This document shows positions 1-48,338 of a DNA stretch of 48,338 nucleotides, one piece after another. Source of the DNA: Chitinophaga pinensis (GTDB taxonomy: Bacteria; Bacteroidota; Bacteroidia; NS11-12g; UBA9320). Each line of letters opens with the position of its first letter. Position 1 is the stretch's first letter. The stretch spans positions 1 through 48,338 of the forward strand of contig CAMDGU010000018.1 of assembly GCA_945897885.1 (NCBI GenBank). Direction: 5' to 3'. Under the pieces are notes generated by a model, which was not told the origin of the DNA, searched no databases, and saw only the letters and a list, made by a program, of their open reading frames with translations. A program made the position numbers and the translations under genes.

Positions 1-1185
1 GGAATATCCGTACCCGAAGCGACGGTTGATTTTGGAGCCGTGATAACCCGTAGCCGAAATGTGGCAGGTGGAATGAGCAAAGGTGTTCAGTTTTTGATGA
101 AAAAAAATAAGATAACCGTAATCACCGGTTATGGAAAATTGGTAGCTAAAGGAAAAGTAGAAGTAGAAAACGAAGGCACCAAAGAAATACATGAAGCCAA
201 AAATATCATATTAGCCACAGGAGCCAGAAGTCGCGAATTACCAAATATAAAAATTGATGGTAAAAAAGTGATTGGCTACCGCGAAGCCATGGTATTGCCC
301 GAAATGCCAAAAACCATGATAGTAATAGGTTCGGGAGCAATAGGTAGTGAGTTTGCTTATTTTTATAATGCCATGGGCACCAAAGTAACGATGGTAGAAT
401 TTATGCCAAACATACTTCCGGTAGAAGATGAAGATGTGAGCAAAGCCATGGAAAAAATATTTAAAACCAAAGGTTTTGAAATTTTAACTTCTTCAACAGT
501 AGAATCAGTAGATACAAGTGGTGCAGGTTGTGTGGTAAAAATTAAAACACCAAAAGGTGAAGAAACCCGCGAATGTGATATCGTGCTTTCAGCAGCCGGG
601 ATACAAACCAATCTTGAAAATTTAGGATTAGAAACCCTTGGTATAAAAACCGATAAAGGTAAAGTTTTGGTAAATGAGTTCTACCAAACCAATGTAGAAG
701 GAATATATGCCATTGGCGATATCGTTCCGGGACAAGCTTTGGCTCACGTAGCCAGTGCCGAAGGAATTATTTGTGTTGAAAAAATTGCAGGTCATCACCC
801 CGAGCCATTAGATTATAATAACATCCCGGGATGTACTTATGCCTGGCCTGAAGTAGCCTCTGTTGGTTACACCGAAAAACAAGCCCGTGAAAAAGGTTAT
901 GAATTAAAAATAGGAAAGTTTCCGTTCTCTGCATCAGGAAAGGCAAGTGCTGCAGGAGCCAAAGAAGGTTTTGTAAAAGTAATTTTTGATGCTAAGTATG
1001 GTGAATGGTTGGGCTGCCATATGGTAGGAGCCAATGTTACCGAAATGATAGCTGAAGCCGTGGTAGCCAGAAAATTAGAAACCACAGGTCATGAAATTAT
1101 AAAATCGGTTCACCCTCACCCAACCATGAGCGAAGCAATAATGGAAGCTGCTGCTGCTGCATATGGGGAGGTAATCCATTTGTAA
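1..1185 (+). CDS. lpd: Dihydrolipoamide dehydrogenase (E3), 5'-truncated by the window edge
   Basis: FAD- and NAD-dependent enzyme that reoxidises the lipoyl groups of 2-oxo acid dehydrogenase complexes. The reading frame is open from base 1, so the gene starts upstream; a GTG at 40 is internal. The missing N-terminus would carry the first FAD-binding glycine motif and the CxxxxC redox disulfide, which therefore cannot be checked. Visible family marks are the NAD-binding GSGAIGSEFAYFY, the second FAD motif GIYAIGDI, and the C-terminal dimerisation domain with HPHPTMSEAIMEA, which contains the catalytic His-Glu pair. The partner E2 and E1 of 2-oxoglutarate dehydrogenase are encoded in the same window at 29.9-31.2 kb and from 45.8 kb. 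Whether this E3 also serves other complexes cannot be told from the sequence. Confidence 0.93.
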   Translation, partial: GISVPEATVDFGAVITRSRNVAGGMSKGVQFLMKKNKITVITGYGKLVAKGKVEVENEGTKEIHEAKNIILATGARSRELPNIKIDGKKVIGYREAMVLPEMPKTMIVIGSGAIGSEFAYFYNAMGTKVTMVEFMPNILPVEDEDVSKAMEKIFKTKGFEILTSSTVESVDTSGAGCVVKIKTPKGEETRECDIVLSAAGIQTNLENLGLETLGIKTDKGKVLVNEFYQTNVEGIYAIGDIVPGQALAHVASAEGIICVEKIAGHHPEPLDYNNIPGCTYAWPEVASVGYTEKQAREKGYELKIGKFPFSASGKASAAGAKEGFVKVIFDAKYGEWLGCHMVGANVTEMIAEAVVARKLETTGHEIIKSVHPHPTMSEAIMEAAAAAYGEVIHL

Positions 1186-1190
1186 ATAAT

Positions 1191-1256
1191 TGTCATTCCG
1201 AGGCACTAGGAATCTTTTTTCTAAGTCAATAAGATGCTTCGTGCCTCAGCATGACA
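1191..1256. repeat. Imperfect palindrome, dispersed repeat family A
   Basis: Two 24-nt arms (1191-1214 and 1233-1256) pair at 19 of 24 positions around an 18-nt spacer. The arms begin and end with TGTCAT/ATGACA and share the core GAGGCAC. Related copies lie at 13742-13802 and, as a half copy, at 41536-41560. It begins 5 nt after the lpd stop, and the open frame of the next gene runs through it, which argues that the next gene really starts downstream. Confidence 0.8.
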
Positions 1257-1279
1257 AAACCAATTTAATTCAAACCAAC

Positions 1280-1930
1280 TTGCAAATCCAAAAATTCACC
1301 TTCAACTATTTTTCAGAAAACACATACCTGTTGTATGATGATACCCTTGAATGTGCCATTATTGATCCGGGATGCTGCAACAAAGAGGAAGAAACTACAC
1401 TTAAGAATTTTATAACTACAAACAACTTAAAACCGGTTCTTTTACTCAATACACATTGCCACATTGATCATATTCTGGGAAATGCATTTGTAGCTGACAC
1501 CTTTAAACTTGATTTACATATCCACAAAAAAGATTTGGAGGTATTAATTGCAGGAACTGTGGTAGCCGACCGCTATGGAATCCCTTATCATCCGTCACCT
1601 TCGCCATCCGTTTTTTTAGAAGAAGGAGAAACCATAAAATTTGGAAATACGGAATTGGCTATTGTATTTACACCCGGCCACTCGCCCGGAAGCATTTGCT
1701 TTATCAACCATAAAAATAAAAGTGTAATTGGTGGAGACGTTCTTTTTCAAGGCAGTATTGGCCGAACCGATTTACCCGGTGGCGATTTTGAAACCCTCGC
1801 CAATTCTATCAGGACAAAACTTTACACCTTACCTGATGATTATCTGGTTTTTCCGGGCCATGGTGACGAAACGCCTATTGGTGTTGAAAAAATAAGCAAC
1901 CCTTTTGTAAAGGCAAGTTTGTCATTTTAA
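1280..1930 (+). CDS. Metallo-beta-lactamase-fold hydrolase (glyoxalase II-like)
   Basis: A 216-residue cytoplasmic hydrolase of the glyoxalase II-like metallo-beta-lactamase group. The metal-binding motif THCHIDH lies at about residues 58-64. Later come TPGHSPGS with the next metal-ligand His, the bridging Asp in GGDVLF, and FPGHGDET near the C-terminus. No substrate-specific C-terminal domain is present, so it may act on hydroxyacyl thioesters or on something else. The frame stays open back to a TTG at 1190, but that segment is the palindromic repeat at 1191-1256. I therefore prefer the TTG at 1280, which gives the family-like N-terminus (M)QIQKFTFNYFSENTYLLYD. The start is inferred; the family call is firm. 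Confidence 0.85.
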   Translation: MQIQKFTFNYFSENTYLLYDDTLECAIIDPGCCNKEEETTLKNFITTNNLKPVLLLNTHCHIDHILGNAFVADTFKLDLHIHKKDLEVLIAGTVVADRYGIPYHPSPSPSVFLEEGETIKFGNTELAIVFTPGHSPGSICFINHKNKSVIGGDVLFQGSIGRTDLPGGDFETLANSIRTKLYTLPDDYLVFPGHGDETPIGVEKISNPFVKASLSF

Positions 1931-1938
1931 CAGTATTC

Positions 1939-1961
1939 GTTTAGGTTTGCCATACCTAAAC
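1939..1961. other. Small intergenic hairpin
   Basis: Perfect 8-bp inverted repeat GTTTAGGT / ACCTAAAC with a 7-nt loop, between the hydrolase stop codon and the next ATG at 1970. No T-run follows, so it is not a classical terminator. It may stabilise RNA or limit read-through; function unknown. Confidence 0.5.
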
Positions 1962-1969
1962 AGAAAACT

Positions 1970-2407
1970 ATGAAATATTTTACCGCCACACTGTTTGGCT
2001 CAATAGCAGGCATTCTTAGTATATCCCTTTTTGAATACCTTGCTATCTATCTTTTTCCATTACCTGCCGATATTGATATGCAAGATATTAATTCCATATC
2101 AGCCAATATGGATAGCATTCCACTTATCAATCTTATTGCGGTATCCATTGGTTTTGCTTTAGCATCGTTTATTGCAGGATTTGTTTGCGTTAAAATAAAA
2201 ACCCATAATGCGTTTGTACCTATTTTGGCGGTTGGTATTATTTTAACCATTTTTGGGTTTATTAATTTTTTAACCATTCCTCATCCCCTTTGGATGATAG
2301 TGGTGGGTTCAGCCACCTTTATACCCATGACTTTGTTGGGTGGAAAAATAGGGAAGCCTCATCGAAAGCAACATCATCACCATCATGCTCACCATCCCAT
2401 TTCTTAA
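1970..2407 (+). CDS. Small membrane protein with His-rich C-terminal tail
   Basis: A 145-residue protein I do not recognise. It shows about four hydrophobic segments: residues 5-30, roughly 50-75, 82-105 and 107-128. The first begins at the N-terminus and could be an anchor. The last 15 residues (from HRKQ to the end) hold eight histidines, including a run of five, on a soluble tail. This could bind nickel, zinc or copper, but no transporter family is recognisable. It lies 39 nt after the hydrolase gene and ends within a perfect AT-rich hairpin. The ATG start is well placed. Confidence 0.6.
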   Translation: MKYFTATLFGSIAGILSISLFEYLAIYLFPLPADIDMQDINSISANMDSIPLINLIAVSIGFALASFIAGFVCVKIKTHNAFVPILAVGIILTIFGFINFLTIPHPLWMIVVGSATFIPMTLLGGKIGKPHRKQHHHHHAHHPIS

Positions 2408-2436
2408 TTTTAAGTAATAATTATTCTTAAAATTAA
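2404..2436. terminator. AT-rich hairpin at a gene end, possible terminator
   Basis: Perfect 11-bp inverted repeat (2404-2414 with 2426-2436) around an 11-nt loop. It overlaps the stop codon of the His-tailed membrane protein. The stem has only one G-C pair and flanking T-runs are short, so it is a weak terminator candidate that could work in either direction. Confidence 0.35.
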
Positions 2437-2491
2437 ATATTCTGTTTTTACACTAATAATTATAACCTAAAATTGTTGGATAAATTAAAAC

Positions 2492-3076
2492 ATGTACGAC
2501 TTTATTGAAGGTAAATTAGAAAAACTAACTCCGGCATATGCTGTAATTAATTGCAACGGACTTGGTTTCCACATAAATATATCCGTTTACACATTCGAAA
2601 AACTAAAAGGATTGAGCAATGGCCGCCTTCAGGTTCATCAGGTAATAGCTGAAGACAACCACACACTTTTTGGTTTTTTTACTGAAAAAGAGCGGGAGGT
2701 TTTTCGCCATTTAATATCCGTTAGTGGTGTTGGTGCTAATACTGCACGGGTACTTTTGTCATCTTTAAATGAAGATGCATTGGTTAATGCAATAATAAGG
2801 AAAGACGCACCGTTATTACAATCAGTTAAAGGTATTGGCCCCAAGGCAGCCCAACGGCTTATTTTAGAATTGCATGATAAGCTTGGCAAAATTGGTGGTA
2901 ACACAGGATTATTGCCCGGTATTATAAGCAGTGCATTTGATGAAGCATTACAAGCTATGCAGGCATTGGGTTTTATAAGGGCAATTGCAGAAAAAGCTTT
3001 GATGAGAGTGAGCAAAGAACAAGGTGAAAGTGCTACAACTGAGAGCCTTGTAAAGGATGCCTTTAAATACCTTTAA
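2492..3076 (+). CDS. ruvA: Holliday junction branch migration subunit RuvA
   Basis: RuvA binds Holliday junctions as a tetramer and loads the RuvB motor during recombination and repair. The 194-residue length is normal. Domain I (residues 1-63) is the OB-fold, beginning MYDFIEGKLEKL. Domain II holds two helix-hairpin-helix motifs, SGVGANTA at 78-85 and KGIGPKAA at 113-120. Domain III is the short C-terminal helical bundle, ending AFKYL, that contacts RuvB. RuvB and RuvC are not in the window. It lies 67 nt upstream of sprA on the same strand, an arrangement I recall from other Bacteroidota. A weak -7-like TAAAATTG occurs at 2468-2475. Confidence 0.97.
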   Translation: MYDFIEGKLEKLTPAYAVINCNGLGFHINISVYTFEKLKGLSNGRLQVHQVIAEDNHTLFGFFTEKEREVFRHLISVSGVGANTARVLLSSLNEDALVNAIIRKDAPLLQSVKGIGPKAAQRLILELHDKLGKIGGNTGLLPGIISSAFDEALQAMQALGFIRAIAEKALMRVSKEQGESATTESLVKDAFKYL

Positions 3077-3081
3077 TTTTA

Positions 3082-3089
3082 TATTTTTG
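3082..3089 (+). promoter_or_regulatory. -7 element TATTTTTG upstream of sprA
   Basis: Matches the Bacteroidota -7 consensus TAnnTTTG and is followed by CAG. It lies 54 nt upstream of the sprA TTG start, in the short gap after ruvA, so sprA can be transcribed on its own. No clear -33 TTTG at the ideal spacing. Confidence 0.55.
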
Positions 3090-3143
3090 CAGATTGTTAA
3101 AAAATTGAACCATAAGGATACTTTACTAAATTAAAAATAGAAG

Positions 3144-6100
3144 TTGAAAACCGCCCTTACCCGTATTCTATTGGTCGCCTCGGCGGCCTTTGGTATTTCA
3201 TTTATATCTTCGGGCACCAATGATTTTTTGGTGTACGATTCTAAGTTATTAGTAGAGGATGACACTACAAAACTTAAGTTTCCCATTAAAGACAGAAAAC
3301 CTTATGACAATAATTACAAAAAAAACCGTTTTGATTTAAAAGATCCGGATATTTTAAAACGTAATACCGAATATGACCCTGAAAGTAATTCATATATTGA
3401 ACGTGAAAAACTCGGCAATCGTGATTTAAGCCCACCTAAATCAAAATCTTTTTCGGATTATTTAAAAGAATTAAACGAAAAGGAAGAACAAGACTACTTT
3501 CAATCAAAGAGTAAAGCCACCAATTTTGTTCGCAGTTCGGGTATTGTGCCCAACACGGTTAATGTACCTGACGCAGTAGATAAATTATTTGGAGGTGGAT
3601 TAATTGACATTAAACCATCAGGCTCGGCAGAGGCAACCTTTGGTGGGAGTTACAATGTAGTAAGAAACCCTGCCATCCCTGTAAGGCAGCAGCGCACAGG
3701 AACTCCTGATTTTAAAATAAAAATGCAGGTGAGTGTAACCGGGCAAATAGGTGATAAACTTAAAATAAATACCAATTACGATACTGATGCTACCTTCGAA
3801 TTTGAAAATCAAATAAAATTAAACTGGGAAGGACAGCAAGACGACATTCTTAAAAAAATAGAGCTTGGAAACGTTAGTTTACCGCTAAATGGTAGTCTGA
3901 TACAAGCTGGCCAAAGTTTATTTGGAGTAAAAACCCAAATGCAGTTTGGAAAATTAATGGTAACCTCAATTGCCACCCAACAAAGAGGCCAAACTACAGA
4001 AACTGAAGTAAGTGGCGGGGCACAGATTACAAAATTTGACATACAGGCCAATAATTATGAAGCTAATAAACATTTTTTTGTTGGTCAGTTTTTTAAAAAC
4101 CAATATGATAACGCCCTAAGTCTTTTACCGATTGTTCAGTCCGGTGCTTATATTAATTACATCGAAGTATGGGTTACCAACAGAAACAAATCTTTTAACG
4201 ACAACAGAAATCTGGTTCCTTTTGTAGATTTAGGAGAAACAAACCCTAACAATCCAAACTTAAAAGACCCTGCCAACCAGCCAGTTCAAACCCATAATGA
4301 AGCAAATTTATTATGGAGTAAAATAATAACCGACCCCGCTTTAAATAGCAGCACTTCGGTTATTGATGCTTTTAAAACAAAATATGCAGGACTTGATATG
4401 AAAGTTGGTATAGATTATAATATACTTACGAATGCCAGAAGATTAACCGAGCAGGAATACACTATAAACAGACAGTTAGGGTACATTTCATTGAATCAAA
4501 GCTTAAATAATGATGAAATTTTAGCAGTTTCCTATGAATATACTTTTAATGGAAGAGTCTTTAAAGTTGGGCAATTATCACGTGATAATCCTCCGGGGCC
4601 TAGTGGTAGTGGGAATGACCTTGTTGTAAAAATGCTAAAATCTACCATCACCAATACCCGCTGGCCTTTGTGGGATTTGATGATGAAAAACATTTACTCG
4701 TTAAATACTTATAATGTACAGGCTCAAGATTTTAGCTTGAATGTGGTTTATGCTGACGATAAATCTGCCGATTTAAATTATTTACCTGTAAATCCTGTCG
4801 AAATTAATATTTTCGAAAAACAGCTTATCACGGTTTTAAACCTTGATAAAATGAACAAGCAAACTGAAGCTAAACCTGATGGAGTTTTTGACCTCATAGA
4901 AGGGATTACCGTAAACATGCTAAATGGACGAATTATTTTTCCCGTAAGAGAACCTTTTGGTAATTTCTTACGAAATAAATTTAAAGACCCAGCCGGAAAA
5001 GATGCTAATTTTTATGCCTATGATGCTTTGTATGACTCGACAAAATGGTGGGCAGAACAGGACGTAACCCATAACAAATTTTTTCTAAGAGGAAGTTACC
5101 GAGGCAGTACTACCAACGAAATTTCACTAAATGCTATTAATGTTCCACAGGGCTCGGTAAAAGTAACGGCCAACGGAGCGGCACTTACTGAAAATGTTGA
5201 CTACACGGTTGATTACAATTTAGGTAGGGTTCGAATTTTAAATGAAGGCATTATTAACTCAGGTGCGGTAATTAAAGTATCGTCTGAAAGTAACTCCCTG
5301 TTTACACTTCAGCAAAAAACACTTTTAGGCTCACGATTTGATTACACACATTCCCGAAATTTATTGCTTGGTGGCACAATCATGCACATGACCGAAAGGC
5401 CATTAACTCCTAAAGTAGATATTGGTCAGGAACCCATTTTAAATACCATTATGGGGTTGGATGGAACTTGGTCAAAGGATTCGCGTTTATTAACTAAGTT
5501 AGTTGACAAACTTCCTTTTATTGAAACCAAAGAAAAATCAAACCTTGTAATTAGTGCAGAAGCTGCTAAAATTTTTCCGCACAATGCCAAAACAATAGGA
5601 AATACAAGAGGAACCTCATTCTTAGATGATTTTGAAGGAGCTGAAACGCCTTTTGATTTAAAATATATTTTGAACTGGAAATTTGCCCCAACCCCGCAAG
5701 GTCAAAAAGATTTATTTCCAGAAACAGCTTCCGATTCTACCAATGCCTTTAGGCGGGCTAAAATTGCGTTTCATACTATTGACCAAACTTTTTCGGGAAC
5801 TGATAAGAAATACATTCCAGATTACATGACAGGGAATGATCAATCGCATCCATTTGTAAGAACTTGGGCATTAAAAGAAGTATTCCCGCAGCTGAATATA
5901 CAAATGCAGCAAATAAACCAATTAACCACTTTGGACATGGTTTATTATCCAAAAAAACGTGGTATTTATAATTATAATACATCTATCACCGACTTTAACC
6001 CCGATGGCACCTTTAGCAAACCAAAAGAAAGTTGGGGTGGTATAGCCCGTAAAATAGAAACCAATGATTTTGAAGCTGCCAATATTGATTACATAGAATT

Positions 6101-9100
6101 TTGGATGATGGATCCATTTTGTTTGAATAGAAATACAACAAACCAAGGCCAACTCTATATTAATCTTGGAAATATATCTGAAGACCTGAACGCTGATAAC
6201 CGTCGTGGTGTGGAGAATGGCTTACCAAAAGACGGTTCCTTACTTGGACTTGACAGCACCCGTTATGGATTAATACCACAGGTAGCTCCACAAATACAAG
6301 CCTTTGATAATGATCCCGCATCCCGCCCAAATCAAGACAAAGGTTTGGATGGACTAAATGACAATGAAGAGCGAACTTTTTATAAAGGATATATAAATGC
6401 TTTAAAAAATAATTACGGTGCCACGAGTGCTATTGCAACCCAAGCTGAAAACGATCCGAGTTCAGACAACTACCAACATTATTTAGCCGAAGGATATAAC
6501 GCCATTAAGCAGAGTATTTTAGGCCGATATGAATCGTTTAACGGAATGGAAGGTAATTCAACATTAGGTACATTATCAACCGGGCAGCCTTTATCAGCAA
6601 GCATTTTCCCGGATGATGAAGATTTGAATCGCGATCAAACCATGAACTTTAATGAGGAGTATTTCCAGTATAAAATTAATATTTCTAAAAATTCCTTTCA
6701 GGTAGGTTCTAATTTTGTGACCGATTCTATTGTAACTGTGCCAAATTATATTGATGGAACCAACTTTCCGGCAACTATTACCTGGTATCAGTTTAAAGTT
6801 CCAATACGACAATTTGACCAGCGTATTGGGGGTATTCAGGATTTTAAATCCATTCGTTTTATGCGTTTGTTTTTAAAAGGTTTTGAAGACAGTGTAGTTT
6901 TCCGATTTGGCCAAATGCAATTGGTAAGAGCTGATTGGAGGCGCTATTTAAAAAATCTTAATTTTCCTCCTTCAGTAGGGCCAAATGTTGATCCTAATGA
7001 TCAAACCGAATTTACGGTTTCAGCTGTTAATATCGAAAAAAATAGCCAAAGAGTGCCCATTCCTTACGTAGTGCCTCCGGGCATAGTGCGTGAAACTGAC
7101 CCTACACAGCAAAGCAATGTTCAGATGAACGAACAAGCTCTATCCTTAAGAGCTTGTAAGCTAAAAAAGGGAGATTCCAGAGCAGCCTATAAAACATTAA
7201 ATTTTGACATAAGGAACTATAAAAAAATGAAAATGTTTGTGCATGCTGAAGGCAATGATGTTGCTGATGCTGATGTAAGAGCATTTATACGAATTGGAAC
7301 TGACTTGGAGAGAAATTATTACCAATTAGAAATCCCTTTAAAAATTACTCAACCTGGAACTAGTGATCCCTGGGCTATTTGGCCTACAGCCAATGAATTA
7401 AATATAGATTTAGAAGCATTTCAAGCAGTAAAACTTGAAAGAAACAATTTCACAACAGATGTAACGGCTTATTTTGAAAAAACTCTGTCTAATGGAAATG
7501 TAATTTCAGTCGTTGGTCAGCCTGATTTAAGCAATGTGAGAACCATCATGTTGGGTATTAAGAATCCTCTTGACGTTAAAAACGGAAAGACAGAAATATG
7601 CCCCGAAGTATGGTTTAACGAACTTAGACTTGAAGATTTTGTAAATAACGGTGGTTATGCAGCCAATGCTAGAATTGTCGCCAATTTGGCCGACTTTGGA
7701 AAATTAAACATTACGGGAAGTTACCAGTCTATAGGATTTGGCGGCGTTGATAAACGCCTAAATCAAAGAAACCTTAACGAAACTATTACCTATGATATTC
7801 AATCAAGTTTTGAGTTGGGTAAATTTTTTCCTCAAAAAACAGGTATTACCATCCCATTTTTTATAGGGTATAATGAGAATATTATTAACCCAAAATATTA
7901 CCCTCTTAATCCTGATGTGCTTTTAAAAACAGCCCTTAATTCTGCCAAAACCAAGGCTGAAAAAGACAAGATAAAAGAGAATGCTCAGGATTTTACATCG
8001 CGTTACAGTTATAATTTTACTAACGTAAAAAAGAATAAAATTGGTGGAGGTAAATCGCATATTTATGATGTTGAAAATTTCAACGTTAGCTATAGTTACC
8101 AAAAAATATTCCGCCGAAACCAAATTATTCAAGAAAACCTCGTAGAAACGTATCGTGCAAGTTTAGGTTACAATTTCAGTCAGGCGCCTAAAGCCTGGAA
8201 ACCTTTCAAAAAATTGAAACCAAAAGTATTAGCTCCATTCACCGGTTTTGGTTTGTTCTTTGTTCCTCAAAGTATTACTATGCGCTTGGATGTAGACCGC
8301 AGATACTCTGAACTGCAAAACCGAAATAATGATAATTTCAAAGCTATTGTTCCAAAATTATTTGATAAAACCTTTTTACTTACCAGAGTTTATGGGGTGA
8401 ATTATAACTTAACCAACAACTTAAAATTTGATTATAATGCCACTCTCAATGCACGTGTAGAAGAACCAATTGGTTCTCTGGAAACTCAGGCAAAAAAAGA
8501 TACAGTTTGGAGCAATTTCAAAGGGATGGGTAAACCAAATGATTTTAACCAAACCATTAATGCCACTTATAATCTTCCACTTAGTAAGGTTAAATTATTA
8601 AACTGGATTACTGTTTCTGCAAGATATACCGGCAGCTACAATTGGAGAACCGCTCCTTTGGCAGCGCCAATTATGGGTAATACCATTCAAAACTCACAAA
8701 CAATAGGGACCAACGCCCAATTAAATTTCTCGTCTTTTTACAATAAATTCCCATTACTAAAGAAAGCTAACCAGCCCAAAACCCCTAAATCAGCCAAAAA
8801 GAAGAAATATGATGATGAGGAAACTCCCGGTAAAAAGGACGATAAAAAGAAAAAAGACATTGAAATATCAAACGGAGCCAGAGCCACATTAAAATTTGTA
8901 ACCATGGTAAAGCAGTTGCAATTGGATTTAAGTTCAACCAACGGAACTACCTTGCCGGGTTATAAACATTCCATAGATTATTTTGGATTAAGTGATAAGT
9001 ATAAAACCCCGGGCGTTTCGTTTTTAGCTGGATTTCAAGATCCCAAATTAAGATACACAATGGCCGAAAAAGGAGCACTATCACAAAATCCATTACAAAT

Positions 9101-10268
9101 AAACCGATACATACAATTAGAAGGATTGGAATTAAAAGGCACTGGAACCTTAGAACCTTTTGATGGTTTTAGGATAAACTTAAATTTTGAACGCCGTTTT
9201 TCGTTAACTACCTCCAGCACCTTTAAATATGACACTTCCATTTTTCCAAACCAATTTGTGGATGAGGGTTATATGGAAGCCGGAATGTTCAGTATATCTA
9301 CGATTACCTGGAAATCAGCTTTTGAAAAGTATAACGACGATTTTAAATCAGATGCCTACAACCAGTTTCAAAATAACAGACGCATAATGGCTGATAAAGT
9401 GCAGGCTGAAGAACTAGGTTCAGACATTTGGAAATCTAAAAATTATGCCAGCAAAATTGGGGTTATCGACCCCTTAACTCGTTTTCCGGTGGGTGTAGAT
9501 AGCAATCATCAGGATGTACTGATGTATGCATTTATGGCTGCCTACCAAGGCAAAGATGCTAAGAATTATAAGCTTGATAGATTTCCGTTAATTCCTCTTC
9601 CTTCATGGCGAATTTCGTGGAATGGTTTGAGTAATTTAGAATTGGTTAAAAAAGTATTTACCAATATTACCATAAGCCATGCCTACAGTTCAACTACATC
9701 CATAGGCAATTTTAATACAAGCGCTAATTATGGTTTAGATACTTTGAAAAATGGTGAAAACCTTACCCCAAATTATCAGTTTACTACAATTACTATTATG
9801 GAACGATTAAGTCCATTAATAAAAATTGATATGACTTTGAAAAGCGGATTAACTTTAAATTTTGAAATTAAAACCGACCGCTCCTTAAACCTTACCACCA
9901 GTTATAAAATTAATGAAATTCATAATAAAGAGTATGTTTTTGGAACCGGCTATCGTAAATCAGGGGTTATACTTCCTTTTAAAATAAATGGCAGAAAACC
10001 AATGCTTAAAAATGATTTAGATTTCAGATTAGATTTCTCTATTCGTGATGGCTATACCATAACCAGAGATATAAATTCAAATTTACCAACGCAAGCCAAT
10101 GCCGGTATGAAGTCTATTTCCATCCGTCCTACGCTTAACTACAATATTACCGAAAATTTGAATTTCAGAGCCTTTTATAACCGAAATGTAAATAAGCCAC
10201 GAACCACCCAATCATTTCCAACGGCACTTACCAATTTTGGTATTTCATTGCGATACACCCTTCAATAG
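3144..10268 (+). CDS. sprA: T9SS outer-membrane translocon SprA (Sov)
   Basis: SprA is the very large beta-barrel through which T9SS cargo crosses the outer membrane. The 2374-residue length is typical. The N-terminus has a signal peptide-like stretch (ALTRILLVASAAFGISFIS). A conserved early region follows, including SSGIVPNTVNVPDAVDKLF and VTGQIGDKLKINTNYDTDA at about residues 130-215. The end, NFGISLRYTLQ, is a typical barrel closing strand. A lysine-rich low-complexity insertion lies at about residues 1873-1906. The start codon is TTG; no suitable upstream ATG is present. Cargo for this system in the window includes the M36 protease and three arylsulfotransferase-like proteins. The gcvH gene that often follows sprA in flavobacteria, as I recall, is absent here. 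Confidence 0.96.
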   Translation: MKTALTRILLVASAAFGISFISSGTNDFLVYDSKLLVEDDTTKLKFPIKDRKPYDNNYKKNRFDLKDPDILKRNTEYDPESNSYIEREKLGNRDLSPPKSKSFSDYLKELNEKEEQDYFQSKSKATNFVRSSGIVPNTVNVPDAVDKLFGGGLIDIKPSGSAEATFGGSYNVVRNPAIPVRQQRTGTPDFKIKMQVSVTGQIGDKLKINTNYDTDATFEFENQIKLNWEGQQDDILKKIELGNVSLPLNGSLIQAGQSLFGVKTQMQFGKLMVTSIATQQRGQTTETEVSGGAQITKFDIQANNYEANKHFFVGQFFKNQYDNALSLLPIVQSGAYINYIEVWVTNRNKSFNDNRNLVPFVDLGETNPNNPNLKDPANQPVQTHNEANLLWSKIITDPALNSSTSVIDAFKTKYAGLDMKVGIDYNILTNARRLTEQEYTINRQLGYISLNQSLNNDEILAVSYEYTFNGRVFKVGQLSRDNPPGPSGSGNDLVVKMLKSTITNTRWPLWDLMMKNIYSLNTYNVQAQDFSLNVVYADDKSADLNYLPVNPVEINIFEKQLITVLNLDKMNKQTEAKPDGVFDLIEGITVNMLNGRIIFPVREPFGNFLRNKFKDPAGKDANFYAYDALYDSTKWWAEQDVTHNKFFLRGSYRGSTTNEISLNAINVPQGSVKVTANGAALTENVDYTVDYNLGRVRILNEGIINSGAVIKVSSESNSLFTLQQKTLLGSRFDYTHSRNLLLGGTIMHMTERPLTPKVDIGQEPILNTIMGLDGTWSKDSRLLTKLVDKLPFIETKEKSNLVISAEAAKIFPHNAKTIGNTRGTSFLDDFEGAETPFDLKYILNWKFAPTPQGQKDLFPETASDSTNAFRRAKIAFHTIDQTFSGTDKKYIPDYMTGNDQSHPFVRTWALKEVFPQLNIQMQQINQLTTLDMVYYPKKRGIYNYNTSITDFNPDGTFSKPKESWGGIARKIETNDFEAANIDYIEFWMMDPFCLNRNTTNQGQLYINLGNISEDLNADNRRGVENGLPKDGSLLGLDSTRYGLIPQVAPQIQAFDNDPASRPNQDKGLDGLNDNEERTFYKGYINALKNNYGATSAIATQAENDPSSDNYQHYLAEGYNAIKQSILGRYESFNGMEGNSTLGTLSTGQPLSASIFPDDEDLNRDQTMNFNEEYFQYKINISKNSFQVGSNFVTDSIVTVPNYIDGTNFPATITWYQFKVPIRQFDQRIGGIQDFKSIRFMRLFLKGFEDSVVFRFGQMQLVRADWRRYLKNLNFPPSVGPNVDPNDQTEFTVSAVNIEKNSQRVPIPYVVPPGIVRETDPTQQSNVQMNEQALSLRACKLKKGDSRAAYKTLNFDIRNYKKMKMFVHAEGNDVADADVRAFIRIGTDLERNYYQLEIPLKITQPGTSDPWAIWPTANELNIDLEAFQAVKLERNNFTTDVTAYFEKTLSNGNVISVVGQPDLSNVRTIMLGIKNPLDVKNGKTEICPEVWFNELRLEDFVNNGGYAANARIVANLADFGKLNITGSYQSIGFGGVDKRLNQRNLNETITYDIQSSFELGKFFPQKTGITIPFFIGYNENIINPKYYPLNPDVLLKTALNSAKTKAEKDKIKENAQDFTSRYSYNFTNVKKNKIGGGKSHIYDVENFNVSYSYQKIFRRNQIIQENLVETYRASLGYNFSQAPKAWKPFKKLKPKVLAPFTGFGLFFVPQSITMRLDVDRRYSELQNRNNDNFKAIVPKLFDKTFLLTRVYGVNYNLTNNLKFDYNATLNARVEEPIGSLETQAKKDTVWSNFKGMGKPNDFNQTINATYNLPLSKVKLLNWITVSARYTGSYNWRTAPLAAPIMGNTIQNSQTIGTNAQLNFSSFYNKFPLLKKANQPKTPKSAKKKKYDDEETPGKKDDKKKKDIEISNGARATLKFVTMVKQLQLDLSSTNGTTLPGYKHSIDYFGLSDKYKTPGVSFLAGFQDPKLRYTMAEKGALSQNPLQINRYIQLEGLELKGTGTLEPFDGFRINLNFERRFSLTTSSTFKYDTSIFPNQFVDEGYMEAGMFSISTITWKSAFEKYNDDFKSDAYNQFQNNRRIMADKVQAEELGSDIWKSKNYASKIGVIDPLTRFPVGVDSNHQDVLMYAFMAAYQGKDAKNYKLDRFPLIPLPSWRISWNGLSNLELVKKVFTNITISHAYSSTTSIGNFNTSANYGLDTLKNGENLTPNYQFTTITIMERLSPLIKIDMTLKSGLTLNFEIKTDRSLNLTTSYKINEIHNKEYVFGTGYRKSGVILPFKINGRKPMLKNDLDFRLDFSIRDGYTITRDINSNLPTQANAGMKSISIRPTLNYNITENLNFRAFYNRNVNKPRTTQSFPTALTNFGISLRYTLQ

Positions 10269-10302
10269 TTTAATAGGTAATTACTAAAAATAATAGATTA
10301 GG

Positions 10303-11454
10303 ATGAAACGGTTTTTTACTTTCTTAAAATGGATATTTATTATCTGCATTCTTTTTGTGGGTCATGCCTACATCACAGGAAACACCCATATTTTTAAAAC
10401 TTTAGGAAGCACAGTTATGAAAGGCCGATTAGGTCCATCGGTAGATACACGAAAAGTATTTAGCTCTCGCAAAGTTAGTAATGGAAAGCCTCAACCTTGG
10501 ATGGAAGATTCGCTTTTTGGAAAACTAAAAATGCCTGAATCAGAAGTTAAGGAATTGGAGAAATACCAAACTTTATCCTTTTTGGTAGTAAAACATGGCA
10601 AACTTATTTATGAGGAATATTGGGCAGGTTATAGTGCGGCATCGGCCACCAATTCATGGAGTATGGCAAAATCTATTATCTCCATACTTACAGGCTGTGC
10701 AATTAAAGAAGGAAAGATAAAAAGTGTAGACCAAAATGTAGGAGATTTTTTACCTGAATATAAAAACACAGGGTTAAAAATTAAGCACCTGCTTACCATG
10801 AGCTCGGGAATAAATTTTAAAGAACAATACATTAATCCCTATGGATATGCCGCCAAGGCTTTGTACGGAACTGATTTGGTAAAGCTTCATAAAAAATACA
10901 GGGTAAATAATATTCCGGGTAAGCATTTTAGTTACCTAAGCGGAAACAGCCAGCTACTTGCGTTTGTGTTGCTTAAAGCTACAGGAAAAACGGTAAGTGA
11001 ATATGCTTCTGAAAAGCTTTGGAAAAAAATAGGGGCGGAACATCCTGCCTATTGGAGCCTCGATAAACAAGGCGGCAACGAAAAAGGGTTTTGCTGCTTT
11101 CATAGTAATGCCCGCGATTTTGCTAAAGTAGGCCAACTGATGTTGCAAAAAGGAATTTGGGGTACTGATACCATTATACCTTATTGGTACTATAAAAAAT
11201 CGATAAGCCTTGCTCCTACCTTGCAAAAGGACGGCAAACCAAATGATTTATATGGCTACCAATGGTGGATTGTAAAATATAAAGGTTTGGATATTTTTTA
11301 TGCCCGTGGAATTGATGGCCAATATATTATTGATATTCCTGCAAAGGATATGGTAATAGTGAGACTTGGCCGCAAACGAAATGAAACAAAGGTAAACGGA
11401 CATCCAAAAGATTTTTACATTTATACCGATGCGGCTCTGGCGTTGGTTAAATAA
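10303..11454 (+). CDS. Exported serine hydrolase, beta-lactamase (class C) family
   Basis: A 383-residue protein of the penicillin-binding/serine hydrolase fold. It has an N-terminal membrane segment (residues 5-25) that acts as anchor or signal peptide. The nucleophile motif SxxK is SMAK at residues 120-123. The tyrosine-motif region is FSYLSGNS, and ARGIDGQYI probably takes the place of the KTG box. These fit the esterase/peptidase branch; nothing points to true beta-lactamase activity. It acts in the periplasm or on the outer face of the inner membrane. It follows sprA by 34 nt without a visible promoter, so it may be read through from sprA. The substrate cannot be predicted. Confidence 0.88.
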   Translation: MKRFFTFLKWIFIICILFVGHAYITGNTHIFKTLGSTVMKGRLGPSVDTRKVFSSRKVSNGKPQPWMEDSLFGKLKMPESEVKELEKYQTLSFLVVKHGKLIYEEYWAGYSAASATNSWSMAKSIISILTGCAIKEGKIKSVDQNVGDFLPEYKNTGLKIKHLLTMSSGINFKEQYINPYGYAAKALYGTDLVKLHKKYRVNNIPGKHFSYLSGNSQLLAFVLLKATGKTVSEYASEKLWKKIGAEHPAYWSLDKQGGNEKGFCCFHSNARDFAKVGQLMLQKGIWGTDTIIPYWYYKKSISLAPTLQKDGKPNDLYGYQWWIVKYKGLDIFYARGIDGQYIIDIPAKDMVIVRLGRKRNETKVNGHPKDFYIYTDAALALVK

Positions 11455-11507
11455 TAAAAGGAAAACACGGAGGCACAGAGAACAATGTGAAACACGAAGA
11501 AATTAAT

Positions 11508-12173
11508 TTATTCTTTCAGAGATTTAGATTTATTTTGAACCAACATTTTTTCAAATCTTTCTTTTCCAATATTAGAAATAGCCAAGTCTAGTATGGTTTT
11601 GCAAAGAACTAGAACTACCAAATACCCCATCACACTTTTACTAAACATGGCAAACCCTCCGCCCAGGATAACCATAAACTGCTGCACAAAAATGCGGGGA
11701 TAAGGTTTAAAAAAAACATCATCGGGTAATTTGGTTTCTACCTCCGGGTCCCAAAATAATTCGGATATAAGCATGGTAAGTTTGGTTATAAAAATTACGG
11801 CCAATGCATATTTATAGTTTCCGGTAAACAACAGGCCGAAAGATTGGATTAAATTTTTATCGGTAAATCCACCAAAAACCATCATTTGGATAAACACAAA
11901 AAATCCAAAGTGAAAGATAAAAAATGGAATCAATCCCAATCCACTTACCCCTGAATTTGCTGACCTATCCACAGCCAATGCCTTGGGATTATTATGATTC
12001 ATAATATACAAAACCGCCATTTTAAAAACATGAATGGTGCCAACGATTAGTGTTTCGGCTACATAAAACACAATGATTATCATGGCTTGCCAGCCTAGAA
12101 ACAACACACCGTAAAGTGGCACTAAATTTATGAGAAGTAAGGCAAGATTTTTGGAGGTGAAGTATTTATTCAT
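11508..12173 (-). CDS. Polytopic membrane protein, DUF6498-like
   Basis: A 221-residue integral membrane protein with about five to six hydrophobic segments. The pattern of a 'YVAETLIVGTIHVFKMAV' segment early in the chain and aromatic-rich helices later resembles the uncharacterised DUF6498 family; this is from memory of the family. The frame extends 16 codons further to a TTG at 12221, but the ATG at 12173 directly precedes the first hydrophobic region and is preferred. It converges on the serine hydrolase gene with a 53-nt gap. No catalytic motif is visible and the function is unknown. Confidence 0.6.
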   Translation of the reverse strand: MNKYFTSKNLALLLINLVPLYGVLFLGWQAMIIIVFYVAETLIVGTIHVFKMAVLYIMNHNNPKALAVDRSANSGVSGLGLIPFFIFHFGFFVFIQMMVFGGFTDKNLIQSFGLLFTGNYKYALAVIFITKLTMLISELFWDPEVETKLPDDVFFKPYPRIFVQQFMVILGGGFAMFSKSVMGYLVVLVLCKTILDLAISNIGKERFEKMLVQNKSKSLKE

Positions 12174-12265
12174 TACCACAAAAGAAGTGATTTTTTTCTT
12201 AGTGGTCGGTTTCTGCGTCAAATATCATGTAAAATTGCCATGACCAATGTAAAACTACGGATGGC

Positions 12266-12296
12266 TTTGATATGTAAACCATAAGGAATACTTTTG
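12266..12296 (+). promoter_or_regulatory. Full Bacteroidota consensus promoter
   Basis: TTTG at 12266-12269, exactly 19 nt, then TACTTTTG at 12289-12296. This is the only full match to the TTTG-N19-TAnnTTTG consensus I found in the window. It drives the small orphan gene at 12364 with a leader of about 60 nt. Confidence 0.7.
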
Positions 12297-12363
12297 ATTG
12301 GTTTGTCTGGATTTTTTAGGCAAATAAAAAAATATAGAAATTAAAAAATAACCAATTGCAAAA

Positions 12364-12753
12364 ATGAAAAGAGTTAAGAAAATAATGTTAATTATTGCAT
12401 TTGTCTTAGGGGGATTTATCATATTGGGTTATTTGAATCCAAAATATAGTAAGACACTTACATATAAAAACCATTCTATTGAATATAAACAGTTTCTATT
12501 TGGAAGAGACCCTTTCTTTGGCGGTGAATATCAACTTGAACACTCTATTAGTAATTATGATTTGTTTGAACAAGCAAATTTTAAACTTGCATCAAGGCTT
12601 TGTAAAAATTATAGAGCAAAACACGACTCGAGAATTGCTAAAAAAATCCAAATGATAACCAAAGAGCATGTTGCCTATAAAATTGATTTGAATATTGATT
12701 CATTGCTTAAATACAGTGATGAAACATTTGATACGACAATTCAAATTGAGTAA
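12364..12753 (+). CDS. Small single-pass membrane protein, unrecognised
   Basis: A 129-residue protein I cannot assign. It begins MKRVKK, then a hydrophobic segment at residues 7-24 (an uncleaved anchor or signal peptide), then about 100 mostly charged and polar residues rich in Lys, Tyr and Asp, presumably outside the cytoplasm. There is no lipobox. A full consensus promoter lies 68 nt upstream, which supports it as a real gene. It stands alone between two minus-strand genes. Confidence 0.6.
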   Translation: MKRVKKIMLIIAFVLGGFIILGYLNPKYSKTLTYKNHSIEYKQFLFGRDPFFGGEYQLEHSISNYDLFEQANFKLASRLCKNYRAKHDSRIAKKIQMITKEHVAYKIDLNIDSLLKYSDETFDTTIQIE

Positions 12754-12855
12754 TTAAACACACAAATAGAATTGCCTGACATGGACTTCTAATATTTTTG
12801 TGTCTATAACAAGTATTAGTGAATCAGTGCTTATACTATATTAAAATTTTATATT

Positions 12856-12869
12856 TTGGTGAACACCAA
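12856..12869. terminator. Short perfect palindrome after menB
   Basis: TTGGTG / CACCAA arms around a 2-nt loop, 16 nt past the menB stop codon (menB reads leftward). The sequence beyond it is A/T-rich but has no clean U-tract, so termination is only a suggestion. Confidence 0.25.
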
Positions 12870-12884
12870 CAGATAAAATATTCC

Positions 12885-13706
12885 TTACGGAAACCTCGGA
12901 AACTTTTTAAAATCTGGGTCGCGTTTTTCTAAGAATGCATTTTTACCTTCCTGGGCTTCCTCCATCAGGTAAAACATTAGGGTAGCATCGCCTGCAAATT
13001 CCATTAAACCCCTTTGGCCGTCAAGCTCGGCATTCAATCCGCGTTTTATCATTCTCAGGGCCATCGGGCTGCGTTGCATCATTATTTGGCACCATTCCAC
13101 CGTTACATCTTCTAATTGTTCAAGAGGAACTACCTTGTTTACCATGCCCATGTCTTCCGCTTCTTTAGCGGTGTATTGTTTGCACAAAAACCAAATTTCA
13201 CGGGCTTTTTTCTGGCCAACATGACGGGCTAAGTAACTGCTTCCAAAACCGGCATCAAAACTTCCTACCTTGGGACCAGTTTGCCCAAACATCGCATTTT
13301 CGCTGGCAATGGTAAGGTCGCAAACCACGTGCAACACATGGCCGCCACCAATGGCATACCCATTTACCATGGCTATTACCGGTTTAGGTATTTCACGAAT
13401 TTTTTTGTGAAGGTCTAAAATATTCAAACGAGGAACTCCGTCTTCTCCAATATAGCCGCCAATGCCTTTCACATTTTGGTCGCCACCACTGCAAAAAGCT
13501 TTATCGCCAACTCCTGTAAACACCACCACAAACACATCTTGTGCCTCGCGGCAATACTCGATGGCTTCAATCATTTGCTTGGTGGTTTCGGGCCTGAAGG
13601 CATTGTAAACCTCAGGGCGGTTGATACTTATTTTTGCTATTCCTTCAAAAAATTCAAATTTGATATCGGAGTAGTCTTTTATGGTTTTCCAGTTACGGGT
13701 TTGCAT
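12885..13706 (-). CDS. menB: 1,4-dihydroxy-2-naphthoyl-CoA synthase
   Basis: MenB closes the second ring of the naphthoquinone by converting o-succinylbenzoyl-CoA to 1,4-dihydroxy-2-naphthoyl-CoA in menaquinone synthesis. The 273-residue length is normal. It has the crotonase fold with oxyanion-hole segments KAFCSGGDQ and [10 protein letters not shown]. The MenB-specific stretch [18 protein letters not shown] and the ending [11 protein letters not shown] are typical. It lies downstream of menD on the same strand; the 102-nt gap is occupied by a palindromic repeat. The two genes probably form one transcript, though the hairpin could lower menB expression. Confidence 0.96.
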
Positions 13707-13741
13707 TTTATTTTCTTTTGTGTCAAATTATCATTGTGGTT

Positions 13742-13802
13742 TGTCATTCCGGGGCACGAGGAATCTAGTTTTTTTTAGATTCCTCCTATCGTCGGAATGA
13801 CA
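13742..13802. repeat. Palindromic repeat of family A between menD and menB
   Basis: Arms at 13742-13766 and 13777-13802 are complementary at their outer 10 nt and inner 9 nt, with a mismatched middle and a T-rich loop. The outer arm begins TGTCATTCCG like the copy at 1191. It lies inside the probable menD-menB transcript, where it would fold into a long hairpin. Confidence 0.8.
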
Positions 13803-13808
13803 AAACCA

Positions 13809-15443
13809 TCATATTTTTAAATCTTTAAACTTTTTATAAAACTCAATCGTATTTTCAGGCTTGGTAAAAATCTCTAAAATTCCTGGTTGAGTTGTATCGT
13901 TGCGAAAGGTTTCAAATTCTGTCTGCAAAGAAACAAAATCATTGGCCTTATAATACCTAAATCCAAATTCATCAGCCATCCTTTGGCAATTTCGGGTAGA
14001 TTGGGTTGCAAAATAATCTTCCCGTTCCGGCAAATCATGCGGCCCGTCAATCAACCTAAAAATTCCTCCTCCCCCGTTATTTAATACAATTATTTTAAAA
14101 TTTGGTTTTAAATACTGATTCCACAAACCGTTGATATCATAAAAAAACGACAGGTCGCCGGTAAGCAAAAATGTTGGTTGATTACTCATCATCGAAGTTC
14201 CGGCTGCCGTGGAGGTGCTGCCGTCAATTCCACTTGTACCTCGGTTTCCATAAACTTTTACAGCATTCAATTTATCTGCTAAAAAACTCACAAATCGCAC
14301 AGGCATTGAGTTAGCTACATGCAGAAAACTATTTTTTGGAAGATTTTCTAAAATCAGAAGGGTTGCAGAAAACTCGTTAAACGATGAATTTTTAAAAAGC
14401 AGTTCCATTGAAGAATTCAAATTTTCGGAAACGTCCGTCCACGATGCAGCGTAAGAAGTATCAAGGTGGTTAGCTGCTTTGGCGAGCCATTCTAAAAAAG
14501 CCGTTTCATCGGCTTCAATTTCTGTTGGGTTGGTTTCAAACGGATTGGCAATGGTGTGATTGTTGGTTACATGCCAATGTTCTTTTGGTTTATTAGCCCT
14601 TATAAATTTTTTAAAGCTTTTGGAAACTGTAAATTTTCCAATGGTTATTAGCAAGTCAGGTTTTAAGGTTTGCTTTAAATCATCATCAGCCAAGGTGCAA
14701 ATAGCATCCCAATTTGTAACCGATTGGATATCGTGTAAACCACTTATCACATCGGCCAATAGAAAGAGTTTTCCCTCGGCTTTTAAATTATTAAAACTTT
14801 CTTTAAATCGTTCGCCCCAGGCATCAGCACCGGCTAAAAGCAGTATTTTTTTATACGTTAGTTCCCCGGGAATATGGTTGGGGGAAAAAGACAAATGCTC
14901 AGCAACAGGGGTTAATTTATCATAAACAAATTCCTCATCTTTGGCTTCATACAATGGTTCTGTTAAAGGAACATTGATATGTACCGGCCCTTTTTTAGGA
15001 AAAGAACATAATCCCATGGCCTCATTAAAATTAAAATCCGGTTTTAAGGGATTGAATGTAAATGAACCAAGGATGTGCTTTTCAAAAATCCTAGTTTGCC
15101 GGATGCATTGCCCGTCCCATTGGTCAATCCATTCAGGCGGTCGGTCGGCAGTAATAACTAACAAAGGAATTTGAGAGTAAAATGCCTCTGTGATAGCAGG
15201 ATATAAGTTAAGAACAGCGGTACCCGATGTACAAACAATGGCCACTGGTTTTCCTAAAGCCACTGCCATTCCTAAGGCTGTAAAACCAGCCGAACGTTCA
15301 TCTACCAGTGAAAAGCATTGAATGTGAGGATGACGTGAGAAAGAGAGTGTTAATGGGGCATTTCGGCTTCCAGGGCACAGTATTACATGCCTTATGCCAT
15401 TATTAAAAATGTGGCTAACGAGTGTATTTACTGCTTTTTGCAA
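13809..15443 (-). CDS. menD: SEPHCHC synthase MenD
   Basis: Thiamine diphosphate enzyme that joins 2-oxoglutarate and isochorismate, the first committed step of menaquinone synthesis. The length is 544 residues. The N-terminal pyrimidine-binding domain shows CPGSRNAPLTLSFSRHP (from residue 23) and the cofactor-activating Glu in VDERSAGF (E49). The C-terminal pyrophosphate-binding domain has GTSGIDGSTSTAAG, LTGDLSFFYDINGLW and NNGGGGIFR. The start is TTG at 15443; an in-frame TGA lies 18 nt further upstream with no ATG between, so TTG is the likely start. MenB follows. The other men genes are not in the window. Confidence 0.95.
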   Translation of the reverse strand: MQKAVNTLVSHIFNNGIRHVILCPGSRNAPLTLSFSRHPHIQCFSLVDERSAGFTALGMAVALGKPVAIVCTSGTAVLNLYPAITEAFYSQIPLLVITADRPPEWIDQWDGQCIRQTRIFEKHILGSFTFNPLKPDFNFNEAMGLCSFPKKGPVHINVPLTEPLYEAKDEEFVYDKLTPVAEHLSFSPNHIPGELTYKKILLLAGADAWGERFKESFNNLKAEGKLFLLADVISGLHDIQSVTNWDAICTLADDDLKQTLKPDLLITIGKFTVSKSFKKFIRANKPKEHWHVTNNHTIANPFETNPTEIEADETAFLEWLAKAANHLDTSYAASWTDVSENLNSSMELLFKNSSFNEFSATLLILENLPKNSFLHVANSMPVRFVSFLADKLNAVKVYGNRGTSGIDGSTSTAAGTSMMSNQPTFLLTGDLSFFYDINGLWNQYLKPNFKIIVLNNGGGGIFRLIDGPHDLPEREDYFATQSTRNCQRMADEFGFRYYKANDFVSLQTEFETFRNDTTQPGILEIFTKPENTIEFYKKFKDLKI

Positions 15444-15483
15444 AGGGTTACAGATATATCATTTCTGAGCCGCTACCTTATAA

Positions 15484-15573
15484 AACCACATAGAAACATA
15501 GATATTAAAGGATTCACATAGTTGTTAAAAATAATCTATGTGGTAATCTTGGCTCCTATCTTCCTATGTGGTT
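15484..15573. repeat. Nested inverted repeats with four CCACATAG/CTATGTGG units
   Basis: The gap between the ald stop and the menD start holds two direct CACATAG units (15486-15493, 15515-15521) followed by two CTATGTGG units (15536-15543, 15564-15571). Outer arms 15484-15501 and 15556-15573 pair at 16 of 18 positions. An alternative inner pairing is possible. It is unlike family A and could switch between hairpins. Confidence 0.7.
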
Positions 15574-15581
15574 AATTTTAA

Positions 15582-16697
15582 TTATTTTAAAAATTCTTCA
15601 ACGCTGTGGTAATCCAACCCAAACGCATCACTTACTGCTTTATAAACCACTTTACCACCAATTACATTCAGACCTAATTTTAAGTCGTTGTTATCGTTGC
15701 AAGCTTTTTTCCATCCTTTATCCGCTAATTGCAAAGCATATGGAAGCGTAGCATTGGTAAGAGCAAGAGTTGATGTATATGGAACAGCTCCCGGCATATT
15801 GGCCACACTGTAATGAATTACACCATCAACCACATAGATTGGATCGGCGTGAGTCGTCGGTTTAGTCGTTTCAAAACAACCTCCCTGATCTACTGCCACA
15901 TCCACCATTACGGCACCATCGCGAATGGTTTTTAGCATATCGCGGGTTATTAAACTTGGTGCTTTTGCTCCCGGAATTAATACCGCTCCAATTATTAAAT
16001 CTGCTTTTTGTATAGCTTCACGAATGTTGTATTCATTTGAAAAAACAGTATCCACATTAGCCGGCATAATATCATCCAACTGACGTAAACGGGGGATAGA
16101 AATATCCATAATGGTAACTCTGGCACCAAATCCCGCAGCCATTTTAGCAGCTTGTGTTCCTACTATTCCACCACCCAAAACCAATACATTGGCTGGTTTT
16201 ACCCCTGGTACTCCACCTAATAAAATACCTCTTCCTCCCATTGGTTTTTCAAGATATTTTGCCCCCTGCTGAATACTCATTCTTCCGGCTACTTCGCTCA
16301 TTGGAACAAGTAATGGAAGACTTCTGTCTGCTTTTTCTACAGTTTCATAAGCCAAACAGGTAGCTCCACTTTTAATCATAGCATGTGTTAATGGCTCATG
16401 GCTGGCAAAATGAAAATAAGTAAATAATAATTGGTTAGGTCTTATAAGGCTATACTCCGATTCAATAGGCTCTTTCACTTTCACAATCATTTCGGCAATA
16501 GCGTAGGTTTCTTCAATAGTGGGAAGAATGGAAGCACCTGCTTTTACATACTCTTCATCGGTAAATCCGCTACCTACACCGGCAGCAGATTGTACATAAA
16601 CGGTATGACCGTGTTTTTTAAACTCTGCAACACCGGCCGGGGTTAATGCCACACGGTTTTCGTTGTTTTTAATTTCTTTTGGAACGCCTATAATCAT
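15582..16697 (-). CDS. ald: Alanine dehydrogenase
   Basis: NAD-dependent oxidative deamination of L-alanine to pyruvate and ammonia, or the reverse. The 371-residue length is typical. The substrate-site residues R15, K75 (in VKVKEPIES) and H96 (in YFHFASHE) fall at the positions known for the family. The NAD-binding VLGGGIVGTQAAKMA and a catalytic Asp region VDVAVDQGGCFETTKPT are present. A minus-strand -7 element TACTTTTG lies 28 nt upstream of the ATG, so it has its own promoter. It precedes menD across a 138-nt gap filled by inverted repeats. Confidence 0.96.
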   Translation of the reverse strand: MIIGVPKEIKNNENRVALTPAGVAEFKKHGHTVYVQSAAGVGSGFTDEEYVKAGASILPTIEETYAIAEMIVKVKEPIESEYSLIRPNQLLFTYFHFASHEPLTHAMIKSGATCLAYETVEKADRSLPLLVPMSEVAGRMSIQQGAKYLEKPMGGRGILLGGVPGVKPANVLVLGGGIVGTQAAKMAAGFGARVTIMDISIPRLRQLDDIMPANVDTVFSNEYNIREAIQKADLIIGAVLIPGAKAPSLITRDMLKTIRDGAVMVDVAVDQGGCFETTKPTTHADPIYVVDGVIHYSVANMPGAVPYTSTLALTNATLPYALQLADKGWKKACNDNNDLKLGLNVIGGKVVYKAVSDAFGLDYHSVEEFLK

Positions 16698-16725
16698 GGT
16701 ATTTTTTACTTAAAATATTGGGCTG

Positions 16726-16733
16726 CAAAAGTA
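16726..16733 (-). promoter_or_regulatory. -7 element TACTTTTG for ald
   Basis: Read on the minus strand this is TACTTTTGCAG, a good Bacteroidota -7 box, 28 nt upstream of the ald ATG. No TTTG is seen at the ideal -33 position. Confidence 0.6.
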
Positions 16734-16904
16734 GATAAATTATCAGGAATGATTATTTAAAAAATGGATTTTTTTTAAATAAAATGAACCTTTAAAAAAG
16801 AGTGTTTTACGTATATTGCGGCTCTATTTAAAAAGGATTAAACCCCTGTAAATAAAGGATAAGGGGACTTTTCATTTTTTAAAAAAGTAAAAAACAAATT
16901 CTAT

Positions 16905-18179
16905 ATGGATTTAGAAAATAAAGTAAATACAGCAACCCGTTTCAATACTAAATTTTGGCTGCGATTTTCTGTTATAAACTTATTAATCGTTGCTTTATTG
17001 GGTGTATTAATGCGATACAAAATTGGATTTGCTTTTCCTTACTTCAATCAAAAATATCTGCAAGAATCTCATTCTCATTTTGCATTTATTGGTTGGATAT
17101 CTCATACCCTTTACACCTTAATAGCCAATTTCTTAAAAACCAAACCAATAGATGGTTATTTTAAAAATTACAAAATAATATTGATTGCTAATCTCATTTG
17201 TGGTTATGGCATGCTGCTTTCTTTTATCTTTCAAGGGTATTCCTTACTTTCAATCCTATTATCTTCAAGCACCATAATTATAGCCTGCTTATTTGCCTAT
17301 TTCTTTATAAAAGATTTAAATAAACTAACAGAAAAACAATACAGCGCAGCGTGGTTTAAAGCCGCCCTTTGGTTCAATATTATTTCATCTGTAGGAACAT
17401 TTTACCTGGTTCAAATGCTGGTCACCCGAAATTTTAATGAACATTGGTATCTGGCTTCTATTTATTTTTTCTTGCATTTTCAGTACAATGGATTTTTTAT
17501 ATTTACCTGTATGGGTATTGTTTACAGTCAAATTCAGAATATACTACCAAGTTTTAAACCCAATAATCTAATTTTCAACCTCTTCTTTATCTCATTTATT
17601 CCGGCATACTTTTTATCTGTTCTTTGGGCAAAAATCCCAATATGGCTTTATGGTATTGTGATAATTGCAGCCTTCATGCAACTATTTGCTTGGATTAAAT
17701 TTTTAATTCAGATTAAAAACAGTTTGGCATCCAAAACAAACCTTACCAAATTTTCTGAGTACTTATTTTTGTTTGTTGCAGCAGCGTTTTCAATAAAATT
17801 GGTATTACAACTTAGCTCCACTATTCCTATGGTAAGCACCTTGACTTTTGGTTTCAGATCCATTGTAATTGCCTATCTTCATTTAATCTTATTAGCCGTA
17901 ATTTCGGTATTCTTGCTAAATTACATTTATTCATTTCAACTCATTAATAATACCAAACTTACAATAATAGGTTTAACACTATTTGCCATTGGTGTTTTCC
18001 TAAATGAATTGGTATTGGCTGTTCAAGGAATTGCATCTTTCAGCTATATTCCTATTCCGATGGCTAATGAAACCCTATTTTTTGTTTCACTACTTTTGGT
18101 AGTATCTTTAATACTTCTCGTATTTTCTCAACGAAAGGCTTTTACAAAAAATAAACTAACTCAAAAAGAAACTGATTAA
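16905..18179 (+). CDS. 12-TM protein resembling heme-copper oxidase subunit I
   Basis: A 424-residue integral membrane protein with about twelve hydrophobic segments, the number in heme-copper oxidase subunit I. Histidines fall in comparable helices: HSHFAFIGWISH in TM2 (low-spin heme ligand helix), HFQYNGFF in TM6, and AYLHLILLA in TM10. The TM7 histidine pair that binds CuB in true oxidases is absent: TM7 reads LIFNLFFISFIPAYF. It may therefore be an oxidase-derived heme protein without a standard binuclear centre, a divergent relative, or a non-heme membrane protein. It starts a plus-strand block with PPK2 and heme-c lipoproteins. Topology and histidines are seen directly; the family link is inferred. 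Confidence 0.55.
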   Translation: MDLENKVNTATRFNTKFWLRFSVINLLIVALLGVLMRYKIGFAFPYFNQKYLQESHSHFAFIGWISHTLYTLIANFLKTKPIDGYFKNYKIILIANLICGYGMLLSFIFQGYSLLSILLSSSTIIIACLFAYFFIKDLNKLTEKQYSAAWFKAALWFNIISSVGTFYLVQMLVTRNFNEHWYLASIYFFLHFQYNGFFIFTCMGIVYSQIQNILPSFKPNNLIFNLFFISFIPAYFLSVLWAKIPIWLYGIVIIAAFMQLFAWIKFLIQIKNSLASKTNLTKFSEYLFLFVAAAFSIKLVLQLSSTIPMVSTLTFGFRSIVIAYLHLILLAVISVFLLNYIYSFQLINNTKLTIIGLTLFAIGVFLNELVLAVQGIASFSYIPIPMANETLFFVSLLLVVSLILLVFSQRKAFTKNKLTQKETD

Positions 18180-18218
18180 TCCCTAAAATCAGGCAAGTTA
18201 TTTATAGTCAAAAAAAAT

Positions 18219-18226
18219 TACTTTTG
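18219..18226 (+). promoter_or_regulatory. -7 element TACTTTTG immediately before ppk2
   Basis: Consensus -7 box only 7 nt upstream of the PPK2 ATG, so the transcript would have almost no leader. Confidence 0.6.
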
Positions 18227-18233
18227 AAATCTT

Positions 18234-19130
18234 ATGGCTCGAACAGAAAATTTCAGAGAGGATAGAAACATTGCCTTTTTTACTGGTAAAAAATTAAAAT
18301 TAGAGGACTTAAAAACCAATTATTCAGCGGGATATAAAACAGAAACAGCGGCAGAACAAAAACTGAAGGCAGATATTGAAAAACTTTCCAATCTTCAAGA
18401 AAAACTATATGCCAGCGACAAACATTCCATACTTATTATTTTTCAAGCTATGGATGCTGCCGGTAAAGATAGCACCATTGAGCATGTATTAAAGGGAATT
18501 AATCCCCAAGGATGCCATATTACGAGTTTTAAAAGACCATCCGACAAAGAATTGAGTCACGATTTTTTATGGAGAACAAATTTGGCTTTGCCCGAAAGAG
18601 GTATGATTGGAATATTTAACCGATCCTATTACGAAGAAGTTTTAGTCACCAAAGTTCATCCGGAAATTATTATTGAGCAATTAATACCGGGCATTTCTAA
18701 AGCAAAACATATTGATTCTGAATTTTGGAAAAAACGCTATCAGTCTATTAGAAAACATGAAAAACACCTTGCTGAAAATGGCTATATAATTCTTAAATTT
18801 TTCTTAAACGTTTCTAAGGATGAGCAAAAAAAGCGATTTTTAGATCGCATAAATAGTCATGAAAAAAATTGGAAATTTCAATACAGCGATATAAAAGAAC
18901 GTGAACTTTGGGATAAATATATGAAAGCTTACGAAAAAGCAATTAGCGAAACTGCTGAGAAACATGCCCCATGGTTTATAATACCGGCCGACAATAAATG
19001 GTTTATGCAAACGGCAGTATGTGATATTATATTAAATAGCTTAGAAGAATTAAATCTTAATTTTCCGGAACTTGGACTGGAAGAGAAAAAACAACTGGAA
19101 GAAGCAAAACAAATATTATTAAACTTTTAA
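18234..19130 (+). CDS. ppk2: Polyphosphate kinase 2 family protein
   Basis: PPK2 enzymes transfer phosphate between polyphosphate and nucleotides (AMP, ADP or GDP, depending on class). At 298 residues this is a single-domain member. The Walker A region is AMDAAGKDST at about residues 72-81. The Walker B and lid region is FNRSYYEEVLVTKVHPE, and a conserved DRINSHEKNWKFQYSDIKERELWDKY follows. The N-terminal KLKLEDLKTNYSAGY is typical of the short PPK2 group that includes class III AMP/ADP phosphorylases; the class is an inference. The beta-barrel gene follows 20 nt later and is probably co-transcribed. The -7 box sits 7 nt before the ATG. Confidence 0.93.
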   Translation: MARTENFREDRNIAFFTGKKLKLEDLKTNYSAGYKTETAAEQKLKADIEKLSNLQEKLYASDKHSILIIFQAMDAAGKDSTIEHVLKGINPQGCHITSFKRPSDKELSHDFLWRTNLALPERGMIGIFNRSYYEEVLVTKVHPEIIIEQLIPGISKAKHIDSEFWKKRYQSIRKHEKHLAENGYIILKFFLNVSKDEQKKRFLDRINSHEKNWKFQYSDIKERELWDKYMKAYEKAISETAEKHAPWFIIPADNKWFMQTAVCDIILNSLEELNLNFPELGLEEKKQLEEAKQILLNF

Positions 19131-19150
19131 CAATTTTTATTTTTAACGCA

Positions 19151-20080
19151 ATGAAAAAATATTTCTTTACAGCCTTATTATTGTTTGGTATCCTATTTAA
19201 AGGTAAAGGCCAAGGATGCAGCGATGCAGGTTTTTGCTCGGCTGGTAGTATTAAAGCATCAAATAATGATTCGATAAAAAACAGTTTGGGGTTTAGTGTT
19301 GGGTATGCTATAGGAGAGCAAGGAACCACTATTATTACTCCTCAATTTGAACCTCAAATAAAAATATCAGATAAGAGTATGGTTCAAATAAAAATACCAT
19401 TTCAATTTATAAATGGTGATTTGGGCAGCAATAAAGGATTGGGAGATGCGATTGTTACTTATAATCTAAACGTAACCAATCTTGGAAAAAAACCATTAAC
19501 ATTTACTTTAGGAACCCGCATTGCCACAAGTACCTCATCTGAAAAAAGAGACAATATCCCCATGCCAATGACATACCAAGTAAGCTTAGGAACTACTGAT
19601 TTGATAGTGGGAGCCAGAATTCAATTCAAAAAAGGATTTAGTGTTTCATTAGGCTATCAACAGCCACTATTTAATCGAAATCAAAATGGATTTGACTCTG
19701 CTGCTTATAAAAATTTAAAGCTCGCTAAACAATTACCCGACGATGAAAATTACTTTATATCTTCTTATTTGGAAAGAAAAGGAGATATAATGATGCGATT
19801 AGATAAATTATTTAAAATAAAAAAATCAACTTTTAGTATAGGCATCTTACCAATTTATCATTTAGGAAAAGATAAGGCCAGAATAAACAAAGGCACAATT
19901 GTTAATTTAGAAAATTCGCAAGGTTTAACCTTAAACATAAATGCAGGATTAAATTATAAAATATCAAACAAACTTGAAATTTCAGCCATAGCTGCTGCCC
20001 CATTAATAGTGAGAAAAAGTCGACCTGACGGATTAACAAGAGCTATAATTTTTGTACCTGCATTGCGGTATAATCTATAA
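19151..20080 (+). CDS. Putative outer-membrane beta-barrel protein with a CX5C N-terminus
   Basis: A 309-residue exported protein. The signal peptide MKKYFFTALLLFGILFKGKGQ is followed directly by GCSDAGFCSAGS, a close pair of cysteines. The rest is a run of alternating hydrophobic and polar strands ending in VPALRYNL, as expected for a barrel or porin-like protein. I do not recognise a named family, although similar GCSDAGFC openings are familiar from Bacteroidota hypothetical proteins. It follows PPK2 by 20 nt and precedes the heme-c lipoprotein operon. A role in transport across the outer membrane is possible but unsupported by any specific motif. Confidence 0.6.
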   Translation: MKKYFFTALLLFGILFKGKGQGCSDAGFCSAGSIKASNNDSIKNSLGFSVGYAIGEQGTTIITPQFEPQIKISDKSMVQIKIPFQFINGDLGSNKGLGDAIVTYNLNVTNLGKKPLTFTLGTRIATSTSSEKRDNIPMPMTYQVSLGTTDLIVGARIQFKKGFSVSLGYQQPLFNRNQNGFDSAAYKNLKLAKQLPDDENYFISSYLERKGDIMMRLDKLFKIKKSTFSIGILPIYHLGKDKARINKGTIVNLENSQGLTLNINAGLNYKISNKLEISAIAAAPLIVRKSRPDGLTRAIIFVPALRYNL

Positions 20081-20181
20081 CTTGTGTAATTTGAAAGTAA
20101 TTTAGCACCATTACATGATATCAACCATTATCTCTATCAATTTAATGACATAAGTCAATTTTTATTGAAACTTTAAGATAT

Positions 20182-20189
20182 TAACTTTG
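20182..20189 (+). promoter_or_regulatory. -7 element TAACTTTG of the cytochrome-YceI operon
   Basis: Followed by CAG, as in several other promoters of the window. It lies 6 nt before the ATG at 20196, which implies a leaderless or nearly leaderless mRNA for the first gene. Confidence 0.6.
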
Positions 20190-20195
20190 CAGAGG

Positions 20196-20915
20196 ATGAA
20201 AAATTTATTTTTTATTTTTTTAGCAATCATTCTTGGTTTTACTGTTATTCAATCATGTAAGCATTACCCCCAAGATATTATCCCAGCACCTACTGATTCT
20301 GCTGGAAATTATACAACAATTGTAAAAAAACGGCCTTGCAGTGCCGACACCGTTTATTATGCCAAAGATATACAGCCAATTTTTACACAATATTGTTCAG
20401 GCAGTGGCTGCCATAGTGGTGCCAGGCCGGAAGGAGATATTGACCTAACAACATACTCAAATGCAATGGCTAGTGGCAAAATAAAACCATATAATTCAAC
20501 TAATTCAAAAGTTTATCAGTCAATTATTGATCCCGACCCTAATGATAGAATGCCTGAGGCAGCGCCATTGTCAGCGGACAAAATTGCATTAATTAAAAAA
20601 TGGATAGACCAAGGCGCCAAGAATCTTTGGTGTGACGATATGGTTGGGCCGTGCGATACTAGCAATGTTACCTACTCAAAAACGATTACAACAATACTAG
20701 TTAATAATTGTATCGGCTGCCATGGTGTAAGTGGCGGAGTTACTCTAACAAATTATTCGGGAGTTAAGACTGTTGTAAATAACGGAAAACTATGGAATGC
20801 CATTAATCACCTTTCAGGTATTACCAAAGCTATGCCAAACAGCAGTACAAAATTAAGTTCATGTAATTTACGCCAAATAAAAATTTGGATTGATGCCGGG
20901 GCTCCTCAGAATTAA
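20196..20915 (+). CDS. Two-domain heme-c lipoprotein
   Basis: A 239-residue lipoprotein with lipobox VIQSC (lipidated Cys21). Domain 1 has an unusual CX4CH heme motif (C67...C72-H73) with RMPEA (M119) as candidate sixth ligand. Domain 2 has a standard CxxCH (CIGCH, C172-H176) with AMPNS (M213). Each domain ends in a (K/R)xWIDxGA-type helix found in membrane-linked c-type cytochromes. It should carry electrons at the outer face of a membrane. A TTG at 20187 is also in frame, but it overlaps the -7 box, so ATG 20196 is the start. The next gene is a one-domain relative of domain 2. Confidence 0.8.
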   Translation: MKNLFFIFLAIILGFTVIQSCKHYPQDIIPAPTDSAGNYTTIVKKRPCSADTVYYAKDIQPIFTQYCSGSGCHSGARPEGDIDLTTYSNAMASGKIKPYNSTNSKVYQSIIDPDPNDRMPEAAPLSADKIALIKKWIDQGAKNLWCDDMVGPCDTSNVTYSKTITTILVNNCIGCHGVSGGVTLTNYSGVKTVVNNGKLWNAINHLSGITKAMPNSSTKLSSCNLRQIKIWIDAGAPQN

Positions 20916-20949
20916 TAATGCTGGTATAATATTTGCGAAACAAATTAAA

Positions 20950-21333
20950 ATGAAAATATCCAAAACCATATCCCTTCTCATGATAGTGTTTGCGGGGCTA
21001 CAATCCTGCTACTACGATGTAGAGGAAGAATTGTATCCATCTAGTGGAGGGTGTGACACAGCTAATATCACTTTAGCAAACAAGGTGAAACCAATTTTAC
21101 AAGGACAATGCTATGCATGTCATTCGGCAGCAAATGCAGGAGCAACAGGAGCAGGAATAAACGTTGAAACATATACAAACCTGAAGGCTCAAGTTGACAA
21201 TGGAAAACTATTAAAATCCATAAAACATGAAAGTGGAGCCTCGGCTATGCCTAAAGGTAGTTCTTCTAAAATGGATGCTTGTGAAATAATGATAATTGAA
21301 AAATGGGTATCCAAAGGAGCACCTAATAATTAA
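20950..21333 (+). CDS. Single-heme c-type cytochrome lipoprotein
   Basis: A 127-residue lipoprotein with lipobox AGLQSC (Cys20), a heme motif CYACH (residues 54-58) and SAMPKG (M100) as candidate sixth ligand. It aligns along its length with domain 2 of the preceding protein: DTANITLANKVKPIL against DTSNVTYSKTITTIL, and ending KWVSKGAPNN against IWIDAGAPQN. That indicates duplication. The frame opens upstream at a TTG (20890) inside the previous gene, but ATG 20950 is the start that puts the signal peptide first. It follows the previous gene by 34 nt. Confidence 0.8.
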   Translation: MKISKTISLLMIVFAGLQSCYYDVEEELYPSSGGCDTANITLANKVKPILQGQCYACHSAANAGATGAGINVETYTNLKAQVDNGKLLKSIKHESGASAMPKGSSSKMDACEIMIIEKWVSKGAPNN

Positions 21334-21340
21334 AGAAAAT

Positions 21341-21757
21341 ATGTTTAAGAGGATATTATTATTTATAATTATTATCGGAATAATTGTTGCTATTGCTAGT
21401 TATATGTGGAATAAACCGCATAAAGATATAGCAGCAGCCAAAGAAGATTTCATACTCTCAGCCACTCAATTTTATAAAGAATATTCAACAGATGAAGTTG
21501 CTTCAAATGCAAAATATCTTGAAAAAGTAATCGCTGTAGAAGGTGTATTATTTGAAATCCAGCTTGAAAATCCAGATGAACCCACTGTGGCCTTATCTAC
21601 TGCCGAACCAGATCTTACCGTGAGGTGTGGCTTTAAGAAGGAATTACTAGAAGATGTAAAAAAATTAAAGGTTGGTGACAAAATTAAAATAAAAGGCAAA
21701 TGTGATGGAATGGATATGTTTGGGGTGGTTATGACACAGTGCAGTTTGATAAAATAA
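21341..21757 (+). CDS. OB-fold, tRNA_anti-like exported protein
   Basis: A 138-residue protein with an N-terminal membrane segment (residues 4-22, RILLFIIIIGIIVAIASYM) and an OB-fold-like domain. The pattern KYLEKVIAVEGVLFEI...VRCGF...LKVGDKIKIKGKCDGMDMFGVVMTQCSLIK fits the tRNA_anti-like family of Bacteroidota envelope proteins, whose function is not known to me. It carries two or three conserved cysteines near the end. It starts 7 nt after the cytochrome gene, so it belongs to the operon. The ATG at 21341 is preferred over an upstream in-frame start inside the cytochrome gene. Confidence 0.7.
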   Translation: MFKRILLFIIIIGIIVAIASYMWNKPHKDIAAAKEDFILSATQFYKEYSTDEVASNAKYLEKVIAVEGVLFEIQLENPDEPTVALSTAEPDLTVRCGFKKELLEDVKKLKVGDKIKIKGKCDGMDMFGVVMTQCSLIK

Positions 21758-21800
21758 ATAAGCAGTTATAGAAAAAATTTAAAAATCAATATAAAAAGCG

Positions 21801-22370
21801 ATGAAAAACAAAACAAGAATCATTTTAATGGCAGGTGTTATTGCAATTAGTGCAGCATTCACCGTAAATGTGGCCGGAGGTAAATACATGACAAAAAACG
21901 GAAAAGTATCCTTCTTTTCGCATACCGATATGGAAGATATTAAGGGAGATAACAACAAGGTAGCCAGTGTACTTGACAGCAAAACAGGTAAAATGCAAAT
22001 TGAAATTCTTGTAAAATCATTTGTATTTAAAAAAGCGCTTATGGAAGAACATTTTAATGAAAATTACATGGAATCTACCAAATACCCAAAATCGAAATTT
22101 GATGGTAAGATAGATGATATAAACGCCATTGATTTTACTAAAGACGGAACCTATAAATCAACAGTGAGCGGAAACCTCACAATTAAAGATAAAACCAATT
22201 CCGTTAAAACGAATGGTACTTTTACTGTAAAAGATGGTAAGTTAAACGGAAAGGCTGTTTTTAAAATAAAATTAGCTGATTATAATGTAGAAATACCTGC
22301 AGTTGTAAAAGATAAAATTGCCAAAGAATTAGAAATTACGGTTGATTTAGATTATTTAGCTCTTAAATAA
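21801..22370 (+). CDS. YceI family protein
   Basis: YceI proteins are periplasmic lipocalin-like barrels that bind isoprenoid or other long lipids. The 189-residue protein has a signal peptide (KTRIILMAGVIAISAAFTVNVA). The typical pattern follows: VSFFSHTDMEDIKGDNNKVASVLD, HFNENYMESTKYPKSKF, and the strand pair VSGNLTIKDKTNSVKTNGTFTVKDGK. It stands between the OB-fold gene and the DUF5777 barrel in the cytochrome operon. An isoprenoid ligand such as menaquinone would suit that context, but this is only inference. Confidence 0.88.
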   Translation: MKNKTRIILMAGVIAISAAFTVNVAGGKYMTKNGKVSFFSHTDMEDIKGDNNKVASVLDSKTGKMQIEILVKSFVFKKALMEEHFNENYMESTKYPKSKFDGKIDDINAIDFTKDGTYKSTVSGNLTIKDKTNSVKTNGTFTVKDGKLNGKAVFKIKLADYNVEIPAVVKDKIAKELEITVDLDYLALK

Positions 22371-22378
22371 TAACAATT

Positions 22379-23263
22379 GTGAAACATAATTTTTGGATAT
22401 TACTCATTATTATTGGAATACCCGGTTTGGTTAACGCCCAAACCGATACGTCTGATTTAATGAGCCTTATAGGGGATAATGAACAAACAGACTATGCCAC
22501 CGCCACTTTCAAAACTACCAGATTAATGAATGGCCATAGTATCGAAAATCAAGCGGCAGGAGTATTAGATTTCAGGATTAATCACCGATTTGGTAATTTA
22601 AATGGAGGAACCTATGAATGGTTTGGACTTGATCAAGCTAATGTTAAAATAGGTTTTGATTATGGGGTTTTACCTTGGTTAATGGTTGGCGTGGGACACA
22701 CCAATGTAGATAAAACCTATGATGGATTTGTAAAAGCCAAAATTTTAAGACAAAGTACCGGCAAAAAAAAGATGCCTATTTCATTGACCTATGTTGCTTC
22801 ATCGGCTGTAACTACGCTTAAATGGAATAATTCAAGAAATAATTATGTTAGTTCAAGGTATTCTTATACTCATCAATTATTAATAGCTCGTAAATTTAGC
22901 AATGCAACTTCCTTACAAATAATGCCAACGCTAGTTCATCGTAATTTAATCGATTTATTAAAGTACAAAAATGATGTGTATGCAATTGGAGTGGGTGGAA
23001 GACAAAAGCTAACGCAACGTATGTCTATAAATGCAGAGTATTATTACGTATTGCCAAATCAAATAAATCCGATGTATGACAACAGTTTTTCTTTGGGTTT
23101 TGATATCGAAACAGGTGGACACGTATTTCAATTGGCATTTACAAACTCAAGAGGAATGACCGATCCACAGTTTATAACTCAAACTCAAGGAAAATGGCTT
23201 AAAGGCGATGTTCGATTTGGATTTAATGTTTCAAGAGTATTTACAGTTAGAGAAAGGAAGTAA
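22379..23263 (+). CDS. DUF5777 family beta-barrel protein
   Basis: A 294-residue predicted outer-membrane barrel with a signal peptide ending VNAQ. The opening ATATFKTTRLMNGHSIENQ and LDFRINHRFGNLNGGTYEWFGLDQANVKIGFDYG, and the late MTDPQFITQTQGKWLKGDVRFGFNVSRVF, are characteristic of DUF5777. The start codon is GTG, 8 nt after the YceI stop, so translation is likely coupled. It is the last gene of the cytochrome-YceI operon. The function of the family is unknown; the neighbours suggest a link with extracytoplasmic electron transfer or lipid handling. Confidence 0.82.
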   Translation: MKHNFWILLIIIGIPGLVNAQTDTSDLMSLIGDNEQTDYATATFKTTRLMNGHSIENQAAGVLDFRINHRFGNLNGGTYEWFGLDQANVKIGFDYGVLPWLMVGVGHTNVDKTYDGFVKAKILRQSTGKKKMPISLTYVASSAVTTLKWNNSRNNYVSSRYSYTHQLLIARKFSNATSLQIMPTLVHRNLIDLLKYKNDVYAIGVGGRQKLTQRMSINAEYYYVLPNQINPMYDNSFSLGFDIETGGHVFQLAFTNSRGMTDPQFITQTQGKWLKGDVRFGFNVSRVFTVRERK

Positions 23264-23282
23264 TTTTTTAATTACTATGTTT

Positions 23283-23874
<592 letters not shown>

Positions 23875-25545
23875 TTACTCCTTAACTATAGTTTGTAAAA
23901 AATGTCCATTTAATACTATCGAATAAATACCCTTTGAAAAATTCTCAATATCAATTTCTAAATAATTATTGCTTTTAGTTTTAAAACTAAATTTCATTGC
24001 TTGACCAATATTGTTAAAAATTTCTACCTTTTGTTCAGAATAAGCAACAATGGGAATCATGAATAGTTTTGTTGTAGGATTTGGAAAAACTTTTAAGCTT
24101 TCAGTTTCTCTAAAACTTGATATTGAAGCAGAAATTTCACAGAAAAAAGTATCCGGATTAAGTTCAATAAAACCTTTTGGGGATAAATCCTTTCCCGTAA
24201 ATGCAGAAAAATCGGAGGCATATCGCGCCACGCGAAACGTATTATTATCAGCAACATTAAGCGTTGTATCACCTTGACTAACTCTAGCTCCTAATTTTAA
24301 AGGGGTGATATATTCCCATACAATTTCCTCTGTAGGTGTTATTTCAAAGGTATATCCTTGTTGAGCCGAACAAATAAGTGTATTGCCATTAGCCAGGCGT
24401 TGAACACTTGATAAACCCGATGAAAACATTGAAGTAGAATCAGGGCGCTTATAGGTCCAGGAATAAGTGTTTGGCAAATATTTCCCGTTGTTTTTTTGAT
24501 ATTGCCACATATAAGTATCAAACGTGGGCTGAAAAATATTGACTGTTGAATAATTGGAACCTGCTCTGTTATTAAATACCATTAATTTACCAAAATCCTT
24601 CTCACCCCAATTTTTCCCCATCCAATGAATATCATGCGGAAAAAATAATTTTTTATCAGCTATCGTTCCTGTACCATAAGCCGCAGGATTTCCCCAGCGG
24701 TATAATAAATCACCTCCTTTTTTTCCAAAACCACCATTGCTTGTGGCTGCTTCTGCCGAGGTTGTGCTATGGTCAATTACCCAAATTTCATCAAAACTTG
24801 GAGAGCTAACAACTATTTGATCGTAACCATAATTATAACTAATAGCATTTAGAAATGCCCAATTTTTGGCACTTGATAAATTGGCATAATTCAAATCCAC
24901 TTTTCCGGGGAAATCTTTTGGATTACCATAATTAGGTTTTGTTGAGTCGAAATTTTGAATTACGTGGTCCCACAAATGCCATTCCCAAACGATGTTAAAC
25001 TTATCGGCACCTAGAGGTTTTACTTCTATAATTTTATCAGGCCATATTTCATTATTACCTAAATATGCAGGATTCCGTCCTTTGCTAATTGCTTGTGCTT
25101 TAGTCTTCTTTTCCCAACTAATCATTAAAATATTGCCGTTTGGCATAGGTTCAACATCATGATGCAGCCTATTGAAAGAGTCATTTAAAGTAAATGTCCA
25201 CAATAAGGTATTGTTCCAATCGCGTTTTTCAACTGTGCCACCTCCACCGCCTGACCATATAGGGTTTCCAGTAACCTTAGCCGAGCGTTTAGTTTTTATA
25301 ATTGAACCATCTTCTAATAAATAAACGGTATTCCCGGGTCTTGAATCTATGGTATCTGTCCACGTTTGAACAATTCTGCCGCAATTATCAAGCAGGTATA
25401 CATTGGGCTGCTCATGGGGATAAAGAAGATTATACCCCTTAAAAGCCTTTGTATTATTTGAAGCTATTAAACCTACCGAGTGCTTTTGAGCCCAACCTTG
25501 GCTCACTATTGTAAATAAGATTGTTAGGAGTAATATTTTTTTCAT
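23875..25545 (-). CDS. Arylsulfotransferase-like beta-propeller, T9SS cargo (copy 1)
   Basis: A 556-residue secreted protein with a clear signal peptide (ending SQGWAQ). The arylsulfotransferase (ASST)-like propeller follows: RLHHDVEPMPNGNILMISWE, IIEVKPLG, IWVIDHSTTSAEAAT, GKKGGDLLYRWGNPAAYG and NTLICSAQQGYTFEI. The last 75 or so residues (VFPNPTTKLFMIPI to NGHFLQTIVKE) are a type-A T9SS CTD. Known ASST enzymes move sulfate between phenols through a histidine; the HHD and IDH histidines are candidates, but activity is unproven. It lacks the DWIHxNSIDY box of the three paralogs. Its ATG overlaps the stop of copy 2 by 4 nt (ATGA), implying coupled translation. Confidence 0.85.
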   Translation of the reverse strand: MKKILLLTILFTIVSQGWAQKHSVGLIASNNTKAFKGYNLLYPHEQPNVYLLDNCGRIVQTWTDTIDSRPGNTVYLLEDGSIIKTKRSAKVTGNPIWSGGGGGTVEKRDWNNTLLWTFTLNDSFNRLHHDVEPMPNGNILMISWEKKTKAQAISKGRNPAYLGNNEIWPDKIIEVKPLGADKFNIVWEWHLWDHVIQNFDSTKPNYGNPKDFPGKVDLNYANLSSAKNWAFLNAISYNYGYDQIVVSSPSFDEIWVIDHSTTSAEAATSNGGFGKKGGDLLYRWGNPAAYGTGTIADKKLFFPHDIHWMGKNWGEKDFGKLMVFNNRAGSNYSTVNIFQPTFDTYMWQYQKNNGKYLPNTYSWTYKRPDSTSMFSSGLSSVQRLANGNTLICSAQQGYTFEITPTEEIVWEYITPLKLGARVSQGDTTLNVADNNTFRVARYASDFSAFTGKDLSPKGFIELNPDTFFCEISASISSFRETESLKVFPNPTTKLFMIPIVAYSEQKVEIFNNIGQAMKFSFKTKSNNYLEIDIENFSKGIYSIVLNGHFLQTIVKE

Positions 25546-27602
25546 TCTTTGATTAGTGTTTGAATAAATTGATTATTAACCAGAATTGAATAAAGGCCAT
25601 TAGAATAATCACTCATATCTACTTCCAATTCTCTATTCGTCTTATTACTAATTACTAATTTTAAAACCTGACCAACATTATTTATTATTTCCACTTTCGG
25701 TTCATTTGTTTCATAAGGTATCCTAATTTTGCCATTTGTTGGATTTGGGTATATTCCCTTTAATCTGTTTTTTACAATATCATCTAGCTTTGTTTCTGAG
25801 CCTATAGTAAAACCCCAATCTGCACTATCCAGCGCCAACATCTCATTGCCGGATGAGTCTTTAAAACATCCTTTGTCTATGGAAATTGATATTTGTTTAT
25901 TGTTTTCAAAATGATAATCAAGTATTACTGATACATTATTTCCTGTTACTAAAATTTGAGCACTCTCAATAGGAATTTTATATTTTAATAAGCTATTCTC
26001 ATATAATTTTATATTTCCTATATTTCCTTTAAATACCCTTTCATTAAAAAATATTTCCGTTACTGTATTAACGGACACCTTTTTTTCCCTGTTGGCAGGC
26101 ATAAGTTTAATTGGGTATGGAAGAACATTATCCACCGCAACAAACGGACAGGAATAGTTGTAAGATTTCTTTTCAATTGGTCCCATGGGAGTTAGTGTTT
26201 TCCCATTAAAACCACTGTAGGCTCTGTTGTAAAAGGTGCATCTAAAAACAGAACTTCCTCCAACATTTCCGTCTTCTAAAATTTCATCATTTGCAGCCAC
26301 AGGGTTTTTATATTCCCAAACTGTTTTATTCTGTGAATTTATTTCAAAAAATCTGCCGGCTACTCCGTCACATATTAATGTATTGCCGTTAGACAACCTG
26401 CTTGCACCAGAAAAAAGATTTGAATAAAATTTAACAGGAATTGAATCTTTATATATCCACTTTTGAGTGGTTGGACCAAATGGAAAACTTTGACTATAAA
26501 CTCCTACACCACTAGTTGGTGGTTTTATTATTTCTACTGATGAATAACTGGGAACTCGCCCCAAACCATTATTAAAAACCATAATATCACCACCATCCTT
26601 GTATCCATCAGTGATAAACTGTGCATTGTGCTGATAAAAGAATCGTTGATTTGAGGAAGTTCCCTTATTATAGGCTTGTGGATTACCCCAGCGATATAGC
26701 AAATCTCCCCCTTTTCCATATTTGCCACCAGAATGTGAAGCTGCTTCTGCGGTGGAGGTGCTATGGTCAATAATCCAAATTTCACTGGTATTGTGACAAC
26801 TTATTAAAATTTGATTCAATGATTTGTTATAATCTATTGAATTTATATGAATCCAATCTAAAAATGGGTTTGGATCAAAATTTATGTTCATTAATTCAGG
26901 ATGGTTTGAAATTACATTATAATCAGGCTTTGAAAAATTTACATCTTGTATTATATGATCAACCAAATTCCATTGCCAAACTATTTGGCCACCTGATTTC
27001 CCTGTAGGTTTAATTTCTAATATACTTTCACTCCATAATTTTGACATATTAATTGTTTCCTTAATACGTCCTTTTGCTATTGCCCTACTTTTTGAAATAC
27101 CATGCCATGCTACAACCAATATATTGCCATTCTCCATAGGATAAATGTCATGATGCATAATTAAAGAATCGTTAGATAATATGTAGGACCAAATTACATT
27201 TCCTTCCCAATCTATTTTTTCAATTATCCCTCCTTTGCCTCCAGCATCAAAAAAAGTATCCTGTGTTCTGCCTGTTCTAAGCAAGCTGCCGTCCGGCAAA
27301 ATATAAGCCGAAAGACCTGGTATATAATCACTTTCCCAACTATGCACTTTCTTACCACACTTATCAATCAAGTAGGTCGTTTTACTAAACATCGGTGCAA
27401 AAAGAACATACCCATCTTCCAGACCACCTGATATATTTTTGGTCAACCCTAAAGTTTTTTGTTGCCCAAAAACGAAAGTGGGAAATAAGAAGATAATAAA
27501 TGTTATTGTAAATATTAAACGGCTCAGAAAAATTAGTAATTTGCCAGAAATGTTGGGTTCAATGAAGTGCTTAAAACAGCAGTCGGAGGTATATTTTCCC
27601 AT
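25542..27602 (-). CDS. ASST-like propeller with Ig-like domain and T9SS CTD (copy 2)
   Basis: A 686-residue protein with a long n-region before a signal peptide ending FVFGQ. The propeller (about residues 50-480) shows MHHDIYPMENGNILVVAW, DWIHINSIDYN, EIWIIDHSTSTAEAAS and KGGDLLYRWGNPQAY. An Ig-like domain follows (about 494-600, with TEIFFNERVFKGNIGN), similar to Big_5-type domains. The end, GIYPNPTNGKIRIPY to NNQFIQTLIKE, is a T9SS CTD. It is a close paralog of copy 3, with the same length and domain order and a shared upstream block at the same distance. Sulfotransferase activity is inferred from family resemblance only. Confidence 0.85.
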   Translation of the reverse strand: MGKYTSDCCFKHFIEPNISGKLLIFLSRLIFTITFIIFLFPTFVFGQQKTLGLTKNISGGLEDGYVLFAPMFSKTTYLIDKCGKKVHSWESDYIPGLSAYILPDGSLLRTGRTQDTFFDAGGKGGIIEKIDWEGNVIWSYILSNDSLIMHHDIYPMENGNILVVAWHGISKSRAIAKGRIKETINMSKLWSESILEIKPTGKSGGQIVWQWNLVDHIIQDVNFSKPDYNVISNHPELMNINFDPNPFLDWIHINSIDYNKSLNQILISCHNTSEIWIIDHSTSTAEAASHSGGKYGKGGDLLYRWGNPQAYNKGTSSNQRFFYQHNAQFITDGYKDGGDIMVFNNGLGRVPSYSSVEIIKPPTSGVGVYSQSFPFGPTTQKWIYKDSIPVKFYSNLFSGASRLSNGNTLICDGVAGRFFEINSQNKTVWEYKNPVAANDEILEDGNVGGSSVFRCTFYNRAYSGFNGKTLTPMGPIEKKSYNYSCPFVAVDNVLPYPIKLMPANREKKVSVNTVTEIFFNERVFKGNIGNIKLYENSLLKYKIPIESAQILVTGNNVSVILDYHFENNKQISISIDKGCFKDSSGNEMLALDSADWGFTIGSETKLDDIVKNRLKGIYPNPTNGKIRIPYETNEPKVEIINNVGQVLKLVISNKTNRELEVDMSDYSNGLYSILVNNQFIQTLIKE

Positions 27603-27630
27603 GATGTGTAATTTGTACGCTTACAAATGA

Positions 27631-27705
27631 CACAACGAACAATTTTTTGCTTTTATTTTATTGAAATACAATCATGACCCACGGATTACAAAATGACAAA
27701 ACTTT
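27631..27705 (-). promoter_or_regulatory. Upstream block shared with copy 3 (before copy 2)
   Basis: Contains three blocks identical to those at 29840-29914: a 9-mer at 27631-27639, CATGACCC at 27673-27680, and a 20-mer at 27686-27705. They lie 29, 71 and 84 nt from the start codon, exactly as in the other copy, which suggests duplicated promoter or operator DNA. A minus-strand TATTTTTG lies further upstream at 27725-27732. Confidence 0.6.
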
Positions 27706-27750
27706 GGTACAAAAACTGATCTCTCAAAAATAATCCCTAGTGTTCAGCTT

Positions 27751-29811
27751 CTATTCTTTGAATATCATTTGATAAAAGCGGTTATTTAAATATAGAGAAT
27801 AAAGACCATTTGAAATTTTACTAATATCAATCTCCAACTCCTGATTTAATTTGTTTACTATCACAAAATTCATAGGCTGGCCTATACTATTTAAAATTGC
27901 AACATTCGATTCACCTCCATTAAAAGGTAATCGAATTATATTATGTGCCGGATTAGGATAAACTCCTACTCGTTTAAAAGTAACCACATCATAATTACTT
28001 AATTTATTTTCTGTAACAAAAATCCAGTTACTTGTATCTATCCCATTCATTTTATTACTTGAAAAATCTATAAAACATCCATTATCCAACGCTATTGCTA
28101 ACCTGGAATTATATTTAAAATAGCTATTTGGTGTAATTATAACCGAAGAGTCATTAATTACTATTTGACTATCTTCAATTGATATTGATTCTTTTAAAAT
28201 ATTATTTTGGTAAATTGTAACAAAACCAGACTTTCCTTTAAGAATTTTTTCATCAAATTTAATACTTAACACCTCGCCTACAGGTACATTAATTGTATTA
28301 ATTGAGGGTAAAAATGCGATTGGTTTAGGAGCCATACTATCAGTCTTTGTTTGAGAGCAAGAATAAGAATAGCTATTTTTTTCAATTGGTCCTGAAGGTG
28401 TTAGCACCTTTCCATTAAATCCACTATAGGATGTGCTATACTGTGTACATCTAAAAACTCCACTTCCTCCTGTTTCACCATCATTTAGTACTTCATCATT
28501 ATTAGCCACCGGATTTACATATTCCCAAACAATGGAATTGTTGCTATCTATTTCAAAAAATATACCTGGCAATCCGCTGCATATTAACGTATTTCCATTT
28601 TCCAATCTATTAGCTCCTGATATAAATCCTGAGTAAAATCGTTCTGGAATAGAATCCTTGTATATCCATTTTTGAGATGAAGGGCCGTATGGTAATGATT
28701 TATTATATGTTCCGTTGCTATTAATTGGAGGTGAAATAATATCTACAGTTGAATAAAAAGGTATTCTGCTAAAACCATTGTTAAATACCATAATATCCCC
28801 GCCATCTTTATATCCACTTGGTATCCAATTAGCATTGTGCTGCAAAAAAAACTTTTGATCTGCCTTTGAACCCTTGTCATATGCTGCTGGATTCCCCCAA
28901 CGGTAAAGCAAATCGCCACCCTTTCCATATTTACCTCCCGTATGTGAAGCCGCTTGTTTAGTTGTTGTACTGTGGTCAATAATCCATATTTCACTAATAT
29001 TATGGCAACTTAATAAAATTTGATCAAGCTCCTTATTATAATCAATAGAGTTCATATGAATCCAATCTTGCGATTGCCCGGGAGCATAGTTTATATTCAT
29101 TAGTTCAGGGTGATTTGCAATATTATCAAAACGGGGTTTCGAAAAACTTGCATCCTGAATAATATGATCCCATAAACTCCATTGCCAAACTATTTCCGCA
29201 CTATCCTTACCAATAGGTTTTATTTCAATCACTCGTTCACTGTACAATTCAGAACCACCAATAGTTCCCTTGTGTCTTCCACCAGCAATTGCTTTGCTTT
29301 CGGGAATTATATGACGAACAATTGCTAATATATTTCCATTATCCATTGGAAATATATCATGATGCTGCCCAATAGAATCATTAGATATAATATACGACCA
29401 AACCACATCGCCATCCCAATCTATCTTTTCAATAATCCCTCCGTTGGATCCATTTGAAAAAAAAGTATCAGTAACCGTGCCTGTGCGCAATAAATGACCG
29501 TCAGGCAAAAGATAAACCGATAAACCTGGATAATAATTACTTTTCCAATCATGAACTTGCCTTCCACATTTATCAATAAGGTAGGTAGTTTTGCAATACA
29601 TGGGAGCAAACAAAACATAACCCTCCATGAAACTTCCTTCCCTATTTTTAATTAACCCTAATGTTTTTTGTTGTCCAAAAACGAACGAAGAAAATAAGAA
29701 GAAGACAAAAGAAGAGGTAAAGGCGAAACGACTTAGAAAAAATAATATTCTGGCGGAAAAATGGTTTTTATTTGAGTGCTTGAAAGAACTTTTGGAGTAG
29801 TATATTTCCAT
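27751..29811 (-). CDS. ASST-like propeller with Ig-like domain and T9SS CTD (copy 3)
   Basis: A 686-residue paralog of copy 2. The frame opens at a TTG (29844), but ATG 29811 gives the same length as copy 2 and the same spacing to the shared upstream block, so it is preferred. The signal peptide ends SSFVFGQ. The propeller shows QHHDIFPMDNGNILAIVRH, DWIHMNSIDYN, EIWIIDHSTTTKQAAS and GKGGDLLYRWGNPAAYD. An Ig-like segment follows (LSIKFDEKILKGKSGFVTIY), then a CTD (VGVYPNPAHNIIRLPF to NNRFYQMIFKE). It lies 132 nt downstream of sucB on the same strand, so read-through from sucB is possible. Confidence 0.85.
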   Translation of the reverse strand: MEIYYSKSSFKHSNKNHFSARILFFLSRFAFTSSFVFFLFSSFVFGQQKTLGLIKNREGSFMEGYVLFAPMYCKTTYLIDKCGRQVHDWKSNYYPGLSVYLLPDGHLLRTGTVTDTFFSNGSNGGIIEKIDWDGDVVWSYIISNDSIGQHHDIFPMDNGNILAIVRHIIPESKAIAGGRHKGTIGGSELYSERVIEIKPIGKDSAEIVWQWSLWDHIIQDASFSKPRFDNIANHPELMNINYAPGQSQDWIHMNSIDYNKELDQILLSCHNISEIWIIDHSTTTKQAASHTGGKYGKGGDLLYRWGNPAAYDKGSKADQKFFLQHNANWIPSGYKDGGDIMVFNNGFSRIPFYSTVDIISPPINSNGTYNKSLPYGPSSQKWIYKDSIPERFYSGFISGANRLENGNTLICSGLPGIFFEIDSNNSIVWEYVNPVANNDEVLNDGETGGSGVFRCTQYSTSYSGFNGKVLTPSGPIEKNSYSYSCSQTKTDSMAPKPIAFLPSINTINVPVGEVLSIKFDEKILKGKSGFVTIYQNNILKESISIEDSQIVINDSSVIITPNSYFKYNSRLAIALDNGCFIDFSSNKMNGIDTSNWIFVTENKLSNYDVVTFKRVGVYPNPAHNIIRLPFNGGESNVAILNSIGQPMNFVIVNKLNQELEIDISKISNGLYSLYLNNRFYQMIFKE

Positions 29812-29839
29812 TATTAGTAATTTGTAGGTGTACAAATTA

Positions 29840-29914
29840 CACAACGAATAATTTCTTCCTCATATTTTACTGAAAAATGAACATGACCCGAACCTTACAA
29901 AATGACAAAACTTT
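29840..29914 (-). promoter_or_regulatory. Upstream block shared with copy 2 (before copy 3)
   Basis: Carries the same three identical blocks as 27631-27705, at 29840-29848, 29882-29889 and 29895-29914, each at the same distance from the start codon. The sequence between the blocks has diverged, so the blocks look conserved rather than freshly copied. Confidence 0.6.
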
Positions 29915-29943
29915 TTAGACCGAAATTTCTAAATGAACCTGTT

Positions 29944-31179
29944 TTACATTCCCATCAACAAATCCAATGGGTCTTTCCCTGTAAGCATTAATTGCGGATT
30001 TTCAAGCAGTTGTTTTACAGTTACCAAAAAACCAACGGATTCTCTCCCATCAATAATTCTGTGGTCATAAGAAAGAGCTACATACATCATTGGCCTAATT
30101 ACAACCTGACCCTTTTCAGCTATGGGACGTTCAATAATATTATGCATACCTAAAATGGCTGATTGAGGAGGATTAATTATAGGAGTACTTAACATCGAAC
30201 CAAAAACACCTCCATTAGAAATAGTAAAAGTACCTCCGGTCATTTCTTCTATAGATAGCTTATTATCTCTTGCCTTTGCAGCCAAAGCTCCAACTTGTTT
30301 TTCAATATCCCAGAGGGTGTAAGTTTCAACATTACGCATTACCGGAACCATTAATCCTTTTGGGCCAGAAACAGCTATTGATATATCACAAAATTCATTG
30401 TAAATGATATCTGTACCATCTATATATGCGTTTACGGCAGGATATTTTTGTAATGCTAAAACACAAGCTCTTGTAAAAAAGGACATAAACCCTAGTCCTA
30501 CGCCATGCTTTTCCTTAAATTTATCTTTGTATTTATTTCGGATATCCATTATCGGCTGCATGTTCACTTCATTAAAAGTAGTAAGCATGGCCGTTTCATT
30601 TTTGGCAGAAACTAAACGTTTGGCAACAGCTTTTCGCAAGTTACTCATCTTTTCACGACGTTGCTCGCGGGTTAATTTAACTTTACCATATTGAGGAACA
30701 TCGCTTGTTATAGCTGCCAATGGTTTTGAGGAAGCATTGTTTGCATCTTCCTTAGTTATTCTTCCATCTTTGCCTGTACCACTAATTTCTCCTGCTCCTA
30801 TTTCTTTTTCCAGCAATATTTTGGCCGCCGCCGGTGATGGTGTTCCTGCAGCATAATTTGTTACTGCAGCAACTGGCTGTGGTTTTGAAACAACTGTTTC
30901 TTCTTTAGTTTCAACCTTTCCAGAATCCTTTGCTGGTGCAGCGGCATCAGTATTAACAGTAGCAGCCACTGCTCCAATTTTTATTTCAGTACCTTCTGGT
31001 GACAGTATTGTTATAACTCCGGCATGGGTAGCATTTAGCTCAACAGTGGCTTTGTCCGATTCTATTTCAGCTACAGCTTCATCCATTTCTACGTAATCTC
31101 CGTCTTTTTTTAACCATTTTGAAATAGTTACTTCTGATATGGATTCGCCAACTGCCGGTATTTTTAATTCAATTTCCAT
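29944..31179 (-). CDS. sucB: 2-oxoglutarate dehydrogenase E2, dihydrolipoyl succinyltransferase
   Basis: E2 core of the 2-oxoglutarate dehydrogenase complex, which passes succinyl groups from E1 to CoA. The 411-residue protein has an N-terminal lipoyl domain with the lipoylated lysine K43 in [11 protein letters not shown], a Pro/Ala/Glu linker, and a peripheral subunit-binding domain ([34 protein letters not shown]). The catalytic domain ends with [12 protein letters not shown] (H373, D377), the HxxxDG active site. The matching E1 gene (sucA) is about 14.6 kb away on the other strand, although these genes are often adjacent. A minus-strand -7 box TACCTTTG at 31210-31217 lies upstream, the same octamer as before sucA. 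Confidence 0.96.
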
Positions 31180-31209
31180 TAATAGTATTTAAAGGGTTAA
31201 AACCTGCCG

Positions 31210-31217
31210 CAAAGGTA
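31210..31217 (-). promoter_or_regulatory. -7 element TACCTTTG for sucB
   Basis: Minus-strand TTACCTTTGC, identical over 10 nt to the sucA promoter at 45749-45758. It lies 30 nt upstream of the sucB ATG. Confidence 0.65.
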
Positions 31218-31302
31218 AATCAATTTACGATTTTAGATTTACAATTTTAGATTTTTTGTTTTATGGACACCTCTTTAACAATTTTATAATCCATACTTAT
31301 TG

Positions 31303-31310
31303 TACATTTG
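31303..31310 (+). promoter_or_regulatory. -7 element TACATTTG before a small lipoprotein gene
   Basis: Consensus -7 box 8 nt upstream of the ATG at 31319. It supports that ATG over the TTG at 31256 and implies a nearly leaderless transcript. Confidence 0.6.
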
Positions 31311-31318
31311 AAACACTT

Positions 31319-31735
31319 ATGAAAAAAATAATAGGAATTTTGGCTTTAAGTATCCTTTTTGCTGCCTGTAAATATGAAGACGGGCCTAAACTTAGCTTAA
31401 GAACAAAAAAACATCGCGCTGTAAATACCTGGCATATTGATAAGGTTTTTGAAAATGGTATGGATAAAACTACGGATTACAAAAATGGATTTGTTAATTA
31501 TCAAATAGACCTAAAGAGTGATAATACTTACGAATTAAAATACAGACCGTTTAACCTTAGCGACTATTTAGAAACAGGAAACTGGGCCTTTAGTAATGAT
31601 AAAGTTTTTATAAATTTTACGCCGAAAGATTCAAAAAGTCCAGGTCAATGGAAAATTTTACGACTTACCGAAACCGAGACTTGGGTGATTCAAAATATTA
31701 ACGGGAAAGATGTGGAATTAAGAATGAAGGATTAA
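31319..31735 (+). CDS. Small lipoprotein, lipocalin-like
   Basis: A 138-residue lipoprotein with signal peptide and lipobox ILFAAC (Cys17). The rest has alternating strands typical of Bacteroidota lipocalin-like small lipoproteins: WHIDKVFENGMDKTTDY, YQIDLKSDNTYELKY, GNWAFSNDKVFINF and ILRLTETETWVIQNINGKDVELRMK. The function is unknown. The frame opens earlier (TTG at 31256), but the -7 box at 31303 and the signal peptide place the start at 31319. It converges on the NamZ-like gene with a 6-nt gap. Confidence 0.75.
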   Translation: MKKIIGILALSILFAACKYEDGPKLSLRTKKHRAVNTWHIDKVFENGMDKTTDYKNGFVNYQIDLKSDNTYELKYRPFNLSDYLETGNWAFSNDKVFINFTPKDSKSPGQWKILRLTETETWVIQNINGKDVELRMKD

Positions 31736-31741
31736 GAATCC

Positions 31742-32977
31742 TTACAATTCATACAATAGATACTTTCGTCTAATTGCCTCATAATTTTTAAGGTCGTCTA
31801 CCCAGGTTTCTCTAATTTGAGCAGAAGTTTTTCCTTCTATAATTTGCAACCTTAATTTATCAGAACCTGCCAATCGGTCAAAAGATGATGTTTTAAAAAA
31901 CTCACCATTTTCGGGCTTATTACTTTTATAAAAAAGTAACAACCAATCCACATATACCTGTTTTGAATCAAGCAAATAATGATTACAAAATTCAGTTAAT
32001 AATATTCCCTGACACTCTTTTCCTTCGTATGGAGGATCATCAGCCACTCCAATTATTTTTTTAGGAGTATATTTTGTAGTTCCGTTACTTAGTCCAGGGC
32101 GGCCAAGCCACTCAAATGGTTTTGGTGTTCCCCTGCCCACACTTACATTTGTACCCTCAAACAAGCCAAGTGAAGGATATAAATAAACCGATTCCATTGA
32201 AGGCAAATTAGGCGATGGTTTTATATGCAGTTTATACATTGTTTGATGACTGTAACCTTTTAATTTTATTACCTTTAATAAGCATTTTTTTCCTTCGCCT
32301 AACCAATTTTCGCCTTGTATCATTTGGGCAAACTCTCCTACAGTCATGCCATGCACCAAAGGAACCGGATGCATACCAATAAAAGATTTAAATTTTATAT
32401 CCAATACAGGGCCATCCACATAATGTCCATTTGGATTTGGGCGATCAAACACCATAAATGGCAAATTATTTTCAGAACAAGCCTCCATTACATAATGCAT
32501 GGTGGATATATAGGTATAAAACCTCACCCCTACATCTTGTATATCAAACACCACAAAATCAATGCCCGCTAAATCTTCTTTGGTAGGCTTTTTATTTTTC
32601 CCATAAAGAGAGGTAATTTTAATCCCTGTTTTTTCATCAATTCCTGAATTAACTTTTGCTCCGGCACTATGGTTGCCCCTAAATCCGTGTTCAGGGGCAA
32701 AAATTGTTTTTACTTTTACACCTAAACTAATTAACGAATCTACTAAATGGGTTTTCCCAATTACCGAAGTTTGATTAACCACCAATGCTACATTTTTCCC
32801 TTTTAGTAATGGTAAATATTCTTTGGTTTGCTCAGCCCCGGTTATTACTTTATCGTCTGTATTAGAACTAACTTTTCGAGGCTTAAGTCTAAGAGTATCT
32901 AAACCATTGATATTTGCAATGCCTTTGTTTTGACAAGAAAAAAAAGCAAATGAAACTATGAGAAATAAATATCGCAT
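31742..32977 (-). CDS. DUF1343 lipoprotein, NamZ-type exo-beta-N-acetylmuramidase
   Basis: A 411-residue lipoprotein (lipobox AFFSC, Cys15 from ATG 32977; a TTG at 33013 is also in frame but less likely). DUF1343 includes NamZ, which removes MurNAc from the non-reducing ends of peptidoglycan fragments. Family marks are VVNQTSVIGKTHLVDSL, FAPEHGFRGNHSAGAKV with the Glu proposed as catalytic, VFDIQDVGVRFYTYISTM, MVFDRPNPNGHYVDGPVL and PLVHGMTVGEFAQM. It would act in the periplasm in wall recycling. The gene diverges from the permease gene across 118 nt. Confidence 0.9.
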   Translation of the reverse strand: MRYLFLIVSFAFFSCQNKGIANINGLDTLRLKPRKVSSNTDDKVITGAEQTKEYLPLLKGKNVALVVNQTSVIGKTHLVDSLISLGVKVKTIFAPEHGFRGNHSAGAKVNSGIDEKTGIKITSLYGKNKKPTKEDLAGIDFVVFDIQDVGVRFYTYISTMHYVMEACSENNLPFMVFDRPNPNGHYVDGPVLDIKFKSFIGMHPVPLVHGMTVGEFAQMIQGENWLGEGKKCLLKVIKLKGYSHQTMYKLHIKPSPNLPSMESVYLYPSLGLFEGTNVSVGRGTPKPFEWLGRPGLSNGTTKYTPKKIIGVADDPPYEGKECQGILLTEFCNHYLLDSKQVYVDWLLLFYKSNKPENGEFFKTSSFDRLAGSDKLRLQIIEGKTSAQIRETWVDDLKNYEAIRRKYLLYEL

Positions 32978-33019
32978 TTTTGTTGATTGGAAAAGGGTTT
33001 CAATATTATACAAAGCAAT

Positions 33020-33035
33020 TCACTTGCAAAAGTGA
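33020..33035. other. Small hairpin with GCAA tetraloop
   Basis: TCACTT / AAGTGA arms around GCAA, a GNRA-type loop, in the divergent gap between the NamZ-like and permease genes. Function unknown; it could be chance in AT-rich DNA. Confidence 0.3.
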
Positions 33036-33095
33036 GTGTTTATAAGATAATAAAATAATAGAAACTGTTGCTTAAGGAATAAAAGCTTTAAAATT

Positions 33096-34316
33096 TTGAA
33101 TATAAGTTTATTTATAGCACGCAAATTAACAGCCGAATCGGGTCATTCGTTCACTGAACGAATCATTCGTATTGCCTCTGCCAGTGTTGCTATTAGTATT
33201 GCGGTAATGCTTCTTGCTATAGGTATTGTTAAAGGTTTTCAAAAAGAAATAAAGCAAAAAGTTACTGGTTTTAGTGGTCATGTTATTATTAAAAACCTTG
33301 ACTTAAACCAATCGGGCGAACTTGCCTTGTTCCCGGAATCACAATCCTTTTTAAAAAAAATACAAAAACTACCTTATGTAAATGTGATTGTTCCTATTTG
33401 CCAGAAACCCGGAATACTGAGGACAAAAACAGACGCTGAAGGGATACAGTGCAAAGGAATTACCCCTGGCTATGGCACCATTTTTATTAATAATTATATC
33501 ATTAAAGGAAGCGGACTTGACAACAATGATAGCATCGATTTAAACGAAATTTTAATATCTGAAACTACGGCCAATCGATTAAAATTAGACACCGGCCAAA
33601 GGGTTGAGTTATACTTTATTCAGGAAGGAGAAGTAAGACGACGCAAACCCAAAATTTGTGGTATTTATAACACCGGAATAAATGAAATAGACAAAAGTTG
33701 GGTACTTTCAGATATCCGAATGATTCAGCGGATATACACTCAAGGTTACGATAGTATAAATGGGTATGAGGTATTTTTATCATCGCTTGATAAGTTAGAT
33801 GTGCATTCAAAAGCCATTGATGAAGAACTTGGAACAAACTTAACAGCGCAACCTGTAAATGAAACTTATTTTCAGATTTTCCAATGGCTGAGTTTATTGG
33901 ATATGAATGTGTTAGTTATTATTTTTTTAATGGTAATTGTATCGGTTGTTAATATGATGACAGCCTTGTTGGTTTTGATTATTGACCGTACTCCAATGAT
34001 TGGATTGCTAAAAGCTTTGGGAAGCAGAAATAAATTGATACGTCAACTTTTTTTGTACAATGGAGCCAAATATCTTTTGAGAGGGCTGGTAACAGGCAAT
34101 GCAATTGGATTGGGGTTGGGATTTGTTCAAAATCACTTTGGCCTTATTAAACTAAACGAAGAAACCTATTATTTGAGCAAGGTTCCTTTTTCAATTACCC
34201 TTACAGATGCGATACTTATCAATGGTTTAACATTTTTGGTTTGCACCATTTTACTAACTATTCCGGCTATGTATGTAGCAAGGATTCAGCCAGTAAAAGC
34301 TATTCGTTTTAATTAA
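33096..34316 (+). CDS. ABC transporter permease, FtsX/LolE-like
   Basis: A 406-residue permease of the MacB/FtsX type. The first membrane helix is at about residues 27-47, a large periplasmic domain follows (about 50-260), then three helices near the C-terminus: MNVLVIIFLMVIVSVVNMMTALLVLI, the segment after RQLFLYNGAKYLLRGL, and LINGLTFLVCTILLTIPAMYVA. The ending ARIQPVKAIRFN is typical of LolC/E-like permeases that extract lipoproteins from the inner membrane. No ATPase gene is next to it. The start is TTG at 33096, giving the usual MNISLFIARKL opening. Confidence 0.85.
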   Translation: MNISLFIARKLTAESGHSFTERIIRIASASVAISIAVMLLAIGIVKGFQKEIKQKVTGFSGHVIIKNLDLNQSGELALFPESQSFLKKIQKLPYVNVIVPICQKPGILRTKTDAEGIQCKGITPGYGTIFINNYIIKGSGLDNNDSIDLNEILISETTANRLKLDTGQRVELYFIQEGEVRRRKPKICGIYNTGINEIDKSWVLSDIRMIQRIYTQGYDSINGYEVFLSSLDKLDVHSKAIDEELGTNLTAQPVNETYFQIFQWLSLLDMNVLVIIFLMVIVSVVNMMTALLVLIIDRTPMIGLLKALGSRNKLIRQLFLYNGAKYLLRGLVTGNAIGLGLGFVQNHFGLIKLNEETYYLSKVPFSITLTDAILINGLTFLVCTILLTIPAMYVARIQPVKAIRFN

Positions 34317-34325
34317 ACAGAATGT

Positions 34326-35822
34326 TCATTTTTTTGCCTTTTTTTTAGAGCATTTCTTTTTTTTACGCTGCTTATCATCTTGACAAAAACTAGGGATTGA
34401 ATTTAATTCAATTGGCAATTTTGGATCAAGATTTTTGCCCTTAAACGCATTGTAATCTTCGCCATAATAAATACACTTAAAAACTGAATTTCGCATTGGA
34501 ATTGTTCCATCTTTTAAAATTGTATCTCCCTTTGAAACGGGATTAATATACTCCCATACGATTTTATTTAAATTATCAACCTCAAATAAGCGCCCTTGAG
34601 GGCCACCGCATATTACTAAATGTCCGTTAAATAAGAGTTGAGCACTTGATTGAAAAGCTGAAAAAAAGTTAGAAGGAACAGAATCTTTATAGGTCCATTT
34701 AGGCTTTTCGGGGCCATAAGGAATATCTTGCAAATAGTACCCGGGCTTACTAACTGGCGGAGCAACGATATCAACCGTTGAATAGGCCGAATCCCTTCCA
34801 TTTCCATTATTAAAAATCATAATATCTCCTTCATTCTTATACCCCTTTGGTATCCAATGGGCATTGTGTTGCTTAAACAAAGTTTGATTATTGGACATAC
34901 CTCTTTTATAAACCTCGGGGTTACCCCAACGGTATAAAAAATCGCCACCTTTACCATATTTACCGCCACTATGCGAAGCTGCTTCGGCCTTGGTAGTGCT
35001 ATGGTCTATGATCCAAATTTCACTTTGATGATGATTACTTACAACTATTTGATCCAGTTCTTTATTATAGTCAATTGAGTTAAGATGAATCCAATCACTG
35101 GGGGCAGGCTGACCATAATTTAAGTCAAACAATTCGGGATGTTGACCAATATCACCAAAATTAGATTTTAATGGGTCTCTATCTTGAACCAAATGATCCC
35201 AAAGACTCCATTGCCATACTATTTCGGCATTATTTGTTCCTTTTGGCTTTATTTCGAGTATTCGTTCGCTGATAAGTTTTTTGGTTAAAATAGTGCCAGG
35301 CTGACGTCCATTAGCTTCAGCTTTATCAATTGGAATAGCATGCCAGGCAATTAATAAGATGTTACCATTATCCATAGGATAAAAATCGTGATGCTGCATT
35401 ACCGAGTCGCTCGAAATATTATATGACCAAAGTAATTTACCGTCCCAACTAAATTTTTCAATAATACCTCCTTTACCACCAAATTCTAAAAATGTATCTA
35501 GAGAATGGCCTGCCCTTATCAAACTGCCGTCAGGTTGCAAATAGGCTGAATATCCAGCCATATATTTGCTTTCCCAGCTATTTATTTTATTACCACATTT
35601 ATCTATTAAATAAGTAGTTTTGCAATAAAGCGGTGCAAATAATACATACCCTTTTTCAATACTACCGGGTTTTTTCTTAATTAAACCCATTGTTTTTTGA
35701 CCAAATACTTGAGTAGGATTTGTAATCAATAAAAATAAAATAACACCGGCTATTTTATGCATTGTTGAACTATCTAATTTAAGTGCTTTTTTTAATTCTT
35801 GGGCGGTATTATTGAATCTCAT
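34326..35822 (-). CDS. ASST-like propeller without CTD, Lys-rich tail (copy 4)
   Basis: A 498-residue member of the same family as the array at 23.9-29.8 kb. It keeps the propeller (QHHDFYPMDNGNILLIAWH, DWIHLNSIDYN, EIWIIDHSTTKAEAAS, GKGGDFLYRWGNPEVY) but has neither the Ig-like domain nor the T9SS CTD. It ends after SIPSFCQDD in a strongly basic tail, KQRKKKKCSKKKAKK. A signal peptide ends TQVFGQ; ATG 35762 (M21) would give a more usual short n-region. Without a CTD it should stay in the periplasm or leave by another route. It lies 10 nt from the end of the convergent permease gene. Confidence 0.85.
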   Translation of the reverse strand: MRFNNTAQELKKALKLDSSTMHKIAGVILFLLITNPTQVFGQKTMGLIKKKPGSIEKGYVLFAPLYCKTTYLIDKCGNKINSWESKYMAGYSAYLQPDGSLIRAGHSLDTFLEFGGKGGIIEKFSWDGKLLWSYNISSDSVMQHHDFYPMDNGNILLIAWHAIPIDKAEANGRQPGTILTKKLISERILEIKPKGTNNAEIVWQWSLWDHLVQDRDPLKSNFGDIGQHPELFDLNYGQPAPSDWIHLNSIDYNKELDQIVVSNHHQSEIWIIDHSTTKAEAASHSGGKYGKGGDFLYRWGNPEVYKRGMSNNQTLFKQHNAHWIPKGYKNEGDIMIFNNGNGRDSAYSTVDIVAPPVSKPGYYLQDIPYGPEKPKWTYKDSVPSNFFSAFQSSAQLLFNGHLVICGGPQGRLFEVDNLNKIVWEYINPVSKGDTILKDGTIPMRNSVFKCIYYGEDYNAFKGKNLDPKLPIELNSIPSFCQDDKQRKKKKCSKKKAKK

Positions 35823-36063
35823 TTAGTGGCTTTTTAAGATTTTTTTTGAGTTTCAAAACTAAGTAATTACCAAACAGATTTATGTCAATTTTTTTATAGA
35901 AAGCAATATATCATCAATTGCCAGAAAAGCATTTAACATTAAATATTAACTTTACTTAATAATGTCACATTTCAAAATAAATTGACTTTTCTCTTAGAAA
36001 ATGTTACTCTCAATTATCCAATGTTATTTGTAGTTTTACAGCCTTATAAAAAGCAGAATTATA

Positions 36064-37035
36064 ATGAAATTCAGTTTAAAATACCTTAGTTTTTCTATAC
36101 TTTTAATAAGTATTGGTTGTGTAAATAATAGGAAAGAAGTGAACCTCAAAACTTCACAAAAAATTCAACAACCTGATACTTCACAAATTCCGCATGATAA
36201 AACAGGAGAAGCCATCCGATATGGTTTTAATTTATTTACCAGAACAGCCTATTATCTTGGGCCCGAAGGAAAAGTAATGCAACTGACCGGAAATAAAATG
36301 AATTGTAAAAATTGCCATTTGGACAATGGAATGCGGCCAATGAGTAATAATCTTATCGAAACCTTTCTACGGTATCCTCAATACCGCGCCAGAGAAGGTG
36401 AAGTACTTACCATTGAAGACAGAATTAACAATTGTTTTGAACGCCCGATGAATGGCAAAATTTTACCTTATAATAGCCGTGAAATGCGAGCCATGGTGGC
36501 CTATATGCGTTGGTTATGTGAGGGCAGAGTGGCCACATACAAGGAGGATAGTCTTCATTTAGGCAAAATAGATTTAATAGATAGGGCTGCAGATATAAAA
36601 AAGGGGGCAATTGTATATGCCGACAAATGCCAAAAATGCCACGGTGTTGATGGGCAAGGCCAATTTACGGCTAACAAAGAAACCTATATATATCCGCCAC
36701 TTTGGGGACCAAACAGCTATGCACAAGGTAGTAGCATGCACAGGCTTACCACTGCCAGCCGATTTGTGAAATGGAGCATGCCATACAGCGATAAAAGAAC
36801 CGCTCCTCAGTTAACTGATGAAGAGGTGTTTGATGTGGTAGCTTTTATTAATTGTGACTCCATTCATCCTCGTCCACTAAGACCATTAGCCAATGATTGC
36901 CCTGATTTAGAAAACAAACCAATTGATTTTCCTGCCGGTCCTTTTTTAGATACTTTTCCCTTATCTCAGCATATTCTTGGACCCTATAAGCCTATTAAAG
37001 AATTTTATGCAAAACTAAAACGAGCCAAAAAATAA
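36064..37035 (+). CDS. Diheme c-type cytochrome lipoprotein, TsdA-like
   Basis: A 323-residue lipoprotein (lipobox ISIGC, Cys19) with two heme motifs, CKNCH (81-85) and CQKCH (189-193). The segment YRAREGEVLTIEDRINNCFERPMNGK and MRAMVAYMRWL is characteristic of thiosulfate dehydrogenase TsdA. In TsdA heme 1 has a cysteine as distal ligand; C124 in RINNCFER is the candidate here, 39 residues after H85. SMP (M239) may ligate heme 2. TsdA converts thiosulfate to tetrathionate or the reverse. No other sulfur-oxidation gene is nearby, so the substrate is not proven. It diverges from copy 4 across 241 nt in which I see no gene. Confidence 0.8.
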   Translation: MKFSLKYLSFSILLISIGCVNNRKEVNLKTSQKIQQPDTSQIPHDKTGEAIRYGFNLFTRTAYYLGPEGKVMQLTGNKMNCKNCHLDNGMRPMSNNLIETFLRYPQYRAREGEVLTIEDRINNCFERPMNGKILPYNSREMRAMVAYMRWLCEGRVATYKEDSLHLGKIDLIDRAADIKKGAIVYADKCQKCHGVDGQGQFTANKETYIYPPLWGPNSYAQGSSMHRLTTASRFVKWSMPYSDKRTAPQLTDEEVFDVVAFINCDSIHPRPLRPLANDCPDLENKPIDFPAGPFLDTFPLSQHILGPYKPIKEFYAKLKRAKK

Positions 37036-37278
37036 AAAGATTTTTAATAAGGCAAAAGTAATTTTCTCTGAAAAATAAGTACCCTCAATTTTTTAGGCCA
37101 TTAGATATTGTAATGGCTGACGGATAAATAAAACAATACCAATGCTCATTATTTGTCCTTTGGCCTTCACTTTTGCTTATTCTTATACAGGCAAAGGTAA
37201 TTTTTAAAACGAATTCTATTTTAGGCTTTAAAGTCAAATTATGTTGACCTAATATTTTCGTAGATTTGCTTAATTTCT
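37036..37278. other. Intergenic gap with two minus-strand -7-like motifs
   Basis: Between the cytochrome and M36 genes. Minus-strand TACTTTTG (37053-37060) and TACCTTTG (37192-37199) point toward the cytochrome gene. A minus-strand 18-codon frame begins with ATG about 45 nt past the second motif. No conserved protein or RNA is recognised. Confidence 0.4.
37261..37268 (+). promoter_or_regulatory. -7 element TAGATTTG for the M36 protease gene
   Basis: Consensus -7 box 10 nt before the ATG at 37279. A TTG at 37244-37246 is only 14 nt upstream, shorter than the usual spacing. Confidence 0.6.
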
Positions 37279-40200
37279 ATGAAAAAAATCTTCTTTTATC
37301 TTTTTATAGCTTTTAATGTATCTGCTCTTGCTCAAACATCAAAAAATGCTACCGATTATGTTTCCCTTATTTTATCAAAAAGCACAGGGTTAAAACCCTT
37401 CGATTTGGCTGAAATGAAAATTTCATCTCATTCCACTGATAAGCAAAATGGGGTGACCCATATTTATTTCAACCAATGCCATAAAAGCATTCCTGTTCAC
37501 AATGCCGTATTGGGATTGCATTTGGATAAAGAAGGAAAAATTGTAGCCTTAAACAGCACCTTCGTAAAAAATTTAGAAAGCTTTTCGGCAAATTCAAATC
37601 CTAGTATTACTGCCTTGGAGGCTGCTAGGTTTGCCTGGAGCAATAAAACTATAGACTTTAAAATTTCACCAACATCTCTTGTTTTAGAAACTGTTTCAAG
37701 CAATTCCTCAGAAATAATTTTTAAGAATTCAGCAGTTGCAAAAGGTGAAATTAAAACCAAACTTAAATGGGTGATGGTTAATAACAGCCTAATATTGGTG
37801 TGGAATGTAAATTGGATAACAATAGACGAACAAAATTGGTGGAACCTGAGAGTAGATGCCCAAACAGGGGTGGTTGTTGATGAAAATAACTGGATTGCCG
37901 AATGCCATCCGGCTAATCTTAGGAATACTGAAAAACACACCGTTGCCTTGCCCATACCCGGCAGCGGCGAAGGAAACGGCCAAGGCACAACGGGTACAAA
38001 ATACAATGTTTTACCTCGCCCGGTGGAAAGCCCAAGCCATGGGAATATGGCAGTATTAACCGACCCAAGCGATAGTTTATCGTCACCCTATAGTTGGCAT
38101 GATGTAAATGGAACAAAAGGCCATGAGTATACTATCACCCGAGGCAATAATGTTTATGCCAGTGAAGATAAAAATAATGATAATGTTCCCGGGTACAGTC
38201 CCGATGGTGGAAGCACTTTAAATTTTGATTTTGCTTTTGATAAAACTAAAAAACATACCGATTATTTGGATGCTGCCATTACCAATTTATTTTATTGGAA
38301 TAATTTGATGCACGATGTTTGGTATCACTATGGATTTGATGACGAATCAGGAAATTTTCAGGTAAATAACTATGGCCGAGGTGGCGATGGAAATGATGAG
38401 GTAATGGCCGAAGCACAAGATGGCAGCGGAACAAACAATGCCAATTTTGGAACGCCACCTGATGGTGAAAACCCTCGAATGCAAATGTTTGTATGGAATG
38501 TAAGCAGCACCAGTTTGTTATTACGAGCTACCCAACCCGCCTCAGTGGCAAAGCAATACACATCCGTGCTTGCTGGCTTTGGCCCCAAATTATCAAAAAC
38601 TCCTATTACAGGAAATTTAATTTTAGTTAACGATGGAACTTCAACCCCTACTTTAGGTTGCAATGCATTTGTAAATAGTTCAAGTATCTCAGGCCAAATT
38701 GCATTGATTGACCGAGGTACTTGTACATTTTTAGAAAAAATACAATTTGCCCAAAATGCAGGAGCAAAAGCCGTAATTATGATAAATAATGTAGCAGGAA
38801 ACCCAATAACCATGGGAGGCACAGGAGGTTCAGGAATCTCAATTCCATCTATAATGATAACCAAAGCAGACGGTGATATTTTAAAAAATACTTTAAAAAC
38901 AGCTACCGTTAAGGCAAGTTTATACGACTCGGTGGGAACCGCCGGAAAGCAATACGATAGTGATTTTGATAATGGAATAATTAGTCATGAATATGGCCAT
39001 GGAATTTCAAACCGATTAACCGGTGGACCAACCAATACCGATTGCCTTACCAATCAAGAACAAATGGGCGAAGGCTGGAGCGATTTTTTCTCACTGGTAA
39101 TGACCCATAAAACAAGTGATAAAGGACCGGACAAAAGAGGAATTGGAACCTATGCCATTGATGAACCCAATGATGGTAACGGAATACGCAACTTCCCTTA
39201 CAGTACTTCGCTTTCTATCAATCCTGTAACTTATAAGGATATTAAAACTTTTTCTGTTCCTCATGGTGTAGGCTCGGTTTGGTGCAGCATGCTTTGGGAT
39301 ATGTATTGGGATATGATTGATAAACATGGCTACGATTCGGATATTTATAACGGAAAAGGCGGAAACAATATGGCCATGAAACTGGTAATTGACGGAATGA
39401 AATTGCAGCCCTGCAATCCGGGTTTTGAAGATGGAAGAGATGCTATTTTACTTGCCGACCAATTAAATAATAAAAGTGCCAATCAGGAACTTATTTGGAA
39501 AGCATTTGCCCGAAGAGGGTTGGGATATGGAGCAAGCCAAGGTTCTGCCGCTGACAGAGGAGATGGAACCGAAAGTTTTTCAATACCAAAATTTGATTTG
39601 CCAACGATTTCAAAAACCACGGTTTCAGAAACTAAAAACGGCGACACCTTGGTTTATAAAATTGTTTTAAAAAACACAACCTCCAAAACCATTAAGCAAC
39701 TAACGTTTAGCGATACCATCAAAACAGGATTAGTCTTTATTAAAGCTACCGGATTAGCAAAAGGAACCTTTAGTTCACCTGTTTATTCAGCTACCATCGA
39801 TTCCATTAAAACAGGCGATTCGATTGTATTTACCATTCAGGCACGAGTGAGTACCTCATCTTTTACTAGTATTGTAGAAGTTTCAGATTTTGAAACAGGT
39901 ATAGGAAACTGGAAAGATTCAACGCTTGAAGGAGCGGGAGTTTGGGCATCACGAACTAATAAAAAATATAAAGGAACCCGCAGCTTTTTTATTGCTAACC
40001 AAGCTGTAAAAAGTGATAAAGCTTTAACAAAATCGTTCAATCTATCGTTATCAAACCCGTATTTGGTATTTTACCATTGGTACAACACCGAAACCGATTG
40101 GGATGGTGCTGTAGTGGAAATAAACAAAAACGGAACTTGGGAAGATTTGGGCGGGCAAATGATTGAAAACGGTTACAACGGTTTAATATCTGTAAATCCT

Positions 40201-40719
40201 GAAAGCAACATCAGCGGGCAAGAAGCTTTTTCAGGTAACAGTGGTGAATTTTTACGCACCATTGTTGATTTAACCCCCTATAAAAACGATACCGTTCAAA
40301 TTCGGTTTCGCTTTGTAAGCGATGCTGCCCAAGGAGCCGAGGGCTGGTATATTGACAATATTACATTGATGGATAATTTGGTTACCCTTACCAATACCGC
40401 GTCCATTATGGCTACCACAGGTATTTCAGTATCAAGTGGTGTGTCTACGTTAATTTTTAAAGGTAAACCTGTAAAAATAAGCCAGCCTAAATTATCGGGT
40501 TTCAAGGTTTCACCCAATCCGTTTAATGAGCAAATACTTGTAACATCTAACAATACTGACTATAAACTTACCTTAACCGATGTAGCCGGAAAAGTGGTTT
40601 TAAGTAATACTGACGCTAAAAATACTACCGTTATTGAAACCTCAACTTTACCGGCAGGAACCTACTTTTTAAAATTGCAAACCAACCTGGGAATGGAAGT
40701 AATAAAACTGGTGAAATAA
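37279..40719 (+). CDS. M36 (fungalysin) metalloprotease with PA domain, T9SS cargo
   Basis: An 1146-residue secreted zinc protease. After the signal peptide (ending SALAQ) come an FTP-type propeptide (about 40-190) and the M36 catalytic domain. The zinc motif HEYGH lies at 570-574, with the third ligand probably the Glu in GEGWSDF. A protease-associated (PA) insert at about 445-545 includes LIDRGTCTFLEKIQFAQNAGAKAVIMIN. Then follow a DUF11-like domain (SKTTVSETKNGDTLVYKIVLKN), a jelly-roll/MAM-like domain (VSDFETGIGNWKDS to GWYIDNITLMD) and a T9SS CTD (FKVSPNPFNEQILVT to MEVIKLVK). It degrades proteins outside the cell or at its surface. Confidence 0.93.
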   Translation: MKKIFFYLFIAFNVSALAQTSKNATDYVSLILSKSTGLKPFDLAEMKISSHSTDKQNGVTHIYFNQCHKSIPVHNAVLGLHLDKEGKIVALNSTFVKNLESFSANSNPSITALEAARFAWSNKTIDFKISPTSLVLETVSSNSSEIIFKNSAVAKGEIKTKLKWVMVNNSLILVWNVNWITIDEQNWWNLRVDAQTGVVVDENNWIAECHPANLRNTEKHTVALPIPGSGEGNGQGTTGTKYNVLPRPVESPSHGNMAVLTDPSDSLSSPYSWHDVNGTKGHEYTITRGNNVYASEDKNNDNVPGYSPDGGSTLNFDFAFDKTKKHTDYLDAAITNLFYWNNLMHDVWYHYGFDDESGNFQVNNYGRGGDGNDEVMAEAQDGSGTNNANFGTPPDGENPRMQMFVWNVSSTSLLLRATQPASVAKQYTSVLAGFGPKLSKTPITGNLILVNDGTSTPTLGCNAFVNSSSISGQIALIDRGTCTFLEKIQFAQNAGAKAVIMINNVAGNPITMGGTGGSGISIPSIMITKADGDILKNTLKTATVKASLYDSVGTAGKQYDSDFDNGIISHEYGHGISNRLTGGPTNTDCLTNQEQMGEGWSDFFSLVMTHKTSDKGPDKRGIGTYAIDEPNDGNGIRNFPYSTSLSINPVTYKDIKTFSVPHGVGSVWCSMLWDMYWDMIDKHGYDSDIYNGKGGNNMAMKLVIDGMKLQPCNPGFEDGRDAILLADQLNNKSANQELIWKAFARRGLGYGASQGSAADRGDGTESFSIPKFDLPTISKTTVSETKNGDTLVYKIVLKNTTSKTIKQLTFSDTIKTGLVFIKATGLAKGTFSSPVYSATIDSIKTGDSIVFTIQARVSTSSFTSIVEVSDFETGIGNWKDSTLEGAGVWASRTNKKYKGTRSFFIANQAVKSDKALTKSFNLSLSNPYLVFYHWYNTETDWDGAVVEINKNGTWEDLGGQMIENGYNGLISVNPESNISGQEAFSGNSGEFLRTIVDLTPYKNDTVQIRFRFVSDAAQGAEGWYIDNITLMDNLVTLTNTASIMATTGISVSSGVSTLIFKGKPVKISQPKLSGFKVSPNPFNEQILVTSNNTDYKLTLTDVAGKVVLSNTDAKNTTVIETSTLPAGTYFLKLQTNLGMEVIKLVK

Positions 40720-40743
40720 CACATTCCAAACAAATTAAAACCC

Positions 40744-40751
40744 TAATTTCG
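40744..40751 (+). promoter_or_regulatory. Near-consensus -7 element TAATTTCG before the GT2 gene
   Basis: One mismatch to TAnnTTTG, followed by CAG as in other promoters here. It lies 31 nt upstream of the ATG at 40783. Confidence 0.35.
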
Positions 40752-40782
40752 CAGTTTTAAATTTAAAAACACCTCATAGAAA

Positions 40783-41529
40783 ATGTCGCACAAAGTTGCT
40801 ATAGTAATGCCGGCCTACAACGAAGGAGAGGTAATAGCCGATGTAGTAGAAAAATGGACCGGATTACTTAAACATGGATTTAGTGAAGCCGACAACCCTG
40901 TATTGATTGTTGTAAACGATGGGTCGAAAGACAATACCGGCGCTATTTTAACCGAATTGGCAAAAATCAACCCGCTGCTTATTGCCGTAAACCAGCCCAA
41001 TGGCGGACACGGAAATGCAGTGGTAAATGCGTATAAAAAAGCTTTAGAATTAAATGCCGACTATGTGTTTCAAACCGATAGCGACGACCAGTTTGAAACC
41101 GACGATTTTTTTAAGCTTTGGGACAAACGCAATGATTCTGATTTTATACTGGGCTATCGCAAAACCCGATTTGATGCTCCTATTCGCTTAATTATCACCC
41201 GAATTTTAAAGGTTTCTATTTTCTTGTTTTTTGGCACAGCCATTGAAGACAGCAATATTCCTTTCCGATTAATTAAGGGATCGTTTCTTAAAAAATTGAT
41301 TGATAATTTACCGGAGCCAACGCCTTTTGCTCCCAATATTTTTATAGCAGTAATGGCAAAGCGAGCCGGTCAAAAATTATTCAGCATACCTATTACCCAC
41401 AAAGACCGCCACACAGGCGAAGTAAGTATTAAAAAAATGAAACTGCTGCAAGTATGCTGGCAAAGTTTTAAAGAATTAATGGCTTTTCGCCGGGCATTGC
41501 CGGGCATTGTAATGCGGATTAAAGGGTAA
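40783..41529 (+). CDS. Family 2 glycosyltransferase
   Basis: A 248-residue GT-A fold transferase. The nucleotide-binding opening is VAIVMPAYNEGEVIADVV and VVNDGSKDNTG. QTDSDDQFETDDF carries the DxD-type metal site. The later FFGTAIEDSNIPFRLIKGSFLKKL is like the segment of polyprenyl-phosphate mannosyl/glucosyl transferases, so a sugar-lipid product is possible. One hydrophobic segment (about residues 141-155) may touch the membrane, but there is no C-terminal TM pair. Donor and acceptor are unknown. It follows the M36 gene by 63 nt on the same strand. Confidence 0.88.
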   Translation: MSHKVAIVMPAYNEGEVIADVVEKWTGLLKHGFSEADNPVLIVVNDGSKDNTGAILTELAKINPLLIAVNQPNGGHGNAVVNAYKKALELNADYVFQTDSDDQFETDDFFKLWDKRNDSDFILGYRKTRFDAPIRLIITRILKVSIFLFFGTAIEDSNIPFRLIKGSFLKKLIDNLPEPTPFAPNIFIAVMAKRAGQKLFSIPITHKDRHTGEVSIKKMKLLQVCWQSFKELMAFRRALPGIVMRIKG

Positions 41530-41535
41530 CAATTT

Positions 41536-41560
41536 TGTCATGCTGACGAAGGAAGTATCT
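41536..41560. repeat. Half copy of dispersed repeat family A
   Basis: TGTCATGCTGACGAAGG-type sequence, 25 nt, resembling one arm of the palindromes at 1191 and 13742 but without a partner arm. It sits between the GT2 stop and the decayed CTD. Confidence 0.55.
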
Positions 41561-41820
41561 CTAATTCGAGTTAAAAACACTCACCTTCCTCATCCAAACT
41601 ACCCCACCATTTTTCACTTTCACTAAGTAGATTCCGGACGCTATGTCCAAATCTACCAAAGTTACTTTTTCAACCCTTTCAATTTTTTTTAACCAATTCA
41701 CCAATCAAATTATAGACCTCAATGGCAGCGTCCATTTCAGGATTATCCAATTCAATGGTAAAACTACCGTTGTTGGGATTTGGGAAAATTTTAAAGCTTT
41801 TTTAATTTAGGTTGGCTCAG
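41561..41820 (-). pseudogene. Orphan, decayed T9SS C-terminal sorting domain
   Basis: Minus-strand translation gives SQPKL, then after a frame change FKIFPNPNNGSFTIELDN, AAIEVYNLIGELVKK, and after a second frame change ERVEKVTLVDLDIASGIYL, VKVKNGGVVWMRKVSVF and a stop at 41561. This is a whole type-A CTD of about 80 residues. The second shift is in an A8 run (T8 on the plus strand, 41683-41690) that would be in frame with seven. No cargo body precedes it: the envC-like gene begins its 3' end 9 nt away. The SQPKL junction also occurs before the CTD of the M36 protease. Confidence 0.75.
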
Positions 41821-41829
41821 GTTAAATTT

Positions 41830-43092
41830 TTATTTAGCGTATAGCCATTTTTGTGGATCCATACGTTGGTTTCCCTGCCATACTTCAAAGTGGAGTTCGG
41901 TTTTACCATCGGTATCGGCACCCAAGGTTCCAATATTTTGCCCAGCCTTTAGTTTATCCCCTTTTTTTACCGAAACGGTTTCAAGCTTTGAATACACCGT
42001 AAAAAAATCATCATGTTTTACCAAAATTGTATTTTTCATTCCGGGTATTTTTAATATAGTAGAAACTACTCCTTCATAAACACATTTTACATTGCTACCC
42101 GATGCCCCATCTATATTTATTCCGTTATTAATTACCGTTACATCCGGCATTGTGGGATGGCGATGGCTTCCAAAACCCTGAGTAATACTGCCACCCTGAA
42201 CCGGCCAAGGCAATTTACTTTTCATAGCGCCAAAACCGCCCGTGCCACTTGGCACTAACACCTCCGGCACTTCCAGTTTTGAACCCTTGGGTTTATTTTT
42301 ATTTCTCTCCTTAATCCTTGCTGCCTCCTTTTTACGTTCATCCTCGGCTTTTTTTCTTTCTATTTCTATCTCCTTTTCAATAGCCCGTTTTAAAGCGGCA
42401 TCCAACTCACGATAGGCTTTTTCCTTTTTTCGTAAATCGGCAGCCAGCGTTGATTCCTTTATTTGCAATTCACTTAACAGCACCTCTGCTGCACTTTCAT
42501 CTTGCTCCAATTCTTCCTGAATAATTTCATTCGATTTTACAATGCCTAGCTTTTCAGCTTTTATCTGTTCCAAATCTGCAAGATGCCATCCTTTCTCACG
42601 CTTTTTAACATGAATTAATAAAATTTGCTTTTTCCTAAAATTTAAAAGCTTTTTAAGGTAAACAAATCGCCTGATGGTTTGAGGAAAGGTATTGGCGGAA
42701 AAGAGAAAATTGATTTTGGATGAAGCGCCTCGTGTTTTATAGCCTTGAACCACCAAATTAGCCAAACCCGTTTTAAGTTTATTAATTTCTAAATCTAGCA
42801 AAGCCACATCGGCATTCAATTGATCAATGTCAAAATTGATTTTACCTAATTCGTTAGAATAAAGCCCAACCAATTCACGTTTTTGGTTTATTTGCTCGCG
42901 AAGTGTATTTAGCACCTCTTCTGATTTTTCCTTTTTCTTTTTGGTTTCCTGAAGTTTTTGTTTGGTAATGGCTATTTCCTTTTCCTTTTTACTTCGCATT
43001 TTTTCAAGCTCCTTGCGGCTTTGCCCTGATGCAAATACCAGAAATAAGAGAGGCAGACCAAAAACTAATAATAGTTTAATTCCCCTTTTCAT
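41830..43092 (-). CDS. EnvC-like murein hydrolase activator (coiled coil + degenerate LytM)
   Basis: A 420-residue exported protein with signal peptide (GIKLLLVFGLPLLFLVFASGQ), a long coiled coil (about 24-240) and a basic Pro/Lys linker. A C-terminal M23/LytM domain begins SKLPWPVQGGSITQGFG. The usual zinc ligands are altered: NNGINIDG has Asn where M23 peptidases have the first His, and LHFEVW keeps only one His. This fits EnvC-type proteins that activate amidases during cell separation. ATG 43092 is preferred over a TTG 13 codons upstream. It overlaps the DUF4292 gene by 17 nt. Confidence 0.87.
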   Translation of the reverse strand: MKRGIKLLLVFGLPLLFLVFASGQSRKELEKMRSKKEKEIAITKQKLQETKKKKEKSEEVLNTLREQINQKRELVGLYSNELGKINFDIDQLNADVALLDLEINKLKTGLANLVVQGYKTRGASSKINFLFSANTFPQTIRRFVYLKKLLNFRKKQILLIHVKKREKGWHLADLEQIKAEKLGIVKSNEIIQEELEQDESAAEVLLSELQIKESTLAADLRKKEKAYRELDAALKRAIEKEIEIERKKAEDERKKEAARIKERNKNKPKGSKLEVPEVLVPSGTGGFGAMKSKLPWPVQGGSITQGFGSHRHPTMPDVTVINNGINIDGASGSNVKCVYEGVVSTILKIPGMKNTILVKHDDFFTVYSKLETVSVKKGDKLKAGQNIGTLGADTDGKTELHFEVWQGNQRMDPQKWLYAK

Positions 43093-43837
43093 ACTTACTT
43101 GAAATTTCGAATGGAAAAGCATCAATAACATCGGTATTTACACCGAAGTTTTCCATAATTAAACTAATATTTCGCTTTGGGGTAACTACCGATATATCAA
43201 CCGTACCCGGAAATTGTTGCTTATCTGTTTTTTTAAAGTTTGTATACAACACATTGGCATTTGATTGCTCAACCATGTGTTGTAACAATTGCTCCAATAT
43301 TTTGGATTTATCATCTAAAGTTACGGTGTTTTCAATGTAACCTTCAGTGGTTTTAAATTTATTCTTTTCAGCAGTTGACGCATAGTTTTCGGGTAAAAAG
43401 AGAAGATTAGCCGTTAACAAATTTTGAATTTGCCCCAATGATAACGTGGTTCCACTCAGCTTTTTGATATAATCGTAACCATACACAAAATACTTTTTTT
43501 CAAGCCTTGAAATTACCTTTACCGAATCCTTGTCTAATACCGCCCGGGCTACTTCAAAACCCACTGCTGTAATTGAAATCCAAAGAATACTATCGCGCTT
43601 CATACGAATATTCATAGTGAAAGACTGGTCCATGTTAGGGTCTTTATAATCGCATTTGGCTTTGTAACTTAAATAATCAAATTCAAAACTGTTTTTAAGC
43701 ACCTCAATTATTTCGGGAGCTATTGGTTTAGTCGAGTCGATGGTTGATTTAACAACAGGTTTAGACCGTGTTTTTTTGCCACGGCATGCTCCCAAAACCA
43801 ATGCAAAAGCTACAAATAGTATTACAATTCTCTTCAT
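43076..43837 (-). CDS. DUF4292 lipoprotein
   Basis: A 253-residue lipoprotein with lipobox LVLGAC (Cys18). DUF4292 is a Bacteroidota family with a LolA/LolB-like fold. Matching segments are FEFDYLSYKAKCDYKD, MNIRMKRDSILWISITAVGFEVARAVLDKDSVKVI and FVYGYDYIKKLSGTTLSLGQIQNLLTANLLF. A lipid or lipoprotein-binding role is inferred from the fold only. It lies 5 nt after the TPR gene and overlaps the envC-like gene, so the three are translated as a tight operon, an order I recall from many Bacteroidota. Confidence 0.87.
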   Translation of the reverse strand: MKRIVILFVAFALVLGACRGKKTRSKPVVKSTIDSTKPIAPEIIEVLKNSFEFDYLSYKAKCDYKDPNMDQSFTMNIRMKRDSILWISITAVGFEVARAVLDKDSVKVISRLEKKYFVYGYDYIKKLSGTTLSLGQIQNLLTANLLFLPENYASTAEKNKFKTTEGYIENTVTLDDKSKILEQLLQHMVEQSNANVLYTNFKKTDKQQFPGTVDISVVTPKRNISLIMENFGVNTDVIDAFPFEISSKYEKGN

Positions 43838-43842
43838 TTATT

Positions 43843-45561
43843 TTACCCCAATTTTCCCAACTTAGCTGATATCGATTTATTCTGAGGCTCCAAACTCAAT
43901 GCTTTTTTGTAGGCTTCTATGGCCAATGCATTTTTACCTTGCTTGGCATACACATCGCCTAAATGTTCCAATATTTCTGCATTTTCACCTTCCAGTTCCA
44001 GTGCTTTTTTAATCCATTTTTCTGCCTCAGCCAATTTTCCGGTTGCCATCAGTATGCAGCCGTAAGTATCGGCATACGAACCACTGTTTGGTTCCAAATC
44101 CAATGCTTTCAAAACCATTTCCTCTGCCTTTTGCAATTTGGTATTTCGCTTAAATAAATTGTAGGCATAATCATTTAATGCCGATGCATTTTGCTGGTCT
44201 ACTTCCAGTGCTTTTTCAAAATACTCGTCAGACTTATCATAATTACCCTTTTCAAACCAGGCATCGCCTAAGGTTAAATACAATTGTATTTTTTCATCCG
44301 CCTTAAATGAAATGTCCAAGCCCTGCATGGCAGTTTCAATGGCCTTATCGTAATTTCCTATTCGTAAAGCCGCCTGACTGTGAATAATAAACAAACCGGG
44401 CTGTGTGGCAAATAATTCCAAAGCCAGTTTGCTATCATCGTATAAAAATTGATTGTTGGATAATTTTACATCTATTCCAAAGAGTTTTTGCCAAACCCGG
44501 TAATCCTTGCCGTCAATAGCCAAGCCCTTTTTCATATACTCACGGCTCTCATCAAGCATAGCGGCAGCCAAAAGCATATCGCTGTATACTTGATACGAGG
44601 TAGCATCCTCAGGATGTGCTTCCAATAATTTTTGACTTAATTCAAAAGCTTGCTTTTTGCTTTTTTCATCCTTGGTTACCAAAAAATAATAGGATGAAAT
44701 AACTTTAATTTTATGCGAAATACTCACACGCTTATCAGCAAATCCCTTGCTTAAGTAAAAAAAGGATTCGTCGTTTTTTCCTTCCCGTCGCATAATATCT
44801 GCCATTCCAAAACTAGCATATCCATTGGTGGCATCAAGTTCAAGCATTTTTAAATACACAGATTTTGCTTCACTTATTTTATTGGCTTTGGTATAGCTTT
44901 CGGCCAAAAGCCCTAAAAATTTTATGTCAGACGGATAGGTGTCTGACAATTTTTTAACTATCCTATTAGCTTCATTTGGTTGACCCAAATCAAAATATAA
45001 AGCTTCCAGTTTTCGACTGATGCTTTCTTCAGGACCAAACTTTGAAATAGATTTTTCAAAATATTTTACTGCCTCAAAAGGTTTTTTATCATTCAGGTAT
45101 TGGTTTCCGGCTTCTTCATAATTGCTCTTGCGTTCAGGCTCCTTGGCCACCATGGTAGCAAATGTTTCTGCCGATTTACTATACTGTTTAGCAGTGCTAT
45201 ACATTTGGGCCAATTGCCCGAAATACCAAAAATTATAGTCGGGATTTTTTTTAACAGCCAACTCTGCCCAATGAATGGCCTCGTCTAATTTTTTATCTTT
45301 AAAATAAATATTAGCCAATTGATACATGGCTTCATGACTATTTGGTATTTCGGCTAGTGCCAAATTAAATTCTCTTGCGGCAGCCACATAGTCACCTATG
45401 GCTTTTAATTTGGCTCCTTCGTAATAATGATGATTGTAGACTTTACGGGTATTGTAGCTTACATCATCCTGCTTGGAACCGGCTCCTTTATGCGACTTGC
45501 AACTAAAAAAACTTAGTGAAACTAACAGCGTTAAAATTTGCACATACCTCAATATTCTCAT
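43843..45561 (-). CDS. TPR-repeat lipoprotein
   Basis: A 572-residue lipoprotein with lipobox SLSFFSC (Cys21). Most of the chain is tetratricopeptide repeats, for example AIHWAELAVKKNPDYNFWYFGQLAQMY, YDKSDEYFEKALEVDQQNASALNDYAYNL and EKWIKKALELEGENAEILEHLGDVYAKQG, about twelve or more units. These repeats mediate protein contacts; the partner is not evident. It heads the operon with DUF4292 and envC-like genes and diverges from sucA. No enzyme motif is present. Confidence 0.88.
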   Translation of the reverse strand: MRILRYVQILTLLVSLSFFSCKSHKGAGSKQDDVSYNTRKVYNHHYYEGAKLKAIGDYVAAAREFNLALAEIPNSHEAMYQLANIYFKDKKLDEAIHWAELAVKKNPDYNFWYFGQLAQMYSTAKQYSKSAETFATMVAKEPERKSNYEEAGNQYLNDKKPFEAVKYFEKSISKFGPEESISRKLEALYFDLGQPNEANRIVKKLSDTYPSDIKFLGLLAESYTKANKISEAKSVYLKMLELDATNGYASFGMADIMRREGKNDESFFYLSKGFADKRVSISHKIKVISSYYFLVTKDEKSKKQAFELSQKLLEAHPEDATSYQVYSDMLLAAAMLDESREYMKKGLAIDGKDYRVWQKLFGIDVKLSNNQFLYDDSKLALELFATQPGLFIIHSQAALRIGNYDKAIETAMQGLDISFKADEKIQLYLTLGDAWFEKGNYDKSDEYFEKALEVDQQNASALNDYAYNLFKRNTKLQKAEEMVLKALDLEPNSGSYADTYGCILMATGKLAEAEKWIKKALELEGENAEILEHLGDVYAKQGKNALAIEAYKKALSLEPQNKSISAKLGKLG

Positions 45562-45573
45562 TCAATAATTTGA

Positions 45574-45622
45574 AACAGCTAAATTAAGACGGTTATTGTG
45601 GATTGACAATCATTTAGCTGTT
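45574..45622. other. Inverted repeat upstream of the TPR operon
   Basis: Perfect 10-bp arms AACAGCTAAA (45574-45583) and TTTAGCTGTT (45613-45622) around 29 nt, beginning 13 nt upstream of the TPR ATG in the divergent sucA gap. The position suits an operator or a leader structure; no factor can be named. Confidence 0.45.
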
Positions 45623-45643
45623 AATTTTTTAAACATAGGTATT

Positions 45644-45662
45644 GTCAAATCTCTGATTTGAC
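45644..45662. other. Compact palindrome, possible operator upstream of sucA
   Basis: GTCAAATC / GATTTGAC, 8-bp perfect arms with a 3-nt centre. This near-symmetric 19-nt site lies about 88 nt upstream of the sucA -7 box. Its size suits a dimeric regulator; the role is inferred from position only. Confidence 0.45.
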
Positions 45663-45749
45663 TTACTGTCGACTTCTCTCGCAGTATATTTTTTACTAAC
45701 ACCAAACAGAATCTTCAAATTTTCAAATCTCCAAATCTTTAAATTAACT

Positions 45750-45757
45750 TACCTTTG
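45750..45757 (+). promoter_or_regulatory. -7 element TACCTTTG for sucA
   Basis: Same octamer as upstream of sucB, identical over TTACCTTTGC. It ends 9 nt before the sucA ATG, so the leader would be only a few bases long. Confidence 0.65.
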
Positions 45758-45766
45758 CACCTACTA

Positions 45767-48338
45767 ATGATTGGTCATTCTTATCTCTCCAATGCCGATG
45801 TAAATTCCATCGAAGATCTTTATAATCAATACCAAAATCAAAAAGACTCTGTAGATTTTGGTTGGCAAAAATTTTTTGAAGGTTTCGACTTAGCCCTTGG
45901 CAATAGCGGAATTTCTTCTGAAGCCGTGTCGGAAGACATGCTCAAAGAAATTAATGTTCTTAATTTAATCAACTACGGATACCGTACCCGCGGGCATTTA
46001 TTTACCGAAACCAACCCGGTAAGGCAACGTCGTGATTATTCACCAAATCTGGATATTAAAAATTTTTGTTTAACAGAAACTGACCTCGAAAAAACCTTTA
46101 ATGCCGGAATTGAAATTGGCCTTGGACCTGCCAAGTTAAAAGACATTATTGCTTTTTTGGAACAAACTTATTGCAACCATATTGGGGCTGAGTTCATGTA
46201 CATTCTTGAGCCTGAAAAGAAAAAATGGCTGATTGATAAAATGGAAAGCACCCGCAATACACCCAATTTTAGTATTGCCGAAAAACGCCGAATTTTAGAA
46301 AAACTAAACCAGGCCACCGTGTTTGAAAACTTTTTGCATACCAAGTATATTGGTCAAAAACGATTTTCATTGGAAGGCCTAGAAGGATTGATTCCAGCTT
46401 TGGATACCTTAATAAATACGGGTGCCGAAATGGGAACCAAACAATTTGTTTTGGGAATGGCCCACCGCGGAAGACTGAATGTATTGGCCAATATTTTAGG
46501 AAAAACCTACGAAGAAATATTTACCGAATTTGAAGGAAAAGCATACTCTGATGCGGTTTTTGAAGGGGATGTAAAATATCACATGGGATATAGTAGTAAC
46601 CTGATTACCGAAGGTGGTATTAAAATACACTTAAAATTAAGTCCGAATCCTTCGCATTTAGAAGCTGTAAATACCGTGGTAAAAGGTATGGCAAGAGCCA
46701 AGCTTGATTTAACGTATAACAACGACCATAATGCCGTGATACCAATTTTAATACACGGTGATGCCTCTATTTCAGGGCAGGGGATAATTTATGAAACGGT
46801 TCAAATGAGCGGACTTGACGGGTATAATGTTGGCGGCACGATCCATATTGTGGCCAATAATCAGATTGGTTTCACCACCAATTATCAGGACGGCCGTTCT
46901 TCAATTTATTGTACCGATGTGGCTAAAGTAACCAAATGCCCGGTGTACCATGTAAATGCAGATGATGCTGAAGCTATTGCATTTGTTATGAAACTGGCAG
47001 TAGAATACCGTCAAAAATATCATGAGGATGTATTTATAGATTTGTTGGGTTACAGAAAATACGGGCATAATGAAGGAGATGAACCACGGTTTACTCAGCC
47101 TTTATTGTACAAGGCCATTTCCACTCATCCCAATCCAAGAGAAATTTATTCGAAGCAACTAACTGCAGCCGGAAGCATTGAAGCCGAATTGGCCAAGGAA
47201 ATGGAGGTGCAGTTTAAACAATCCCTTCAGGAAAAGCTTGATTTTGTAAGGGCTGATAATAAAGTAAAATCAAACTTATTGCCCAAAAATGTGTGGGCTA
47301 AATACCGTAAATCAGATATAACCGATTTTGAAAAATCGCCTGAAACATCAGTTTCTACAAAAGCATTTTTAGAAATTGCTCAAAAAATAACAACCTTACC
47401 CGAAGAAAATAAGCCGATTCAGAAAGTGACCAAACTTTTTGAAGACCGCGCCAATATGATTAAAAATGATAAATACGATTGGGCTATGGGTGAACTCATG
47501 GCATACGGAACCTTACTCACCGAAGGTTTTGCGGTTCGTATGAGTGGTCAGGATGTGGAACGGGGAACCTTTAGCCATCGCCACGCGGTGATTAAAAAAG
47601 AAGATACAGAGTTGGAATATGTTCCATTAAATCATATCAGCCCCAAGCAACGAAAATTTGAAATTTACAATTCTTATTTATCAGAATATGGCGTTTTGGG
47701 ATTTGAATACGGGTATAGCACTTCCACACCCGAAACGCTAACTATTTGGGAAGCGCAATTTGGTGATTTTGCCAACGGAGCTCAAATCATAATTGACCAA
47801 TTTATTAGCAGTGGCGAAACCAAGTGGAAATTTTCAAGCGGCTTGGTAATGCTGTTACCTCATGGTTACGAAGGCCAAGGTCCCGAACATTCATCGGCCA
47901 AATTGGAACGCTTTTTACAACTAAGCGCCAATGGAAGTATGCAGGTTATTAACCCTACGACTCCGGCCAATTTGTTTCATGCCCTTCGCCGCCAAATGCA
48001 CCGCGATTTTCGTACCCCATTGGTGGTAATGACTCCAAAATCCTTACTTCGTCATCCACTTTGCACCAGTTCTATTTCTGATTTTACGAATGGTGGATTT
48101 AAAGAAGTGATAGATGATGAAACTGTAAAGGCGAAAGATGTGAAGAAAGTGGTTATGTGCAGCGGGAAAATTTTTTACGAACTATTGGCCAAACAGCAAG
48201 CCGACAAGGTGAAAGATATTGCTATTATCAGGTTAGAACAATTATACCCAATGCCGCAAAAACAAATTTTGGCATTGATTGAAAAATATAAAAAAGCCGA
48301 ATTTTATTGGGTTCAGGAAGAGCCTAAAAATATGGGAG
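45767..48338 (+). CDS. sucA: 2-oxoglutarate dehydrogenase E1, 3'-truncated by the window edge
   Basis: Thiamine diphosphate-dependent E1 that decarboxylates 2-oxoglutarate in the TCA cycle. 857 codons are present; full-length proteins have roughly 920, so about 60-70 residues lie beyond the window. The N-terminus MIGHSYLSNADVNSIEDLYNQYQ is followed by a region that docks E2. MAHRGRLNVLANI, the cofactor motif GDASISGQG (residue 331 on) with NNQIGFTT, YRKYGHNEGDEPRFTQPLLY, and LPHGYEGQGPEHSSAKLERF are characteristic. It starts at ATG 45767, 9 nt after its -7 box. It diverges from the TPR operon. The E2 gene is 14.6 kb away. Confidence 0.96.
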   Translation, partial: MIGHSYLSNADVNSIEDLYNQYQNQKDSVDFGWQKFFEGFDLALGNSGISSEAVSEDMLKEINVLNLINYGYRTRGHLFTETNPVRQRRDYSPNLDIKNFCLTETDLEKTFNAGIEIGLGPAKLKDIIAFLEQTYCNHIGAEFMYILEPEKKKWLIDKMESTRNTPNFSIAEKRRILEKLNQATVFENFLHTKYIGQKRFSLEGLEGLIPALDTLINTGAEMGTKQFVLGMAHRGRLNVLANILGKTYEEIFTEFEGKAYSDAVFEGDVKYHMGYSSNLITEGGIKIHLKLSPNPSHLEAVNTVVKGMARAKLDLTYNNDHNAVIPILIHGDASISGQGIIYETVQMSGLDGYNVGGTIHIVANNQIGFTTNYQDGRSSIYCTDVAKVTKCPVYHVNADDAEAIAFVMKLAVEYRQKYHEDVFIDLLGYRKYGHNEGDEPRFTQPLLYKAISTHPNPREIYSKQLTAAGSIEAELAKEMEVQFKQSLQEKLDFVRADNKVKSNLLPKNVWAKYRKSDITDFEKSPETSVSTKAFLEIAQKITTLPEENKPIQKVTKLFEDRANMIKNDKYDWAMGELMAYGTLLTEGFAVRMSGQDVERGTFSHRHAVIKKEDTELEYVPLNHISPKQRKFEIYNSYLSEYGVLGFEYGYSTSTPETLTIWEAQFGDFANGAQIIIDQFISSGETKWKFSSGLVMLLPHGYEGQGPEHSSAKLERFLQLSANGSMQVINPTTPANLFHALRRQMHRDFRTPLVVMTPKSLLRHPLCTSSISDFTNGGFKEVIDDETVKAKDVKKVVMCSGKIFYELLAKQQADKVKDIAIIRLEQLYPMPQKQILALIEKYKKAEFYWVQEEPKNMG

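Follow-up and report, generated by a model that had tools for sequence, protein, structure and literature searches.

In Bacteroidota, DUF5777 genes occupy a conserved neighbourhood in which they are nearly always accompanied by a gene for an exported one-electron carrier and, in most loci, by one for a YceI lipocalin. The window, i.e., the whole stretch of 48,338 nucleotides analyzed here, carries this neighbourhood as a five-gene operon on the plus strand (20196-23263), encoding, in this order, a diheme lipoprotein, a monoheme lipoprotein, an anchored OB-fold protein, a YceI lipocalin and a DUF5777 barrel.

The five-gene operon

The genes are separated by 34, 7, 43 and 8 nt, in gene order, so that the place, strand and 7-43 nt spacing of the five envelope-protein ORFs described in the first-pass annotation are borne out. 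Both of the heme-c lipoproteins it had announced are present, but the first carries two heme sites, bringing the operon total to three. This protein, P0001 (20196-20915, 239 aa), contains the heme sites CSGSGCH (CX4CH) and CIGCH (CX2CH) and matches PSCyt1 (3.2e-9) and Cytochrome_CBB3 (5.2e-7) above the Pfam cut-offs; against solved structures, its matches were weak (best 0.62). P0002 (20950-21333, 127 aa) contains a single CYACH site, and its Pfam cytochrome matches were weak and all under cut-off (best, Haem_bd, 3.6e-4). With CXnCH motifs in exported proteins, both qualify as c-type cytochromes, the lipoboxes (Cys21 and Cys20, respectively) having been assigned by eye. After lipidation, mature P0001 would begin with CKHYPQD, and a histidine at position +3 after the lipid cysteine is found in 81% of its 67 long relatives with a lipobox; in P0002, the lipid cysteine is followed by an acidic stretch (CYYDVEEELYP). 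The cytochrome c assembly family PF01578 was found in the window's genome.

P0003 (21341-21757, 138 aa), with an N-terminal membrane anchor, was assigned to the OB fold from Pfam (tRNA_anti-like, PF12869, 1e-22), from its alignment, all 48 members of which match PF12869, and from an AlphaFold model with pLDDT 95.4. Alone, it gave weak matches to solved structures (best 0.13), and the match of the OB profile to 3f1z, which was also the best fold match, was weak (2.4e-3). P0004 (21801-22370, 189 aa; signal peptide by eye) belongs to the YceI family (PF04264, 1.1e-16, 62 bits versus a cut-off of 23.7). As a single query it matched no solved structure at E 0.01, whereas a profile of 41 YceI sequences matched nine solved sequences at that threshold, the best being BcnB (5ixg, 4.9e-6), with BcnA (5ixh) at 2.8e-5.

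P0005 (22379-23263, 294 aa, GTG start) matches DUF5777 over the full length of the model (PF19089, 1.5e-94, 316 bits versus a cut-off of 23.1, model positions 1-247 of 247) and is predicted to form an outer-membrane beta-barrel, with 12 strands in the AlphaFold model (pLDDT 90.3). Eight conserved charged positions (D115, K119, K172, R208, K210, E220, D242 and E244) were placed in the lumen, approximately, by strand parity, and the conserved residues H69, F71, H248, F250, F282 and R286 were assigned to the outward side; H187 is invariant only in 64 close relatives and not among 23 diverse ones. A scan of the five proteins against NCBIfam gave no assignment above cut-off, and none of 8670 ORFs matched two of the operon's family profiles.

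A -7 box had been assigned to the operon, and a TAnnTTTG element (TAACTTTG, 20182-20189, plus strand), recognized from the sequence pattern, indeed lies 6 nt 5' of the P0001 ATG. However, TAnnTTTG shows no enrichment in the window, where it occurs 68 times versus 80.6 expected, and the pattern alone was therefore rejected as promoter evidence. Only its first-gene bias helps: in operons with at least 4 same-strand members, it occurs near the first gene in 17/94 cases versus 14/339 near inner genes (Fisher p 2.7e-5, which is optimistic because the rows are related).

Conservation of the neighbourhood and replacement of the carrier

Two sets of loci were compared. The phylum-wide draw yielded 122 DUF5777 genes, 121 from 120 loci plus that of the window; the 120 loci, hand-picked and thinned in crowded genera, represent most, not all, listed DUF5777 places, and further matches exist. 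The second set, of 80 named loci, was found by means of the type present in the window and represents the best 80 of at least 590, so that its counts do not amount to a census. ORF calling relied on a simple script rather than on a trained gene finder, distances refer to both strands unless stated, and per-genome YceI copy counts are lower bounds.

A one-electron carrier was encoded within 3.5 kb of DUF5777 in 113/122 cases of the draw plus window, making these two the most constant pair. YceI was found within the same distance in 102/122 and an OB-fold gene near DUF5777 in 39/122; the five genes are not a fixed set. The association exceeds chance: per kb, the density within 2.5 kb of DUF5777 was 28.9 (YceI), 24.7 (cytochrome) and 35.0 (OB) times that in the rest of the same 120 loci. 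In the named loci, again the best 80 of at least 590, YceI enrichment within 2.5 kb was only 7.9-fold, because 13 further YceI genes sit outside that distance. Besides the five families, the most widespread neighbour cluster, which resembles a sigma factor, was present in 33 of the 121 sources.

The neighbourhood is not confined to close relatives, since the draw loci span 19 family codes and the named loci (best 80 of at least 590) six NCBI classes, with 22/80 given no class. As to gene order across Bacteroidota, CYT-OB-YceI-DUF5777 was found in 33 of those best 80 of at least 590 named loci, but in only 10/122 of the draw. At the genome level, DUF5777 was found in 153/394 sampled genomes of the phylum, and all 153 also have YceI and COX1 (lists compared by hand). 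However, COX1 is present in 377/394 genomes and YceI in 342/394, so such co-occurrence, which is also confounded by kinship, discriminates little; COX1 was rejected as evidence for being too common.

The electron carrier is interchangeable among heme c, Rieske and cupredoxin proteins at the same place in the locus. On the DUF5777 tree, a Rieske 2Fe-2S protein takes over from heme c at three places and a cupredoxin at one, i.e., at least four changes of carrier type. Pfam cut-offs were passed by all 10 proteins scanned: six cupredoxins for PF00127 and, for PF00355, four Rieske proteins out of ten. Only cupredoxins with both a copper motif and a PF00127 match were counted (L022, L036, L078, L097, L104 and L125); larger initial counts, inflated by secretion tails shared with the search profile, were trimmed to these six. 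In the named locus L172, a copper-motif protein is encoded on the other strand and was left out of the count. No carrier was seen near 9/122 DUF5777 genes, one of them on a short contig (L025), and a search for hidden carriers in these nine loci yielded nothing beyond two weak matches at a distance of about 4 kb (L093 and L103). In L019, a CTACH protein starting 2.4 kb upstream was unmatched by the search profiles and remained uncounted.

YceI is missing near 20/122 DUF5777 genes and thus is not their sole partner. These 20 include every member of a paralogous clade of 13; for 12 of these 13, the locus also contains an EB_dh, 4Fe-4S or NrfD cluster (a quinol-type module), and the window's genome itself holds one member of this clade (L091).

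Proposed function and competing explanations

The first-pass annotation had suggested an envelope system linking redox chemistry to a lipid or quinone-like ligand. Rieske and cupredoxin replacement, the profile match of YceI to solved lipocalins and the pairings of YceI with redox proteins described in passages of PMC9113575 and PMC8981238 speak for this idea, but not with the five genes as a fixed set. Further precedent is found in passages of PMC10154616, and a passage of PMC9113575 states that YceI structures often hold isoprenoids, e.g., ubiquinone-8. An iron-limitation change table in part of PMC5429918 includes one YceI-like gene, which is not tied to the present operon. Among the literature matches listed (titles and abstracts, with subscription papers and preprints mostly outside), there was no description of the operon and no functional study of Bacteroidota YceI neighbours of DUF5777; the term 'DUF5777' was not found in any paper of the literature searched, nor any word beginning 'bacteroid' in the PMC9113575 text.

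Judging from sequence and gene context, we tentatively favour the view, at somewhat less than even confidence, that the operon encodes a Bacteroidota outer-membrane redox module whose carriers exchange electrons with a ligand held by YceI. DUF5777 would be located in the outer membrane and dock the lipid-anchored carriers. These would be supplied with single electrons by the respiratory chain and give electrons to, or take them from, the hydrophobic ligand, for which a menaquinone-like isoprenoid or a peroxidised lipid is the most likely candidate. The outcome may be that outer-membrane lipids are kept reduced, with the OB-fold protein as an optional anchored accessory. We counted for this module the co-localisation, carrier replacement, the paralogous clade, YceI family membership, the presence of YceI and COX1 in all 153 DUF5777 genomes, the published precedents, and the presence of PF01578 and absence of PF01292 in the genome; the loci lacking YceI or a carrier, the lower YceI enrichment in the named loci, the lack of fusions and the low discriminating power of genome-level co-occurrence were counted against it. 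A broader proposal, which we consider rather doubtful, sees here a novel kind of outer-membrane redox complex that extends across the phylum and in which a narrow barrel with swappable lipoprotein carriers, not a cytochrome-filled porin, would pass menaquinol electrons (via NrfD/FeS in the paralogous clade) to an outer-membrane lipid or surface acceptor, YceI being a periplasmic quinone carrier. The steady pairing of DUF5777 with carriers of three unrelated folds gives DUF5777 and the adjoining YceI a testable function: it can now be asked whether dedicated carriers redox-cycle YceI lipocalins and whether electrons have a route to the outer membrane in Bacteroidota.

It is possible, though unlikely, that the operon is instead an outer-membrane electron outlet, a small porin-cytochrome analogue linking respiratory electron flow to the cell surface in either direction, with the monoheme lipoprotein outside. 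The NrfD-linked paralogues suggest how electrons could plausibly travel from quinol via FeS and cytochrome c to an outer-membrane barrel with heme lipoproteins, but a 12-strand barrel is too narrow to house a cytochrome, CXXCH occurs in 0/202 DUF5777 ORFs, and YceI is left unexplained. The N-terminus of P0002 (C-YYDVEEE) comes near the tested MucG surface-export signal KKEVEEE, as given in part of PMC5080379, and the diheme P0001 starts differently (see above); P0002, however, lacks the lysine or glutamine required by the Capnocytophaga export signal.

The counted evidence against the redox module also includes that a 12-strand barrel with a charged lumen could be an ordinary solute channel. 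In another reading, DUF5777 would be a substrate channel for a small molecule oxidised or reduced in the periplasm, with the electrons going to the carriers and a hydrophobic substrate or product being held by YceI. The specific channels among the nearest folds (KdgM, NanC and the COG4313 channel) and the charged lumen positions agree with such a role, which we nevertheless regard as quite unlikely, since no other neighbour cluster is frequent enough to supply a constant catalytic enzyme and fold likeness among 12-strand barrels tells little about function.

A merely co-regulated envelope stress operon, forming no physical system, seems improbable. ECF-sigma-like genes occur in 33 loci, mostly 3-5 genes away, and a Burkholderia YceI gene is stress-linked according to part of PMC9113575; yet sigma-factor genes show no enrichment within 2.5 kb (6 inside versus 28 beyond), and co-regulation alone predicts neither the tight spacing nor the swapping of non-homologous carriers in the same place. 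Cbp2D, in which YceI and c-type cytochromes are also paired, has been proposed to supply electrons to lytic polysaccharide monooxygenases (passages of PMC8981238). That the operon likewise feeds extracellular oxidative enzymes is very improbable, because inspection by eye of the 45 listed neighbour clusters revealed no such monooxygenase and the operon encodes lipoproteins and a barrel rather than secreted fusions.

Comparison with known systems

The proposed redox module would work like BcnA-LcoA, a YceI lipocalin and a cytochrome b561 that act in lipid-peroxyl detoxification in Burkholderia and other Proteobacteria (passages of PMC9113575), with heme c, Rieske or copper carriers replacing the inner-membrane cytochrome b561. 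In both cases, the YceI lipocalin gene adjoins that of a heme redox partner, but the present operon has lipid-anchored carriers and a barrel. No cytochrome b561 is encoded in it, and the genome (98.5% complete) contains no match to PF01292, which we take to be the prokaryotic cytochrome b561 family. Cbp2D of Cellvibrio japonicus likewise pairs a YceI-like domain with two c-type cytochrome domains (part of PMC8981238); it is, however, one multidomain protein with a carbohydrate-binding module, whereas here the genes are separate and accompanied by a barrel, and none of the 8670 ORFs joins YceI and a cytochrome in one chain.

The DUF5777 model has its overall fold in common with the 12-strand barrels KdgM, NanC, FapF and COG4313. 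Among Foldseek's own matches, KdgM (Z 17.4), NanC (17.2) and the COG4313 channel (15.8) were among the nearest, but the likeness seen is one of fold, with 4-15% identity in those alignments, and at E 1 the DUF5777 profile hit no solved chain. The porin-cytochrome (Pcc) conduit of Geobacter, as described in part of PMC4245776, also has its outer-membrane barrel and c-type cytochromes encoded together in a single cluster. In contrast to its 8- and 12-heme cytochromes, the present operon encodes a two-heme (P0001) and a one-heme (P0002) lipoprotein together with a 12-strand barrel.

Composition and borders of the operon

The compact five-gene arrangement described in the first-pass annotation was confirmed: the ORFs lie on the plus strand at 20196-23263, separated by gaps of 34, 7, 43 and 8 nt, and are presumably transcribed as a single unit. 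The first product, P0001, was assigned by Pfam to cytochrome families and carries two heme sites (CX4CH and CX2CH), whereas the second, P0002, falls under the cytochrome cut-offs, yet contains CYACH and a lipobox recognized by eye. P0003 matched the OB-fold family PF12869, P0004 matched YceI (PF04264), and P0005 matched DUF5777 (PF19089) with 316 bits.

Upstream, on the same strand, lie genes for P0007, a multi-membrane protein of 424 aa (16905-18179, plus strand) with an HSHFAFIGW stretch and without a Pfam or NCBIfam match, and, adjoining it, a PPK2 (P0008) and another barrel, which has no family assignment (P0006). Because profiles of P0007 and P0006 matched none of the 120 loci drawn from the phylum-wide sample, and that of PPK2 at most one, we take the module, judging from sequence, to begin at 20196. 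On the minus strand, a 149-aa ORF (23395-23844) with only a partial AAA ATPase domain match (positions 14-83 of 131) may represent a truncated gene or the remnant of one. The segment 23875-29844, also on the minus strand, encodes three arylsulfotransferase-like proteins in tandem, which carry secretion tails at their C-termini; both of the proteins scanned matched PF05935 and PF18962, and the third (25542-27602) is similar by eye.

Conservation of the DUF5777 neighbourhood

PF19089 was present in 153 of 394 genomes sampled from the window's phylum and in none of 14 control genomes. By manual comparison, all 153 were also among the genomes listed for YceI and for COX1, two families that are themselves very common. 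The 120 loci fetched around the listed PF19089 matches, one of which has two such genes, gave with the window 122 DUF5777 genes. Within 3.5 kb of these, on either strand, we found YceI in 102, a cytochrome of the window's families in 101 and the OB protein in 39. Measured as genes per kb within 2.5 kb of DUF5777 versus the remainder of the same loci, enrichment in the draw was 28.9-fold for YceI, 24.7-fold for cytochromes and 35.0-fold for OB. In the named loci, the best 80 of at least 590 found with the window's own operon type, it was 7.9-fold (65 inside, 13 outside), 39.6-fold and 190-fold (60 inside, 0 outside, with 0.5 standing in for zero), respectively. The nearest YceI was on the DUF5777 strand in 96 of 102 cases in the draw, 71 of them within 150 nt; the strand and spacing count in the named loci was 62/62. 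Since YceI occurs in 342/394 genomes, with one to nine scored copies each, we estimate chance adjacency to DUF5777 at roughly one in a hundred, to an order of magnitude.

Co-occurrence in the same order, proposed as a check in the first-pass annotation, was borne out only in part: the exact succession cytochrome-OB-YceI-DUF5777 was found in 33 of the 80 named loci, but in 10 of the 122 including the window. The window's own arrangement (diheme-monoheme-OB-YceI-DUF5777) was the most frequent among the named loci (19/80), which by NCBI rank belong to Saprospirales, Flavobacteriales, Bacteroidales, Chitinophagales, Cytophagales and Sphingobacteriia, 22 being without rank.

Genes resembling ECF sigma factors by eye lie within eight genes of DUF5777 in 33 loci (L008-L127), mostly three to five genes away. 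A family of about 436 aa near DUF5777 in 17 loci may, by eye, be sigma-associated. Together, these neighbours suggest control of the envelope-stress type.

Carriers and alternative partners of DUF5777

Among loci without a heme lipoprotein, two other proteins were recognized in its place, Rieske and cupredoxin. Ten of these proteins scanned with Pfam all scored above the cut-offs (six Copper-bind, four Rieske), and six further Rieske loci were assigned by our own profile alone. Both types were concentrated near DUF5777 in the draw: Rieske 38.9-fold (10 inside, 0 outside) and cupredoxin 23.3-fold (6 inside, 0 outside), each with 0.5 standing in for zero. Among the 122, heme c alone accounts for 97, Rieske alone for 9 and cupredoxin alone for 3; heme c is combined with cupredoxin in 3 and with Rieske in 1, and 9 have no carrier. 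The heme motifs vary between CX2CH, CX3CH, CX4CH and one CX5CH. On a quick tree of the 122 barrels (of 119 inner branches, 48 starred and 37 drawn open), Rieske loci fall into three separate groups and cupredoxin-only loci into one, requiring a minimum of four changes of carrier type. One-electron transfer is the shared property of the three unrelated folds in this slot; thus, we read the business of the operon as redox, and carrier replacement is the strongest evidence for it.

A lipobox was detected by rule in 222 of 261 cytochromes near DUF5777. Short cytochromes (<185 aa, n=155) tend towards CYYDxEExLYP (Y 43% at +2, D 55% at +4, E 46% at +6), with C[YF]x[DEN], limited at the third position, in 65; longer ones (n=67) continue as C-K-H-E-P (H 81% at +3). 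In the short cytochromes, the acidic stretch after the lipid cysteine resembles the MucG surface-export signal described for Capnocytophaga (PMC5080379), but lacks the lysine of that signal.

A clade of 13 barrels (SH-aLRT 100) has no YceI nearby. In 12 of these, the locus contains at least one of three clusters: EB_dh lipoproteins (6 loci), 4Fe-4S proteins (10) and NrfD-like membrane proteins (9); not all three were seen in each locus, partly because the stretches end. Pfam identified EB_dh (L094, L091), cytochrome c (L121) and Fer4 with NrfD (L108) in clade representatives, the remaining members being assigned by cluster. The second DUF5777 operon of the window's genome, L091 (G000:C38:3500-18500, 2270-9951), encodes an EB_dh protein that also matches cytochrome c, a short CX4CH lipoprotein to which Pfam gives no match, DUF5777, a small protein, two proteins assigned by cluster (4Fe-4S and NrfD-like) and a cytochrome c. 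This operon resembles a quinol-linked route for electrons to the outer membrane. In L118, another operon of this clade (4960-10604), DUF5777 and an EB_dh-cluster protein adjoin genes that, by eye, resemble those for a nitric oxide reductase (NorC- and NorB-like). Five further barrels (L038, L043, L109, L115 and L117) lack YceI and have extra cytochromes instead. Thus, the carrier is the steadiest partner of DUF5777, with YceI and the NrfD module as alternatives for a further partner. An electron outlet, the better of two main rival readings of the window's operon, seems to us unlikely.

Predicted structures and known YceI systems

The AlphaFold model of P0005 (64-sequence alignment) is a 12-strand barrel with pLDDT 90.3; on a second look, its best solved folds were KdgM, NanC and FapF (Z 16.6-17.4), with the COG4313 channel at 15.8. 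Judging approximately from the model and strand parity, conserved charged residues line the lumen, and the invariant H69, F71, H187, H248, F250, F282 and R286 face outward, forming a possible docking surface for presumed protein contacts. H.FG and T..H.FQ each occur in 190 of 202 DUF5777 ORFs. A substrate channel, the other main rival, we consider improbable, more so than the outlet.

The P0003 model (pLDDT 95.4) has an N-terminal helix and is closest to 3f1z, a putative lipoprotein. C96 and C121, kept in at least 90% of 48 aligned sequences, possibly form a disulfide or metal site. The OB family (21341-21757 and relatives) combines a membrane anchor with these two nearly invariant cysteines.

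The name DUF5777 was not found in the literature searched, and none of the literature matches listed gives an account of the operon. According to PMC9113575, isoprenoids such as ubiquinone-8 are often found in YceI structures. The same paper reports that peroxidation of membrane lipids in Burkholderia is limited by the YceI lipocalin BcnA and the cytochrome b561 LcoA, and proposes that LcoA re-reduces BcnA-held quinone. Cbp2D, as described in PMC8981238, joins a YceI-like domain to two c-type cytochrome domains. Given these precedents and a lipocalin accompanied by lipid-anchored carriers, we tentatively favour a redox module at the outer membrane, directed at a putative lipid or quinone ligand and with a presumed direction of electron flow, although this reading could well be wrong. 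No PF01292 protein was found in the window's genome. Compared with the BcnA-LcoA system, the lipocalin here is partnered by lipid-anchored carriers rather than cytochrome b561, and we file the operon with the known pairing of YceI and a redox partner, as a variant of that pairing.
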